56,210 nt of DNA from Deltaproteobacteria bacterium (GCA_016875025.1 VGSH01000003.1:1-56210), one strand, 5' to 3'; shown: positions 1 through 56,210, counted from the stretch's first letter. A program made the numbers and translations. Notes: a model not told the origin generated them from the sequence alone.

Positions 1-211
1 TGCCGACCGCAGGGTGTTCCCGGCCATCGACATCAACCGGTCCGGCACCCGCAAGGAGGAGCTGCTGATGCGCGACGACGTGCTCAAGCGCATCTGGCTG
101 CTGCGCAAAGTGCTGCAGCCGCTCAACACGGTCGATGCCATGGAATTTTTGCTGGAAAAAATGAACGATACCAAGGATAATGAAGATTTTCTAAGCTCAA
201 TGAACAGGTAA
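1..211 (+). CDS. rho: Transcription termination factor Rho, C-terminal end (5' partial)
   Basis: Only the last roughly 70 residues are present; the reading frame is open to the left edge. Visible is the highly conserved Rho stretch [20 protein letters not shown] followed by [18 protein letters not shown], which is the C-terminal part of the RecA-like hexameric RNA translocase/ATPase. Rho binds C-rich nascent RNA and terminates transcription. It is followed 20 bases later by rpmE; the rho-rpmE-prfA-prmC order is common in bacteria and supports the call. Nothing odd is seen in the part present. Confidence 0.96.
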
Positions 212-231
212 TTTTTTAAGGAGTACGCGCA

Positions 232-438
232 ATGAAAGAGGGCATTCACCCGAAATACGCAACTGCAACGGTACGCTGCGCCTGCGGCAACACGTTTGAA
301 ACCCGTTCGACCCGCCCGGAAATAAAGGTAGAGATATGCTCCGGCTGCCATGGTTTTTTCACCGGCAAGCAGAAGCTGGTCGACTCGGCCGGCCGCGTTG
401 AAAAGTTCCAGAGAAAATACGCCGCTGCTAAAAAGTAA
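232..438 (+). CDS. rpmE: 50S ribosomal protein L31, zinc-binding form
   Basis: A 68-residue protein of normal L31 length starting MKEGIHPKY. Cysteines at positions 16, 18, 36 and 39 form the zinc-binding set, so this is the C+ (zinc-dependent) form and not the zinc-free YkgM type. L31 sits on the large subunit and contributes to a bridge with the small subunit. An AAGGAG ribosome-binding site lies about 10 bases before the ATG. It directly follows rho and is probably co-transcribed with it. A T-run follows the stop codon but without a convincing hairpin. Confidence 0.96.
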
Positions 439-755
439 TTTTTTTCAGCCCGTCCGCACTCCCGTTCCGCGCCCGGCCTGCATGGCCGGAGGGGCATGCA
501 CTCCCGTGGGCCGGCGCGCCCGGCCTCATCCGGCAAAAAGGTCTGATTGGATAATCGGCCCGTGTGCCGCAAAAGATCAAACGCGTCAGGCATGTTCCAT
601 CGGTTTTTACATTCAGCAGTGCGCCCGGGCCGTTTCATTGCTTGCATGTATACACCATGCCGTCGCAACGGCAGTGCATGGTCTGCCCGATGAGACCGGG
701 CACACCGGCCCACGGGCCTTCTTATACATTGTTGGGGATACCAGTGGCCTGATCT
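439..755 (+). other. Gene-free spacer between rpmE and prfA
   Basis: About 317 GC-rich bases without a credible gene. It contains a short perfect inverted repeat (CCGGCC at 473-478 pairing with GGCCGG at 484-489, loop of five) and several further short GC palindromes. No hairpin followed by a T-run and no clear -35/-10 pair was found, although a promoter for prfA could sit here. Frames open through this stretch have no recognisable product. Confidence 0.5.
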
Positions 756-1823
756 ATGTTTGAGAAGCTGGAAGAAGTAGTTAAACGCTACCGGGAGCTT
801 GATCTGCGGCTGAGCGATCCGCTTGTTTTCAACGACCGGCAGGCCTATCAGGGCCTGACCTCGGAGCGCGCGAAACTGGAGCCGATCGTGGAGGGCTACC
901 AGCGCTACTGCAAGGTCCGGCAGAATCTGCAGGACAATCTCAGCCTGCTGCATGACAGCGACTCTGATATCCGCGACATGGCCCAGGCTGAAATCGGCCA
1001 GCTGGAAGCGGCGCTCGAGCGTCTTGAGCAGGAGCTGCACGTGATGCTTCTTCCCCGGGACCCCCGCGATGAAAAAAACGTGATCCTTGAGATCCGGGGC
1101 GGCACCGGAGGAGAGGAAGCCGCCCTGTTTGCCTATGATCTGTTCCGCATGTACTGCAAATATGCCGAGAGCCGCAACTGGAAGGTTGAAATCCTGAGTC
1201 AGAATCAGACCGGGCTCAAGGGCCTCAAGGAGGTCATCGCGCTCATCAGCGGGCGGGGCGCCTACAGCCAGCTCAGGTATGAAAGCGGGGTGCACCGGGT
1301 GCAGCGCGTGCCTGAAACCGAAACCCAGGGCCGCGTGCACACCTCGGCTGTCACGGTTGCGGTGCTGCCCGAGGCCGATGACGTTGATATTGACATCAAT
1401 CCGGCGGACCTCAAGTTCGATGTTTACCGCTCGTCCGGCCCCGGCGGCCAGAGCGTCAACACTACGGATTCGGCCGTGCGCGTAACCCACATCCCCACCG
1501 GCATGGTGGTCAGCAATCAGGATGAAAAATCGCAGCACAAGAACAAGGCCAAGGCGCTTAAAATTTTGAAGTCACGCCTGCTGGACATTGCCGTTCAGAA
1601 CCAGCAGGATGAGATATCGCGCCAGCGCAAAAGTATGGTCGGCAGCGGCGACCGCAGCGAGCGCATCCGCACCTATAATTTCCCGCAGGGGCGCGTCAGC
1701 GACCATCGCATCAATTTGACGCTGTACAGGATCGACAGCATCATGCTGGGCGATCTGCAGGAAATCATCGATCAGCTTACTACCCATTATCAGGCCGAGG
1801 CGCTGCATTCCGCGGGTATGTAG
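756..1823 (+). CDS. prfA: Peptide chain release factor 1
   Basis: A 355-residue class I release factor that reads UAA and UAG and triggers hydrolysis of peptidyl-tRNA on the ribosome. The catalytic GGQ lies in SSGPGGQSVNTTDSAVR near residue 230. The stop-codon-reading tripeptide has the RF1 form PxT (here PET) in VQRVPETETQGR near residue 187, whereas RF2 has SPF, so this is RF1. Length is typical. The start ATG has only a weak ribosome-binding site. The following gene, prmC, encodes the enzyme that methylates the GGQ glutamine, starting 42 bases downstream in a likely operon. Confidence 0.97.
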   Translation: MFEKLEEVVKRYRELDLRLSDPLVFNDRQAYQGLTSERAKLEPIVEGYQRYCKVRQNLQDNLSLLHDSDSDIRDMAQAEIGQLEAALERLEQELHVMLLPRDPRDEKNVILEIRGGTGGEEAALFAYDLFRMYCKYAESRNWKVEILSQNQTGLKGLKEVIALISGRGAYSQLRYESGVHRVQRVPETETQGRVHTSAVTVAVLPEADDVDIDINPADLKFDVYRSSGPGGQSVNTTDSAVRVTHIPTGMVVSNQDEKSQHKNKAKALKILKSRLLDIAVQNQQDEISRQRKSMVGSGDRSERIRTYNFPQGRVSDHRINLTLYRIDSIMLGDLQEIIDQLTTHYQAEALHSAGM

Positions 1824-1865
1824 GCCGCAGGAACTCTCGCCCGGACTTTTGCTCCGGTTATCCCA

Positions 1866-2726
1866 TTGACACTGCTTGAACTGCTTACCGACGCCCAGCA
1901 ATGCCTGCGCGACAAGGGTATCGAATCAGCGCGCCTTGACGCCGAGCTGCTGCTGGGTCACAGCCTCGGTCTTGACCGGGTTGCGCTGTATTGCGCCCCT
2001 GAGCGTCCGGTTTCCGGGGATGAAGAGCAGGCTTTTTTTGAACTGATCCGGCGCAGAGCCGCGGGCGAGCCGGTTGCCTACCTCACAGGCCGGCGTGATT
2101 TCTGGACGCTTACACTCGCAGTCGGGCCGGGCATTTTGATTCCCCGCCCTGAAACCGAAGTGCTGGTCGAGCACGCACTCGCGTTTTTAGTATCGCTGGA
2201 TATTGCGCGGCCGCGTGTGCTTGATATCGGTACGGGCAGCGGCGCGATCGCACTGGCCCTGGCAGCTGAAATGCCGCAGCTGGATATTGTCGCGCTGGAT
2301 GCAAGCGCGCAGGCAGTGGCCTGCGCGCGCGGGAATGCGGAAAACCTGGGGCTGGCGGACCGTGTGAGGGTAGAGCAGGGCCGTTTTCCGGAAGTCTGCA
2401 TTCGCGATGCCGGTTGTTTTGACCTGATTGTTTCAAATCCTCCCTATATTTCGGCTGCTGATATAGAAACCCTTGCATCTGATATACGCGATTTTGAGCC
2501 GCGCGAAGCCCTTGACGGCGGGCCGGACGGTCTTGACGTGTACCGCTGCTGGATTCCCCAGTGCGCTCCTTTGCTGGCCGCAAACGGCTGCCTCATGTTT
2601 GAGATCGGCCATGATCAGGCCGCTGCCGTCACCGGGCTGCTTGCGGCTGCCGGATGCTATCGCGGCATTGAGGTTGTGCGCGACTACGCCGGATGCGACC
2701 GGGTTGTCCTGTGCCGCAGGGTATAG
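1866..2726 (+). CDS. prmC: Release factor glutamine N5-methyltransferase PrmC
   Basis: A 286-residue SAM-dependent methyltransferase that modifies the glutamine of the GGQ motif of RF1 and RF2. Visible are the N-terminal helical substrate-binding domain (to about residue 85), the RPETEVLVE stretch, SAM motif I VLDIGTGSGAIALALA near residue 118, and the catalytic NPPY motif in IVSNPPYISA near residue 188. The likely start is the TTG at 1866, since no suitable ATG precedes the conserved N-terminal LLTDAQQCLRDKGIESARLDAE. It is paired with prfA, as in many bacteria, and is the last gene of the plus-strand group before the convergent pilus operon. Confidence 0.95.
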   Translation: MTLLELLTDAQQCLRDKGIESARLDAELLLGHSLGLDRVALYCAPERPVSGDEEQAFFELIRRRAAGEPVAYLTGRRDFWTLTLAVGPGILIPRPETEVLVEHALAFLVSLDIARPRVLDIGTGSGAIALALAAEMPQLDIVALDASAQAVACARGNAENLGLADRVRVEQGRFPEVCIRDAGCFDLIVSNPPYISAADIETLASDIRDFEPREALDGGPDGLDVYRCWIPQCAPLLAANGCLMFEIGHDQAAAVTGLLAAAGCYRGIEVVRDYAGCDRVVLCRRV

Positions 2727-2816
2727 GTAATTCAGATTTCAATCACAATCGGTACCGATAGTACTGGCACGGGAAAACAGAAGGGTACAACGTATCGATT
2801 TCGATCCCGATAAAAG

Positions 2817-2845
2817 AACAGCCCCTGCATGCACAGGGGCTGTTT
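2817..2845 (-). terminator. Rho-independent terminator after pilY1
   Basis: A perfect 11-bp inverted repeat (2817-2827 with 2834-2844 and a six-base loop). Read on the minus strand it is followed by a T-rich stretch and lies about 30 bases past the pilY1 stop codon. It may also stop plus-strand transcription coming from prmC. Confidence 0.8.
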
Positions 2846-2875
2846 GCTGAACGCATATGCTTGTATGTGCGCGGA

Positions 2876-5800
2876 TTAATAATAGCCGTCATCCAGCCAG
2901 TATTCCGGCCCGGACTTAATGTTGAAGGCCGGGTTAACGTCGACTTCGAGGATTTCGCCCGTGCTCTTCTGGACATACACCTTGCCGCCGGTCTGGCGCC
3001 CGCTGTGAATGCTCAGGCTGGATGCAATGCCGTCGCCAAGGCTTATCACATCCATGATCGCTCCTTCGCCCGAGTCTTCCTTGAATACCTTGCGGAAAAA
3101 CGCGGTGCCGGTTTCATAATAGACCGCAAACAGCCGGCTCGATCCACCGGCACGGCACGGGTCGATATCAGGCATAAAGGTCGGCATCAGCATAATGCCG
3201 CCAAGCACGGCGCCCTTGTTGACCACGCGCTCGGAAGGAACGCCGATTTCATACTGAAGTGTCCGGTACCAGCCCTGGTATACGTTGCGGCGCGCTTCCA
3301 GCACCATATCATCAAAAGTGATCTCCCCGTCCGGGCCTTCAACAACTGAGCGGCTGAACACCTCGTAGGCACCCGCGTCAAACAGATCGTTCATCGGATC
3401 AGCGACCGTACCCAGCCTGTTGATCTCGCATTCAACCGCCGGGTATGAGTAGTTGCAGGCAGTCAGATCAGGGTTGAAGAAGGGGTCCTTGACGCCCATG
3501 ATGTAGTTCTGGGTGGTGTTGGTTTTGTCAGAGAGCGTTATGAAGCGGCCGGTTCCCAGGTACAGCCAGGCATTGTCCTTGCGGTCAACGCTGAGTGTTC
3601 CGGATGCTGTGATCGGGCGCGGGGATTTGACCATTTTTGTGATCGTCCAGGCTGGGTCAGCCGGATTATCGACATATTCAGGGTATCCGCCGTCGGGATC
3701 GAAGGCCTTGAATTCCGTATTGTTTTTCTGCGGAATAGTCAGGCGGAACACCTGGCTGCTTCCGGTATTGTAGTTGGCTGCGACATACACGGCGTCCACG
3801 TTGTAGTTCATGCTCTTGTCAAAGGCGACCGGCTCATTGGCAAAGGCGTTGCCGCCCGGCAGAGTGAATATTTTTTTCAGACCGCCTCTGGCGGTATCGC
3901 CGCCTGTTTTCAGGTCAACCACAATCAGGCTGGCAGGGTGAGAGCTGTTGGCGTCCATGCTGTTCGGACCCGAGCCTATGGCCAGCATCCAGTTGTCGCC
4001 GACTTTCACCAGGTTGGGGTAGTTGGCGGACATGCCCATATTGGGAAAGCTGCGCTCCCACAGAAAAACCGGGTCGCGCGGTTCGGTAATATCTATGGCA
4101 AAAAACGACGGCTGAATGGTGATACGTTTTGCGGGATCCGGATGGTTGGGGTTGCAGGGTATCTGCATGCCGCCGGCAAAGCCGAGTCCGCATACCAGCA
4201 CCGTGCCCCAGCCATTGGGATTACGCGCTGAAGGCGTAAAGATTTTCGCGTCGAACACGCGCGGCCGCAAATCAATGTAGTTTACATGCGTGTAGTCCGG
4301 ATCGGCCAGCCATTTCAGGTGCGGCAGCAGACTTTGGGGGATAAAGGCCCACAGCTCCGAGCCGATCTCGACATTGCCCGCGGTGGTATCAGTGTGCGAT
4401 GTAAAGTAGCCCGGCACGTCATAGGGATTTACGAACCGGTCATTGTTGTAGACCCAGCCGGTAAAGCAGTGCAGCATGCCGGCATTGGAGCCGACATACA
4501 CCGCGGTTTCGCGGCTGCGGTTTTTCATGTAATACGTATAGTATGAAGCATCATTGTACAGCAGGTCATAGTCGGCCAGAGGCTGGGCCACTGAAGTCGG
4601 CGTGGAGTGAATGATGTCGCCCAGCTTCCACAGCCGTCCGTCATCCATGGTGCGCCGGCGCAGATTGACCCCTCCGACATATGTGGGGAAACCCTGTATC
4701 CAGCGCATCAGGTTTACGGTCCGTTGTATCTCGTCGGCGCCAAGGTAACCCCATGGTTTATTATCTAGATCGTTGGGAGCATTAACACCCAGGTAGTCTA
4801 TGATGTCCATCTGGTTCCAGAAGTTATTGGAGAGCTCTATAAAATTTACATGCGGATCGGCCTCAGTGCCGGGGCCGCTGTAGGTGTAGATTTTTCGGAA
4901 GATCGGGTCAAGATCAGCCAGCTTGTCGCCGGCTGACCAGATCGAGCGCATGGCGTCCAGCGGTTCAGCAGCTCCCTGTTCGCCGTCGTTTGAGTATGTC
5001 CAGAAAACCACGCCCTTGTCAACGCAGTCCCCCTCGTCATCGCACTCCTGGTCTTTGCCGAATACAATGCGCTTGTCTTCGTTTGTATTGAGTTTATAGT
5101 CTCCGACGCTGTCTTCGCGGATATGGCCCTCGTTGTCAACCCAGAGCGAGTGCAGCTGGCCCAGCCAGGTGACATCGCCGGAGTTGGTTACTTTTGAAGG
5201 CTCGAAAATCGCCTGCACCAGCGTGCCCTCGCCTTCGCCCTTGGTCGCCAGAACGGACACGGCCGTGCCTGATCCGGCCGACTTCACCATCGCCAGGATG
5301 GCATCCAGCAGGGCTTTCTCAAGCTCGGCGCCGTCCTTGGCCTCATAGTAATTGTCGGCTAGGTTGTCGTTGTTTTTGTCCCATTCACCCCTCAGGTTGG
5401 GTGTTTTGCTGTCGTCGCTGTCTTTAAAGCCGCCGTATTTGGCCGTATCTTTCAGCAGATCGCGCGCTTTTTCGTCTGCTCCGAAGGCGTAGACAACGTA
5501 TACGCGAACATTCTGATAGCCCGGCAGGATGTTTTTACCGATGGTTTTTCCGCGCAGGTCCTGCGAGTTCATATAGAAGCCGACATCGCGGGCATAGCTG
5601 CTGCCGTTTGAGGGAAGGGCCTCCATCGGCGGCAGTCCGGCATAGTTTTTAAGATAGGTCGGTATCTGCTGGTCATTGGTTGACATACCGTCGGTCACGA
5701 GCAGGCAGAAGCCCTGCGCGCAAGCCTCCTGCACGGTTCCGTCTGTGCTGAAATAGGGGTCGCGAATGTTGGTGAACGGACTACCCGAGGCAGTGGAAGT

Positions 5801-7348
5801 AAACCCGGTGATTTCAGGGTTTTGCTGCTTGAAATACTGCGTGACTACATAGAGCAGTTCGGACAGCGGGGTCGAGGTTTCGAATGCCTTGCTCCTGATC
5901 GTGGGGATTATGGTGCTGATGGGCGTTTTCATCGGTTTGTCGATGCTGGCATTGCCGTCGCCGGACGACAAGAACCACGCAGTGCCCCAGGCGGCCCGGT
6001 CGCCGACTTTTTGCATGACCCCGCCCGGAAGATTGTCAGGCCCGAAGTCCGACGCCGAATCGCGTGCCGGGTCTGCCGGGTAGAGGTTGGGGCTTATTTT
6101 TTCAACCACGATATTGAACTGGCCGAGCGTGGCCGCCGCCCAGTCGCTGCTTGCGCGCACATCGATCCTGCCGCTGTCCATGAAATACCAGGCATCAGCC
6201 CAGGGCGAGACCCCCGTGCCGGTGTGGCGCCTGCGGAAGCGGGCGTTTCCTCCCGCGGTCGCGCTTATGCCTTTCAGGCCCAGGTTGGTGGTTCCGGCAA
6301 TGGCTGTGGTCTCGCCGCCGACAACGACTTTTTTCACGATATCGCCGCGCCGCATGCACAGAAAGTTCAGGAAGTTGCCGTCCCAGACGCCGGCCGGGTC
6401 GGGCTTGAAGCGGTTGCCCGTATAGGTATAGCGGCCGTCCGGATTGAAATAGCCGTAATAGCGGTTGATTTCGCAGGGCTCATATACAATGACCAGGCGC
6501 GGTGCCAGGCTGGCGTTGCTGTCGAAGGCATTTGCCACGCGGCCGCCGGCACCGCTTACCCAGTCGATTTTAAACAGCATGGCCTGGCCGGAATTCCAGC
6601 CGGGCCGGCTGACCAGTTCCTGCACGATGGTCTTGAGTTCCGGACTTTGATATACCGTGCCGGTCGTCCATGCCCCGGTGAGATTCCATGTGACCGATGC
6701 GGCCGTATCAGGCCGGCTGGAGATATCGTTGACCGCCGTGGTCAATGTTGACGGATTGTCGGCCGCCTGGGCGGTTATTTTCAGGTTCAGCGCCGCGCTT
6801 TTGAACGCGTTGTTCGGGCCGTTGTTGGTGCGCGCGGTAAACTCGATATAGGCGCTTTCTATCTTGGCCGGGACGCCGGCAACCTCGCGCGGTATCGGGA
6901 TATTGGTGAAGCGCAGGGCTGAGAGCATCGTCTGACGGGTACAGGCGCTGTTGGGGTTGGGATAGGAATCATCGTCCGTTCCCAGATCGAAGTCGAGCAT
7001 GGTCAGCGTATTATAGGTATTGCACAGTATGATCTGGCCGTTGCTTTTGCGCTGCATGCCGTCGTCGGAGGTGCTGTTCACCCGGCCGGAAAACGTAGAG
7101 CAGATGCGGCCGTCATACACCTTGGCCAGCGTTGCCGCGTTGGGCCAGTCCTCGACTTCGTTGCCGTAGGCCGGAAAGTTCATGCTGCCGGAATTATCCA
7201 GCGCAAGCATGATGCGCGGCATGACCTTTTCGGTTTTGAAGATCGGATAATGCGTGTATTCGGCCATGTCGGGCTCGCTTGCGGCGTGCAGCGGCAGGGC
7301 CGCACACAGGACCAGGAGCGCACAGGCGCAGTGCAGAAAGTGCTTCAT
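2876..7348 (-). CDS. pilY1: PilY1-family type IV pilus tip/assembly protein with vWA domain
   Basis: A 1490-residue secreted protein. A signal peptide covers about residues 1-23 (MKHFLHCACALLVLCAALPL then HAA). A von Willebrand A-like fold follows, with a MIDAS motif DNSGS at residues 51-55 (ALDNSGSMNF) and a later LLVTDGMSTND strand. The C-terminal third is a PilY1-type beta-propeller (AVYVGSNAGMLHCF, ELWAFIPQSLLPHLKWLADP). A DKNNDNLAD loop in the middle looks like a calcium-binding site. PilY1 proteins sit at the pilus tip or cell surface and act in pilus extension, adhesion and surface sensing. It is the last and largest gene of the minor-pilin operon, followed by a strong terminator. The long N-terminal region is family-specific and cannot be assigned a ligand. 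Confidence 0.92.
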   Translation of the reverse strand: MKHFLHCACALLVLCAALPLHAASEPDMAEYTHYPIFKTEKVMPRIMLALDNSGSMNFPAYGNEVEDWPNAATLAKVYDGRICSTFSGRVNSTSDDGMQRKSNGQIILCNTYNTLTMLDFDLGTDDDSYPNPNSACTRQTMLSALRFTNIPIPREVAGVPAKIESAYIEFTARTNNGPNNAFKSAALNLKITAQAADNPSTLTTAVNDISSRPDTAASVTWNLTGAWTTGTVYQSPELKTIVQELVSRPGWNSGQAMLFKIDWVSGAGGRVANAFDSNASLAPRLVIVYEPCEINRYYGYFNPDGRYTYTGNRFKPDPAGVWDGNFLNFLCMRRGDIVKKVVVGGETTAIAGTTNLGLKGISATAGGNARFRRRHTGTGVSPWADAWYFMDSGRIDVRASSDWAAATLGQFNIVVEKISPNLYPADPARDSASDFGPDNLPGGVMQKVGDRAAWGTAWFLSSGDGNASIDKPMKTPISTIIPTIRSKAFETSTPLSELLYVVTQYFKQQNPEITGFTSTASGSPFTNIRDPYFSTDGTVQEACAQGFCLLVTDGMSTNDQQIPTYLKNYAGLPPMEALPSNGSSYARDVGFYMNSQDLRGKTIGKNILPGYQNVRVYVVYAFGADEKARDLLKDTAKYGGFKDSDDSKTPNLRGEWDKNNDNLADNYYEAKDGAELEKALLDAILAMVKSAGSGTAVSVLATKGEGEGTLVQAIFEPSKVTNSGDVTWLGQLHSLWVDNEGHIREDSVGDYKLNTNEDKRIVFGKDQECDDEGDCVDKGVVFWTYSNDGEQGAAEPLDAMRSIWSAGDKLADLDPIFRKIYTYSGPGTEADPHVNFIELSNNFWNQMDIIDYLGVNAPNDLDNKPWGYLGADEIQRTVNLMRWIQGFPTYVGGVNLRRRTMDDGRLWKLGDIIHSTPTSVAQPLADYDLLYNDASYYTYYMKNRSRETAVYVGSNAGMLHCFTGWVYNNDRFVNPYDVPGYFTSHTDTTAGNVEIGSELWAFIPQSLLPHLKWLADPDYTHVNYIDLRPRVFDAKIFTPSARNPNGWGTVLVCGLGFAGGMQIPCNPNHPDPAKRITIQPSFFAIDITEPRDPVFLWERSFPNMGMSANYPNLVKVGDNWMLAIGSGPNSMDANSSHPASLIVVDLKTGGDTARGGLKKIFTLPGGNAFANEPVAFDKSMNYNVDAVYVAANYNTGSSQVFRLTIPQKNNTEFKAFDPDGGYPEYVDNPADPAWTITKMVKSPRPITASGTLSVDRKDNAWLYLGTGRFITLSDKTNTTQNYIMGVKDPFFNPDLTACNYSYPAVECEINRLGTVADPMNDLFDAGAYEVFSRSVVEGPDGEITFDDMVLEARRNVYQGWYRTLQYEIGVPSERVVNKGAVLGGIMLMPTFMPDIDPCRAGGSSRLFAVYYETGTAFFRKVFKEDSGEGAIMDVISLGDGIASSLSIHSGRQTGGKVYVQKSTGEILEVDVNPAFNIKSGPEYWLDDGYY

Positions 7349-7391
7349 GACGGCAGTCCTCTCGTGTACAAGGTGAATACCCTCGGCGCGC

Positions 7392-7775
7392 TCATTGCGG
7401 CGGCAGCGGTTCTATTTCCGGCAGGCTCCAGACTGTTTCGGTTTCCCGGCCCTCAATATAGCTCTCAATGTTTATGCTGATTGCCTCTGAGGCCCCGTCT
7501 GATGCCCGCTTTCTGTACAGTATCCGGGCCTCGCAGGGAACCTTGAGCTCAGCCAGAGAGATCGGCTCGCCGGCTTCATTGTAGATGCGTGTCAGGCCCG
7601 AGACCAGCATGTAGCGATCCCTGAAAGCGCTAAATCCGTTGGCTTCAAACCGCAGCGCATTAGGCCCTTTTTCCCCGATAATGGCGATGCCTTCTTCACG
7701 AAACTCGGCCTGCGCGGCTGGGGGCAGCCATGCAATGATAAATGCGATAATCAGCAGGGAATACATTTTTTTCAT
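7392..7775 (-). CDS. Small secreted protein of the pilus operon, unknown function
   Basis: I do not recognise this 127-residue protein. A clear signal peptide (MKKMYSLLIIAFIIAWLPPA, cleavage about AQA-EF) suggests periplasmic or extracellular location. The mature part is about 105 residues, soluble, with alternating beta-like segments (EEGIAIIGEKGPNALRFEAN, CEARILYRKRA) and a proline-rich tail PEIEPLPPQ. There is a single cysteine, so no internal disulfide. It lies between pilX and pilY1 with 43- and 46-base gaps on the same strand, so it is probably co-transcribed and may assist minor pilin or PilY1 assembly; that role is inferred from position only. Confidence 0.75.
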   Translation of the reverse strand: MKKMYSLLIIAFIIAWLPPAAQAEFREEGIAIIGEKGPNALRFEANGFSAFRDRYMLVSGLTRIYNEAGEPISLAELKVPCEARILYRKRASDGASEAISINIESYIEGRETETVWSLPEIEPLPPQ

Positions 7776-7821
7776 GGTGTTCCTCCCGCAATGTACGCGG
7801 CCCGGGCCGCAATCATTCAGG

Positions 7822-8565
7822 CTATTTCACCACCCGCATGCCGAGTGCCTGGCGTGAGGGGCTGCGGTTAAAATCGCCGTTTGACAGACGCGCGCGCGCG
7901 TCAATATTATAGTTTAAAACAGCCATGTTCGATCCCGGGCCAAGATCCTTGGATGCGAATTCGGCGCCGCCGCCCGCTATGGTGCGGCTGTGGATCTTGT
8001 CAATATCGATATCGGCAAGCACGATCTGCTGGCCGTTCTGCATGCCTACGAGCCGCACATCGGTCCACAGGTCAAAGTCGGTGAAGCCCGGCTTGCTGAT
8101 GTCTGTGTCAAGCTCTTTACATGCGCTTGCGCTCAGCTCGGGCGGGCAGGGCAGCTCGTCGACTGCCTGCTGGTCGACCTGCCAGATACGGATCATGCGC
8201 CCGCCGGCAATGGTTGCACTCACGCTGTCAAAGTCTTCCAGCAGCAGGTCGGGGTCAAGCAGGCGGAATGCAAAGGCATAGTCGTCAATGGCACCAAAAT
8301 CGACCCGGTTGCCGTCAGGATCGATGGTTTCAAAGCCTTCGAGTCCGCGGTCCCACATCGCCGCAAGCAGCAGTTCGCCCGCAATCGTGTGCGAGGCCTG
8401 AGCGCGGTAGAAGGTTTCGACATACTGGCGCTCGCCCGTGGCGATTTCAATGTCGGTCGTGCTTGTCATCATCGAGGCAATACCGATCATGGACAGCAGG
8501 GCCAGCATGAACATGGCCAGCACCAAAATCATGCCGTTCTGGTTGGTGTACAGGCGTACTGGCAT
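7822..8565 (-). CDS. pilX: PilX-family minor pilin
   Basis: A 247-residue protein whose N-terminus (NQNGMILVLAMFMLALLSMI) has the PilX pattern: a short basic leader, a Gly just before a long hydrophobic helix, then a T-x-x-D-I-E-I-A segment. PilX proteins are minor pilins that help start pilus assembly together with PilV, PilW, FimU/FimT and PilY1. The C-terminal region has three cysteines (two in PCPPELSASACKE), which could form a disulfide after export. The gene is 20 bases from pilV and 46 bases before the small secreted gene. Confidence 0.82.
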   Translation of the reverse strand: MPVRLYTNQNGMILVLAMFMLALLSMIGIASMMTSTTDIEIATGERQYVETFYRAQASHTIAGELLLAAMWDRGLEGFETIDPDGNRVDFGAIDDYAFAFRLLDPDLLLEDFDSVSATIAGGRMIRIWQVDQQAVDELPCPPELSASACKELDTDISKPGFTDFDLWTDVRLVGMQNGQQIVLADIDIDKIHSRTIAGGGAEFASKDLGPGSNMAVLNYNIDARARLSNGDFNRSPSRQALGMRVVK

Positions 8566-8585
8566 AGGATAGTCTCCGGTTTTTT

Positions 8586-9167
8586 TCAGTTCCAGCGCAG
8601 GGAGCGCACGTATGCGGTGCTAACGGCGCGGCGCTGGGCGGTCTCGTCGTTAACACCCCGCGGCGCAGCCTCAATCTCGACCATGACGAGATTGGGCAGG
8701 GGATAGCCCCGCGTGATCCTCTGGCGCACCGAGTGGGGTTTTTTGTCATTGTACACAATGTAACCCCAGTCGCAGGTTTCTCCGTACTCGCAGGCAGTGT
8801 CTTCGCTGAACATGGTGCTGGCGGTTACAGCAAACGAAGAGCCTTCGTCAATGCCCACGGTTTCATCCCTGACGGGCAGCCGCGAAAGGGTTTCGGCCCA
8901 GTGCGTAACAATGTTTGCCCGCATGGTCATCTGATCGCTGAAGGTTGCCTGCTCAATCGAGCGGGTCTGCATGCCTGCGATCGCAAGCAGGCCTACGCCG
9001 AACACCACGACCGCGACCAGCACTTCAACAATCGTAAAGCCGGCCTGACGGCAGTGTATACAGGGCATGCCGCAGTGCTTTGCCCGCGGCCCGGGTATGC
9101 TGCTGCAGCCTGGGCCGGGAGCGGCTGCCGAGAATGCGTTTGCATTCGTTTTTTCAGGTCTGCTCAT
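8586..9167 (-). CDS. pilV: PilV-family type IV minor pilin
   Basis: A prepilin-type protein with the processing site QAGFTIVEVLVAVVVFGVGL: prepilin peptidase would cleave after the Gly and methylate the Phe, and the Glu at +5 is present. The frame gives 193 residues, but the leader would then be unusually long (about 43 residues). An internal ATG at 9068 gives a normal short leader (MPCIHCRQAG) and is a plausible true start. The pattern GLLAIAGMQTRSIEQA is typical of PilV. It belongs to the minor-pilin complex with the neighbouring pilW and pilX. Confidence 0.87.
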   Translation of the reverse strand: MSRPEKTNANAFSAAAPGPGCSSIPGPRAKHCGMPCIHCRQAGFTIVEVLVAVVVFGVGLLAIAGMQTRSIEQATFSDQMTMRANIVTHWAETLSRLPVRDETVGIDEGSSFAVTASTMFSEDTACEYGETCDWGYIVYNDKKPHSVRQRITRGYPLPNLVMVEIEAAPRGVNDETAQRRAVSTAYVRSLRWN

Positions 9168-9234
9168 GGGGTGCTCCCTGCGGCGCGCACCGTTGTCGGC
9201 TGATACCGCGTCAGCCGTGCAGCGTCGCGCGCGG

Positions 9235-10038
9235 TTAAAAATCCATGTACGGGTTCATGCTCATATTGCGGGCCTTTACCTCAAATATGACCAGCTTGCG
9301 GCGATACGGATCATTGAACGGTCCCCACGCGTCGGGGCGGTCGCCGATAAAAATCGGGGTTAGCTCTTCATTGGCTGAGGCCGGGATGTATACGTTTGTA
9401 TTTTCGTGGCCCCGCGAAAGATATGATTGGCGCATCAGCAGGGAAACGATCACCGAGGTTATCCGGCCGCGCTCAAACTCGGTGGGCGCTGTTGTAGCGC
9501 GCAGGTTGCCGATGATGTAGCAGAATTCGATGGCTTCAACGCCTTCGGCAAGCGGCTGCATGCCGCCGCAGTCGGCTGCGTTAGCGCACCATTCACGGCT
9601 CAGGCGGCAGTCCATATTGGTCGGGCACAGGCCGTCTTCGTAGGTGCCGGTGTTCGAGGTGAGCGCAAAACGGCTGATTTCCACGCCGGCGGGATTGCCG
9701 TCGCCGGCGATGTCCATTGAAAAGCTCAGGGCTCCGGCTTCGGCCTGATCAAATCCGGTCCGGGCAAACGTGGTAGGGTCGTAGCCGGCCATTTTAATAT
9801 CACGCGCCAGGAAAAACTGAGCGGCCCGGGCCTCCTGCACCATGTTTACCTTAGACTCGGTCTGCATGTAGGCTTCCTGCTGGAAGTTGAATGTCTGATA
9901 AATGGCGGTAATGACGATGACGAAGAGCATGAGCGCCACCATCAGCTCAACAAGAGTCAGGCCGCGCTGACTGGCGGGTCCTGGTGGTGCGTTTCGTACT
10001 GCGCCGGTACCTATCGTGTCCATCCGCTGCCCCTCCAT
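9235..10038 (-). CDS. pilW: PilW-family type IV minor pilin
   Basis: A 267-residue prepilin-like protein with the processing site SQRGLTLVELMVALMLFVIV; Glu at +5 of the mature protein is present, and Leu replaces Phe at +1. The following region (QEARAAQFFLARDIKMAGYD) is the usual PilW signature. Two possible starts, at 10038 and 10023 (MDTIG), both overlap the end of fimT, indicating translational coupling. Four clustered cysteines (CPTNMDCRLSREWCANAADC) probably form disulfides outside the inner membrane. Confidence 0.88.
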   Translation of the reverse strand: MEGQRMDTIGTGAVRNAPPGPASQRGLTLVELMVALMLFVIVITAIYQTFNFQQEAYMQTESKVNMVQEARAAQFFLARDIKMAGYDPTTFARTGFDQAEAGALSFSMDIAGDGNPAGVEISRFALTSNTGTYEDGLCPTNMDCRLSREWCANAADCGGMQPLAEGVEAIEFCYIIGNLRATTAPTEFERGRITSVIVSLLMRQSYLSRGHENTNVYIPASANEELTPIFIGDRPDAWGPFNDPYRRKLVIFEVKARNMSMNPYMDF

Positions 10039-10541
10039 CGCATAAGCGTCACGGCGCCGGCCGCGTTGACAGCAACCGCGTAGGCGTCGCCGCGATTATT
10101 GGTGAAATAGACCGCTCCGGCCGCGGTGCCCGCGCCGAAATCCGCCAGCCCTCTGGGCGTGAAAGTAAAACTGCCGTCATTCAGCTCGATACCGTCATCC
10201 GGCATGCTTCCACCGTTAACGCTGGCTGTGGCGCTGCCGCTGCCGAGCCCTACGCCGCTGCCGTACTGATTATCAAGTGAGCCTTTGCCCGGAAATCGGC
10301 GGCCGTCCACCTCAAAAAACTGGCTGTCGGCGTCAAAGGTAACGGTCACGTTGCGTTTGTCTTTGATTGCGAGCTGGCGCGCATTGCGCAACTGCGATGT
10401 GCAGTCTCGCACCGCCGCTTTTATACGGTAGGAAGGCAGTCCGGAGACAAGACTGGGCGCGGTTATAAGGGCCATAATGGCGATGATCGCAATCACCACC
10501 ATCAGTTCCGTAAGTGAAAATCCATGTGAGCTTTTAATCAT
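10011..10541 (-). CDS. fimT: FimT/GspH-type pseudopilin
   Basis: A 176-residue prepilin-type protein with a short leader and processing site SSHGFSLTELMVVIAIIAIM (cleavage after Gly, Glu at +5). The mature domain, with RIKAAVRDCTSQLRNARQLA followed by beta strands, matches the GspH/FimT family, some members of which bind DNA at the pilus tip during uptake. It is the first gene of the minor-pilin operon and has a good GGAG ribosome-binding site about nine bases before the ATG. Only one cysteine is present. The major pilin gene is not in this window. Confidence 0.9.
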   Translation of the reverse strand: MIKSSHGFSLTELMVVIAIIAIMALITAPSLVSGLPSYRIKAAVRDCTSQLRNARQLAIKDKRNVTVTFDADSQFFEVDGRRFPGKGSLDNQYGSGVGLGSGSATASVNGGSMPDDGIELNDGSFTFTPRGLADFGAGTAAGAVYFTNNRGDAYAVAVNAAGAVTLMRWRGSGWTR

Positions 10542-10566
10542 ACACGCGTCTCCAGTTACCAGAAAT

Positions 10567-10584
10567 TTGCATTAACCATGCCGA
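10567..10584 (-). promoter_or_regulatory. Possible sigma-54 promoter of the minor-pilin operon
   Basis: Read on the minus strand, GG (10582-10581) and GC (10570-10569) are separated by exactly ten bases within CGGCATGGTTAATGCA, resembling the -24/-12 sigma-54 consensus. A start about 12 bases further on would leave a short leader containing the fimT ribosome-binding site. Pilin genes are often sigma-54/PilR controlled. Two positions depart from consensus, so the call is moderate. Confidence 0.42.
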
Positions 10585-10778
10585 CACGCACGATCGATCT
10601 ATTGTTTTGAAATAACTTTGTTTTTTATTTTTACGACTTACGGCAGTCGCGTTATATATAAAATAATTTAATATTTATGTAAAGATATTTTATATTTAGT
10701 GTGTGCCTGAGCTGTGCAGGGCTAGAGTATATGCCGCGGAGTTTTCACAGAACAGACTGCATCTCGAACGGGTAGTAT

Positions 10779-10807
10779 TTGACAATGGGCACGAATGTTG
10801 ATATAAT
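10779..10807 (+). promoter_or_regulatory. Perfect consensus sigma-70 promoter with extended -10
   Basis: TTGACA at 10779-10784, a spacer of exactly 17 bases, and TATAAT at 10802-10807. The three bases before the -10 are TGA, which also satisfies the extended -10 (TGn). Transcription would begin near 10814, leaving a leader of about 125 bases before the MoaD-like gene at 10941. Confidence 0.85.
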
Positions 10808-10940
10808 TTTATATGTTTTTATTATCAGTTTTTACTGGTGTACGAAAAAAATATACACGGGCCGACGGTCCTTTCTTGCTGTTTCGGCAGTTTTCTAACA
10901 GGCATGATCAGTTATTAACTCAATTGATGGAGCTTCAGGT

Positions 10941-11261
10941 ATGTCGGTCATTAAAGTCAGCTGTAAGTATTTTACCACTGTTCTGGGTGCAACCAAAAAA
11001 GATGGCGAGATTGTTGAATTTCAGCCCGGGAAAACCGTGCAGGAATTCCTTGATTTCATGAGCGCAAAGTACGGCGACGGGTTTTCCAGGAATATCTATG
11101 CGGAAGGAACGATGCGGGGCGAGAAATTCCGCACGCCCAATATTTATCTCAACAAGCGGCGCATACAGTGGGTGCAGGATTTTCCCAAAGGGGTGCAGAC
11201 CATCGTGGGTGACGGCGATGAGTTCTGGTTCGGGCTGATTGTGGGCGGCGGCAGCTTTTGA
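10941..11261 (+). CDS. MoaD/ThiS-family ubiquitin-like protein with residues after the GlyGly
   Basis: A 106-residue beta-grasp-like protein. The N-terminal strand SVIKVSCKYF, the helix KTVQEFLDFMSAKYG, and the C-terminal GDGDEFWFGLIVGGG match the MoaD/ThiS/SAMP pattern, in which the terminal GG is adenylated and turned into a thiocarboxylate or joined to a target. Here the protein does not stop at GG: it ends GGGSF, so Ser-Phe would have to be removed first. QbsE, a ThiS-like protein with extra terminal residues trimmed by a JAMM protease, is a known parallel, and a JAMM protease lies 3 kb away. MoaD-like proteins also accompany tungsten aldehyde oxidoreductases. No E1-like activating enzyme is in the window. 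Expression should be strong given the consensus promoter. Confidence 0.78.
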   Translation: MSVIKVSCKYFTTVLGATKKDGEIVEFQPGKTVQEFLDFMSAKYGDGFSRNIYAEGTMRGEKFRTPNIYLNKRRIQWVQDFPKGVQTIVGDGDEFWFGLIVGGGSF

Positions 11262-11277
11262 GCCGCCTGCCGGCAGA

Positions 11278-12222
11278 TTATTTTTCCATGGCAAGGCGCT
11301 GCTCGGTGGCCGTGTCGTAGACCACCACGGTGCTTGATCGGCGCAGCTGCTTCACAAAATCATTGATCATTTCAACCGAGTGCATCTCATAGATGCTTTT
11401 CTTGAGGTTTTCCACGATATCCTCAAACGGCCAGATATGGCCTTCGGCAAGCACGGATTTGACATACAGCACGTTCAAGTTTGCCTCGGTTCTGACAACG
11501 CGCGATACCTGGCCGGAGCTCATGCGAAACGCTACTGAATCAAGCAGCGGGTGATACTGGCCGCGGGTCATAAAGCCCAGATCGCGGCAGGTCATGCCTT
11601 CGGCCGTTTTTTTTGATTCAAAGACTTCCATAAAGGCCTCCGGACCGCGCGTGCAGGGCTCAATCTTTGCCTGTGCTGCCTTGATCTCGGCGGGTTCAGC
11701 GTAGCGGTCAAGCGCGATCTCAACGAGCAGGATATGGCGCATTTCCGGCCCCTGCATCCGGCTGCGGTTTTCCTCATAGTAGGCGCGGGCATCCGCATCG
11801 GTTACCTCGCGTCGGCGGCCCTCAATCACGGAGGCAGCCACCGTGTTGGTGATAAGATCGCGCCTGAGCTGTTCCTGGTAGTCTTCAAGGGTCTGACCCT
11901 GCAGGGCCAGCACCGCGGCGAAATGCTCTTCGGACTGAAATTCCTGCATGGAGACCTTCAGGGCGTTTTCAAACTCCGCATCGCTGATGTGCGTTCCGCG
12001 GCGTTTGCCTTCCTGATAGAGCAGCTCGCGGGTTATCAGGCGGTCAATGACCGCCTGGCGCAGCTCGTACTGCTCATTCTGCATGAGCCGCACCTTGCCC
12101 TTGGTGTCGCGGTGAGGCTCATAGGCCAGCTCCAGACCGCAGGAGACGTCAAACTCGGTAATCCGGGCATCGTTGATGCGCGCGATAATGACATTTTTCA
12201 ACTTGGGGTCGACGGGCGGCAT
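11278..12222 (-). CDS. Cytoplasmic SurA/NifM-like parvulin peptidyl-prolyl isomerase
   Basis: A 314-residue protein with an N-terminal SurA/NifM-type helical chaperone region (about 1-150, including LRQAVIDRLITRELLYQEGK) and a parvulin domain from about 165 to 270 (MRHILLVEI, CRDLGFMTRGQYHPLLDSVA, SGQVSRVVRTE). Unlike SurA it has no signal peptide, so it should work in the cytoplasm, as NifM does when it helps a metalloprotein mature. An AGGA ribosome-binding site precedes the ATG. It follows the FAD oxidoreductase gene by 85 bases on the same strand, so a role in folding one of these redox proteins is plausible but inferred. Confidence 0.82.
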   Translation of the reverse strand: MPPVDPKLKNVIIARINDARITEFDVSCGLELAYEPHRDTKGKVRLMQNEQYELRQAVIDRLITRELLYQEGKRRGTHISDAEFENALKVSMQEFQSEEHFAAVLALQGQTLEDYQEQLRRDLITNTVAASVIEGRRREVTDADARAYYEENRSRMQGPEMRHILLVEIALDRYAEPAEIKAAQAKIEPCTRGPEAFMEVFESKKTAEGMTCRDLGFMTRGQYHPLLDSVAFRMSSGQVSRVVRTEANLNVLYVKSVLAEGHIWPFEDIVENLKKSIYEMHSVEMINDFVKQLRRSSTVVVYDTATEQRLAMEK

Positions 12223-12307
12223 AATAGTATCCTGTAAAAGTTTTTCGGGAGGCTATGAGGAGCGGGTGCTGAACACATCGATCAGCACCCGCGAATACGG
12301 CAGAAAA

Positions 12308-13600
12308 TCATGCACAGGCAGTCGCGGCCGGGTCGGCAGCGTAGCTGTTCACCACCGGCAGCACCTTTGCGTTCGGCCGGCGGACGAATTCCTCCCACGG
12401 GGTCTTGCCCACAATCGCGCCGCGGATAATGCCGGCGCCGTCAACATTGCCGATTGACATGAAGGCAAAAGGCACGCCGCCACGCAGCTTGACCTTCTGA
12501 TAGATGGCCGGGGTCTTGAAGGTGATTTCCTCGACATCCGGGCCCTCGTCCTGCACGTTGCCGATGGCGGTGATCCAGAGCTCGTAGAAATCAACGCTGT
12601 TCATCGGGATGTTGCCCTCATAGGTCAGCTTTTCGCCGGACATGTTGGCCGCGGCAATGCGCGCGCCTGCGGCGGCAACCGGCCAGATGGCATTGTAAAT
12701 CCACTCGCCCGTCACGATGTGGCGTGAGCGGCACACGTCCCCGGCGGCATAGATGCCGTCAACCGAGGTCTGCTGGCGGTCATCGACCAGCACGATGCGG
12801 TCAATGTCTACGCCGGAGTCTTTCAGGAAGTCCGTGCAGGCGCGCACGCCGACCGAGGCCACGATAAAGTCGCAGGCCTCCTCAGTGCCGTCCTGATAGG
12901 TCACGACGTAGCCGTCGCCGCGCTTGCGGGTGGCGATCACGGAGTTGTTCAGCTCGATTTCAAGCAGTTCATGGCGCGTCAGGCGCGCTTTCACGCGGGC
13001 GCTGGCCTCAAGATCGGTCATGCGGCCGAGCACGGTGGGCAGCAGCTCGACCACCTTGACCTGCACGCCCTGCTTCACCAGGCCGTAGGCGCTCTTCAGC
13101 CCGACAAACCCGGCACCGATAATAACGGCCTTCTTTCCTTTTTTGGCCCAGCTTTTGAGCCGGACGGAGTCGGCATAATTGCGCATGCCGATAATGCCGT
13201 CCGGGTCATACGGGAAAGCCGGCAGAAAAATCGGGGTCGAGCCGGTTGCAACCAGCAGCGTATCGTAGGAGACTGTTTTGTTTTTGCCGTTCTGCCGTAC
13301 CATAACCTGGCGGTTTTTCACGTCAAGGCCTTCGGCCCGGCTCGAGAGCATCAGCTCGACATTGCGCTCAGCATACCACTGCGCGTCGTGGGACAGCAGA
13401 TGCTTGCGCGTAATCATGTCGCCCAGAAAATAGGTTATCAGGCAGCGCGAATAGGAGGGAACATCCTCTTCGCCGATAATAACGATTGAATCCTGCGGGT
13501 TCATCTTGCGCAGGGTTTCTGCGGCTGATACGGCGGCAATGCAGTTGCCGACAATCACATGCTGCCGGCCGGTGGTGGAAGCGGTTTTGATTTTCTTCAT
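12308..13600 (-). CDS. NAD(P)/FAD-dependent oxidoreductase (AorC/NirB-like)
   Basis: A 430-residue two-dinucleotide-binding flavoprotein. The FAD site is at the N-terminus (HVIVGNCIAAVSAAETL), the NAD(P)H site near residue 155 (AVIIGAGFVGLKSAYGL), and the second FAD motif near residue 290 (VDGIYAAGDVC). A SYSRCLITYFLGD segment is typical of the NirB/rubredoxin reductase-like group. The second Gly of the first GxGxxA motif is replaced by Cys20. The gene overlaps the ferredoxin gene by four bases, so the two products are probably subunits of one complex moving electrons between NAD(H) and iron-sulfur clusters. The closest known arrangement is AorA-AorC of the tungsten aldehyde oxidoreductase AorABC, but no AorB lies here. 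Confidence 0.85.
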   Translation of the reverse strand: MKKIKTASTTGRQHVIVGNCIAAVSAAETLRKMNPQDSIVIIGEEDVPSYSRCLITYFLGDMITRKHLLSHDAQWYAERNVELMLSSRAEGLDVKNRQVMVRQNGKNKTVSYDTLLVATGSTPIFLPAFPYDPDGIIGMRNYADSVRLKSWAKKGKKAVIIGAGFVGLKSAYGLVKQGVQVKVVELLPTVLGRMTDLEASARVKARLTRHELLEIELNNSVIATRKRGDGYVVTYQDGTEEACDFIVASVGVRACTDFLKDSGVDIDRIVLVDDRQQTSVDGIYAAGDVCRSRHIVTGEWIYNAIWPVAAAGARIAAANMSGEKLTYEGNIPMNSVDFYELWITAIGNVQDEGPDVEEITFKTPAIYQKVKLRGGVPFAFMSIGNVDGAGIIRGAIVGKTPWEEFVRRPNAKVLPVVNSYAADPAATACA

Positions 13601-14067
13601 TTCTTCGGATACCCCCTCAGTTTGGCGCGACGTTTTTCATTGTTCTGTGCCCTGAGATCGTCAAAAAACAGAGCACCGCGGTCACAGGCGAACACGCAGG
13701 TGGGCTTTTCCTCCTTGCCGCACATCAGCGTGCATTTGAAGGCTTTTTCCTGGCTCATGATGGTTTTCATGGCTCCGTGCGGGCAGACCATGTTGCACAT
13801 GAAGCAGCCGATGCAGCGGTCTTCGTCCTGAATAATCAGGCCGTTGGGTCCGCGCTGCAGCGACTCGCCGATACAGGCGTCAACACAGGGCGCGTCCTCG
13901 CAGTGCTTGCACAGGCGCATAAACGGGCCTTCAGGGCTCTGCATGACCCGGATATGGGGCACATAGGCCCCGGACTGCTTTTTTGAACTGCCGCACACCT
14001 GGGCGCAGGCCTCTTCGCACTTGCGGCACAGGTCGCAGTTTTCAGCGATAAACCGAAACGCTTTCAT
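13597..14067 (-). CDS. Four-cluster 4Fe-4S ferredoxin-type electron transfer subunit (AorA/HycB-like)
   Basis: A 156-residue cytoplasmic protein with four cysteine groups: CDLCRKCEEAC at about 12-22 plus CGS at 25-27, CKHCEDAPCVDAC, CIGCFMCNMVCPHG, and CTLMC followed by CVFACDRGAL. This is the HycB/DmsB/AorA arrangement that holds up to four [4Fe-4S] clusters and relays electrons between a catalytic subunit and a partner. There is no signal peptide. An AAGGATG ribosome-binding site lies before the ATG, and the stop overlaps the start of the FAD oxidoreductase gene by four bases. The catalytic partner is not next to it. Confidence 0.9.
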   Translation of the reverse strand: MKAFRFIAENCDLCRKCEEACAQVCGSSKKQSGAYVPHIRVMQSPEGPFMRLCKHCEDAPCVDACIGESLQRGPNGLIIQDEDRCIGCFMCNMVCPHGAMKTIMSQEKAFKCTLMCGKEEKPTCVFACDRGALFFDDLRAQNNEKRRAKLRGYPKK

Positions 14068-14214
14068 GGGATCATCCTTTTCCGATAGTGGTAGTAAAGA
14101 TTTTCAGGTTGCTTTCAGCAGGGACTCATTATACGCTGATACAGTCAGGCGGACACCTTACCACGCGCTGCCGGATATGTCAATTTCGTTTTGCTTGAAC
14201 CGGGTTGTGCGCCT

Positions 14215-14616
14215 ATGAAAACAGCCTGCATTCCTGCCGGAGTGCGTGATGCCATGATCAGCCACAGCCGCTCGGAACTGCCCAATGAGTGCTGCGGGTT
14301 GCTGCTGGGGCGCTCCCGTATCGAGCGGGCCGTGCCCATGCGCTCTGATCCGCCCGCACCGGATGCCTATTACATGGATCCCGAGCAGCAGATCGCTGTT
14401 TTTACCGGCATGGAGGCCAGCGGAGAGCAGCTGCTGGGTATTTATCACTCGCATCCCGCCGGCCCGCTTGAGCCCTCCGGCATGGACCTGCAGCTTGCCT
14501 TTCACCCGGATGCACTGTATGTTATTATTTCACTGGCAGACGCACAGCATCCGGAGATCGGCGCTTACCGGCTGGAGGAGGGGCAGTTTAGCGAGGTTAC
14601 CATCTGTTATATATAA
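14215..14616 (+). CDS. JAMM/MPN+ metalloprotease (JAB1/Mov34/PAD-1 family)
   Basis: A compact, complete JAMM domain of 133 residues from the ATG at 14215 (a TTG at 14191 is also possible). The zinc site is intact: Glu25 in PNECCGLLLG, then His78, His80, Ser88 and Asp91 in HSHPAGPLEPSGMD. Prokaryotic stand-alone JAMM proteins (Mec, QbsD) act on ubiquitin-like or MoaD/ThiS-like proteins, removing residues after the GG or freeing GG-linked products. The gene lies on the same strand as the MoaD-like gene ending GGGSF 3 kb upstream, with the parvulin-FAD-ferredoxin trio in between, so that protein is the natural candidate substrate. No signal peptide is seen. Confidence 0.88.
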   Translation: MKTACIPAGVRDAMISHSRSELPNECCGLLLGRSRIERAVPMRSDPPAPDAYYMDPEQQIAVFTGMEASGEQLLGIYHSHPAGPLEPSGMDLQLAFHPDALYVIISLADAQHPEIGAYRLEEGQFSEVTICYI

Positions 14617-14684
14617 ATGCTTCCACCGGTGCCCACAGTTCCGTACAGTATGTACTGGGCCCGAGGCAGAGTGCGTTTTATGCG

Positions 14685-14773
14685 GTCATTTCGAATCCGC
14701 CTCAGGCGGTGAGAAATCTTAACTCATTGCTAGCAGGTCATACGTAAAGATTTCTCCCTTCGGTCGAAATGAT
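14685..14773. repeat. Dispersed palindromic repeat, copy 1 (TCATTTCGA family)
   Basis: About 90 bases with complementary ends (GTCATTTCGA at the left, TCGAAATGAT at the right) and inner GAGAAATCTT/AGATTTCTC segments, so that the whole can fold on itself. A second copy lies at 48456-48547. Small palindromic elements of this type, without a coding sequence, are common in many bacterial genomes. Confidence 0.8.
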
Positions 14774-14846
14774 ACAACAAGCATGTTTTGACTTTTTGCG
14801 ACGGCATCACAACCAGGGGACACGCAATTTCATCACAGGAGCTGAT

Positions 14847-15473
14847 ATGAAAAGAACTATCGAACGCAGTCGTACAAGCAGCGCAGTTGTGTGTATATGC
14901 CTGCTTGCAGCAGGTATGATGTTTCTGCTTGCCGGGTCCGTGCCGCTGTATGCCGCGGATGCCGTCTCACAAGGGAGAGGAACAGCCATGCAGCCGTCTG
15001 AAAATCCAAATATCGGGAAAAAATTTCCTGTGGTGAGCGCTGAAACGCTTGAGGGCAAAAAAGCCACCGTGCCGGATGATGCGGCCGGGAAGGTGACGCT
15101 CGTGGTTGTGGCGTTTTTGCGTGAAAGCCAGTCGCAGCTGGACTCGTGGCTGAACCCGTTCTATGAAAAATTCGGCACCCGGGAGGGGATCATGTTTTAC
15201 GAGGTGCCCATGATTACAGGCGGGTACCGGTTTATGAAGCCGATTATCGACGGGGGCATGCGCGGCGGTTTGCCGAAATTCAAGCATAAGCACGTGGTTA
15301 GCATGTACGGAGATGTGCAGTCGTACCTGCAGGCCCTGGCGCTTGATCCGCGCAACGGCTATGCGTTTCTGCTCGACCGCGACGGCATTATCCGCTGGCA
15401 GGAACAGGGCTTTTCAAATGCCGCAACGCTGGCAAGCCTGTTTGAGGCCACTGAAGCCCTTCTGCAGCGGTAG
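14847..15473 (+). CDS. Exported thioredoxin-fold protein without CXXC (ATP10/TlpA-like)
   Basis: A 208-residue protein starting at the ATG at 14847, chosen because an AGGAG ribosome-binding site sits just before it. Residues 1-36 form a signal peptide or anchor (VVCICLLAAGMMFLLAG, possible cleavage LYA-AD). The mature part has a thioredoxin-like layout: GKKFPVVSAETLEGKKATVP, then GKVTLVVVAFLRESQSQLDS where redox members carry cysteines, and NGYAFLLDRDGIIRWQEQG near the end. No cysteine remains in the mature protein, so it is not a disulfide enzyme. The pattern resembles the ATP10 family, whose mitochondrial member assists ATP synthase assembly, but this is a resemblance only. It is flanked by unrelated genes. 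Confidence 0.65.
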   Translation: MKRTIERSRTSSAVVCICLLAAGMMFLLAGSVPLYAADAVSQGRGTAMQPSENPNIGKKFPVVSAETLEGKKATVPDDAAGKVTLVVVAFLRESQSQLDSWLNPFYEKFGTREGIMFYEVPMITGGYRFMKPIIDGGMRGGLPKFKHKHVVSMYGDVQSYLQALALDPRNGYAFLLDRDGIIRWQEQGFSNAATLASLFEATEALLQR

Positions 15474-15493
15474 ACAGATGCCGGCAGGCCGGT

Positions 15494-16120
15494 TCAGCTG
15501 TTCGGAGTGTCGTTTGTGTGCCGGCTGGAGGCGAATTGCGGGTAGTGCGTGCGCATGCAGTCCGGGCACAGGCTGTGGCTGAGCATGGCCTCGGTATGTT
15601 CGGCGATATATTCTTCCAGACGCTGCCAGATTTCACGGTCATCACGGATTTTATGACAGTGCATGCAGATGGGCAGGATGCCCTGCAGGCGCCGTATGTG
15701 CTTGAGGGCCTGCTCCAGTTCATTGATGCGGCCGGCAAGTGCCTGCCGCAGCTCAATCATGCGCTCGCCGACCCGGATGCGCGCGCGCAGTTCCTCTGTG
15801 TTGATGCGCTTGGCGATAAAGTCATCGGCCCCGGCCTCAAAGCCGGCCACGATATCCTCCTGCGCCTTCCGTGAGGTGAGGATAATGATATGGGTCAGGC
15901 TGCCGCCGGGAAGCTGCCGTATGCGCCGGCACAGTTCAACCCCGTCAAGCCCCGGCATCATCCAGTCCAGGACTGCCATGTGCGGCGCGTCGGGCTTTTG
16001 CAGGATGTACCAGGCCTGGCTGCCATCCATGGCCACCAGCACGTCATAGCCCCATTTGACAAGATGGGTTTCAAGCATGCGCCGGGAAATCTGCTCATCA
16101 TCGGCTATTAAAATCTGCAT
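15494..16120 (-). CDS. Response regulator with receiver domain and C-terminal Cys-pair module
   Basis: A 208-residue protein. The receiver domain covers about 1-120 with the acidic pair in MQILIADDEQISRR, phosphoacceptor Asp in AVLDWMMPGLDGVELC (about 53), Thr/Ser in IIILTSRKAQE and Lys in DDFIAKRI. A short coiled helix (ELEQALKHIRRLQG) leads to ILPICMHCHKIRDDREIWQR and LCPDCMRTHYP, a small module often found at the end of bacterial sensor and response proteins, with two Cys-x-x-Cys pairs that may bind metal. There is no DNA-binding output domain, so it probably acts through protein contacts. Its histidine kinase is not nearby. Confidence 0.88.
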   Translation of the reverse strand: MQILIADDEQISRRMLETHLVKWGYDVLVAMDGSQAWYILQKPDAPHMAVLDWMMPGLDGVELCRRIRQLPGGSLTHIIILTSRKAQEDIVAGFEAGADDFIAKRINTEELRARIRVGERMIELRQALAGRINELEQALKHIRRLQGILPICMHCHKIRDDREIWQRLEEYIAEHTEAMLSHSLCPDCMRTHYPQFASSRHTNDTPNS

Positions 16121-16196
16121 ATGTCGGTGCCCCCAGAGTGTGAATGGCGTTGCTGTATGGATGCCATAGCATAGTTGTGCGGCAGCGGCAAGCCGC

Positions 16197-17324
16197 TCAG
16201 TCCTGTGCCCCCAGATGTATGCCGCTGATCAGGCCTGTGATGCGTTCAACAGCCAGCGGCGCCCGGGATGCGATCAGCACGCGTATGATCAGGGCGCGGT
16301 CGGGCGTGCGAAGCATGATTTCGGCAACCTGGTCGGGCATGTGCTCCAGAGCGTTTTCACCCGGCCGGGCCTGTTCCCCCCGCAGCATAACCCCGCTGAG
16401 CGCCCCTGCCCGAAGGCAGTATGTCTGAACCGTGTCTGCGTCGTAGCGTTTGAGCAGCGCGGCCTTAATCATGGCGGGCATGAGGCCGAAACGGCTATGC
16501 ACGGCAAGCAGCGCGGCGTCATGGACATTGCCGAACCCGAGCAGGCCGGCGAGAGCCTGCAGCAGTGCATTGTGGGCCACTGTCCGGCGGTCCGGACCGG
16601 CCTCGATTGCAATACGTGTATCGCCTGCCGGGCTGTGGACTATGAGAGCGTCCGGCTGCCTGTCGATCAGGCGGTAGCCGCGGGGCAGCATGAGCGCAAC
16701 CGGTCCCAGATGATAGATTTCTTTGCCGGCCCTGTCCTGGGCCGGCTCCACGCTGAGCTGCTGCGGCGGCAGGGCCAGGCCGGGTCCGCGCCTGAACATG
16801 TCGATGCTGACATAGAGCAGCATGGCTGCCAGCAGCGGCATAATCAGCAGCGGGATCAATTCGGCCGTACTTTTTCTGAAGGGATTCCTGGAAATCCGAA
16901 CGGTTAAGCCGCGTCCGGTGAGCGCGTCCACAATGTCCTGCACAGGCCCGGGCCGGGATACGCACGCAACCTGCTGTCTTCGGCGAAGAGCACCGGTCAT
17001 GGCATGCAGGCAGGCGCGGTCGCGGTAGAGAATCAGGCGCAAAGAAGCGACTGCCTTCAACGGTATCGGGCGGCTGCCGTGCACTCGCAGCGACTGTGCG
17101 CCATCGTCAATGGTGAAGCCGGTGCCCGTGCGCCTGCCGGAGCGCAGGCGCAGACACACGTAGAGCACAAGCGTGCATGCTGCAGTAAATACAAGGCAGG
17201 CTACAAGCCTGCGTTCGCCGAAAAGCGCGACGCAGGCGCACGCAAGGCTTACGAAAAAAACCAGCAGGGCTGTGCCTTCGACTGATTCCGGCGGCAGTCC
17301 CTGCCATGAAGGCGATTGTTCCAT
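16197..17324 (-). CDS. Unrecognised membrane protein
   Basis: I do not recognise this 375-residue protein. Two hydrophobic segments at about 18-36 and 40-60 (ALLVFFVSLACACVALF, LVACLVFTAACTLVLYVCLR) are followed by a soluble domain with PH-like beta pattern (GFTIDDGAQSLRVHG, LKAVASLRLILY), then a third membrane segment near 155-175 (LIPLLIMPLLAAMLLYV). The C-terminal 200 residues are soluble and mixed alpha/beta (GPVALMLPRGYRLIDRQPD, GDTRIAIEAG). The topology suggests the larger domain faces outward or inward opposite the first, which cannot be decided here. It lies 76 bases upstream of the response regulator on the same strand and may be co-transcribed with it. Confidence 0.6.
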   Translation of the reverse strand: MEQSPSWQGLPPESVEGTALLVFFVSLACACVALFGERRLVACLVFTAACTLVLYVCLRLRSGRRTGTGFTIDDGAQSLRVHGSRPIPLKAVASLRLILYRDRACLHAMTGALRRRQQVACVSRPGPVQDIVDALTGRGLTVRISRNPFRKSTAELIPLLIMPLLAAMLLYVSIDMFRRGPGLALPPQQLSVEPAQDRAGKEIYHLGPVALMLPRGYRLIDRQPDALIVHSPAGDTRIAIEAGPDRRTVAHNALLQALAGLLGFGNVHDAALLAVHSRFGLMPAMIKAALLKRYDADTVQTYCLRAGALSGVMLRGEQARPGENALEHMPDQVAEIMLRTPDRALIIRVLIASRAPLAVERITGLISGIHLGAQD

Positions 17325-17403
17325 GGCGAGCGCATCCCCTGCAGCCTGTGCCGCGTGGCGCGGACAGCTGCATTTCAGACAGCCGTGCAGCAGCTCAGGA
17401 GCG

Positions 17404-17529
17404 TTAGTGGGCTTCTACAAAAAGTTTTCCCGGCTTTCTGGACTGATGAATTTTGCATTTCGGGCATTGCTCGGGCGGGGTGTCGCCCGTGTGGATGTAG
17501 CCGCATGCTGTACAGCGCCATTTTTTCAT
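17404..17529 (-). CDS. 41-residue rubredoxin-like protein
   Basis: A very short gene read on the minus strand: a 41-residue protein starting MKKWRCTACGYIHTGDTPPE and continuing QCPKCKIHQSRK. CTACGY and CPKC form the four-cysteine iron site found in the rubredoxin-like domain at the end of rubrerythrins, with a shorter spacing than classical rubredoxin. A GGAGG ribosome-binding site lies seven to eight bases before the ATG, and a likely promoter lies about 65 bases upstream. It would serve as a small cytoplasmic electron carrier, or may bind zinc. It is a stand-alone domain; no rubrerythrin is next to it. Confidence 0.8.
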   Translation of the reverse strand: MKKWRCTACGYIHTGDTPPEQCPKCKIHQSRKPGKLFVEAH

Positions 17530-17831
17530 CGTGTGCCTCCGGTCAAATCAGTCAGTATGGGTGCTCGAGAGCTCGTGGTTCTTACGGAAATCCATTGTGC
17601 TTGTTAATCGTTTTTTGTCAAGCATAATTGACATCAACACGGCATTCCTCGCCGTAAAAACATCCCTGACGGCCGCCAATCCAATGGCTCTATTGTGGAC
17701 AGCAGTGCCTGTATATTGATTGATCAAAGGCTGCGCCCCTCCTTTTTTTGATTCTCTTGACATAACAGTCCGCCCTCTGCAATCTGAAAATGCTTGTTTT
17801 TCAGACTGCATCAAAATCAGCTGTGCATGCG
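17530..17831. other. Spacer between rubredoxin-like gene and SGNH hydrolase gene
   Basis: About 300 bases without a credible gene. It holds a probable promoter for the rubredoxin-like gene (17594-17621) and, at 17783-17805, an 8-bp hairpin (TCTGAAAA with TTTTCAGA) 27 bases past the SGNH hydrolase stop, without a T-run, whose sequence resembles the repeat relic at 48398-48420. The rest shows nothing recognisable. Confidence 0.5.
17594..17621 (-). promoter_or_regulatory. Likely sigma-70 promoter of the rubredoxin-like gene
   Basis: On the minus strand, TTGACA at 17621-17616 and CACAAT at 17599-17594 with a 16-base spacer. The -35 is perfect and the -10 matches four of six. The leader to the gene start at 17529 would be about 60 bases. 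Confidence 0.5.
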
Positions 17832-18512
17832 TCAGCCTGATGGCGCGGTGATTTCCTGCCAGGCCTGCAGCAGCACAGGGCGCATAGTAGCACTGAGCGC
17901 CTGATAGGCGGACGGCCGCAGATGCAGGCCGTCTTCCTGATACAAGCCGGGGCGCGGCTGGCCGCAGCCGTCACACAGGGCTGCATTGACGTCAATGTAG
18001 CCAAGCGCAGGACTGCCGGCGCACAGGCGGAAAATCAGGCTGTTGACGGCCTCAATCGCATCCCAGCGCGCGCGTTTCTGCGGAGCCAGGTTGATGGAGA
18101 CAAAAAATACGCGGCTGCGGGGCAGTTCCCGCAGTACCCGCCCGCAGAATGCCTCAAACCGCGCGGCAATCGTGGCGGGCTCTTCCCCGCATTCAATATC
18201 GTTGCTGCCGCAATAGTAGGCGATCATGCAGGGCCGGCAGGGCGCAATGATGCGGTCGAAGAAATGCAGCACCTCCCATGTGCGGGCCCCGCCGAAGGCG
18301 CGGTTGAGCACGGGCAGAGGCGCCATATCGCGCGCAAGCGTTGACCAGAACCGGAAAATGCTGCTGCCGGTGAATACGACGGCATTGCACGGCACGGGCT
18401 CTGTGCGGTTAAGGTCCTGCAGGAGCCGGATTTCATTCTCGTAGCGGATGTCCTGGCCCGGGGGCGGCGTACAGGGGCCTGCTGTGTGGTCGTGCGGCAT
18501 GGTCGCGCTCAT
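17832..18512 (-). CDS. SGNH/GDSL-family hydrolase
   Basis: A 226-residue SGNH hydrolase. Block I with the nucleophile Ser is in VVFTGSSIFRFW (about 47), the Gly block in LNRAFGGARTWEV, the Asn block in YYCGSNDIECG (about 101), and the Asp-x-x-His catalytic pair in EDGLHLRPSAYQ (about 195). Families of this type remove acyl or acetyl groups from lipids or sugars; the substrate cannot be read from the sequence. No signal peptide is evident, so it may be cytoplasmic. It starts 14 bases after cheR on the same strand and is probably in one transcript with it. The start codon could also be the ATG four codons further on. Confidence 0.85.
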   Translation of the reverse strand: MSATMPHDHTAGPCTPPPGQDIRYENEIRLLQDLNRTEPVPCNAVVFTGSSIFRFWSTLARDMAPLPVLNRAFGGARTWEVLHFFDRIIAPCRPCMIAYYCGSNDIECGEEPATIAARFEAFCGRVLRELPRSRVFFVSINLAPQKRARWDAIEAVNSLIFRLCAGSPALGYIDVNAALCDGCGQPRPGLYQEDGLHLRPSAYQALSATMRPVLLQAWQEITAPSG

Positions 18513-18526
18513 GGAAAGGGCGTTTT

Positions 18527-19462
18527 TTATTCTGTTTTAACGTACATTGAATGGCCCGCATATTTGAAGCCCAAAGGCAGCTCGATCGGCATCGGCTCGC
18601 ACAGGCCCATGACCAGCAGGCCGCCGGGCCTCAGAACCCGGTGCATGCCGGTGAAAATTTCATTGCGCAGGCTCTGGCCGAAGTACATGAACACGTTGCG
18701 GCAGAAGATAACATCAAGCGCACGGCTGAAGGGCAGGGGTTGGGTCAGGTTGAAGTGTTTAAATCGCACCATGGTTTTAATGTGGGGCTTGATGCTGAAG
18801 CAATCACCGCCGTCCTGCTCGAGATAGCGCATCAGGAACGCCTTGTAATCGGCCGGGGTGCGCTCGATGTTGCAGCGGTGGTAGACGCCTTCAACTGCGC
18901 GCCTGAGCACGCTGCGATCGATGTCCGAGCCGGTTATTCTGACCATGTGGAGCGGAATCTCCCGTTTCGCGGACCATGCATGTACGGTCATCGCAATGCT
19001 GTAGGCTTCCTCGCCGCTTGAGCTGGCCGCGCTCCAAATTCTGAACGTTCGGGTGGGATTGAGATGCCTGTCCAGATAGTTCTCAAGGGCGCCCAGGTGA
19101 ATGCCGTCCCTGAAAAAGAAGGTTTCATTGGTGGTGACCGCCTCAATGGCATGCGCTGTTTCGCCGGGCTGTTTCCTGATCAGGGAAATGTACTGGCCAT
19201 AATCAGCAAGGCCCAGGGCGCGCAGGCGCCGGCTGAGCTTTGTAGACAGGTGCGTGCGGCCCCTGAAGCGGATTCCGGTCCTGTCCGTCAGCAGCTGCTG
19301 CAGCACTGAAAACTGCCGATCATCCATTTCATATGTGCCGTCAGTCATGATTAATGCAGGATCAAGGTTCAGCGGCAGTGTGCCGGCGCACAGGGCATCT
19401 GCCTTCTTTATCGAAGGCGTTCCCTTACCGGACGGCAGTCCGGTCATTGCAAATATCTGCAT
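18527..19462 (-). CDS. cheR: CheR-type chemoreceptor glutamate methyltransferase
   Basis: A SAM-dependent protein-glutamate O-methyltransferase. Visible are the N-terminal helical CheR domain (MDDRQFSVLQQLLTDRTGIR and LSRRLRALGLADYGQYISLI), the TTNETFFFRD substrate signature, SAM motif I in FRIWSAASSSGEEAYSIAM, SDID in ITGSDIDRSVLRRA, and DVIFCRNVFMYFG. The frame allows 311 residues; the first 39 do not look like CheR and an internal ATG at 19345 (MTDGTYEMDD) is a plausible start. No chemoreceptor or CheA lies nearby, so it may serve a chemosensory cluster elsewhere, possibly one controlling pili. Confidence 0.92.
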   Translation of the reverse strand: MQIFAMTGLPSGKGTPSIKKADALCAGTLPLNLDPALIMTDGTYEMDDRQFSVLQQLLTDRTGIRFRGRTHLSTKLSRRLRALGLADYGQYISLIRKQPGETAHAIEAVTTNETFFFRDGIHLGALENYLDRHLNPTRTFRIWSAASSSGEEAYSIAMTVHAWSAKREIPLHMVRITGSDIDRSVLRRAVEGVYHRCNIERTPADYKAFLMRYLEQDGGDCFSIKPHIKTMVRFKHFNLTQPLPFSRALDVIFCRNVFMYFGQSLRNEIFTGMHRVLRPGGLLVMGLCEPMPIELPLGFKYAGHSMYVKTE

Positions 19463-19656
19463 TAGTATAACGAAAAAAAATCCGCTGTGCCACCGGCCGT
19501 GCCTGCAGGCCCAGAATCGCGGCTCAGCAGGACTTTTTTTCAGGCGTTTTCCGGTTCTGCTTGCCTTCAGCGGTTTTTTTTAGTAGACTGCCTGAATACG
19601 CCTGCCCGGGTTTTGAAACCCGCATGCGCAGCGCTTCACCACGGAGGATGCACCCC

Positions 19657-19971
19657 ATGATTGAGTCCCTTACACGCATTAAACAGTCCGAACAGGCGGC
19701 AGATGAGCGCATGCGGGCTTCCGAGAAAAAAGCCCTTGCGCTTGTGGACCAGGCTGCCGTTGATGCCAGGGCCCTGATCGCGCAGGCTGAAACGTCCGCG
19801 GCAGCACAAGCCGGCACTATGATGGAGCAAGCCTGTACGGACGCCCGGAGCGAAGCTGAAAAAATTATCCAGGCCGGCCGGGCTGATGCCGGCCGTATTG
19901 CCGCACAGGGGCAGGGCAGGCTCGGCGCTGCCGCCAGCCTGATTGTTGCGCATATCATAGGAGAAGCCTGA
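19657..19971 (+). CDS. V-type ATPase peripheral stalk subunit H/G
   Basis: A 104-residue, almost entirely helical, Ala/Glu-rich protein (IKQSEQAADERMRASEKKAL, ARSEAEKIIQAGRADAGRIA) typical of the long coiled coil that pairs with subunit E to form the peripheral stalk. The ATG at 19657 is preferred because GGAGG lies nine bases before it; earlier in-frame starts add a tail that does not look like the family. It is the first gene of the V-type ATPase operon and corresponds in position to ntpF of Enterococcus hirae. It ends one base before the gene for subunit I. Confidence 0.85.
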   Translation: MIESLTRIKQSEQAADERMRASEKKALALVDQAAVDARALIAQAETSAAAQAGTMMEQACTDARSEAEKIIQAGRADAGRIAAQGQGRLGAAASLIVAHIIGEA

Positions 19972-19972
19972 G

Positions 19973-21925
19973 ATGTTTTTTCCCGAGCGCATGAAGCGCA
20001 TCCGGCTGCTGGCGCATGCATCCTGCAGGCAGGCTGCGGTCAAGAAACTGCACGAACTCGGCGCTGTCCAGATAACCGATTTTCGCACCACACTGACCCG
20101 TTCCGAATGGAAGGACCTTCTGCAGGCCCATCCCGCATCTTCTGACGTGCGCCGGATCACCACGCAGCTCATGGGTCTTAACCGGCTGCTGGATGTTTTT
20201 GCCACGATCGCGCCTGAGCTGCAGGAAGGTTTTTTTAAAACCCTGTTCGCTCCGGCTCCGCCTGAGAAAATCAGGGTTGAGGATCTGTCCGGGGAGGCAC
20301 TTTTCCAGGAGGTGCAGGCTTTGCTCGGCACGGCTGACGCAGCGGTTGCCCAACCCCTTGAGATGCTTGAAAAGGCAGCTGCCGAACGGGCTGAGCTTGC
20401 GGCCCAGCGCGCTGCCTTTGCCCAGATCGCCTCGCTTGGGGTGCGTCTGGCCGATATCGGCCAGGGTTCGTTCGTGCATAGTTTTCTGGGGCTGGGCCCC
20501 GCACGGGAGTACACGCAGCTCGCAGCCGACATAGAGGCGCTTGCGGGCGGTTTGAGCGTTTGTGAGGCCAGAAGTGTTGCGGACGAAAAAACATGCCTGC
20601 TGGTGATCTGCCCGGCCGCATGCGCTGATGAGGTATACCAGCTGCTCAGAAAAAACGATGTCGAGCGCATTGCCGCCGGTCGCTTTGCGGGCACGCCTGC
20701 TGAAGCGCTTCGCGACATTGACAGCCGAATGCGTGAGCTTGATGAGAATCAGAGCGCAAGCCGTGCCGCGATTATGGATGCGGCCGGCAGCCATCGCAGC
20801 CGCCTCAAGGCCCTGCGTGAGCTTCTGCTCATTGAGCGCGAGCGCTGCGACGCCTGCGCCGGCTTTGCGCGCACCGGTCAGGTGGTTGCCATTGAAGGCT
20901 GGATAATCGCCAAACAGGCCGAGGCGGTCGCACGTGAGCTTGAGTCGGCCCTGGGCGGGCTGGCGGCCGTGTTTATAACCGAGCCGGATGAGCCTGAGGA
21001 AAAGCTGCCTGTGGCGCTCAACAACCCCGGCATCCTGAAGCATTTCGAGCTGCTGGTCAAGCTCTACGCCCCGCCGAAATATAATGAGATCGACCCCACC
21101 GTGCTGATTGTGCCCACGTTTTTGTTTTTCTTCGGGTTAATGATCACCGATGCCGTGTACGGTTTGATGACGCTTCTGCTGGGAATTTTTATTCTGCGCG
21201 GCGGCGGCAAATACTATCCGCTGTATAAGAGCTGCGGCATTATGCTGGCCCTGGGAGGAGCCTCCACAATCGTACTGGGCGCACTGACCGGCGGATGGCT
21301 CGGCAATCTTTTTGTTGACTATCTCGGCCTTACATTTTTTAACAGCATGGTCGTTATCAATCCCATGGTCGACGTTTCCGACTTTCTCGTGTTTGCCATC
21401 GCCGTGGGCGTGCTGCATCTGAATGTCGGCGCGGTCGTGGGCATCATAAAGGACGTTCGCTGCGCGAACGTCCCCTCAGCCCTGAAGAACGTGTGGATCT
21501 TTTTCATGGAAATCAGCCTTATCTGCTATTATTACAAGGCGCAGGCGCCTGCCCTCGTGTTCGGCGTGCTTGCGCTTGTGTTTCTGCTTTACAGCGCCAA
21601 GGGCATGGCCCTGTTCGGCCTGACAGGTTTTCTGGGCGATTCGCTGTCCTATGCTCGCCTGATGGCCCTTGGCCTCGTGAGCTTCGGTCTGGCCGTGGCG
21701 ATCAATGCGTTGGCGAAAATGGTGTGGGGTATTGACTATGTCGGCTGGCTCATTGCCCTGCTGATTTTGATCGGCGGGCATCTGTTCAGCTTCGTGCTGA
21801 ATTTGATGGGTGCGTTCGCGCACGGTATCCGGCTGCATTTTGTCGAGTTCTTCGGGAAGTTTTACGAGGGTGGCGGCGAGGATTTTACCCCCTTTAGCAT
21901 CAAGCGTCGCATAACGGAGCTGTAA
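19973..21925 (+). CDS. atpI: V-type ATPase subunit I (membrane stator, V0 a-like)
   Basis: A 650-residue protein with a cytoplasmic N-terminal half (about 1-365, starting FFPERMKRIRLLAH and rich in coiled helix) and a C-terminal half with about seven membrane segments (VLIVPTFLFFFGLMITDAVY, ILRGGGKYYPLYKSCGIMLA, SYARLMALGLVSFGLAVAIN, FSFVLNLMGAFAHGIRLHFV). Subunit I forms the half channels against the proteolipid ring. The conserved Arg in SLSYARLMALGL is in the region expected to face the ring glutamate. Start chosen at the first ATG with GGAG nine bases upstream. A 10-bp perfect inverted repeat lies inside the gene at 21451-21473. Confidence 0.94.
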   Translation: MFFPERMKRIRLLAHASCRQAAVKKLHELGAVQITDFRTTLTRSEWKDLLQAHPASSDVRRITTQLMGLNRLLDVFATIAPELQEGFFKTLFAPAPPEKIRVEDLSGEALFQEVQALLGTADAAVAQPLEMLEKAAAERAELAAQRAAFAQIASLGVRLADIGQGSFVHSFLGLGPAREYTQLAADIEALAGGLSVCEARSVADEKTCLLVICPAACADEVYQLLRKNDVERIAAGRFAGTPAEALRDIDSRMRELDENQSASRAAIMDAAGSHRSRLKALRELLLIERERCDACAGFARTGQVVAIEGWIIAKQAEAVARELESALGGLAAVFITEPDEPEEKLPVALNNPGILKHFELLVKLYAPPKYNEIDPTVLIVPTFLFFFGLMITDAVYGLMTLLLGIFILRGGGKYYPLYKSCGIMLALGGASTIVLGALTGGWLGNLFVDYLGLTFFNSMVVINPMVDVSDFLVFAIAVGVLHLNVGAVVGIIKDVRCANVPSALKNVWIFFMEISLICYYYKAQAPALVFGVLALVFLLYSAKGMALFGLTGFLGDSLSYARLMALGLVSFGLAVAINALAKMVWGIDYVGWLIALLILIGGHLFSFVLNLMGAFAHGIRLHFVEFFGKFYEGGGEDFTPFSIKRRITEL

Positions 21926-21931
21926 CGGTTT

Positions 21932-21958
21932 CCGGGCGTCTGCCGCAGGCAGGCCCGG
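21932..21958 (+). promoter_or_regulatory. Intercistronic hairpin before the proteolipid gene
   Basis: A strong stem of 11 pairs (CCGGGC with GCCCGG, then CTGCC with GGCAG, three-base loop, two-base bulge) between atpI and atpK. No T-run follows, so it is not a standard terminator. Its position just before the gene needed in highest copy number suggests a role in mRNA processing or stability. Confidence 0.45.
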
Positions 21959-22019
21959 GATAGAACATAGAACGAGAACAGAAGCGTTGTTTTTTATTTA
22001 ATCAGATGGAGGTAGAGGC

Positions 22020-22508
22020 ATGCAGGAAGTACAATTCACCTTAGGCTTGGGACTGGCGGCCCTCGGCGCAGGGCTTGCCATGGGTGTTGCGGCGATCGGT
22101 TCCGGTATCGGCGTCGGTATTGCCGGCGCGGCCGGTGCGGGCGTTATTGCCGAGGACACCAAGAAATTCGGCTCTGTCCTGATACTGCAGGCTTTTCCGC
22201 AGACCCAGGGTATTTACGGCTTTGTCACGGCCGTTTTGATCCTGATGGGTGTCGGCCTGCTGGGTGGTACGCCCAAGCCGATTTCAATGGAACTGGGCCT
22301 GATCTGTCTGGGCGCGGGCCTTTCCTCGGCTCTGGGCGGCATTACCGCTATCGGTCAGGGCATTACCGCAGGTGCCGGTATGGGCTCGGTTGCCAAGAAT
22401 CCGGCTTCGCTCGGCCAGAACATGGTGCTGGCGGTCATGTCTGAAACATTTGCCGTGTTTTCGCTGCTGATCGCCATTTTGATCATGGTCGGCGCCGGCA
22501 TTATGTAG
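22020..22508 (+). CDS. atpK: V-type ATPase subunit K, 16-kDa double-hairpin proteolipid with Na+ ligand pattern
   Basis: A 162-residue proteolipid made of two fused helical hairpins (four membrane helices). The first hairpin has Gln where an acid would be (FPQTQGIYGFV, about 59-69); the second carries the single ion-binding Glu142 (AVMSETFAVF). Thr62, Gln63, Gln113 (AIGQGITAGAG) and Glu142 line up with Thr64, Gln65, Gln110 and Glu139 of Enterococcus hirae NtpK, which bind Na+. This suggests a Na+-translocating ring with one site per four helices. A GGAGG ribosome-binding site is present about 10 bases before the ATG. It follows the hairpin at 21932. Confidence 0.95.
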   Translation: MQEVQFTLGLGLAALGAGLAMGVAAIGSGIGVGIAGAAGAGVIAEDTKKFGSVLILQAFPQTQGIYGFVTAVLILMGVGLLGGTPKPISMELGLICLGAGLSSALGGITAIGQGITAGAGMGSVAKNPASLGQNMVLAVMSETFAVFSLLIAILIMVGAGIM

Positions 22509-22577
22509 CATGCACCTGAGCTGTGGCGGGGCGCACCTGACAGGGGCGCCTTCACCCGTCTATGAAAGGATCTGTTG

Positions 22578-23222
22578 ATGGCAGGCGGAGTAGATAAAAT
22601 AATAGCGCAGATCGAAAAAACCGCTGAGGAAAAAGTGGCCGATATTCTGGCCGAAGCCCGCAGCAGGGCCGATGCGCTGCTGGCTGAAGCGCGCACGCAG
22701 GCCTCCGAACAGGAACGCGCAGCGCTTGCACGCGGTGAGCAGGAGGCCCGTCGGGAAACACAGCGTATTCTGGCCGAGGCGCGCATACAGGCCCGGCGCG
22801 CGCGCGTGCAGGCTCAGGAGGACAGTGTCCGCCAGGCCTTTGATCAGGCGCGCCAGATGCTTCAGGCCCTGGCTGACAAAGGGGACGCCGGCGGTTTTTC
22901 CTATACGGAAATCTTAAAGCGGCTCATTGTTGAATCAGTCGCGGCAACCGACACTGCCGAGCTGGAGGTGCTGGTGCGTCAGGCCGACCGGGCGCTGCTG
23001 ACCGCCGAACTGCTCAGCGCTGTTGCGGCCGAGGCCGGCCGCGCAACCGGCCGCAATATCGTTTTGACGCTGAGCCCTGAAGCGCTTGCATGCGCGGGCG
23101 GCGCAGTGGTGCGCAGCCGTGACGGCCGGGTAAGGGTTGACAACACATTCGAGGCCCGCACCGCCCGGTTCATGGACGCGATCCGTACCCGGGTTGCCAG
23201 GGAACTTTTCGCCGGGGAGTAA
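22578..23222 (+). CDS. atpE: V-type ATPase peripheral stalk subunit E
   Basis: A 214-residue protein with a long helical N-terminal half (IIAQIEKTAEEKVADILAEA, RAALARGEQEARRETQRILA) and a globular C-terminal domain (LKRLIVESVAATDTAELEVL, CAGGAVVRSRDGRVRVDNTF). The last motif, GGAVVRSRDGRVRVDNTFEA, is the usual subunit E signature (GG-x-x-x-x-x-DG-x-x-x-xNT). It joins subunit H in the stalk that ties the catalytic head to subunit I. The ATG at 22578 with AAAGGA upstream is preferred over the TTG just before it. Confidence 0.93.
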   Translation: MAGGVDKIIAQIEKTAEEKVADILAEARSRADALLAEARTQASEQERAALARGEQEARRETQRILAEARIQARRARVQAQEDSVRQAFDQARQMLQALADKGDAGGFSYTEILKRLIVESVAATDTAELEVLVRQADRALLTAELLSAVAAEAGRATGRNIVLTLSPEALACAGGAVVRSRDGRVRVDNTFEARTARFMDAIRTRVARELFAGE

Positions 23223-23225
23223 TGC

Positions 23226-24347
23226 ATGGAAAGTAATTTTTTACTGGTTCTCGGGCTGATCGTGCTGGGCCTGGCGCTGCCGCTGCTTGTTTTCCTCATG
23301 CGACTGCTCAGCTCTATCCTGCCCTACCTGTATGCCACGGCGCGCATCCGTGCCAAAGAGGCGCGGCTTCTCAAGCCCGAAACCCTGGAGGAAATGATCA
23401 ATACCGGCTCGGTGGCTGAGATCGCCTCGCTGCTTGAAAATACGGAATACGCCCTGGCCATGCAGGGCCTGGTGCTTGAGAGTGCCGAATCGATCGAACA
23501 GCTGCTTGAGCGGCAGACCGCGGACATCTACAGCGAAGTCGCGGCGCTGGTGCCCGCAAAGGTGCAGGGAGCTTTTTCTTTTCTGCGCCGGCAGTGGGAT
23601 GTGCGTAATGTGAAAACCGTGCTGCGCGGCGTGCGCGCAGGTCTTGCTGCTGAAAAAATAATGGCCTCTGTTCTGCCGTTCGGCACCCTGGACACCGAGC
23701 TTTTGAAAAAAATGGCCGAGGGCTCCGGTATTGATGATGTGCTGCCCCTGCTTGAGGCAACACCCTACGGAGCGCTGGCCCAGATGCTGCCGGCCTATGA
23801 ACAGGAGGCAAGCCTGCTGCCGCTTGAGGCTACGCTTGACAAAGTGCTGCTCGAGGGCATGTGGCGAGAGGTTGAAGCGCGAGGGCCCCTGCAGGTGCTG
23901 CAGCCTTTCTGTGCCGCGCGTATTGACGCTTTGAATATACAGATACTGCTGCGCGCCAAGCGCGATCATCTGCTGCTGGCCGATGTCGAGCCGTACCTGA
24001 TCAGCGGCGCTCAGGCCTCGCAGTGTCTTATCAGGGCCTTTGACGAGGTTGATGATGTCAGCGCGCTCGTAAGCGAACTGGAAGGCACGCTCTACTATAA
24101 GCCGGTCATGGATGCGCTGGCCGATTATGACCGCAACGGGTCCCTGTTCGCTCTTGAAAAGGCGCTGGATGAAACTGCGTTGGCTGTGGGCCGCGATACG
24201 GCCGTTAAGCAGCCCTACGGAATTGCTCCGGTTGCAGGGTTTCTGGCGCGCAAGGATGTGGAGGTGCGCACGATCAGGGCGATTGCACGCGCCAAGGAAG
24301 CCGGCCTTGCGCCCGAATATATCCGTGAGCTGGTGGTAAACGTATAA
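23226..24347 (+). CDS. atpC: V-type ATPase subunit C with an extra N-terminal membrane anchor
   Basis: A 373-residue subunit C (V0 d-like central connector between rotor shaft and proteolipid ring). The family part begins at about residue 33 (YLYATARIRAKEARLLKPE) and includes QWDVRNVKTVLRGVRAG and repeated helical motifs. Unusually, about 30 hydrophobic residues precede it (NFLLVLGLIVLGLALPLLV then FLMRLLSSILP), enough for one membrane helix. The start is supported by GGGGAG eight bases before the ATG at 23226, and no better internal start with a ribosome-binding site is seen. Family members are normally soluble, held to the ring by contact only. Confidence 0.92.
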   Translation: MESNFLLVLGLIVLGLALPLLVFLMRLLSSILPYLYATARIRAKEARLLKPETLEEMINTGSVAEIASLLENTEYALAMQGLVLESAESIEQLLERQTADIYSEVAALVPAKVQGAFSFLRRQWDVRNVKTVLRGVRAGLAAEKIMASVLPFGTLDTELLKKMAEGSGIDDVLPLLEATPYGALAQMLPAYEQEASLLPLEATLDKVLLEGMWREVEARGPLQVLQPFCAARIDALNIQILLRAKRDHLLLADVEPYLISGAQASQCLIRAFDEVDDVSALVSELEGTLYYKPVMDALADYDRNGSLFALEKALDETALAVGRDTAVKQPYGIAPVAGFLARKDVEVRTIRAIARAKEAGLAPEYIRELVVNV

Positions 24348-24411
24348 ATCAGCGGACTGCCGGGGGCGTATGAGCCCCGGGCGCCGGGTTTTGTTTGATG
24401 GAGTATATGCG

Positions 24412-24729
24412 ATGGAACTGGTTGTGATGGCCGATGAACATTCCGCAACGGCGTTCCGGCTTGCCGGGGTCAGGCGGGTCTATGACGGCGGCGCCGGCGA
24501 GGAGCAGCTGCACAGCCTGCTTGCCGATGACAAGGTCGGCATGCTGATTGTAACCGAGCGCGTTGCCGATACGCATCGCCGCATGATTGATGATCACAAG
24601 GCGTCAAAACGCATTACACCGATCGTGGTCGAGGTTCCGGATGTGAACGGGCCTGTAGAGCGCGAGATTGATCCGATCCGCGAGCTTATCCGGCGCGCGA
24701 TAGGGGCGGATGTGACCGCCAAGGCATAA
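24412..24729 (+). CDS. atpF: V-type ATPase subunit F (central stalk)
   Basis: A 105-residue alpha/beta protein starting MELVVMADEHSATAFRLAGV, with VGMLIVTERVADTHRRMID and ITPIVVEVPD, the standard subunit F layout. It binds subunit D in the rotating shaft. The ATG at 24412 with GGAG about nine bases upstream is preferred over an earlier in-frame start that would fall in a GC hairpin (about 24372-24393). The position between C and A matches ntpG in Enterococcus hirae. Confidence 0.9.
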   Translation: MELVVMADEHSATAFRLAGVRRVYDGGAGEEQLHSLLADDKVGMLIVTERVADTHRRMIDDHKASKRITPIVVEVPDVNGPVEREIDPIRELIRRAIGADVTAKA

Positions 24730-24830
24730 CACGTCTGTGTATGGAAGGTTTACGGGCGCCGCGGGTTATCTGCACTGCAGATCCGGCCGGTGCGTCCGGG
24801 AAATGAATTTTTAACAGGGAGGGTCCCAAT

Positions 24831-26597
24831 TTGCCCGAATTCAAAGATGGAACTATTAAAAGCATAGCCGGTCCGCTTGTGATCGCCAAGGGATTGGCGG
24901 GCTGTCGGATGTATGAGGTTGTCCGGGTCGGCGAAGAGAGCCTCATGGGTGAAACCATTCGGCTGGACGGCGAAGAGGCCTATATTCAGGTTTATGAAGA
25001 CACCTCCGGCCTGAAACCGGGAGCGCCCGTGATGCGCACCGGCGAGCCCCTCTCTGTTGAGCTGGGCCCCGGCATCATGAAGAATTTCTACGACGGCATT
25101 CAGCGGCCCCTGCTCGATATAAAGAAACAGGCCGGTGACTATATCACGCGCGGCATCGTGGCCCCGGGTCTTGACCCGCAGAGGAAATGGGATTTTACCC
25201 CGGTGGCCGCAGTCGGCGCGCAGCTTGAAGAAGGTGACGTGCTCGGTACGGTTCCTGAAACACAGGTTATCACGCACAAAATCATGGTGCCGCCGGGTAT
25301 GCGCGGCAAACTGCTTGAAATCAAGCCGGGAGCATTTACGGTTGATGAAACCGTGGCCGTGCTTGAGCATGACGGCAAGCGTATAAATATGACCATGAAA
25401 CAGAAATGGCCGGTGCGCATCAATCGCCCCAATAAGCGCAAGCTTGATCCCAGTGTGCCGCTTCTGACAGGTCAGCGCATCTATGACACGTTTTTCCCCA
25501 TGGCCAAGGGCGGTACGGCTGCCCTTCCCGGAGGGTTCGGAACCGGCAAAACCGTCAGCCAGCACCAGGTTGCCCGCTGGGCCGATGCCCAGGTCGTGGT
25601 GTACGTGGGCTGCGGTGAGCGCGGCAATGAGATGACCGAAGTGCTCGAGACGTTTCCGGAAATCGATGATCCCAAGACCGGCTATAAGCTGATGGAGCGC
25701 TCGACCCTGATCGCCAACACGTCCAACATGCCGGTTGCGGCCCGCGAGGCCTCGATCTACACGGGCGTGACCATTGCCGAATATTACCGCGACATGGGCT
25801 ACGATGTGGCCATTATGGCCGATTCGACCTCGCGCTGGGCCGAGGCCCTGCGCGAAATCTCGGGCCGTCTTGAGGAAATGCCCGGTGAAGAGGGCTACCC
25901 GGCCTACCTGGCAACGCGTATCGCGAGCTTCTACGAGCGCGCAGGCCGCGTCGTAACCCTGGGCAGCGATGAGCGCTTCGGTTCGGTTTCGATTATCGGC
26001 GCGGTGTCGCCTCCGGGCGGTGATCTCTCAGAGCCGGTTGCGCAGAACACGCTGCGCGTGGTGAGCGCGTTCTGGGCGCTTGACTCGACCCTGGCTGACC
26101 GCCGGCACTTTCCGGCCATCAACTGGCTCCGGAGCTATTCGCTGTACCTTGATTTTACCAGGGCCTGGTATGATGAGAACGCAACCGCGGCGTTTCGGCA
26201 GTTTCGCACCCGAACCATGATCATTTTGCAGGAGGAGTCCGAGCTGTCTGAAATCGTGCAGCTGATCGGTCCGGATGCGCTGCCTGAGCGCGAGCGTCTC
26301 ACTCTTGAAATCGCCCGCATGGTGCGCGAGGACTACCTGCAGCAGCACGCGTTTCACAAGGAGGACACATTCTGCCCTCTTGAAAAACAGCTCAAAATGC
26401 TCGCGACCATCATGACCTTTGAGGAGCTGGCGCTGCGCGCCCTGGAAAAGGGCGCAGGCATTGAAGCCATCAGCAAGCTGCCTGTCCGGGATGAAATTTC
26501 GCGCATGAAGTACATTACCAATGCATCCTTTAAAGAAGAACATGCAGCGCTCGAGACACGGATGCAGGAACAATTCAAAGCACTGGGAGATGCGTAA
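24831..26597 (+). CDS. atpA: V-type ATPase catalytic subunit A
   Basis: A 588-residue catalytic subunit. The P-loop is GGFGTGKT near residue 235, a small variation on the common GPFGSGKT. Other family marks are [40 protein letters not shown] (Walker B region), and [11 protein letters not shown]. It hydrolyses or makes ATP at the A-B interface. The start is a TTG (24831), supported by GGGAGGG seven bases upstream and by N-terminal family similarity; no ATG fits better. The stop overlaps the start of atpB by one base. Confidence 0.96.
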
Positions 26598-27991
26598 TGA
26601 ATGCCGATATCAAGACCAGGGAGTACAGAACAGTTAAGGAAGTAGCCGGCCCTCTGATGGTCATTGAAGGGGTGGAAGGCGTAGCCTACGGTGAGGTCGT
26701 CCGCATTCGTACCGGTTCCGGCGAGGAGCGCACCGGCCAGGTGCTCGAGTCCCGCGAGGGGCTTTCGATTGTACAGGTTTTCGAAGGCACGGCCGGTATC
26801 GACACACGGGACACCACCGTGCGTTTTACCGGCGATACCATGAAACTGGCGGTTTCAAAGGACATGGTCGGCCGCTTTTTCGACGGCCTGGGACGTCCGA
26901 TCGACGACGGCCCCGAAATTATTTCCGATGTGCGCCTTGACATCAACGGCGCTTCGATCAACCCGGCTGCGCGCGCGTTTCCGGATGAATTCATCCAGAC
27001 CGGCATTTCCACCATCGACGGCATGAATACGCTGGTTCGCGGCCAGAAGCTGCCTATTTTCTCCGGGGCCGGCATGACGCACAACGAGCTTGCCGCGCAG
27101 ATCGCCCGCCAGGCCAAGGTGCTCAGCTCGACCGAGCCGTTTTCGGTCGTGTTTGCGGCCATGGGCATCACCAGTGAAGAGGCCAACTTCTTCATGCGCG
27201 ATTTTGAGCGCACCGGCGCCATGGAGCAGATCGTGGCCTTTATCAACCTGGCCGATGATCCGGCCATTGAGCGCATCATCACCCCGCGCATGGCCCTGAC
27301 AACGGCTGAATATCTTGCATTTGAGTGCGACATGCACGTGCTGGTCATTTTGACCGACATGACCAATTACTGCGAGGCCCTGCGGGAAATCGCCGCAGCG
27401 CGCGAAGAGGTTCCGGGACGGCGCGGATATCCCGGTTACATGTATACTGATCTGGCCTCGAGCTATGAACGGGCGGGGCGTATTCGCGGGCGCAAGGGCT
27501 CGATTACGCAGATGCCGATTCTGTCAATGCCCGATGACGACATCACGCACCCGATTCCCGACCTGACCGGCTACATCACCGAAGGGCAGTTCGTGCTCTC
27601 GCGCGACCTGCACCGCCGCGGCATTTACCCGCCGGTTGACGTGCTGCCCAGCCTTTCGCGCCTCATGAACCAGGGTATCGGTCCGAAGCGCACCCGCGAG
27701 GACCATTCCGGCGTGTCGGACCAGTGCTACGCGGCTTACGCAGAAGGCCGCGACGTGCGCAACCTGGTGGCGGTCGTAGGCGAAGAGGCCCTGACCGAGC
27801 GCGACCGGCGGTTCCTGAAATTTGCCGATGCCTTTGAAAAGGAATTCGTCATCCAGGGTCGCGATGAAAACCGCTCGATCGAGGAAACGCTCGATCTTGG
27901 CTGGCGCCTGCTCACGATCCTGTCCGAAGGCGAGCTCAAGCGCATCGACGCCGAGCATATTAAAAAATACCATCCCAATTACAAGAAGTAG
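26597..27991 (+). CDS. atpB: V-type ATPase regulatory subunit B
   Basis: A 464-residue non-catalytic subunit. It starts [20 protein letters not shown], lacks a P-loop as expected ([20 protein letters not shown]), and has [20 protein letters not shown] and [12 protein letters not shown], both typical for B subunits. It alternates with A in the hexameric head. Its ATG overlaps the atpA stop codon (TAATG), implying coupled translation, which fits the 1:1 ratio of A and B. Confidence 0.96.
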
Positions 27992-28011
27992 CCTTGCGGG
28001 GAGCATGAACC

Positions 28012-28668
28012 ATGGCTGATATTATTGAGGGAACCAAACCGACCCGCATGGAGCTGCTGCAGCTGCGCAAGCGCGCGGTGCTGGCCGAGCGCGGGCACCG
28101 GCTCCTCAAGGAAAAGCGCGACGCACTGATATCAGAGTTTTTGAGTATTGCCGGCAATGTGCGCGCCATTCGCGAGGCTGCCCAGCAGCAGCTCGCCGCG
28201 GCTTACGCTGACATGCTGCAGGCTCAGGCCGTTATGGGGGTCGGGGTTGTGCGCGAAGTTTCCTGGAACACCGGCCAGGACCTGCAGGTGCGCATGAAAT
28301 CCCGCAACATCATGGGCGTGACCGTGCCGATCATTGAATCCGACAAGGCCGAGCGCAGCCTGATCCGCCGCGGCTACGGCTTTGCCGGCACAAGCGCCAA
28401 GCTGGACGAGGCCGCGAAGAAAATGGAGCAGGCCATCGAGGCTATTGTCCGCCTGGCCGAGGTTGAGGAAACCGTGCGCCGGCTTGCGCTCGAGGTTGAA
28501 AAAACCAAGCGGCGCGTGAACGCGCTTGAATACATTGTTGTTCCGCGGCTGCGGGCCACGGTCAAATATATCCGCATGCGCCTTGATGAAATCGAGCGTG
28601 AAAGCTTTACGCGCCTGAAAAAAATAAAAGCCGTGCTGGATAGCCGCGAGAAGCAGGCCGGGGCATGA
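28012..28668 (+). CDS. atpD: V-type ATPase subunit D (rotor shaft)
   Basis: A 218-residue protein with long N- and C-terminal helices that form the central shaft: GTKPTRMELLQLRKRAVLAE at the start and RRVNALEYIVVPRLRATVKY IRMRLDEIERES near the end, both diagnostic. It turns inside the A3B3 head and contacts F and C. Spacing to atpB is 20 bases. Its stop codon overlaps the ATG of a further small gene (ATGA), so the operon continues. Confidence 0.95.
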   Translation: MADIIEGTKPTRMELLQLRKRAVLAERGHRLLKEKRDALISEFLSIAGNVRAIREAAQQQLAAAYADMLQAQAVMGVGVVREVSWNTGQDLQVRMKSRNIMGVTVPIIESDKAERSLIRRGYGFAGTSAKLDEAAKKMEQAIEAIVRLAEVEETVRRLALEVEKTKRRVNALEYIVVPRLRATVKYIRMRLDEIERESFTRLKKIKAVLDSREKQAGA

Positions 28669-28832
28669 CCGGCGGGCTGCTGTATGAGCATCACCGGGAG
28701 CGCAGCCGTCGCGAGGAAAAGCGCCGGTTTGCCCTGTTCCTGGCGGCTCAGTTCCTGCACTACGGTGCGCTGCTGTTGCTGCTGCTGGGGGGGCTTTTTT
28801 TCATAGTGCTGGGCGTGCGGGTGCTGCTCTGA
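28665..28832 (+). CDS. 55-residue membrane protein translationally coupled to atpD
   Basis: A short gene whose ATG overlaps the atpD stop by four bases (ATGA). The product begins MTGGLLYEHHRERSRREEKR, a strongly basic cytoplasmic head, followed by FALFLAAQFLHYGA and LLLLLLGGLFFIVLGVRVLL, which form one or two membrane-spanning helices. It ends at a TGA at 28830-28832. It holds the place occupied by the tiny ntpH in the Enterococcus hirae operon, but I see no basis to call it a homologue. It may be an accessory or assembly peptide of the V-type ATPase. Coding status rests on the overlap, the charged-head/hydrophobic-tail pattern and the good codon use. Confidence 0.65.
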   Translation: MTGGLLYEHHRERSRREEKRRFALFLAAQFLHYGALLLLLLGGLFFIVLGVRVLL

Positions 28833-28908
28833 GCGCCGCAGCATGATCTGTACCGTCCGTCTTCTGGTAGTGTGTGCTATACTATAATCAGGAAGGAGGG
28901 CTGCCATC

Positions 28909-29355
28909 ATGTCAATGCCGATATCCCATATTATGCTGACAAAAGTGGTGATGTGCGAGGAGGTTACTTCGCTCCGGAAGACCGCCGAGCTGCTTCGTGC
29001 TGAACATGTCGGCTCAGTGCTGGTGGCCCATGGCGAGGAGATTGCCGGAATTATCACGGTCAATGATGTGCTGGCAGCGCTGCTGGCGGGCCGCGACCCT
29101 GACACAACCTGCGCCAGAGATATCATGTCCCGTCCGGTTCAGAGCATTGCCCAGGATATGAGCATTGAGGATGCGCTGCGCGCATTTGAACGCACCGGCT
29201 GCGCACGGCTGGTGGTCATGAGCGGCAGCAGAGTCGCAGGCATGCTGAAAAAATCGGTTGCCGAGCGTTTCAAGGGTCTGACGGGCCTGTATACGTTCAC
29301 GCCCGCGTCCCGGTCCCTGCCGTTTCGCCGCGGCAGCGGCAGTACGGCCACGTGA
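28909..29355 (+). CDS. Two-CBS-domain protein
   Basis: A 148-residue protein made of a CBS pair: the first covers about 5-60 (SLRKTAELLRAEHVGSVLVA, EIAGIITVNDVLAALLAG), the second about 70-130 (CARDIMSRPVQSIAQDMSIE, ALRAFERTGCARLVVMSGSR). CBS pairs bind adenine nucleotides and sense energy charge or regulate partners. No catalytic domain is attached. A GGAGG ribosome-binding site (AGGAAGGAGGG) precedes the ATG. Its place right after the ATPase operon makes a sensing role for adenylate conceivable, but nothing shows a direct link. The last 20 residues are basic and not part of the fold. Confidence 0.88.
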   Translation: MSMPISHIMLTKVVMCEEVTSLRKTAELLRAEHVGSVLVAHGEEIAGIITVNDVLAALLAGRDPDTTCARDIMSRPVQSIAQDMSIEDALRAFERTGCARLVVMSGSRVAGMLKKSVAERFKGLTGLYTFTPASRSLPFRRGSGSTAT

Positions 29356-29407
29356 CATCCGTTCGCCGCATTTTTAAGCTGCGCAACGGGATATTCTTGA
29401 CAGCCGG

Positions 29408-29451
29408 GAATGCCGTGCATAGTTTATAGGTATGCGGCATTCTTTTTTTTT
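29408..29451 (+). terminator. Rho-independent terminator after the CBS gene
   Basis: GAATGCCG (29408-29415) pairs with CGGCATTC (29435-29442), with further partial pairing inside, followed by a run of nine T. It closes the ATPase/CBS transcription unit before map. Confidence 0.85.
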
Positions 29452-29504
29452 GATATGAAGCTCTGCATGCTGAACCGGCTGCGATGTGCTCAAGGGTTGC
29501 TTCT

Positions 29505-30263
29505 GTGATTGTTCTGAAAAGTGATGCTGAACTGAATAAGCTCTATGCCGCCAACCAGATCGTGGCCCGGACCCTGCGGCTGCTGAGCGAAAAAATCGAG
29601 CCCGGTATGACGACCGCCGCGCTTGACGCTCTGGCCGAGCAGACCATACGCGCCGAAGGAGCTGAGCCGGCCTTCAAGGGCTATCACGGTTTTCCGTCAG
29701 CCCTGTGCATTTCGATCAATGAGCAGGTCGTGCACGGCATACCCGGAAAGCGGCGTATCAAAAACGGTGACGTGGTCAGCCTCGATGTCGGCGTGCTGCT
29801 GGATGGATTTTACGGCGATGCGGCCCTGACGGTTCCGGTCGGCGACATTGCGCCTGCGGCCCGCAAGCTGCTGCGCGTCACCGAGGAGTCGCTGTATAAG
29901 GGGATTGAAAAAGCCGTGCCCGGCGGGCGGCTTGCGGATATTTCCGCGGCCGTGCAGCAACATGTAGAGGATCACGGGTTCAGCGTAGTGCGCGATTTTG
30001 TGGGCCACGGCATCGGCCGCAGCCTGCATGAGGATCCGCAGATACCCAATTTTTATTCCCCGGCCGCGTTCAACCCGCGTTTGAAGGCCGGTATGGTATT
30101 GGCGCTGGAGCCGATGGTGAACCAGGGCACGCACAAGGTACGCGTGCTGCATGACGGCTGGACCGCGGTCACGCAGGACGGCAAACTCTCAGCCCATTAT
30201 GAGCATACCGTTGCCGTCACCGCAGAGGGCCCCTGGATTCTCAGCCGTCTTGACGGAAGGTGA
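29505..30263 (+). CDS. map: Methionine aminopeptidase, type I
   Basis: A roughly 252-residue enzyme that removes the initiator Met from new proteins. Metal ligands are visible: two Asp in SLDVGVLLDGFYGDAALTV, His in DFVGHGIGRSLHEDP, Glu in VLALEPMVNQG, and Glu in SAHYEHTVAVT. The catalytic His is in KGYHGFPSALCISINEQVVH. The GTG at 29505 (VIVLKSDAEL) has AAGGG eight bases upstream and is preferred over the ATG at 29484, which has no ribosome-binding site. It is followed by def, so the two enzymes of N-terminal maturation form one unit. Confidence 0.95.
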   Translation: MIVLKSDAELNKLYAANQIVARTLRLLSEKIEPGMTTAALDALAEQTIRAEGAEPAFKGYHGFPSALCISINEQVVHGIPGKRRIKNGDVVSLDVGVLLDGFYGDAALTVPVGDIAPAARKLLRVTEESLYKGIEKAVPGGRLADISAAVQQHVEDHGFSVVRDFVGHGIGRSLHEDPQIPNFYSPAAFNPRLKAGMVLALEPMVNQGTHKVRVLHDGWTAVTQDGKLSAHYEHTVAVTAEGPWILSRLDGR

Positions 30264-30296
30264 GAGGCCCGGATGGCGGTATGCACAGGAGCAGCT

Positions 30297-30785
30297 ATGG
30301 CAAAGCTTGAAGTTCTTCGCTACCCCAACTCAGTGCTTCGCAAAAAATGCGAACCGATTGAGACTATTGATGATGCGGTTGTGCAGCTTGCGCGCGACAT
30401 GCTGGAGACCATGTACGAAGATAAAGGCGTCGGTCTGGCCGCGCCCCAGGTCGGTGTAAGCCGCCGGTTGATCGTGCTTGATGTTGGCGACGGCCCGCTG
30501 GCGCTGATCAATCCTGAAATCACTTCTGCCGAAGGCACCGACACCATGGAAGAGGGCTGTTTGTGCCTGCCCGGTATCAATGTCGAGGTCGAGCGCAGCG
30601 CCCGCGTGCGTGTTGTCGGCCTTGACACCTCCGGCAAACCGCTCGACATCGACGCCGACGACCTGCTTGCCCGGGCCCTGCAGCATGAGATCGACCACTT
30701 GTCCGGCACGCTGATTATCGACAAGGTCTCAAAGCTCAAGCGCGACCTGCTGATCAAAAAATACAAAAAAAATCAGCAGCCCTAG
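30297..30785 (+). CDS. def: Peptide deformylase
   Basis: A 162-residue metalloenzyme that removes the formyl group from initiator Met, acting just before the aminopeptidase encoded upstream. All three motifs are present: GVGLAAPQVG near residue 44, EGCLCLPG near 88 (usual form EGCLS, here Cys instead of Ser), and QHEIDHLSG near 130 with the two metal-binding His and catalytic Glu. The start is the ATG at 30297 with AGGAG eight bases before it. The stop codon is overlapped by the end of a palindromic element. Confidence 0.95.
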   Translation: MAKLEVLRYPNSVLRKKCEPIETIDDAVVQLARDMLETMYEDKGVGLAAPQVGVSRRLIVLDVGDGPLALINPEITSAEGTDTMEEGCLCLPGINVEVERSARVRVVGLDTSGKPLDIDADDLLARALQHEIDHLSGTLIIDKVSKLKRDLLIKKYKKNQQP

Positions 30786-30952
30786 AGCATTTTCTAAATA
30801 GTGTAGCCTGAGATAGAACACCGTTCGTTCGCCCTGAGCCTGTCGAAGGGTTGAACGGACAGCTGACGCTGACCCCCCGTTCATGGTTCGACAAGCTCAC
30901 CACGAACGGCTTTGCTCTTTTAAAGGACTACAGTAAAAAGAAAAATGCTCTA
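30783..30952. repeat. Palindromic element with terminal inverted repeats
   Basis: About 170 bases bounded by TAGAGCATTTTCT (30783-30795) and its near complement AGAAAAATGCTCTA (30939-30952). Inside lies a second, about 95-base palindrome (30820-30912) with CGTTCG, CTGAGCCTGTCGAAG and the complementary TTCGACAAGCTCACCACGAA. Sequences like the inner part are dispersed in many bacterial genomes. No coding sequence is present; the left end overlaps the def stop codon. Confidence 0.8.
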
Positions 30953-30994
30953 AAGTTTCCGCCCTGCCCACCTTGCTTTTTTTATCTCCAGTAG

Positions 30995-31020
30995 GGCGGA
31001 CTAAGCGCAGCATGTCCGCC
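30995..31020. repeat. REP-like hairpin
   Basis: GGCGGAC (30995-31001) pairs with GTCCGCC (31014-31020) around a short loop AAGCGCAGCAT. The pattern matches the repetitive extragenic palindromes common in many bacteria. Only one full copy is seen in this window. Confidence 0.55.
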
Positions 31021-31271
31021 AACCCAGTTCAACCCTGCCTGCCCTCTGCGGCTCCTCTTTTGATTCCGCTTCTCGCGGAATGAATGTTAAATACAGCACA
31101 GATTGTTTTTGAAAAGCCTTTGTTTGCAAAACGGGGGCTTTTGTTATATAACAAGCGTAACATTTTAAATTTGTATATGTGTTTAAATAGCCGCACAGCA
31201 CAATATAGTGTGGTTCTATCATGACCTGTGCCACAATATATCTTTAATGCTTCAATCACTGAAAAAAGTTC

Positions 31272-31300
31272 TTGACAAATAAATTTAAATGCTATAGCAT
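31272..31300 (+). promoter_or_regulatory. Likely sigma-70 promoter of the hsd operon
   Basis: TTGACA at 31272-31277. The best -10 candidates are TAGCAT at 31295-31300 (spacer 17, four of six matches) or TATAGC at 31293-31298 (spacer 15). The palindromic ATGCTATAGCAT (31289-31300) overlaps the -10 and could be an operator for the helix-turn-helix of HsdM itself. Confidence 0.6.
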
Positions 31301-31324
31301 ACCTGACATATGGAGGAACTAAGC

Positions 31325-33145
31325 ATGCTCGATATACGCGATATAAGCACGGTTGTGAAGGAATTGAGAAGCAGGCTGAATTTAAGTCAGGAGGAACTGG
31401 CAGCAAAGCTCGGGGTTTCGTTTGCCACGGTCAACCGCTGGGAAAACGAGCGGATCGTGCCGCGCGGCAAGGCCCGCGCCGCGATTCAGAAGCTGATTGA
31501 AGAGAGCGGCCTTGATGAGAGCGATTCCGGTGAGGCTGACACCTCCGCGAGTCCGATCAAAAAGCGAAGGCGCTCAAAATCAAAGGACGACGTGTTGAGC
31601 AACAGATCAATGGAGCAGATGCTGTGGAGTGCGGCCTGCTCTATTCGCGGTGAAAAGGACGCGCCCAAGTTCAAGGACTATATCCTGCCGCTTGTTTTTA
31701 TCAAGCGGCTTTCAGACGTGTTCGAGGATGAAGTGCAGCGACTTTCTGAAACCTACGGCGATACGGATACGGCCTTGTCCATAATTGAGGCTGATCACGG
31801 GCTGGTGCGTTTTTTTATTCCGCCTGAGGCGCGTTGGCCGGTTGTGAGCAGGCGCGAGCAGTTTAACTGGCCTGATGACCGCAAGCCGAAGACCTTGGGT
31901 GAGCAGCTGACCATCACGGTTCGCTCTATCGTGAAACAAAACCCGAGCCTGAGCGGCGTGATCGACACGGTTGATTACAATGAAACCCGCAACGGCGAGC
32001 GCGAGATCAGCGACACGGCCCTCTCCGGTGTGATTGAAACGCTGACTGATCCGCGCTACCGCCTCGGCCTCTATGATGTCGAGCCTGACTTTCTCGGCCG
32101 GGCCTATGAATACCTGCTGCGCAAATTTGCCGAAGGCCAGGGCCAGAGCGCGGGTGAGTTTTTTACTCCCACCGAGGTCGGCTGGCTTATGGGCTATATT
32201 GTGCGGCCGAGTCAGGGTGAAGAGGTCTATGATTTTGCCTGCGGCTCGGCCGGGTTGCTTATTAAGTGCGAGCTTGCCCTGCAGGAGCGCGAGCTGAAAG
32301 TGAAGCGCCCGCTCAAACTCTACGGTCAGGAGCTGACCGGCTCCAGCTACGCCATCGCCCGCATGAACATGGTTATTCACGACATGGAAGGCGAAATCGT
32401 GCGCGGCAATTCCATGACCAATCCCAAGTTCAGGGAGTCGGATTCGGGCCTCAGAAAATTCGACATCGTTGTCGCCAATCCCATGTGGAACCAGCCCTTT
32501 GATACGGCCGTGTATGACAACGACCCCTACGATCGTTTCGAACCCCGGGGCGGCATCACCACCGGCAAGGCCGACTGGGCCTGGATGCAGCACACCGCCG
32601 CCTCGCTCAAAGATCACGGACGCGCTGCCGTGGTTATCGATACCGGCGCGGTCACACGCGGCAGCGGGAGTAAAAGCGAAGACCGCGAAAAGAAAATCCG
32701 CAAGTGGTTTGTTGATAATGATCTCGTTGAAGGCGTGATCCTGCTGCCGGACAACCTGTTTTACAACACCACCGCAGCCGGAATCATCATTGTATTTAAC
32801 AAGCACAAGCCCCCTGTTCGCAAAGGCAAAATCGTGCTGGTGAACGCAAGCCAGGAATGCAAGAAAGGCAGGCCGAAAAACTACATCCCTGATGAAAGCA
32901 TCCACCGGATCGCCGATGCTTTTATTCAGGCTAAGGATATAGAGCGGTTTGTGAAGGTCATTACAAACGAAAAAGCAGCGGAGGAGGATTATAACCTCTC
33001 GCCGTCAAGGTATGTAGATACAGCGGCCAAGGAGATATATAGACACATCCCGGAAATATTGCTGGAATTGAAGCAGGTCGAACAGCAGGCACAGTCGATA
33101 GACACAGAACTGGACGCTATCTTCAAAAAATTGAAACTGGAGTAG
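31325..33145 (+). CDS. hsdM: Type I restriction-modification methyltransferase HsdM with N-terminal HTH
   Basis: A 606-residue protein from the ATG at 31325 (the ATG at 31310 overlaps the GGAGGA ribosome-binding site). Residues about 8-60 form an XRE-type helix-turn-helix (LNLSQEELAAKLGVSFATVN RWENERIVPRG). A Lys/Arg linker leads to the HsdM N-terminal helical domain (MEQMLWSAACSIRG) and the N6-adenine methyltransferase domain with SAM motif VYDFACGSAGLLI near 302 and catalytic NPMW near 383 (usual form NPPF/Y/W). HsdM with HsdS methylates host DNA; with HsdR the complex cuts unmodified DNA. The HTH fusion could let the protein repress its own promoter. Confidence 0.94.
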   Translation: MLDIRDISTVVKELRSRLNLSQEELAAKLGVSFATVNRWENERIVPRGKARAAIQKLIEESGLDESDSGEADTSASPIKKRRRSKSKDDVLSNRSMEQMLWSAACSIRGEKDAPKFKDYILPLVFIKRLSDVFEDEVQRLSETYGDTDTALSIIEADHGLVRFFIPPEARWPVVSRREQFNWPDDRKPKTLGEQLTITVRSIVKQNPSLSGVIDTVDYNETRNGEREISDTALSGVIETLTDPRYRLGLYDVEPDFLGRAYEYLLRKFAEGQGQSAGEFFTPTEVGWLMGYIVRPSQGEEVYDFACGSAGLLIKCELALQERELKVKRPLKLYGQELTGSSYAIARMNMVIHDMEGEIVRGNSMTNPKFRESDSGLRKFDIVVANPMWNQPFDTAVYDNDPYDRFEPRGGITTGKADWAWMQHTAASLKDHGRAAVVIDTGAVTRGSGSKSEDREKKIRKWFVDNDLVEGVILLPDNLFYNTTAAGIIIVFNKHKPPVRKGKIVLVNASQECKKGRPKNYIPDESIHRIADAFIQAKDIERFVKVITNEKAAEEDYNLSPSRYVDTAAKEIYRHIPEILLELKQVEQQAQSIDTELDAIFKKLKLE

Positions 33146-33147
33146 AT

Positions 33148-34404
33148 ATGGCCACACCAGTATGGGCAGAAAGCTCATTGAGCAGTTTGTGCTCTCTTGT
33201 TAAAGACACATGCAATCCATCGTCTTGTGGTGTGGATGCATATATAGGGTTAGAGCATATTGAGTCAGGCAGGTTTAACTTAAAAAACTATGGCTCCCCT
33301 CACCACGTACGGAGTTCTAAAAATAAATTTAAGAAAAATGATGTGTTGTATGGAAAGTTGCGGCCTTACCTTGATAAGGCAGTGGTAGCGGATCGTGAAG
33401 GAATTTGTTCTACGGATATACTGGTTTTCAGACCAAAGGGTGGCACACCACCACACTTTTTAGCGGGCGTTTTGCACAGGGATGAATTTATTCAATATGC
33501 AAACAAGACTACTCATGGGCTTAATCATCCGCGCACGTCCTGGGCTTCATTAAGGGAATTCTCTTTGAGGGTTCCTTCTGTAGATGAGCAGAAAAAAATC
33601 GCTGCCGTTCTTTTTAAAATTCAAACAGCGATCGAATTACAGGAGCGCATCATTGAAACAACCCGCGAGTTGAAAAAATCAACCATGCAGCATGTTTTTA
33701 CCTGCGGCCTGCGGGGCGAGAAAACAAAGGAAACCGAGCTTGGCCGGATACCGGAAAGCTGGGATGTCGTTGAAATATCTAAATGTTGCAATATCCGGAG
33801 TGCAACCATTGCTTTTGAAGAGTTTAAAAAGTTTTATGAGAATGAAGATGGGTGTGAATGTTGCGCAATAAAAGTTTCTGACATGAATTTACCTGGGAAT
33901 GAAAAATGGATTAATGAAGCTAACATAAATTTTAAATATCCGTTTGAGCGTATTGCCCAAAAGGCTATTCCAGCGAATTCAATAATTTTCCCCAAAAGGG
34001 GTGCGGCGATAGCAACAAACAAAAAAAGGCTAACCACAAAATGGACTTTTTTGGATCCGAACTTAATTGCCTTAATCCCACAGAAAAAAATCAGTTATGA
34101 ATTTTTATACTATTGGTTTTTAACGTTTGATTTGACAAAAATTCAGGATTTGGGTCCAACGCCTCAGTTAAATAAAAAAGATATTTCTCCATTGTTGATA
34201 CCGTGTCCTCGTGAACGTGAGCAAAATGAAATCGTGAATGTTTTACAGTCTGTTGATAAAAAAATTGAGCTCCAAAGCGCAAAAAAAACTGAATTACAAG
34301 ATTTGTTCAAAGCAATGTTGAACAAGTTGATGACGGGTGAGATACGGGTTAAGGATTTAGATGTTGATTGTGGTGATGTGCAGTTTTTTGGCAAGGAGTT
34401 ATGA
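33148..34404 (+). CDS. hsdS: Type I restriction-modification specificity subunit HsdS
   Basis: A 418-residue protein with the usual two target-recognition domains separated by conserved helices. The first domain covers about 1-145 (YIGLEHIESGRFNLKNYGSP, KNDVLYGKLRPYLDKAVV), followed by a helix (DEQKKIAAVLFKIQTAIELQ ERIIETT), the second domain about 200-345 (GRIPESWDVVEI), and a final helix (REREQNEIVNVLQSVDKKIE). It sets the sequence recognised by the whole complex. The second half is much more AT-rich than the first and than hsdM, suggesting exchange of that domain. The stop overlaps the next gene's start region. Confidence 0.93.
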   Translation: MATPVWAESSLSSLCSLVKDTCNPSSCGVDAYIGLEHIESGRFNLKNYGSPHHVRSSKNKFKKNDVLYGKLRPYLDKAVVADREGICSTDILVFRPKGGTPPHFLAGVLHRDEFIQYANKTTHGLNHPRTSWASLREFSLRVPSVDEQKKIAAVLFKIQTAIELQERIIETTRELKKSTMQHVFTCGLRGEKTKETELGRIPESWDVVEISKCCNIRSATIAFEEFKKFYENEDGCECCAIKVSDMNLPGNEKWINEANINFKYPFERIAQKAIPANSIIFPKRGAAIATNKKRLTTKWTFLDPNLIALIPQKKISYEFLYYWFLTFDLTKIQDLGPTPQLNKKDISPLLIPCPREREQNEIVNVLQSVDKKIELQSAKKTELQDLFKAMLNKLMTGEIRVKDLDVDCGDVQFFGKEL

Positions 34405-35288
34405 TGCAGAACATACCGGCATTAGAGAGCCTTCAGCACAAGTTGAGCAACATACAAAATTTAGAATTTATTAAGGGCGGAGGTTTCAAGGCCGTTTACA
34501 AGGGATTTGTCGGTGGCAAAACTGAGGCAATAAAGCTTATTTATATACCATCTGATATTGAAAATGAAGGCTTGCGTGATGAGATCATCGGACGGACATT
34601 GAGGGAAATTGATTCAATAAAAGCCTGCGATTGTGATTACATTGTGCGCCTCGGTTCACTATCACCGGAATTGATAACCCTAAACGGCAATGAATATATT
34701 GTGTATAGCGAGGAATTCCTTGATGGGGTTGATTTGCGTGAGCGGATAATACAAGGCCATACGCCGGATATAAAGACCTTGCAGTGTTTGGCATTTACTC
34801 TTTTTGAGGCGATTAGTTTTTTCAAAAAGAATGATTTGATTCACAGGGATATCAAACCTGACAATGTAATAGCATTACAGTGTGCGGAAAGGCCATTCGT
34901 CATCCTTGATCTTGGTATTGCGTTCAAATTACATGGAACAGCTTTGACGCGTCTGTCAGAGTTTCGTCCAGGGACACTACCGTATATGGCCCCGGAGATG
35001 TTTAACGCACGTTTTCGTGAGACACTTGATTACAGGAGTGACTTGTATTCTGCTGGGGTAACGCTATATGAATATGCGTCGGGGAAACACCCTATAACAA
35101 GAAGACGAGACGATGAATACACAACGATGTATCGAATTATTAATTCAGCACCTATCCCCCTCGCAAGCCATCGACCGGATTTGCCCATAGAATTTTGTAA
35201 GGTTATAGATCAGTTGATTAAAAAATTACCAGCTTTGCGCCCATCGTCAATAGAGATGCTATTGAAAAAGATAAAGGAGCAACCATGA
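34404..35288 (+). CDS. Serine/threonine protein kinase within the hsd operon
   Basis: A 294-residue eukaryotic-like kinase with every key element: glycine loop GGGFKAVYKG (about 26-35), Lys near 44 in TEAIKLIY, catalytic HRDIKPDN near 150, DLG in place of DFG (VILDLGIAF), GTLPYMAPE, and the late Arg in LRPSSIEM. It has no membrane segment or extra domain, so it is cytoplasmic. The ATG at 34404 (or 34401) overlaps the hsdS stop with AAGGAG just before, and its own end overlaps the next gene by four bases. Translation is therefore coupled with HsdS and with the unknown 399-residue protein. Kinases are known in BREX (PglW) and some abortive-infection systems; here the target is unknown. Confidence 0.93.
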   Translation: MQNIPALESLQHKLSNIQNLEFIKGGGFKAVYKGFVGGKTEAIKLIYIPSDIENEGLRDEIIGRTLREIDSIKACDCDYIVRLGSLSPELITLNGNEYIVYSEEFLDGVDLRERIIQGHTPDIKTLQCLAFTLFEAISFFKKNDLIHRDIKPDNVIALQCAERPFVILDLGIAFKLHGTALTRLSEFRPGTLPYMAPEMFNARFRETLDYRSDLYSAGVTLYEYASGKHPITRRRDDEYTTMYRIINSAPIPLASHRPDLPIEFCKVIDQLIKKLPALRPSSIEMLLKKIKEQP

Positions 35289-36484
35289 AACTCTTTGCAC
35301 AACATGGATACGGGCCGGGGGATAAAATTCTTAATGGTATACAGGAAGGTTCTATCAGTGGTGTGATTCTAAGCGCACGCTATCAAAAAAAAGAGAAACT
35401 TAATAGTGATATTGAAAATATTATAAACATATCGAATAATGCTGAAATTTTAATGGATCCAGAGATATATGCATGTATATGTGCAAACATGCCCGATTCA
35501 CAACTTGGCCAGTTGGTTGATTGGGATTTCTTTCGACCCCATCGGAGGGCTCAGCTAGAAGATACATCAAACATAGACGGGGTCTTGGGTGCTACATTCA
35601 CGACAATGGCTGGTTTCCCTCTTACATCGATCATAGCCCCAAACATTTTTATTCCAAGGTCTTTTAACTCTATCGAAGCAGTTATTGCAAAAAATTTTAT
35701 ACGACGAACTATGCCGGTATTTGCCCAAACAGGAGACACTCGGCATGTTTTTGCCACCTTGGCAATCGGGCACCATGCACTTTTGGACCGAGATGAATTC
35801 GGGGCATTTTTAAATGACATCACCGCATTAGATAATCCGCCAGACGGATTTTATGTTTTAATCGGTGGGGGCATGGCAGACGAAAGGACGGACATTACCC
35901 GCTCCGAAATAATGCATGCTGATGTTATTGCAGGATGGATGCTTTTGAATTTTACGCTGAAGATGAATGGCTTTAAGGTGATTAATGGTTGTTCTGATAT
36001 TTTGACCCCTTTGTTGGGGGGGGTGGGCGGATATGCTGGTGCTACTGGTTGGTGGACAAATCTGAGGATGTTTTCCATGAATAAATACATAAGAACAGCC
36101 AGCGGGGGCAGGCAGCCTGTGGTTCGTTATCTAAGTAACATCATTTTGAATAGAATTAAATTTTCAGAAAGGGAGGCAATAGCCGCCTTGATTCCCGAAA
36201 TCAACAACGGCCTTGCTCATGACAGTGATTATGAATCTGGCGAGCCTGAGCGACGGGTGGAAGTTTTGCAAACATGGGAATCTATTAAGAACCTCAATGA
36301 GCATTTAATAGGTTCCAATGTTGAGGAGAGTATACGGCGTTTGGAAAATGCTATTAAACGAGCAGATGCTACCTACACAAGGCTATCTGGGTTTGGGTTG
36401 CCATTGGATATCGAGACAAATCGTGAGTATATAACCTCTTTACGGGAAGGGCTAAAAACGTTTAAGCAGATAGCTGAAATTTAG
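35285..36484 (+). CDS. Unrecognised 399-residue partner of the kinase
   Basis: I do not recognise this protein. It is soluble, 399 residues, starts MKLFAQHGYGPGDKILNGIQ and has alternating hydrophobic strands and helices (SGVILSARYQ, AEILMDPEIYAC, GFYVLIGGGMA, DVIAGWMLLNFTLKMNGFKV) that could form a TIM-barrel-like alpha/beta fold. A striking segment is LLGGVGGYAGATGWWTNLR followed by GGRQPVVRYLS, likely an active or binding site. The C-terminal 110 residues are helical (EESIRRLENAIKRADATYTR). It overlaps the kinase gene by four bases (ATGA), so the two are probably made as a pair. A phosphorylation target or effector role is inferred from this only. Sequence is AT-rich. Confidence 0.8.
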   Translation: MKLFAQHGYGPGDKILNGIQEGSISGVILSARYQKKEKLNSDIENIINISNNAEILMDPEIYACICANMPDSQLGQLVDWDFFRPHRRAQLEDTSNIDGVLGATFTTMAGFPLTSIIAPNIFIPRSFNSIEAVIAKNFIRRTMPVFAQTGDTRHVFATLAIGHHALLDRDEFGAFLNDITALDNPPDGFYVLIGGGMADERTDITRSEIMHADVIAGWMLLNFTLKMNGFKVINGCSDILTPLLGGVGGYAGATGWWTNLRMFSMNKYIRTASGGRQPVVRYLSNIILNRIKFSEREAIAALIPEINNGLAHDSDYESGEPERRVEVLQTWESIKNLNEHLIGSNVEESIRRLENAIKRADATYTRLSGFGLPLDIETNREYITSLREGLKTFKQIAEI

Positions 36485-37127
36485 AGGCCTTTGCAACTAG
36501 TTGTATTGCACGGGGAATATATTTAGGCTCCAAAGGGGTAGATGGTCTCGGTGTGTATAGTTGTTTAATGCTGCCGCTACCTTGCGAAAAACCCCAGAGG
36601 CCGACTTTAATCGTTTTAAATGTCTCAATAAATCGAGATGCTGTGTGAAGAGCTTCGTCAGGAAGCACAACAATACTGACATTGGCAAAATATCTGTATC
36701 TATGAGCCTGCATTAGTGCTTTTCTCCAATTTGATATTTTTAGTTCGAAGGCTCTAAGAATAGGCTTTGCTACTTTAATGAAATCTATAACATTCTGGGG
36801 CTGATCATGTGCAGGTAAGTTGTCTGGGTTAAAATACAGCGCAACAAAATCGGCTATGCCGTAACCGTTTATAGGTATTTCACGAGAAAAATAGACCTCT
36901 GTCCGAGCTGATCCATAATGCAGCGAGGCAAACTGTGAGATATAAGACCTTGCAAAACTGATGGTAAAATCTCTTTCTGTATTCTTTCTGGAGACTTTAG
37001 CAGACAGATTCCGTCTGGGTTCTCGGAAGCTGTATTTTGGTATGAAGATGTTTGATTGTTTTTGCATGTCTAAATTATAGCTTTTAACGGATGTATTACA
37101 ATCGTTTTTTCGGAAAAATACAGACAA
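36462..37127 (-). CDS. PD-(D/E)xK nuclease-like protein
   Basis: A protein of up to 221 residues; an internal start at 37067 (MQKQSNIF) is possible. The core looks like the restriction-endonuclease fold: Asp93 in YGIADFVALYF, then Glu128-x-Lys130 in LRAFELKISNWRKALMQAH, followed by Gln140 and Tyr144 (QAHRY), and the strand VSIVVLPDE. The D...ExK...QxxxY pattern fits PD-(D/E)xK nucleases, although it could be a DNA-binding relative without activity. It lies on the strand opposite to the kinase operon and its end overlaps the end of the 399-residue gene by 23 bases, so the two transcripts converge. AT-rich like its neighbours. Confidence 0.65.
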   Translation of the reverse strand: MSVFFRKNDCNTSVKSYNLDMQKQSNIFIPKYSFREPRRNLSAKVSRKNTERDFTISFARSYISQFASLHYGSARTEVYFSREIPINGYGIADFVALYFNPDNLPAHDQPQNVIDFIKVAKPILRAFELKISNWRKALMQAHRYRYFANVSIVVLPDEALHTASRFIETFKTIKVGLWGFSQGSGSIKQLYTPRPSTPLEPKYIPRAIQLVAKASKFQLSA

Positions 37128-37324
37128 TTATTAGCAAATAATATAATAAAATAGCATTAAAGGAAATAAAGGCGAAATTGTTGTTTGTCAGTCAAGTGGC
37201 AGTAGCTTGAAGGTCAATTCAGCTGTTGCAAAAATTGCAATAGTTGAAAGCGGAGTGGCGTGTGAACTATCCGGGAAAACCGGTTAGTTTATGATTGCGA
37301 TATGCGGTATATGGGCATTGAATT

Positions 37325-38749
37325 ATGAAGTTGAGAGAGTCGGAAATAATTGAGCTGAAAGCTTCTACTGCCCAGTTGAGCAGGGCGCTGGAATCGTTGT
37401 GCGCGTTTGCAAACACGAATCTTGGCACTGTGTTTTTCGGCATAGATGACAGTGGGCATGCTGTCGGCCAGGATGTGAGTGACCGGACGGTTCGCAACAT
37501 TACCACGGATATCTTGTCGCAGATAGAGCCGCGGCTGTTTCCGAACATATGGGTGGAGGAGCTGCAGGGCAAAACCGTCCTGAAAGTTGAATTGAAGGCA
37601 GCTCCTGAAAAGCCGTACTTTTATAAGGGCAAAGCCTATAAGCGGGTAGGCACCAGTAACGTGTATCTGTCGCGCTATGAAATTGAAAAATATCTGTATG
37701 AACGCGACAACCCGGCCTATCACTATGATAAAACTATTGCCGCCGGCTATGCCGGTGGAATTAACCGCGACAGGCTGGTGTGGTTTCTCGGCAAAGCCAG
37801 TGAAGGGCGCAATCTGCCGGTTGATGATTCCGCGCCGCAGGACTCTACCCTTGAAAAGCTCGGCCTGTTCACGGACGGTCGGCTTAATTTCTCAGGGGTT
37901 CTGGCATTCGGCTTTGATATTCCGCTGACGCTGCCGCATGCATATGTGAAGTGCGCTTCGTTTGAGGGAACTGACAAGACCGGCAAGATTCTGGATCATG
38001 CCGACATTAAGGAGGATGTGTTTCGGCAGATTGATCTGGCGGAAGCGTTTATACTGCGCAATATCCGCAAATCTGCGGAAGTTGATTCTGAGACCATGCG
38101 GCGTGAAACCCGGTATGAGGTCCCGCACCGGGCCATTCGTGAAGCTGTTGCCAATGCCGTGGCCCACCGTGATTATCGAATTGCAAGCACGGTAGATGTT
38201 GCCCTGTTTGATGACCGGATTGAAATTTGGTCGCCGGGCAGTTTGCCGAACGGCATGACGCTGGAGCTGTTGCGAAAAGACCACGCCTCTGTGCTGCGCA
38301 ATGCCGCCCTTGCTGAAATGCTGTATCTGGCCGGCTATATTGAGCATTGGGGAACCGGTATCAGGAATATGCAGACGTGGATGCGGGAATACGGCCTGCC
38401 TGAGCCGGAATACCGTGAGGATGGAATCAGCTTTGTAACTGTTTTAAAACGCGAACAGGCGGTGGCCCACCCCGCAAGTACCCCGCAAGTACCCCGCAAG
38501 TACCCCGCAAGTACCCCGCAAGTTGAGGCGGTGCTTGCTTTTTGTATTTCACCTCAAAAACGTGAGGATATACAGGCACATTTGGGATTGCTGGACCGAG
38601 AACACTTCAGAAAGACAATATTGAATCCAATGGTTGCGGAGGAATTGCTGGCTTTGACTATTCCGGACAAACTAAAGAGTTCGAAACAGCAGTATGTGAC
38701 GACAGAGAAGGGTAAGCAAGTATTAAAGACAAGCGTGGGAGGTTCGTAA
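37325..38749 (+). CDS. AlbA_2/Schlafen-domain protein with GHKL-like C-terminal part
   Basis: A 474-residue protein of the group usually annotated as RecG-like or ATP-binding transcriptional regulators. The N-terminal AlbA_2 domain spans about 1-125 (SEIIELKAST, LCAFANTNLGTVFFGIDDSG, YKGKAYKRVGTSNVYLS). The second part has AIREAVANAVAHRDYRIAS and GTGIRNMQTWM, like a GHKL-type ATP fold. The C-terminus is a winged-helix-like stretch (KREDIQAHLGLLDREHFRKT). Such proteins often accompany type I restriction loci. An 11-bp tandem repeat within the coding region encodes the linker PASTPQVPRKYPASTPQV. Composition is closer to the genome average than the upstream genes. Confidence 0.85.
   Translation: MKLRESEIIELKASTAQLSRALESLCAFANTNLGTVFFGIDDSGHAVGQDVSDRTVRNITTDILSQIEPRLFPNIWVEELQGKTVLKVELKAAPEKPYFYKGKAYKRVGTSNVYLSRYEIEKYLYERDNPAYHYDKTIAAGYAGGINRDRLVWFLGKASEGRNLPVDDSAPQDSTLEKLGLFTDGRLNFSGVLAFGFDIPLTLPHAYVKCASFEGTDKTGKILDHADIKEDVFRQIDLAEAFILRNIRKSAEVDSETMRRETRYEVPHRAIREAVANAVAHRDYRIASTVDVALFDDRIEIWSPGSLPNGMTLELLRKDHASVLRNAALAEMLYLAGYIEHWGTGIRNMQTWMREYGLPEPEYREDGISFVTVLKREQAVAHPASTPQVPRKYPASTPQVEAVLAFCISPQKREDIQAHLGLLDREHFRKTILNPMVAEELLALTIPDKLKSSKQQYVTTEKGKQVLKTSVGGS
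38470..38523 (+). repeat. 11-bp tandem repeat inside the AlbA-domain gene
   Basis: Almost five perfect copies of CCCCGCAAGTA in a row. The unit is not a multiple of three, so each gain or loss of a copy shifts the reading frame and would remove the C-terminal winged-helix part. In the present state the frame is open through the repeat. Confidence 0.95.
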
Positions 38750-38768
38750 ATCGATACTTATATCGGAG

Positions 38769-38795
38769 CAGATGTTGCAAGTTTTGCAACATCTG
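38769..38795. repeat. Perfect inverted repeat, first of two before hsdR
   Basis: CAGATGTTGCAA (38769-38780) and its exact complement (38784-38795) around GTT. There is no T-run, so it is not a typical terminator. It lies 20 bases past the AlbA-domain gene. Confidence 0.85.
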
Positions 38796-38811
38796 GTTCT
38801 CGGGCCGCAGG

Positions 38812-38838
38812 GAGTTGTCCGGAAGTACCGGACAACTC
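38812..38838. repeat. Perfect inverted repeat, second of two before hsdR
   Basis: GAGTTGTCCGG (38812-38822) and its exact complement (38828-38838) around AAGTA. No T-run follows. Together with the first inverted repeat it occupies the 170-base gap before hsdR and may be a regulator binding site or mRNA processing structure. Confidence 0.85.
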
Positions 38839-38922
38839 ATTCAGCATTAAAGGTGACTATTAGGTATGTGCATTATGTGCACATGCTGGCGAAATAACAC
38901 AATGCAGGAAGGACATCATGTA

Positions 38923-41838
38923 ATGCCTGTAAACCTTGGAACGGAAGCAGCAGCCGTTCAAAATCCTTTAATTGCCTATGCCGCCGCGATCGGCTGGGAA
39001 GCTGTTTCGCGCGATGAAGCGCTTTCGCTCAGAAAAGGTGAAAGCGGGCTGTTTTTTTACCGCGTGCTGGAGCAGCAGCTTGTGAAGCTGAACCGGGGCA
39101 TTGCCACAAACGAAAAAGCAGCTGAGATTATCCGCAGTCTTGAGGCGGTTCGCAACAATATTGAGGGCAACGCCGAAGTGCTGTCGTGGCTGCGCGGCGA
39201 GCAGAGCGTCTACGTTGAAAAGGAGAACCGGCGCCGGAATGTGATGGTGGTTGATTTTGAAAATCCGAAACGCAATGTCTTTCAGGTAACCGATGAATGG
39301 CAGTATACCAACGGGCGTGAGACCAACCGGGCGGATATCATGTTTTTGATCAACGGTATTCCGGTTGCTGTTGTGGAGGCCAAAAGCGCCCGCAAGATTA
39401 ATGCTGTTGAAGAGGGCCTGATGCAAATTCGGGAGTATCACCGCGAGACGCCTGAAATGCTGACCTGCCCGCAGGTGTTCGACATAACGCACCTGATTGA
39501 TTTTTACTACGGTTCTACCTGGAACCTTGACCGCAAGGATATTTTTAACTGGAAGGATGATGAGCCGGGAAGTTTTGAGAAAAAGGTTAAGCGGTTTTTC
39601 GACCAGCAGCGTTTTTTAAAAATGCTCAAGGAGTGGATTGTTTTCTATGTTAAGGACGATGAGTTGCGCAAGACCATTCTGCGCCAGCACCAGACCCGCG
39701 CCATAGACAAGGTGCTTGAGCGCTGCGCCGATGCTGAAAAAAAGACCGGGCTGGTATGGCATACGCAGGGATCGGGCAAAACATTCACCATGATTACCGC
39801 TGCCCGGCAGATTCTTGAAAACAGGGATGTGTTCGGCAAGGCAACGGTAATTCTCATGATCGACCGCAATGAGCTTGAGGGGCAGCTCTCCGGTTGGGTT
39901 GAGCGTATTTTGGGGGAGATGAAAAATTTTGATATCAGTATCGAGTCGGCTACAAGCAAGCTGCGGCTCCGCGAGCTTCTGGCATCTGATTTCCGGGGCC
40001 TGATTATCTCCATGATCCATAAGTTTGACGGTATCCCCAAAGATATCTGCACGCGCGAAAACGTGTTTGTTATGGCGGATGAAGCGCATCGCTCGTTCGG
40101 CCGGGATCTGGGCAACTATCTGGTGGGTGCGCTGCCGAAAGCAACCCTGATCGGGTTCACCGGCACACCGATTGATAAAACCGCCTACGGCAAGGGCACC
40201 TTCAAGGTGTTCGGCCGGGAGGATGAAAAAGGGTATCTGGACAAGTATTCCATTGCCGAGTCGATCGGGGACGGCACCACGTTGCCGCTGAACTATACCC
40301 TGGCCCCCAATGAAATCCGGGTGCCACGCGAGCAGCTGGAACAGGAATTCCTTGATATGGTTGAAGCCGAGGGGGTGAGCGATGTTGAGGATTTGAATAA
40401 AATTCTTGATCAGGCCGTCAACCTCAAAGCATTTTTAAAGTCGGATGACCGGGTAAAGAAGGTCGCCGCGTTTGTTGCCGAGCATTTTAAACAGTGCATT
40501 GAACCGTTGGGGTATAAGGCCTTTCTGGTGGCGGTGGATCGTGAGGCCTGTGCTTTGTATAAGGACGCGCTCGATCGGCTGCTGCCGCCTGAATATTCGA
40601 CCCCGGTCTATACAGCGGCTCAGCATGACAGTGAACGCTACCCGCTGGTGTACAAACATCAGATCCCCGAGCTGGAAGAAAAAAAAGCGCGCAAACTGTT
40701 TATCAAACCGCAGAGCCTGCCCAAAATATTTATCGTAACGGACAAGCTGCTGACCGGTTTTGATGCCCCGATTCTGTACTGCATGTATCTTGATAAACCC
40801 ATGCGCGACCATGTGCTGCTGCAGGCCATTGCGCGGGTGAACCGGCCCTATGAGGAAGACGGCGACATCAAGAAACCCTGCGGGCTGGTTATTGACTTTG
40901 TCGGCATATTTGAAAAACTCGAGAAAGCGCTTGCTTTTGATTCGGATGTGGTCAGCGGGATGATCAATAACCTTGAGGTTTTGAAGGCCCGATTTTACGA
41001 GGTGATGAGCGGTCAGGCAAGGCAGTATCTGGATTTGACCGCAGGGGAAATAAACGACAAGGCAGTTGAGCGGGCCATTGATATGTTTGTTGATTTGGCC
41101 AGCCGTGAGGATTTCTACAAATGCTTTAAAGAGATAGAAATGATGTATGAAATTCTCTCACCTTCACCTGATCTGCGCGATTATGTCGATGATTTTGGAC
41201 GACTCTCGGTGCTGTATCAGATTGTGCGCAATGCGTTCAGGAAGAAAACAGTACTGTACGGCGATGTTGCAAGGAAGACCGAGCTTTTGGTTCGGGAAAA
41301 AGTTGCGACATACGGGCTGCAAACCACCATGCCGGTGGTGAAAATAGATGAGCATACCCTGAAGGCAGTCAAGGAGAGCAGGTCAACCGACAGCACAAAA
41401 GTCATTAACCTGATCAACAGCATCAACACAACGGTCTTCAGCGAGGGGGAGGAAAATCCCTACCTGAAGTCCATCGGCGACCGGGTTGAAAATATACAGC
41501 AGGCCTTCGATGACCGGCAGATTACTTCTCAGGATGCCTTGAAAAAAATTGAGCAGCTGCTGCAGGAAATAGTTGAGGCCCGCAAACAGCAGAAAGAGAC
41601 CGGTTTTGACATTAATACCTTTACCATTTACTGGACACTGAAGAAGGAGGGTATCGGCGAGCCGGAAAAACATGCCCCGGCTCTCAATGGGGCATTTGAG
41701 CGGTTTCCGAATTACAATCACAGCGGGGCCGAGCTTCGGGAACTCAAGGCGGAATTATATAAACTTGTGCTGCCGGTTATCGGGAAAGACCGGATGGTTG
41801 GCCTTGTTGATACCCTTTTGAAGCTGAAAAGAAAATGA
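38923..41838 (+). CDS. hsdR: Type I restriction endonuclease subunit HsdR
   Basis: A 971-residue protein with the nuclease domain at the N-terminus (Asp near 137 in RADIMFLINGIPVAVVEAKS, with Glu-Ala-Lys near 152) and a superfamily 2 DNA translocase: Walker A TQGSGKTFTM near 283, DEAHRSFG near 386, LIGFTGTPID motif III, and QAIARVNRPYEEDG motif VI. It cuts unmodified DNA after translocation, with HsdM and HsdS. The ATG at 38923 (MPVNLGTEAA) follows AGGAAGGA by about ten bases and is preferred to earlier ATGs. It is separated from hsdM/hsdS by about 4.5 kb of other genes, and ends with a four-base overlap with a peptidase gene. Confidence 0.94.
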   Translation: MPVNLGTEAAAVQNPLIAYAAAIGWEAVSRDEALSLRKGESGLFFYRVLEQQLVKLNRGIATNEKAAEIIRSLEAVRNNIEGNAEVLSWLRGEQSVYVEKENRRRNVMVVDFENPKRNVFQVTDEWQYTNGRETNRADIMFLINGIPVAVVEAKSARKINAVEEGLMQIREYHRETPEMLTCPQVFDITHLIDFYYGSTWNLDRKDIFNWKDDEPGSFEKKVKRFFDQQRFLKMLKEWIVFYVKDDELRKTILRQHQTRAIDKVLERCADAEKKTGLVWHTQGSGKTFTMITAARQILENRDVFGKATVILMIDRNELEGQLSGWVERILGEMKNFDISIESATSKLRLRELLASDFRGLIISMIHKFDGIPKDICTRENVFVMADEAHRSFGRDLGNYLVGALPKATLIGFTGTPIDKTAYGKGTFKVFGREDEKGYLDKYSIAESIGDGTTLPLNYTLAPNEIRVPREQLEQEFLDMVEAEGVSDVEDLNKILDQAVNLKAFLKSDDRVKKVAAFVAEHFKQCIEPLGYKAFLVAVDREACALYKDALDRLLPPEYSTPVYTAAQHDSERYPLVYKHQIPELEEKKARKLFIKPQSLPKIFIVTDKLLTGFDAPILYCMYLDKPMRDHVLLQAIARVNRPYEEDGDIKKPCGLVIDFVGIFEKLEKALAFDSDVVSGMINNLEVLKARFYEVMSGQARQYLDLTAGEINDKAVERAIDMFVDLASREDFYKCFKEIEMMYEILSPSPDLRDYVDDFGRLSVLYQIVRNAFRKKTVLYGDVARKTELLVREKVATYGLQTTMPVVKIDEHTLKAVKESRSTDSTKVINLINSINTTVFSEGEENPYLKSIGDRVENIQQAFDDRQITSQDALKKIEQLLQEIVEARKQQKETGFDINTFTIYWTLKKEGIGEPEKHAPALNGAFERFPNYNHSGAELRELKAELYKLVLPVIGKDRMVGLVDTLLKLKRK

Positions 41839-42170
41839 CCAAATTGTCCCGAAACGGCCTGCGGACCGTTGAACAGTTTAAGGAGGCGGTTGTGCAGTGG
41901 GCTGCTCGGATAAAGGTAGAGCCGACTCAAGTGCGCCTGCAGAAGATGACGCGGAAATGGGCCTCGTGTTCTACTAGCGGCTGGATTTGTTTCAGCATGG
42001 ATTTGTTGCGGGAAAAACCTGATTTTCAGGAATACGCAATTGTGCACGAACTGCTGCATCTGCAGGTTCCCAATCACGGCAGGCTGTTTAAAAGCCTGCT
42101 GCGAGCCTATCTGCCTGAGTGGGAAGAGATTGTGGAACGGCGCGGAAGCGCTCTTGAGCGGGAAATCTAA
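41835..42170 (+). CDS. YgjP/SprT-like zinc metallopeptidase
   Basis: A 111-residue protein with a zinc-peptidase motif HELLH at 71-75 (IVHELLHLQVPNHGRLFKSL), a third ligand His81 and the upstream KWASCSTSG loop typical of YgjP/DUF45 members. It is shorter than free-standing YgjP proteins (about 160-240 residues), covering mainly the catalytic core. Its ATG overlaps the hsdR stop (ATGA), so it is part of the restriction operon; peptidases of this family are often found next to type I restriction genes. Their target there is not known to me. Confidence 0.88.
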   Translation: MTKLSRNGLRTVEQFKEAVVQWAARIKVEPTQVRLQKMTRKWASCSTSGWICFSMDLLREKPDFQEYAIVHELLHLQVPNHGRLFKSLLRAYLPEWEEIVERRGSALEREI

Positions 42171-42249
42171 ACTGCTTCATAGTCGGCACTGAAAAATACA
42201 TCACTGTTTAGCATACAAGGGAGCCTTATTAAAGCGCGTGACCGGGCCG

Positions 42250-43323
42250 TTACCGCAGGTCGGTGAATGTCTCGCCCGGGTGCGGGATCAGGAATCGGGT
42301 GTCTCCCATGTCGGCCGCGCGCAGGGCGTCGAGCAGCGCGGTTTCCGGCTCGTACTGGCCGTCATCGCCCAGCGGGAATGTGCCGAAATGCGAGGCAATG
42401 CTGGTGCGGGCCTTCAGGACGGCGTGGGCGCGCACGGCATCGGCAGGCGAGAGGTGATGGGGACCCATAAACCATTCCGGCAGGAAGGCGCCGATGGGCA
42501 GCAGGGCACAGCTGATGTCCGGGAAGCGGGCCGCGATCTGCTCGAAATGCGGGCCAAACCCGGTGTCAGCGGCGAAGTACACGGCGCCGGGTCCGCCCTC
42601 AATCACGAATCCGCACCAGAGGCTTTTGCGTTGATCCCGCATACCGCGGGCTGAGAAATGCCGGGCTGGAACACAGACCAGGTTGAGGCAATCACCCAGC
42701 GGCAGTTCCTCCCACCAGTCCATTTCAACCACATCGCGCATGCCGTGGCGCGCAAGCGTGCGGGCGTTGCCAAGGGGCGTGTAGATGCGCGGCGCACATT
42801 TTTTCTGCAGGCGCTTCAGCGTGGGTATGTCCATGTGATCGTAGTGATTGTGCGAGATCAGCACAATGTCGATGCGCGGCAGGTCTTCAAAGCGAATGCC
42901 GGGCGCATGCACGCGTTTTGGACCGGTAAATGACACCGGGCTGCAGCGATCTGACCAGACCGGGTCAACCAGGATATTGAGACCCTTGAGCTGTATGAGA
43001 AAGGTGCTGTGGTTGATAAAGGTTATGTGCAGCTCATCGCCGCCAACGCAGGCTGCCGGGGCCGCCCCCGGTGTGATGTCAACCCAGTCCTGCCACGGTC
43101 CGCGCTGGCGGTTGCGAACCCAGGTGAGGAATTCTTTGAAGCCCTGTTTCTCAACCTCTCCGGGATTAAAAAATCTTTTGCCGTCAAAGTGGTCACTGGC
43201 AGGATAGGACCCGGCAAGCGACATGCGCGCACAGCCCAGCGCCAATCCTGCGCCGGCTGCCGCTGCCAGCAGGATAATGGCCGTTCGCACTGATCCGGGC
43301 ATGTGTCGGGCCGGACGGAGCAT
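42250..43323 (-). CDS. Lipoprotein-type metallo-beta-lactamase-fold hydrolase
   Basis: A 357-residue MBL-fold protein from the ATG at 43323, chosen because GGGAGA lies eight bases upstream. The N-terminus has a lipobox (AAGAGLALGCARM), so it should be anchored in the membrane after export. The zinc motif is ISHNHYDHMD near 150; other ligands are in PARHFSARG, FAADTGFGPHFEQ and SIASHFGTFPLG. The pattern resembles the NAPE-PLD/UlaG-like group (NHSTFLIQLKGLNILVDPVW) that acts on phospholipids or sugar lactones; the substrate is not evident. It stands alone, convergent with the restriction operon. Confidence 0.88.
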   Translation of the reverse strand: MLRPARHMPGSVRTAIILLAAAAGAGLALGCARMSLAGSYPASDHFDGKRFFNPGEVEKQGFKEFLTWVRNRQRGPWQDWVDITPGAAPAACVGGDELHITFINHSTFLIQLKGLNILVDPVWSDRCSPVSFTGPKRVHAPGIRFEDLPRIDIVLISHNHYDHMDIPTLKRLQKKCAPRIYTPLGNARTLARHGMRDVVEMDWWEELPLGDCLNLVCVPARHFSARGMRDQRKSLWCGFVIEGGPGAVYFAADTGFGPHFEQIAARFPDISCALLPIGAFLPEWFMGPHHLSPADAVRAHAVLKARTSIASHFGTFPLGDDGQYEPETALLDALRAADMGDTRFLIPHPGETFTDLR

Positions 43324-43421
43324 GGTCGGTTCTCCCGCGGGGGTGTATACCGGCTGCAGACAAGAAAGGCCTTGAACACTCAAGGCCTGCCATAGTATGA
43401 TGCGCTGTTTTTATGCGGTAA

Positions 43422-43513
43422 TGGCGGAGGGAGTAGGATTCGAACCCACGGACCCGTTCCCACGGGCCAACGGTTTTCAAGACCGCCGCCTTCGACCACT
43501 CGGCCATCCCTCC
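43422..43513 (-). tRNA. tRNA-Ser (anticodon TGA)
   Basis: A 92-base tRNA on the minus strand, with encoded CCA at the 3' end. The acceptor stem GGAGGGA pairs with TCCCTCC, the anticodon loop is CTTGAAA (anticodon TGA), the long variable arm is typical of serine, and GGTTCGAATCC gives the T arm. It reads UCN codons, mainly UCA. No integrase or att-like duplication lies next to it. Confidence 0.96.
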
Positions 43514-43616
43514 CGTTACACTACAGGCGGGGACTGTAGCATTTTCAAGGGTCTTTCGTCAAGTTTTTAGCTTCGCGCGCAGGGTTGTGCATGCGCGTAC
43601 CCTGCAGGGAACAAAC

Positions 43617-44480
43617 ATGGATGCGGTGCAACAGCGTGCAAAACGCACAAGCCTTGCCGGTCTGCACATTGCCAGCATCCTGCTGGCCGGCACCGGTCTG
43701 TTCGCCAAGCTGATTGCCCTGCCGGCAGTCGATATCATCTCGCGGCGCTGCATGCTGGCGGCCTTTTTTCTGCTGCTGATCGGCATTGCGCTCAAGCGCG
43801 GCTTTGTGCTCGATCGCGGCCGCGACTGGCTGCTTATGCTGCTGTGCGGGCTTTTGATGTGCGTGCACTGGGTGACCTATTTTCATGCCATGCAGGTCTC
43901 AACCGTGGCAATCGGCATGATCGCCCTGTACACCTATCCGGTTATGTCCGTGCTGCTTGAGCCGCTGTGGCAGGGTAGTCGGCCCCGCCGTGTTGACCTG
44001 CTGTGCGCCCTGGCTGTACTGGCGGGAGTGTATCTGCTGGTGCCTGATTTTTCTTTCGGCACGGGAGCGGCCCTCGGGGTGCTGTGGGGGCTTGTGTCCG
44101 CTGCCGCCTTTACCCTGCGCAATATCGTGCAGCGCAATTACCTGAGTGCTTACCGTGGCGATACGGCCATGTTCTACCAGTGCCTGATCGCAGGACTGGC
44201 TGCCTGGCCGTTTGTGCGGCAGGCAGCATCTGCGCTCAGTCCGGCAATCTGGCTGCAGCTTGCACTGCTGGCCCTGGTGTGCACGGCTGTGCCGCACAGT
44301 ATGTTTGCCGGCGCTTTGCGCGCCCTCAGTGCGAAAACCGCAGGATTGATAAGCTGCCTGATGCCGGTGTACGGGGTGGCGCTTGCCTGGATGGTGCTCG
44401 GCGAGGTGCCGTCCGGTGCAACCATATGCGGCGGCCTGATTATCGTTGCGGCCGCGGCTTTTGAATCAGGGCGCGCCTGA
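43617..44480 (+). CDS. EamA/DMT-family permease
   Basis: A 287-residue protein from the ATG at 43617 (AGGGA upstream). It has about ten membrane helices in two EamA halves: ASILLAGTGLFAKLIAL to VYLLVPDFSF, then GVLWGLVSAAAFTLRNIVQR to AGLISCLMPVYGVALAWMVL and the final ICGGLIIVAAAAF. Family members export amino acids or other small molecules; the substrate cannot be predicted. The characteristic ends of each half (YTYPVMSVLLEP; MPVYGVALAWMVLGE) are present. It is followed closely by the HD-GYP regulator gene. Confidence 0.9.
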   Translation: MDAVQQRAKRTSLAGLHIASILLAGTGLFAKLIALPAVDIISRRCMLAAFFLLLIGIALKRGFVLDRGRDWLLMLLCGLLMCVHWVTYFHAMQVSTVAIGMIALYTYPVMSVLLEPLWQGSRPRRVDLLCALAVLAGVYLLVPDFSFGTGAALGVLWGLVSAAAFTLRNIVQRNYLSAYRGDTAMFYQCLIAGLAAWPFVRQAASALSPAIWLQLALLALVCTAVPHSMFAGALRALSAKTAGLISCLMPVYGVALAWMVLGEVPSGATICGGLIIVAAAAFESGRA

Positions 44481-44553
44481 AGCCGCCTGCACACGTGCAC
44501 CGGTGCAGGATGTCGCTTGCGCCGACGGGCCGTGCCGTGTTAAAAGGGAAGGC

Positions 44554-45922
44554 ATGAACAGGCTCAAACAGCAGGATACTCACAACCCGCGCATTCTGAT
44601 CGTTGATGACAGCACGATGATCCGCAATGCCCTGAAGCGGGAACTGGTTGCGCTCGGCTTTGAGGCCATCGCCACGGATGACGGTCATCAGGCTCTTGCG
44701 CTCGCTGCTCAAGATCACTTCGACCTGATTATTACCGATATCGAAATGCCGCGCATGGACGGCTTTGAGCTCTGCGAACAGCTCAAGCACAACCCGGCCA
44801 CGCAGGCAATTCCGGTTGTCGTGCTCAGTTCGCACGACTCCGACGAGGCCATTGAGCGGGGATTTAAGGCCGGGGCCGCGGCGTTCATCACCAAGACCAA
44901 TGCCCGCCAGGAGCTGCGCGCGCGCATTGAAGACGTACTGAACCGGGCGCTGTTTCTGCGTGAGCGTCTGGTGCTGGTGGTTGATGATTCAAAGCTGGTG
45001 CTGTCGATTGCGCGCAAGGGGCTTGCGCAGGCGGGCTTTAAGGTCGCCACGGCTGAAAACGGCGCGCGCGCTTGAATTTCTTAAAAAAAACAGGCCCGAC
45101 CTGATTCTGTGCGACCTGCACATGCCTGAGATGGACGGCGCGCAGCTGTGTTCGGCCCTGCGGGCGCACAGCGACTGGGCTGCAATTCCCTTTGTCCTGA
45201 TGAGCACGGCAGGCGAGCGCGGGGTTATCAGGCGCATGCTTGAGCGGGGGGCCTGCGGCTATATTGAAAAGCCTTTTAACGTTGAGCAGCTGGTCATCAT
45301 GGCTGAAAAGCTGCTCTCCGATCATTTCCAGCTGCTGCTCAAGGAAAAGGAACGCCTTGACACCGAGCGCAGCCTGATGATAGCCAGCATCACCAGCCTG
45401 GTGCAGGCCCTGGAGGCGCGCGATGTCTACACGCGCGGCCATTCGGAAATGGTTGCCGACCTTTCGGTCGCCATGGCAACCGAGATGGGCTTTAGTGATG
45501 AGGAACTGCAGACCATGCGCATGGCCGCGCGCCTGCACGATCTGGGCAAGATCGGCGTGCGCGATGATGTGCTGTTCAAGCCGGACCGGCTCACCGAGGC
45601 CGAATTCAGCCTCATACAGCGCCACCCCGTGATCGGCGCCGAGATCCTCGGGCCCATTCCCAGCCTTGCGCCCATCATTCCGGGTGTGCTCTATCATCAT
45701 GAACGCATGGGCGGACAGGGATATCCCGAAGGGCTCAAAGGCGGCCGCATTCCGCTGCCGGCGCGCATTATCGCTGTTGCCGACACCTATGACAGTATTA
45801 CCAGTGAGCGGCCGTATCAGGCCAGAACCGGGAAGGACAAGGCGTTGCAGATTATTGAGGATCTGGGCGGGGTTCAGCTGTGCCCGGATTGTGTCGCGGC
45901 GTTCATGCGCTGCATTACCTGA
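44554..45922 (+). pseudogene. Double-receiver HD-GYP response regulator, frameshifted
   Basis: One gene split by a frameshift. The first reading frame (44554-45075, with AAAGGGA upstream) has a full receiver domain (RILIVDDSTMIRNA, LIITDIEMPRMDGFELC, FITKTNARQ) and the start of a second (RLVLVVDDSKLVLS). It stops at a TGA right after a (GC)5 tract at 45062-45071. The +1 frame continues the second receiver (DLILCDLHMPEMDGAQLC, CGYIEKPFNVEQL) and an HD-GYP domain with ARLHDLGKIGV, YHHERMGGQGYP and IIAVADTYDSI, ending at 45922. Adding two bases (one GC unit) to the tract would restore a protein of about 457 residues that degrades cyclic di-GMP. It could be a true mutation, a phase switch or a sequence error. 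Confidence 0.85.
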
Positions 45923-45935
45923 GCGGCCCGCACAG

Positions 45936-46096
45936 CAGGCTGTTGAAAAACGCCCATCTGCTGCGTTGTGCTCATCATTCGTCACTGCGGCGTACGGCAA
46001 AGTACGCCTCATTCCTCATAATTTCGCACGCCTTGCATGTGTGCCCGTCCTCCGCAGTAGCGCTGCTACGGAGGATGGACGTTTTTGAACAGCCTG
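45936..46096. repeat. Small element with inverted repeat ends
   Basis: About 160 bases with ends CAGGCTGTTGAAAAACG (45936-45952) and CGTTTTTGAACAGCCTG (46080-46096), complementary with one mismatch. The inside has no coding sequence. Its look fits a non-coding mobile relic (MITE-like), located just past the HD-GYP gene. Confidence 0.8.
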
Positions 46097-46122
46097 TATA
46101 AAAAGACTTTTTTAACACTCTG

Positions 46123-46419
46123 TTACACGGACCGTACGCGGCTGCGCAAGTCCTCGATTTCTTTGCTCAGGGTGCGCACCAGGCGCTTGAGTTTCAGGAT
46201 TTTCACTGCGTAGAGCAGGGCCCCCAGCACCAGGCCGCAGCCCAGCGGCACAAGCACAAGCACGCACAGCGGCAGCGGCCACACCGGATATTCGATTTTC
46301 CATTCCAGCAGGTTCACAAACAGCAGATTCAGGTCAACCCGTTCGATATTCAATACGCAGAAAATAACTATGATGGCCACCAGCAGAACCAGTCCGGCGG
46401 CATTGATAAGAGTTCGCAT
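46123..46419 (-). CDS. LapA-family inner-membrane protein
   Basis: A 98-residue protein with two membrane helices (AGLVLLVAIIVIFCVLN at about 8-24 and PLCVLVLVPLGCGLVLGALL at about 50-69) and a C-terminal coiled tail (KLKRLVRTLSKEIEDLRSRV). This is the LapA (DUF1049) layout, which in Enterobacteria works with LapB in regulating lipopolysaccharide synthesis. No lapB is next to it. The following gene on the same strand direction is not related; it stands alone. Confidence 0.85.
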   Translation of the reverse strand: MRTLINAAGLVLLVAIIVIFCVLNIERVDLNLLFVNLLEWKIEYPVWPLPLCVLVLVPLGCGLVLGALLYAVKILKLKRLVRTLSKEIEDLRSRVRSV

Positions 46420-46482
46420 ATGACCTCGATGGATGATGGCAGGGCTGCAGTACAGCGGTGCGACGCTCAGAAGACAGCCGGC

Positions 46483-46677
46483 TTACCCCAGCTCAATATC
46501 CTGACGCGAGATGATCTCGTAAATTTTATCTTTTCTGAAGCGCCAGGAGTTGCCGACCCTGAAGCCCGGCAGGTGCCCCTTTTTGACCAGTTTGTAGATA
46601 GTGATCTTTGACAGCTTCAGGAAATCGGCAACCTCTTCAACTGTCATGATCTGCGCATCGTCTTTTGTGTTTTTCAT
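46483..46677 (-). CDS. Excisionase-type HTH DNA-binding protein
   Basis: A 64-residue protein consisting of one MerR-like winged helix (MTVEEVADFLKLSKITIYKL then VKKGHLPGFRVGNSWRF), as in the helix_turn_helix_17/excisionase group. The WRFRKDKIYEII end is typical. Such proteins act as small regulators or as recombination directionality factors. No integrase is within the window, so a regulatory role is more likely. The upstream region (46678-46900) is very AT-rich and may hold its operator. Confidence 0.85.
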   Translation of the reverse strand: MKNTKDDAQIMTVEEVADFLKLSKITIYKLVKKGHLPGFRVGNSWRFRKDKIYEIISRQDIELG

Positions 46678-47036
46678 GATCGACCTCAGTGGGTTAATGT
46701 ACTTTTAATTTGGTATATCGGAAATCGAGAAAAAAAACTAAATATAAAATTCATAGAATATTTTGCGTTATAATCAAAAAAATATATTTAAACGTTGTAC
46801 GGGTTTCTATTTAACATAAACAAGGAAAAAATCAATAGAAATTATGGCAAAAACACCGCTAAAACGTAAAACAGTGAGTTATTCTGCAGGAAATAGTTGA
46901 AAAATAAAGTAATTTCAGATATTTATAAAGCCATGCGTTTTTTAGCGGCAATTCTTGAAAATAGTGAGAGCCAATGCTATGATGGGCCTGCTGCAGTCTA
47001 CAGGCGACATTTTTTATCATATTTCAGGGGGTATGA
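46678..47036. other. AT-rich spacer between HTH gene and phoH-like gene
   Basis: About 360 bases, far more AT-rich than surrounding genes, between divergent genes. It contains the promoter of the PIN-PhoH gene at 46955-46983 and presumably that of the HTH gene. No credible gene, hairpin-terminator or repeat was found. Confidence 0.6.
46955..46983 (+). promoter_or_regulatory. Strong sigma-70 promoter with extended -10 for the PIN-PhoH gene
   Basis: TTGAAA at 46955-46960, 17-base spacer, TATGAT at 46978-46983 preceded by TGC (extended -10). Both boxes match five of six positions. The start would be near 46990, with the AGGGGG ribosome-binding site at about 47024. Confidence 0.75.
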
Positions 47037-48368
47037 ATGGCCGGCGCGAAAAAGAAACTGTTTGTTCTTGATACAAATGTTATCCTGCACGACAGTTCCT
47101 GCATGTATCAGTTTGATGAGCACGATATTGTTATCCCCGTAAGCGTGCTCGAAGAACTCGATCAGTTTAAAAAAGGCAATTCCGAGCTGAATTTCAATGC
47201 CCGTGAGTTTGTGCGCTCCCTTGACGCCCTGAGCGGGGATAAGCTGTTCGACCAGGGCCTGAAAATAGGGCCGCACAAGGGCAAAATTCTGCTCCGGCTC
47301 GAGGAGAAGTTCCACCCTGACCTGCTGGCGAATTTTCTGCCCGACAAACCCGACCACCGCATTTTAAACACAGCCTATAATCTGGTAAAAAAAAGCCCTG
47401 CCCGCCAGGTGATACTGGTCACCAAGGACGTCAATCTGCGCATGAAGGCCAAGTCCATCGGCCTTACGGCCCAGGACTACACAACCGATCATGTCAAGAA
47501 CCCGACCGCTCTGTACACGGGCCACCGCTTTGAATCCGGCGTTGCCGAGGAGATTATCGACCGCCTGTACCGCGAGCCCTTTGCAGTTGACGCAGCCGAG
47601 CTGCACTGTAAGGATGCTCCTGAAGCCAACGAGTTTCTGATACTGCGCAACGGCAAGAAGTCGGCGCTGGCAGCCATCGATGCGACCGGCACAATCGTGA
47701 AAAAGGTCGACAAAACAACAGCCTACGGCATAACCCCGCGCAACGCCGAGCAGGCTTTTGCCATCAGCGCGCTCATGAACACCGATATTCAGCTCGTGAC
47801 CATCACAGGCAAGGCCGGCACGGGCAAGACCCTGCTGGCCCTGGCAGCCGCGCTTGAGCGCCGTAAAAACTACCGGCAGATCTACCTTGCCCGGCCCGTG
47901 GTGCCCCTGAGCAACAAGGACATCGGCTATCTGCCGGGCGACATCCAGTCCAAGCTTGATCCCTACATGCAGCCGCTCTATGACAATCTCGGGGTTATAC
48001 AGAGCAATTTCGAGGAATCAAAAAGCAGGCAGAGCCGCATCAAGGATTTCCTGCAGGAGGAAAAGCTGGTCATATCGCCGCTGTCCTACATCCGCGGCCG
48101 CAGCCTGGTGCGCATATTCTTCATTGTGGATGAGGCCCAGAACCTCACCCCGCACGAGGTCAAGACCATCATCACCCGTGCCGGCGAAGGCACAAAACTT
48201 GTTTTCACCGGTGACATTTTCCAGATCGATCACCCCTACCTCAACAGCTATTCAAACGGACTGAGCTACCTGATCGAAAAAATGAAGGGCCAGAAACTCT
48301 ACGCCCATATCAACCTCGAAAAGGGCGAGCGGTCCGAGCTTGCCGACCTTGCCAGCAACCTGCTGTGA
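47037..48368 (+). CDS. PIN-PhoH family RNase/ATPase
   Basis: A 443-residue two-domain protein. The N-terminal PIN domain (about 1-150) has acidic residues in LFVLDTNVILHDS, SVLEELDQFKKG and ILVTKDVNLRMKA, the usual metal-binding set of a ribonuclease. The C-terminal PhoH ATPase (from about 245) has Walker A GKAGTGKTLLAL at 258-265, IYLARPVVPLSNKDIGYLPG and Walker B FFIVDEAQNLTPHE near 365. Members (PhoH2, YlaK) are ATP-dependent RNA-unwinding nucleases, some acting as toxins paired with an upstream antitoxin. No antitoxin gene is seen here. It has a strong promoter with extended -10. Confidence 0.93.
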   Translation: MAGAKKKLFVLDTNVILHDSSCMYQFDEHDIVIPVSVLEELDQFKKGNSELNFNAREFVRSLDALSGDKLFDQGLKIGPHKGKILLRLEEKFHPDLLANFLPDKPDHRILNTAYNLVKKSPARQVILVTKDVNLRMKAKSIGLTAQDYTTDHVKNPTALYTGHRFESGVAEEIIDRLYREPFAVDAAELHCKDAPEANEFLILRNGKKSALAAIDATGTIVKKVDKTTAYGITPRNAEQAFAISALMNTDIQLVTITGKAGTGKTLLALAAALERRKNYRQIYLARPVVPLSNKDIGYLPGDIQSKLDPYMQPLYDNLGVIQSNFEESKSRQSRIKDFLQEEKLVISPLSYIRGRSLVRIFFIVDEAQNLTPHEVKTIITRAGEGTKLVFTGDIFQIDHPYLNSYSNGLSYLIEKMKGQKLYAHINLEKGERSELADLASNLL

Positions 48369-48455
48369 AGGTTCAACGATGGCACGCTCGTAAAAAGTCT
48401 GAAAATGCTCATTTCAGACATTCCGGCGCAGAGACGTTGTCGTAATTATATTGAT

Positions 48456-48547
48456 TGTCATTTCGAATCCTGCCGCAGGCGGGTGAGAAATCTTAACTCG
48501 TTGATTTAACATACGCTTACGATCTCTCCCTTCGGTCGAGATGACAC
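48456..48547. repeat. Dispersed palindromic repeat, copy 2 (TCATTTCGA family)
   Basis: Ends TGTCATTTCGA and TCGAGATGACA are nearly complementary; inside are GAGAAATCTTAACTC and GATCTCTCCCTTCGG as in copy 1 at 14685-14773. The two copies share overall order and most bases. Confidence 0.85.
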
Positions 48548-48657
48548 AAAAGGAAATTGCGACACAGTCGCGCAGTCCGGAATCCAGGGATATCTGACAC
48601 TTAGAAAGACACTGGACACCGGTCGGAATTTATCCGCCCTCGGCGGACCGGTGGGGC

Positions 48658-48716
48658 GACTTTTTACGGGACCATCAACGTTGACGCGCTCGTAAAAAGT
48701 CCGGATGCTGCGTTGC
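48658..48716. repeat. TAAAAAGTC-family repeat
   Basis: An inverted pair (GACTTTTTACG at 48658-48668, CGTAAAAAGTC at 48691-48701) followed by CGGATGCTGCGTTGC. About 25 bases from 48693 recur exactly, in inverse orientation, at 53313-53337 behind rpoD. A third, weaker relative starts at 48388. Confidence 0.75.
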
Positions 48717-48833
48717 GGGGATTGAAGCGGGCGCTTGTGTGTTCGCACAGAACATCTTGTGACGAATTTCAGTACCACACCAGAGCAGGCGCGCTGTGAT
48801 GCGGCCGGGGCTATGCCCGGCGCAGGTGCGGCC

Positions 48834-49235
48834 TCAGGATTCGAAATCACCGGATGCTTCGGGTTGATAGAGGATTTCGAGGATCTGCAGGGTTTTTGTG
48901 CGACCCTCCGGCATTGGCCAGTCAATCGATTGACCGACCGACAGGCCCAGCAGGGCCGAGCCGACCGGTGCGAGCACGGAAATTCTGCCGGCATCAGCAT
49001 CAGCCTGTGAAGGATAGACCAGCGTGAGGACAAGCTCCCGGCCTTCGTTTTCATCAAAAACCCGCACGCGCGAATTCATGGTCACGACATCAGGGGGTAT
49101 GTCTTTTGACTCGACAACAACAGCGCGGGCCAGTTCCTCCTCGAGCCTGAGCGTGTTCTGCGATGGCGCAAGGGTATCCAGCAGGCTTTCCAGCCGTTCC
49201 AGATCAGTGTGCGTCAGATACAATCTCTGTTCCAC
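48834..49235 (-). CDS. Rnk/GreA-like transcription factor
   Basis: A 133-residue protein from the GTG at 49235, supported by AAAGGGA nine bases upstream; a longer frame from 49280 is less likely. A short helical N-terminus (YLTHTDLERLESLLDTLA) leads to a GreA/GreB-type C-terminal FKBP-like domain (VTMNSRVRVFDENEGRELVL, SVLAPVGSALLGLSVGQSID). Rnk-like proteins bind RNA polymerase but lack the long coiled-coil with cleavage-stimulating activity; here the coil is short, so Rnk-like is the better fit than GreA. Confidence 0.88.
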   Translation of the reverse strand: MEQRLYLTHTDLERLESLLDTLAPSQNTLRLEEELARAVVVESKDIPPDVVTMNSRVRVFDENEGRELVLTLVYPSQADADAGRISVLAPVGSALLGLSVGQSIDWPMPEGRTKTLQILEILYQPEASGDFES

Positions 49236-49431
49236 GGCATATTCCCTTTCGTGCAGGCGGCACCCACCGGGCATCACCATGAGCCGGTTAAGCTGTACTG
49301 GTAAGCGTTATACTCGCAACGGAAGAACGGAAGTCTGATACCAGCTCCAAGGCTATCCAAACCGGCCGGTATTGTCAACCGTTATCGGCCTGCTCCGGAA
49401 ACTGTCTACCGTAGGCATTGAGGAACAGCGT

Positions 49432-52107
49432 TCAAACCGTGCCGGCCGAGGGTGATTCTTCAACGAGCTTTTTTTTAAGCTCCGAGAGCAGGGTCAGGGC
49501 CTGCAGCGGGGTAAGCGTGTTAATGTCAAGGCCTGAGAGCGTCTGCAGGACAGGATGCTCGCCAAGGGCTTTGCGCACCAGCTCCTGTGCAGTGTGCTCG
49601 CGGTGCTCATCCTTCAGGGGCTGAAACAGCGGCAGGTCGTAGACCGAGCCGGACGCCTTTTTCTTCTTTAAAATCTGGCTGATCGATTCTTCGGAGATTT
49701 TTTCCTCCTCAAGGCACAGCAGAATTTCTTCGGCGCGCTCGATAATCTCGCGCGGCAGCCCGGCCAGCTTGCCCACATGAATGCCGTAGCTGCGATCAGC
49801 GCTGCCGGGCACGACCTTGCGCAGGAACAGGACCCGGTCTTCGATCTCCTTGACGCTCACCGTGAAATTCCTGATGCCGGCTCGATGATCGGCCAGCTCG
49901 GTCAGCTCATGATAGTGCGTCGCGAAAAGGCACTTGGGCGCAAACCCGGGGCGGCTGAGAAACTCGCATACCGACCAGGCGATGCTGACCCCGTCGAACG
50001 TGGAGGTGCCGCGCCCGATTTCATCGAACACCAGCAGGCTGCGCTGCGTGGCATTATGCAGGATATTGGCGGTTTCGATCATTTCCACCATGAAGGTGCT
50101 CTCGCCGCGGGCGATATTGTCGGCCGCCCCGATGCGCGAGAACACCCGGTCAACCACGCCCATGCGCGCCAGGCGGGCCGGCACGAATGAGCCCATCTGC
50201 GCCATGAGCGTAATATGGGCCACCTGCCGGATGAAGGTCGATTTGCCGGCCATGTTCGGCCCCGTAATAATCAGGAGCTGGTCGCCGGCGGTGTCAAGAT
50301 GCGCGTCATTGTCGACAAACGCGCCCTTCTCAAGCGACTGCTCCACCACCGGATGCCGCCCGCCGGCGATATAGATGGTCGAGCTGTCGGTTATCTCGGG
50401 CTTGCAGTACTTGTTGGCCAGGGCGCACACGGCCAGCGCGGCCAGCGTGTCCAGCACCGCCACGGCATCGGCGGTCTGCTGGATGGCGGCGATGCGCTCG
50501 AGCACGGCAGCGCGCACCTGCTCATAAATACGCAGCTCAAGTTCGCCGGAGCGCTCATCAGCTCCCAGGATTTTTTCCTCGTAGGCCTTGAGCTCGGGCA
50601 CGATGAAGCGCTCGGAATTGACCAGCGTCTGCCGGCGGATGAAGTAGTCCGGCACCAGGTGCAGGTTCGGCTTGGTGATGTCGATATAGTAGCCGAACAC
50701 CCGGTTGTATTTTATCTTGAGGGATTTGATGCCCGTTTTTTCAGATTCTTTTTTCTGCAGCGCGGCAATCCAGTCCCGGGCATTGGTGGAGATGCCGCGC
50801 AGCTCATCCAGCTCGGCTGAATAGCCCGCGCGAACGAATCCGCCGTCGCGCACGCCCGGCGGGGGCTGGTCCACGATGGCGGCCTCGATCAGGTCGGCCA
50901 CATCGCCCAGCTCATGCATGCCCTCGAACTGCCGGGCTATCAAGGCCGTACCAAGGCCGGCAGCGGCTTCTTTCAGGCCCGGCACCGAGCGCAGCGACAC
51001 GGCCAGGGCCACGAGGTTGCGCGCCGAGGGCGTGCCGCAGGTGATGCGCCCCAGCAGGCGCTCCAGGTCACGGACCGGCTGCAGCAGGCGGCGGATGCGC
51101 TGGAGGATAGCGGAGTTCAGGGTCAGGGCCTCAACAGCGTCAAGGCGTTCGCGTATGTCCGCGGCGACAATCAGCGGCCGCACAAGCCAGGCCCCGAGCA
51201 GCCGGGCGCCCATGGGAGTCAGGGTCTGGTTGAGAACGCCGTAAAGCGTGGGCGCGTGGCGCTCACCTGATGCGGGCGCGAGCAGTTCTAGATTGCGCAG
51301 GGTCTGGCGGTCAAGCCGCATGTAGCGGCTGTGCTGCATCACGCGCGGAGCACGCAGATGGGCAAGCGCGCTATGCATGTTGTCCTGCAGGTAGTAGAGC
51401 AGGGCTCCGGCGCAGCTCAGGGCAACGGTCATGGTCTCGATGCCGAACCCGGCCAGGGACTGCACCCCGAACTGCTCACGCAGGCGCTTGACGGCCTGTG
51501 CGCGGTCGAACACCCAGCCTTCATATTCATTCATGACCGCGTGCAGTTCGCGCAGCGCGCAGGTAAGCGGGGCACGCTCAGTGCTGTCGGCCATCACCAG
51601 CTCACTGGGCCGCAGGCGCAGCAGCTCATCGGCCATGTCTGTCGGGGAGCTATGCTCGCTCAGCACAAAGTCGCCGGTGCCGAGATCAAGGGCGGCGCAG
51701 CCCCAGCAACCGTCCTGAATAAACACAGCGGCGATATAGTTGCAGTCTGCGCCGGTATCATCCTCGAGGTTGGTGCCGGGCGATACCATGCGCACCACCT
51801 CGCGCTTGACCAGCCCCTTTGCCTGCGCGGGGTCTTCCACCTGCTCGCACACGGCCACCTTGAGGCCGGCGCGGTTCAGCCGGTTGATATAGCCCTGGGC
51901 CGCGTGATAGGGCACCCCGCACATGGGTACCTTGCCGGCCTCTGCGCCGTCGCGCGCGGTCAGGGTGATGTCAAGAATTGCGGAGGCGCGCCGTGCGTCC
52001 TCGAAAAACATTTCATAAAAGTCTCCCAGGCGGAAAAAAAGCACCGTGTCGTCGCCGAGCGTGGCGCGAACAGACTGATACTGCCTGAGCATGGGAGTCA
52101 AGGTCAT
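49432..52107 (-). CDS. mutS: DNA mismatch repair protein MutS
   Basis: An 891-residue MutS1. The mismatch-probing Phe-x-Glu motif is Phe30-Tyr31-Glu32 in GDFYEMFFEDA. The connector, lever and clamp domains follow, with RRQTLVNSERFIVPELKAYE. The ATPase has Walker A ITGPNMAGKSTFIRQVAHI near 615, LVFDEIGRGTSTFDG (Walker B and the D loop) near 690, and YHELTELADH. It recognises mispairs and recruits MutL. No mutL is next to it. The C-terminal tail ends AGTV after a helical region likely to form tetramers. Length is normal. Confidence 0.96.
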   Translation of the reverse strand: MTLTPMLRQYQSVRATLGDDTVLFFRLGDFYEMFFEDARRASAILDITLTARDGAEAGKVPMCGVPYHAAQGYINRLNRAGLKVAVCEQVEDPAQAKGLVKREVVRMVSPGTNLEDDTGADCNYIAAVFIQDGCWGCAALDLGTGDFVLSEHSSPTDMADELLRLRPSELVMADSTERAPLTCALRELHAVMNEYEGWVFDRAQAVKRLREQFGVQSLAGFGIETMTVALSCAGALLYYLQDNMHSALAHLRAPRVMQHSRYMRLDRQTLRNLELLAPASGERHAPTLYGVLNQTLTPMGARLLGAWLVRPLIVAADIRERLDAVEALTLNSAILQRIRRLLQPVRDLERLLGRITCGTPSARNLVALAVSLRSVPGLKEAAAGLGTALIARQFEGMHELGDVADLIEAAIVDQPPPGVRDGGFVRAGYSAELDELRGISTNARDWIAALQKKESEKTGIKSLKIKYNRVFGYYIDITKPNLHLVPDYFIRRQTLVNSERFIVPELKAYEEKILGADERSGELELRIYEQVRAAVLERIAAIQQTADAVAVLDTLAALAVCALANKYCKPEITDSSTIYIAGGRHPVVEQSLEKGAFVDNDAHLDTAGDQLLIITGPNMAGKSTFIRQVAHITLMAQMGSFVPARLARMGVVDRVFSRIGAADNIARGESTFMVEMIETANILHNATQRSLLVFDEIGRGTSTFDGVSIAWSVCEFLSRPGFAPKCLFATHYHELTELADHRAGIRNFTVSVKEIEDRVLFLRKVVPGSADRSYGIHVGKLAGLPREIIERAEEILLCLEEEKISEESISQILKKKKASGSVYDLPLFQPLKDEHREHTAQELVRKALGEHPVLQTLSGLDINTLTPLQALTLLSELKKKLVEESPSAGTV

Positions 52108-52206
52108 GCGAAAATCCGGAATCGGTACCGCCCCCGCAAACGACGGGAACGCGTGTTCGCCAGAGAAGGTTGCGCCTGCCGTTCACTGCACAGCGCAACG
52201 GAATAT

Positions 52207-53001
52207 TCAGGCCGATTGCTGCCCTTCATCCGCCGCACTGCGCTCAACGTATAAAATACGGCGGCAGTGCGGGCAGGTATGCAATTGATCTCCCTGGACC
52301 ACCTCATTATAGATCTGCGGCGGGATTTTCATGCTGCAGCCGAAGCAGTATTCCTTGTCGGCCAGCGCAACCGCCACGCCGTTGCGGGCCTTGTGAAGCT
52401 GCTGATAGGTCTTGAGCATATCAGGCTTGATTTCCTGCAGCAGCGCTTCGCGTGCCTGGCGCTGTTTCTCGATATCTGCAAGATAGTCGCGAAGCTCGGT
52501 TTCCGCCTGCTGCTTCTTGGCATCGAACCGCCGGCCGGCTGCCTGCAGTGCCTCTTCCGCGGCGGCTGTCACATCCTTCGCGTTTTCAACAGCATCCATA
52601 ATCAGGATAATCTCATCCTCCTTTTTACCGATTGCCTGCTCAATTGATGAAATTTCATGCTGGGCGGCCGCGTATTCCTTGTTGGTTTTAATGGCCATCA
52701 TTTTTTCCTGCACTTTGCGCTTCTGGTCTTCCAGGATTTTAAGGGCCGTTTCATGCTCGCGATGTTTTTTAGCCAGGGCGTCAACCTCCTGCCGGACAGC
52801 CGAACTTTTCTCGGCTTCGCCGTCAAGCTCGCTCTGAAGCCTGGTTACTTCTTCCTCAAACTGCCGCTGAAGCGCTTCAGAGCGTTTGATGTTTGAGTCA
52901 ATCGTCTGCAGCCTGTAGAGCAATTCCATCTGTTTTTTCAAACCGGCCTCCTTTGCCTGTTCATTTCCGCCGGACATGCAATCGGTTGCAGTTCCGGCCA
53001 T
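52207..53001 (-). CDS. Coiled-coil protein with C4 zinc ribbon (CT398-like)
   Basis: A 264-residue protein from the ATG at 53001 (GGAG eight bases upstream). Most of it is a long coiled coil (QFEEEVTRLQSELDGEAEKS, EHETALKILEDQKRKVQEKM). Its C-terminus holds a zinc ribbon with CFGC and CPHC (YCFGCSMKIPPQIYNEV, HTCPHCRRILY). These proteins are widespread and are linked with flagellar or secretion complexes in some bacteria, but the general role is unsettled. It lies downstream of rpoD and the tRNA, beyond a strong terminator. Confidence 0.85.
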   Translation of the reverse strand: MAGTATDCMSGGNEQAKEAGLKKQMELLYRLQTIDSNIKRSEALQRQFEEEVTRLQSELDGEAEKSSAVRQEVDALAKKHREHETALKILEDQKRKVQEKMMAIKTNKEYAAAQHEISSIEQAIGKKEDEIILIMDAVENAKDVTAAAEEALQAAGRRFDAKKQQAETELRDYLADIEKQRQAREALLQEIKPDMLKTYQQLHKARNGVAVALADKEYCFGCSMKIPPQIYNEVVQGDQLHTCPHCRRILYVERSAADEGQQSA

Positions 53002-53050
53002 AGGTAAATCTCCAGGGTTGCTGCGCCCGGGCGGGATGAGCGCCGGGCAT

Positions 53051-53080
53051 AAAAAAAGCACCCGCTCAGTGGGGTGCTTT
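53051..53080 (-). terminator. Rho-independent terminator after the tRNA
   Basis: AAAGCACCC (53055-53063) pairs with GGGTGCTTT (53072-53080); read on the minus strand it is followed by a run of T. It closes the rpoD-tRNA unit about 80 bases past the tRNA. Confidence 0.85.
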
Positions 53081-53158
53081 GCAACGACAGCAACCGAATG
53101 CTGTTACTCCATACAAGGCGCTATCCATTTCAAACATCGCTGTCTCGCGGTAAAAGGG

Positions 53159-53234
53159 TGGTGGGCTCACCAGGGTTCGAACCTGGGACCATCCGGTTAT
53201 GAGCCGGGAGCTCTACCAGCTGAGCTATGAGCCC
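53159..53234 (-). tRNA. tRNA with anticodon CAT (Met or Ile2)
   Basis: A 76-base tRNA on the minus strand with encoded CCA. The acceptor stem GGGCTCA pairs with TGAGCCC; the anticodon loop is CTCATAA (anticodon CAT), and GGTTCGAACC forms the T arm. CAT can be elongator Met, initiator Met or lysidine-modified Ile2. The D arm AGCTCAGCTGGTAGAGC and the GG1 start argue against initiator. It lies downstream of rpoD, as often seen in related bacteria. Confidence 0.94.
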
Positions 53235-53300
53235 GTTACAGCACAACAGGTACTATTGATGGGGTCGTGAAACTCCACAAAAACCAATTCTCAGGACGCG

Positions 53301-53340
53301 CCCGTAAAAAGTTCGCAACGCAGCATCCGGACTTTTTATG
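53301..53340. repeat. TAAAAAGTC-family repeat behind rpoD
   Basis: CCCGTAAAAAGTTCGCAACG followed by CAGCATCCGGACTTTTTATG. The ends are complementary (GTAAAAAGT / ACTTTTTA). The segment 53313-53337 is the exact reverse complement of 48693-48717. It ends seven bases from the rpoD stop codon and may serve as its terminator. Confidence 0.75.
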
Positions 53341-53346
53341 TGTGCG

Positions 53347-55092
<1,746 letters not shown>

Positions 55093-55116
55093 CTATGGAA
55101 CTCCTTTCAGAGGTGT

Positions 55117-56210
55117 TCAAACATCATAGGTCGCGCTCAGTATCCGGCGCTTTTCCTGCAGCAGGTCCTGAGATGCACGCTGGTGCTGCCGGGCAGCATC
55201 TTCATCCCGGCCGGCTTCAGCCTGTTTCATCAGCGCGGTCACGCGCTCATACTCCCGTGCGTTTTTCTTAAGGCGAATGTCGCGGATACAGTCCGTGACA
55301 ATCTTGTGTGCCGGACCTGCGAGCGCTTCCGAATATGTCGCTTCGGCCATCAGCCTTCTGCCGGCACCGTCCGGCGCTTCATCAAGCAGCGCTGCACTGT
55401 CAATGCCGGCGCCGTTTCCGCTTTTCCCAATAACAAGACGGCACAGGTGCTGCAAAGCCGGATCGGCAAAATCATCCAGAACACCCGAACTGCCGACCGT
55501 TTGCGCAGCGCCGGGGTGCGCGATCATAAGCTGCAGTAGTAATTTCTCGGCATTTTTATGAAAATCTGAACGCTTTTCCGGCCGCTGCGCGCCTGCGGCG
55601 GGCTGATCCGCCGGCCGGGTCCCGCGCATGCGGGCGTTGATTTGCTGCTCCTGCAGGCCGAGGCGCCGGGCCAGCTTTTGAACATGCAGCTGCCGCTCCA
55701 GCGGATCAGCCAGCCTGCCCAGTATGGCAAGCGCTGAGTCGCAGGCGGCAACTTTTCCGGCCGGATCGGCAAGCGCGTGCTTTTGTATCGTTTTTTCAAT
55801 GACATGGTCAAGCAACGCTCCGGCGCTGCCCATGTATTCCTTGAATTTTTCAGGCCCGTTGCGTTTGACAAAGCTGTCCGGATCCTCCCCGGGCGGCAGC
55901 AAAATGAAGCGCGGGGCCAGCTGCGCGGCCAGAAACGGCTCAAGGCTGCGCATCATCGCGTTTTCACCGGCCGTGTCAGCGTCAAATACCATAATAACAG
56001 TTCGCGAATAGCGCCTGAGCAACCCGATGTGCTGTTCGCTCAGGGCCGTTCCCAGAGCGGCAACCGCATTCTGTATGCCTGCCTGGTGCAGGGTGATGGC
56101 GTCAAGATAGCCTTCCACCACCACAGAGCGGTCTTCGCGCGATATGTGCTGTGCGGCCAGATGCAGGCCGTAGAGACTGCCGCGCTTGCTGTATATCGAA
56201 GATTCGGGCG
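55117..56210 (-). CDS. dnaG: DNA primase DnaG, 3' part (5' partial)
   Basis: About 364 residues of the C-terminal part; the N-terminal zinc domain lies beyond the right edge. The TOPRIM domain is visible with VVVEGYLDAITLHQAGIQNA, VIMVFDADTAGENAMMRS and PPGEDPDSFVK, containing the metal-binding acidic residues. The C-terminal helicase-binding region follows (from about 55750 downwards). DnaG makes RNA primers for lagging-strand synthesis. It ends 24 bases before rpoD and is likely co-transcribed with it. Confidence 0.95.
   Translation of the reverse strand, partial: PESSIYSKRGSLYGLHLAAQHISREDRSVVVEGYLDAITLHQAGIQNAVAALGTALSEQHIGLLRRYSRTVIMVFDADTAGENAMMRSLEPFLAAQLAPRFILLPPGEDPDSFVKRNGPEKFKEYMGSAGALLDHVIEKTIQKHALADPAGKVAACDSALAILGRLADPLERQLHVQKLARRLGLQEQQINARMRGTRPADQPAAGAQRPEKRSDFHKNAEKLLLQLMIAHPGAAQTVGSSGVLDDFADPALQHLCRLVIGKSGNGAGIDSAALLDEAPDGAGRRLMAEATYSEALAGPAHKIVTDCIRDIRLKKNAREYERVTALMKQAEAGRDEDAARQHQRASQDLLQEKRRILSATYDV

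Follow-up and report, generated by a model that had tools for sequence, protein, structure and literature searches.

The locus described here raises the question of why a small ubiquitin-like protein, its C-terminal glycine blocked by two extra residues, should be encoded within a few kilobases of a JAMM metalloprotease and a set of redox genes. In quinolobactin (QbsD/QbsE) and homocysteine (HcyD/HcyS) synthesis, a ThiS/MoaD-like protein carries residues past its GG (GG-CF at the end of QbsE), is trimmed by a JAMM protein and is then activated by an E1. The first-pass annotation of the window, by which we mean the whole 56,210-nucleotide stretch analysed (Deltaproteobacteria bacterium, GCA_016875025.1, VGSH01000003.1:1-56210), had suggested that the same could happen here, and that the module could activate sulfur or a metal cofactor for an oxidoreductase.

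All five genes were recovered at the positions given by that annotation. The ubiquitin-like protein (UBL; 106 aa, MoaD/ThiS-like beta-grasp) is encoded on the plus strand at 10941..11261, behind a candidate sigma-70-type promoter (10779..10807, plus strand; TTGACA-17-TATAAT with an extended -10, matching the consensus at 12/12 positions). TTGACA boxes were also seen by eye, in an alignment, upstream of the UBL gene in six other genera, and a search of the UBL leader against Rfam returned no riboswitch match at the gathering score. The ORF translation ends, as had been claimed, in GGGSF (FWFGLIVGGGSF, then the stop codon; that is, IVGGG-SF), with the plus-strand GGG motif at 11244-11252 followed by extra Ser and Phe codons at 11253-11258 that block the C-terminal glycine (feature 11244..11258).

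Profile matches placed three genes between UBL and JAMM, on the opposite (minus) strand: a NifM-like parvulin-type peptidyl-prolyl isomerase with SurA_N and PpiC domains and, by eye, no obvious signal peptide (PpiC; 11278..12222), an AorC-like FAD/pyridine nucleotide oxidoreductase (FAD; 12308..13600) and a ferredoxin-like protein of the HycB/AorA superfamily with four 4Fe-4S motifs (FES; 13597..14067), the last two genes overlapping by 4 bases. The likely promoter of this FES-FAD-PpiC operon (14155..14183, minus strand) combines TTGACA at 14183-14178, a 17-base spacer and TAAGGT at 14160-14155, the latter a weak -10 match read by eye. It sits within the divergent intergenic region common to the operon and the JAMM gene, where the four genera aligned share the 12-mer AAATTGACATAT (operon strand, containing the -35 box) without a single change. 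JAMM itself (MPN+ metalloprotease, 133 aa) occupies 14215..14616 on the plus strand; an alternative start exists at the upstream TTG 14191, from which the first-pass span had been drawn, and the homologue in G001, a genome of the window's own genus, favours ATG 14215.

UBL scores below the curated cut-offs of ThiS (13.7 versus 22.5 bits, Pfam) and moaD_arch (31.6 versus 49.5, NCBIfam), whereas its relatives on contigs C22 of G008 and C280 of G002 do pass the ThiS cut-off. Despite these scores, the predicted structure makes the assignment to the MoaD/ThiS beta-grasp fold secure: the AlphaFold model has a pLDDT of 90, with terminal residues 103-106 disordered, and its best solved-structure matches (Foldseek, probability 1.00) are molybdopterin synthase small subunits (MoaD), SAMP1 and CysO. 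A viral structure library gave no match at E ≤ 0.001. The active site of JAMM, reported earlier as intact, is indeed complete: Glu25, His78, His80, Ser88 and Asp91 (numbered from ATG 14215) follow the MPN+ arrangement Glu, His-x-His-x7-Ser-x2-Asp, and are invariant across 11 homologues. JAMM matches Prok-JAB (Pfam, E = 2.8e-24), as the sole such match of this genome, and a desampylase model (E = 2e-23, under that model's cut-off).

We then asked what UBL is inherited with, surveying 17 draft genomes of the class, which were counted as independent, with relatedness ignored, for all co-occurrence p values given here. UBL homologues were found in 11 of the 17 genomes (10 intact, one decayed), and among 395 genomes drawn from the phylum, those outside the class yielded three weak matches only. 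One subfamily of tungsten-type aldehyde oxidoreductases (AOR) was also present in 11/17 genomes, and an intact UBL occurred in 10 of these 11 carriers versus none of the six others (p = 0.0006), or in 9/9 versus 0/4 when only genomes at least 85% complete were counted. Comparisons inside two genera add to this: nothing in G001 matched the AOR subfamily, UBL, FAD or a large VWA protein described below, and G003, which shares its genus with G002, is without the AOR subfamily and has a UBL decayed by an in-frame stop.

Physical linkage, a mark of AorD-type factors, is found in the relatives and not within the window itself. UBL lies no more than about 6 kb from the pair formed by AOR and its Fe-S subunit, FES2, at loci L018, L019, L036 (about 5 kb), L038, L041, L042, L043 and L044; in most relatives its neighbour is either AOR or an E1 of the ThiF/MoeB type, and G014 has the order FAD, E1, FES2, AOR, UBL. 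In the present genome the cognate AOR is found outside the window, where contig C69 ends, accompanied by its FES2 and with an 80-aa protein downstream; it is 85% identical to the AOR of L019. The large VWA protein, whose gene neighbours that of a MoxR-type ATPase, is distributed like UBL and AOR, save for one 39%-identical match in G016. Members of the AOR subfamily also carry a KK-x-KY-type C-terminal tail (11/12), which is altered in G014 and absent from the six further AORs of this genome used for comparison. With this co-inheritance it is very likely that UBL serves this AOR; that it does so as a sulfur carrier for the enzyme's maturation is probable.

The redox genes point the same way, and with them the earlier suggestion that the module serves an oxidoreductase gained ground. 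Among solved structures FAD is, as proposed, nearest to AorC of the Aromatoleum AOR (8c0z chain E, E = 4.8e-45), and its close homologues are confined to AOR carriers (8/11 versus 0/6). The ferredoxin does carry its four clusters, but is nearer to HycB-type subunits than to AorA, to which it had been likened; the true AorA-like subunit is FES2, which matches 8c0z_C. The AOR on C69 matches 8c0z_A, yet archaeal AORs match it better. The order of the genes around PpiC is the same in G004, G005, G006, G007 and G008.

Activation of the UBL C-terminus is supported by the neighbouring E1 genes. ThiF-family E1 genes adjoin UBL in G002, G004 and G009, in G014 the two share one run of genes, and a natural UBL-E1 fusion joined through GGGSYNG (modelled with low confidence, pLDDT 61.5) occurs in G004. 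No E1 is encoded within the window. The only MoeB-like E1 found in this genome, on contig C30, is flanked by IscS-like and TusA-like genes, followed by a TtcA-like gene (all names but ThiF given by eye); it may act with this UBL, and its identity to the E1s encoded beside UBL is no more than 34-39%.

If UBL is such a carrier, its blocked end calls for explanation. A protein ending exactly at GG would be obtained from GGGSF only after processing; residues after GG are what QbsE and HcyS have, and UBL has SF. Across the 13 UBL copies aligned, GG is invariant (13/13); eight have residues past GGG, three stop at GGG and two at GGA, the copies of G008, G002 and G014 being among those with no tail. 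The tails differ widely: SF, ADTH, VR, NK, SS and NT in six genera, one long tail beginning TSNVSGF, and the E1 fusion. They are enriched in this family, occurring in 8/13 UBL copies versus 3/44 other ThiS/MoaD proteins with a domain-end GG in the same genomes (p = 1e-4). Six of the eight are of four residues or fewer, which is unlikely for random run-on to the next stop (P ~2e-4, shared ancestry ignored) and, with that caveat, disfavours such chance run-on as the source of the tails. Short tails of non-conserved residues suggest a constraint on length and not on sequence, as expected for a cap, and the capped end is genuinely characteristic of the UBL family. A restriction of tails to genomes with JAMM found no support: the association was not significant for UBL (p = 0.31) or for all carriers (p = 0.07).

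The best explanation of the whole, which we regard as evenly balanced between right and wrong, casts UBL as a MoaD-type sulfur carrier dedicated to the maturation of one tungsten-type AOR and made as a capped precursor (GGG, then Ser-Phe) from which JAMM would remove the Ser-Phe tail. A ThiF/MoeB-type E1, here presumably the C30 gene, which appears to share an operon with the genes of an IscS-like desulfurase and of TusA, would adenylate the exposed glycine; this would become a thiocarboxylate, and its sulfur would pass to the pterin dithiolene or enter another sulfuration step of AOR. The ferredoxin-FAD-parvulin operon might give the enzyme an NAD(P)H-linked, AorC-like electron branch and a folding factor. 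A more elaborate pathway, in which JAMM both uncaps UBL and strips it from conjugates on the lysine tail of AOR, is a long shot.

Within this scheme, JAMM trimming is the most parsimonious account of the tail, and we give it about an even chance, since JAMM stands alone in G001 and was not detected in G002 and G009 (76 and 89% complete), although both have AOR and UBL, that of G009 being tailed. The protease is found in all eight FAD genomes (8/8, p = 0.002) and co-occurs with AOR (p = 0.018) and with UBL (p = 0.05). Its gene and the FES-FAD-PpiC operon point away from each other in G000, G004, G005 and G007, representing four genera. Residues after GG are present in eight of 13 UBL copies, and a JAMM gene lies near UBL only in this genome, at 3 kb, and in G007, which has the same cluster. 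In G001, the stretch syntenic with the window starts precisely with JAMM, the break falling between that gene and the ferredoxin gene, and the protease is kept there without UBL, AOR or FAD; with a pairwise dN/dS of ~0.16 between the G001 and window copies, this retention suggests that JAMM may have another job. The G001 copy has eight unique changes versus one in the window copy when polarised by the nearest outgroup, a difference not borne out by distant outgroups, and the excess could reflect relaxation.

These observations give substance to a different account, in which the MPN+ protease JAMM has a general or unrelated role (Mec-like, for example, or acting on another ThiS/MoaD substrate), and UBL still serves AOR, with a tail that some other peptidase cuts or that is tolerated or read unaltered. 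Its retention in G001, its apparent lack in G002 and G009, the non-significant association with tails and its variable neighbours elsewhere (thiouridylase-like in G014, NuoEF-like in G008 and G010) would all fit; against them stand the single JAMM of this genome, the conserved pairing with the redox operon and its presence wherever FAD is present, and we judge this account rather unlikely, though worth keeping in view. That the five window genes are unrelated and adjacent by chance might be argued from the fact that most relatives encode UBL and JAMM far from each other or on different contigs, but the identical cluster order here and in G007, and the co-inheritance of UBL, FAD, AOR and VWA, disfavour it and leave it very improbable.

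Two further alternatives concern UBL itself. It could be a protein modifier placed on lysines of AOR or its partners, with JAMM as a desampylase-like deconjugase and the lysine-rich AOR tail as a possible acceptor. The sub-cut-off desampylase match, the resemblance of UBL to SAMP1, the prevalence of the KK-x-KY-type tail and the Ubls of T. kodakarensis, which form conjugates in addition to carrying sulfur for the tungsten cofactor (PMC11323500), lend this some colour; the altered tail in G014 and the more common sulfur-carrier role of such proteins near AOR weigh against it, sequence offers no direct sign of conjugation, and we consider it improbable. UBL might instead belong to the AOR complex as a structural or assembly subunit, its GG end a relic with no part in sulfur chemistry, as a strong promoter of its own and a class-restricted subfamily might suggest. 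This is hard to reconcile with the invariance of GG, with E1 adjacency and fusion, which point to C-terminal activation, or with the absence of AorD from purified AOR (PMC6365974), and has very little probability in our estimate.

The sulfur-carrier reading bears on how AOR-family enzymes gain their tungsten cofactor and on why AOR operons carry MoaD copies of their own. It offers a testable gate, with a two-residue cap, one JAMM in the genome and a natural UBL-E1 fusion, and it marks the co-inherited AAA+/VWA pair, the parvulin and the 80-aa protein as candidate maturation factors. Should the gated version be true, maturation of a tungsten enzyme would be switched by ubiquitin-like processing.

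Parts of this arrangement have been described before. The available text of Iyer et al. (2006) lists AOR-MoaD clusters with MoeB, a pyridine-disulfide oxidoreductase and a 4Fe-4S ferredoxin (PMC1779556, Table 1, row 3), which resemble the present set in combining a MoaD-like protein, AOR, an E1, an FAD oxidoreductase and a ferredoxin, with general cofactor genes apart. What sets our module apart from those clusters is its capped GG and the pairing of a JAMM with the redox operon; the parvulin and VWA partners are likewise unmentioned for them in that text. The same survey states that JAB proteins are completely absent from the thiamine and Mo/W cofactor pathways, and proposes that JAB might cleave fused ThiS/MoaD (PMC1779556); if our reading is true, a JAMM would belong to an AOR/W-cofactor context in which that survey saw none. 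In Aromatoleum aromaticum, AorD and AorE are MoaD-like maturation factors that raise the tungsten content and activity of AOR (PMC9295118). AorABCDE thus shares with our module the AorC and AorA homologues and the MoaD-like factors, but forms one operon, with no JAMM mentioned in the accessible parts of these reports, whereas in this genome the module is spread across contigs (PMC6365974, PMC9295118).

Closer to the proposed chemistry, T. kodakarensis requires the Ubl TK2118 and an E1 for its tungsten cofactor, and its UblB and UblC are MoaD-type proteins tied to tungsten enzymes, one encoded beside AOR and one beside an E1; that work mentions no JAMM, in contrast to the JAMM encoded here (PMC11323500). 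The JAMM protein DR0402 cleaves a MoaD-MoaE fusion to free the glycine, and DR0402 and HvJAMM1, which release a MoaD-type glycine for molybdopterin synthesis, are in this respect like the protease proposed here, but their substrates are MoaE fusions (MoaD-MoaE and SAMP1-MoaE) and not a two-residue tail, or, in G004, an E1 fusion (PMC8832034). The literature searched, the scope of which excluded subscription papers, contained no description of an AOR system with a JAMM or with a capped carrier. MoaD-AOR-MoeB clusters and the trimming of MoaD/ThiS-like proteins by JAMM are each known, and it is their union here that looks new. The QbsD/QbsE and HcyD/HcyS pairs, which share the post-GG residues, make small metabolites, whereas the enzyme linked to UBL is a tungsten-type AOR.

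The subfamily of tungsten-type aldehyde oxidoreductase (AOR) that is co-inherited with the MoaD/ThiS-like ubiquitin-like protein (UBL) carries a conserved Lys/Tyr-rich C-terminal tail, e.g. EKKKVKYYY (L049:12741-14708 and homologues), which is missing from the six other AORs of the window's genome that were compared with the cognate enzyme. That genome, at 3.25 Mb, has an unusually large set of about nine AOR-family genes, found on contigs C34, C111, C164, C69 (the cognate AOR), C40, C60, C132, C2 and C71. Immediately 3' of the AOR gene lies a gene for a conserved protein of ~80 aa (L049:14742-14984; L019:6799-7038), and a Pfam scan of the L019 copy returned no match.

A MoxR-type ATPase and a ~960-aa VWA protein with a CoxE-like domain, candidate metal-centre insertion chaperones, adjoin either the JAMM metalloprotease gene or the AOR-UBL genes and are co-inherited with the AOR (L067:1009-4960; L069:5624-9304; L070:1-2348; L041:15636-19522). 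Genes that by eye resemble NuoE, NuoF and HoxU (L112:308-8153; L066:9916-15461; L068:1-4842; L072:720-7578) adjoin the ferredoxin-FAD oxidoreductase-parvulin operon in G006 and lie close to JAMM in G008, G010 and G014.

In four genera, ATGTCAATT is found immediately 5' of JAMM (window 14178-14218). It forms the in-frame N-terminus of the protease in G004, G005 and G007; in the window it starts a 13-codon frame, the TGA of which overlaps the JAMM ATG. V/A-type ATPase genes, as read by eye, occupy window 19561-30785; V-ATPase-like genes are found in G015 as well, on the flanks of JAMM (L071). A type I restriction-modification locus (HsdM, HsdS, HsdR; 31310-41838) is interspersed with a protein kinase gene, a Schlafen/AlbA_2 gene and a 399-aa ORF with no Pfam match.

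Canonical MoaD of the window's genome (L198, G000:C24:27200-28200) extends beyond GG (GG-SAGKAWIQ), as do the MoaD of G010 (GG-CKQRKRT) and the G014 C182 protein (GG-SSLQ); these three may be additional JAMM substrates. In G003:C220 (L039:2607-2915), the UBL has altered residues and is interrupted by an in-frame TAA, and this genome is without the cognate AOR. In G004:C177, a single 348-aa frame (L035:9553-10599) joins UBL to a ThiF-type activating enzyme (E1) via a GGGSYNGLSE linker, immediately preceded by a second E1 gene (L035:8718-9527).
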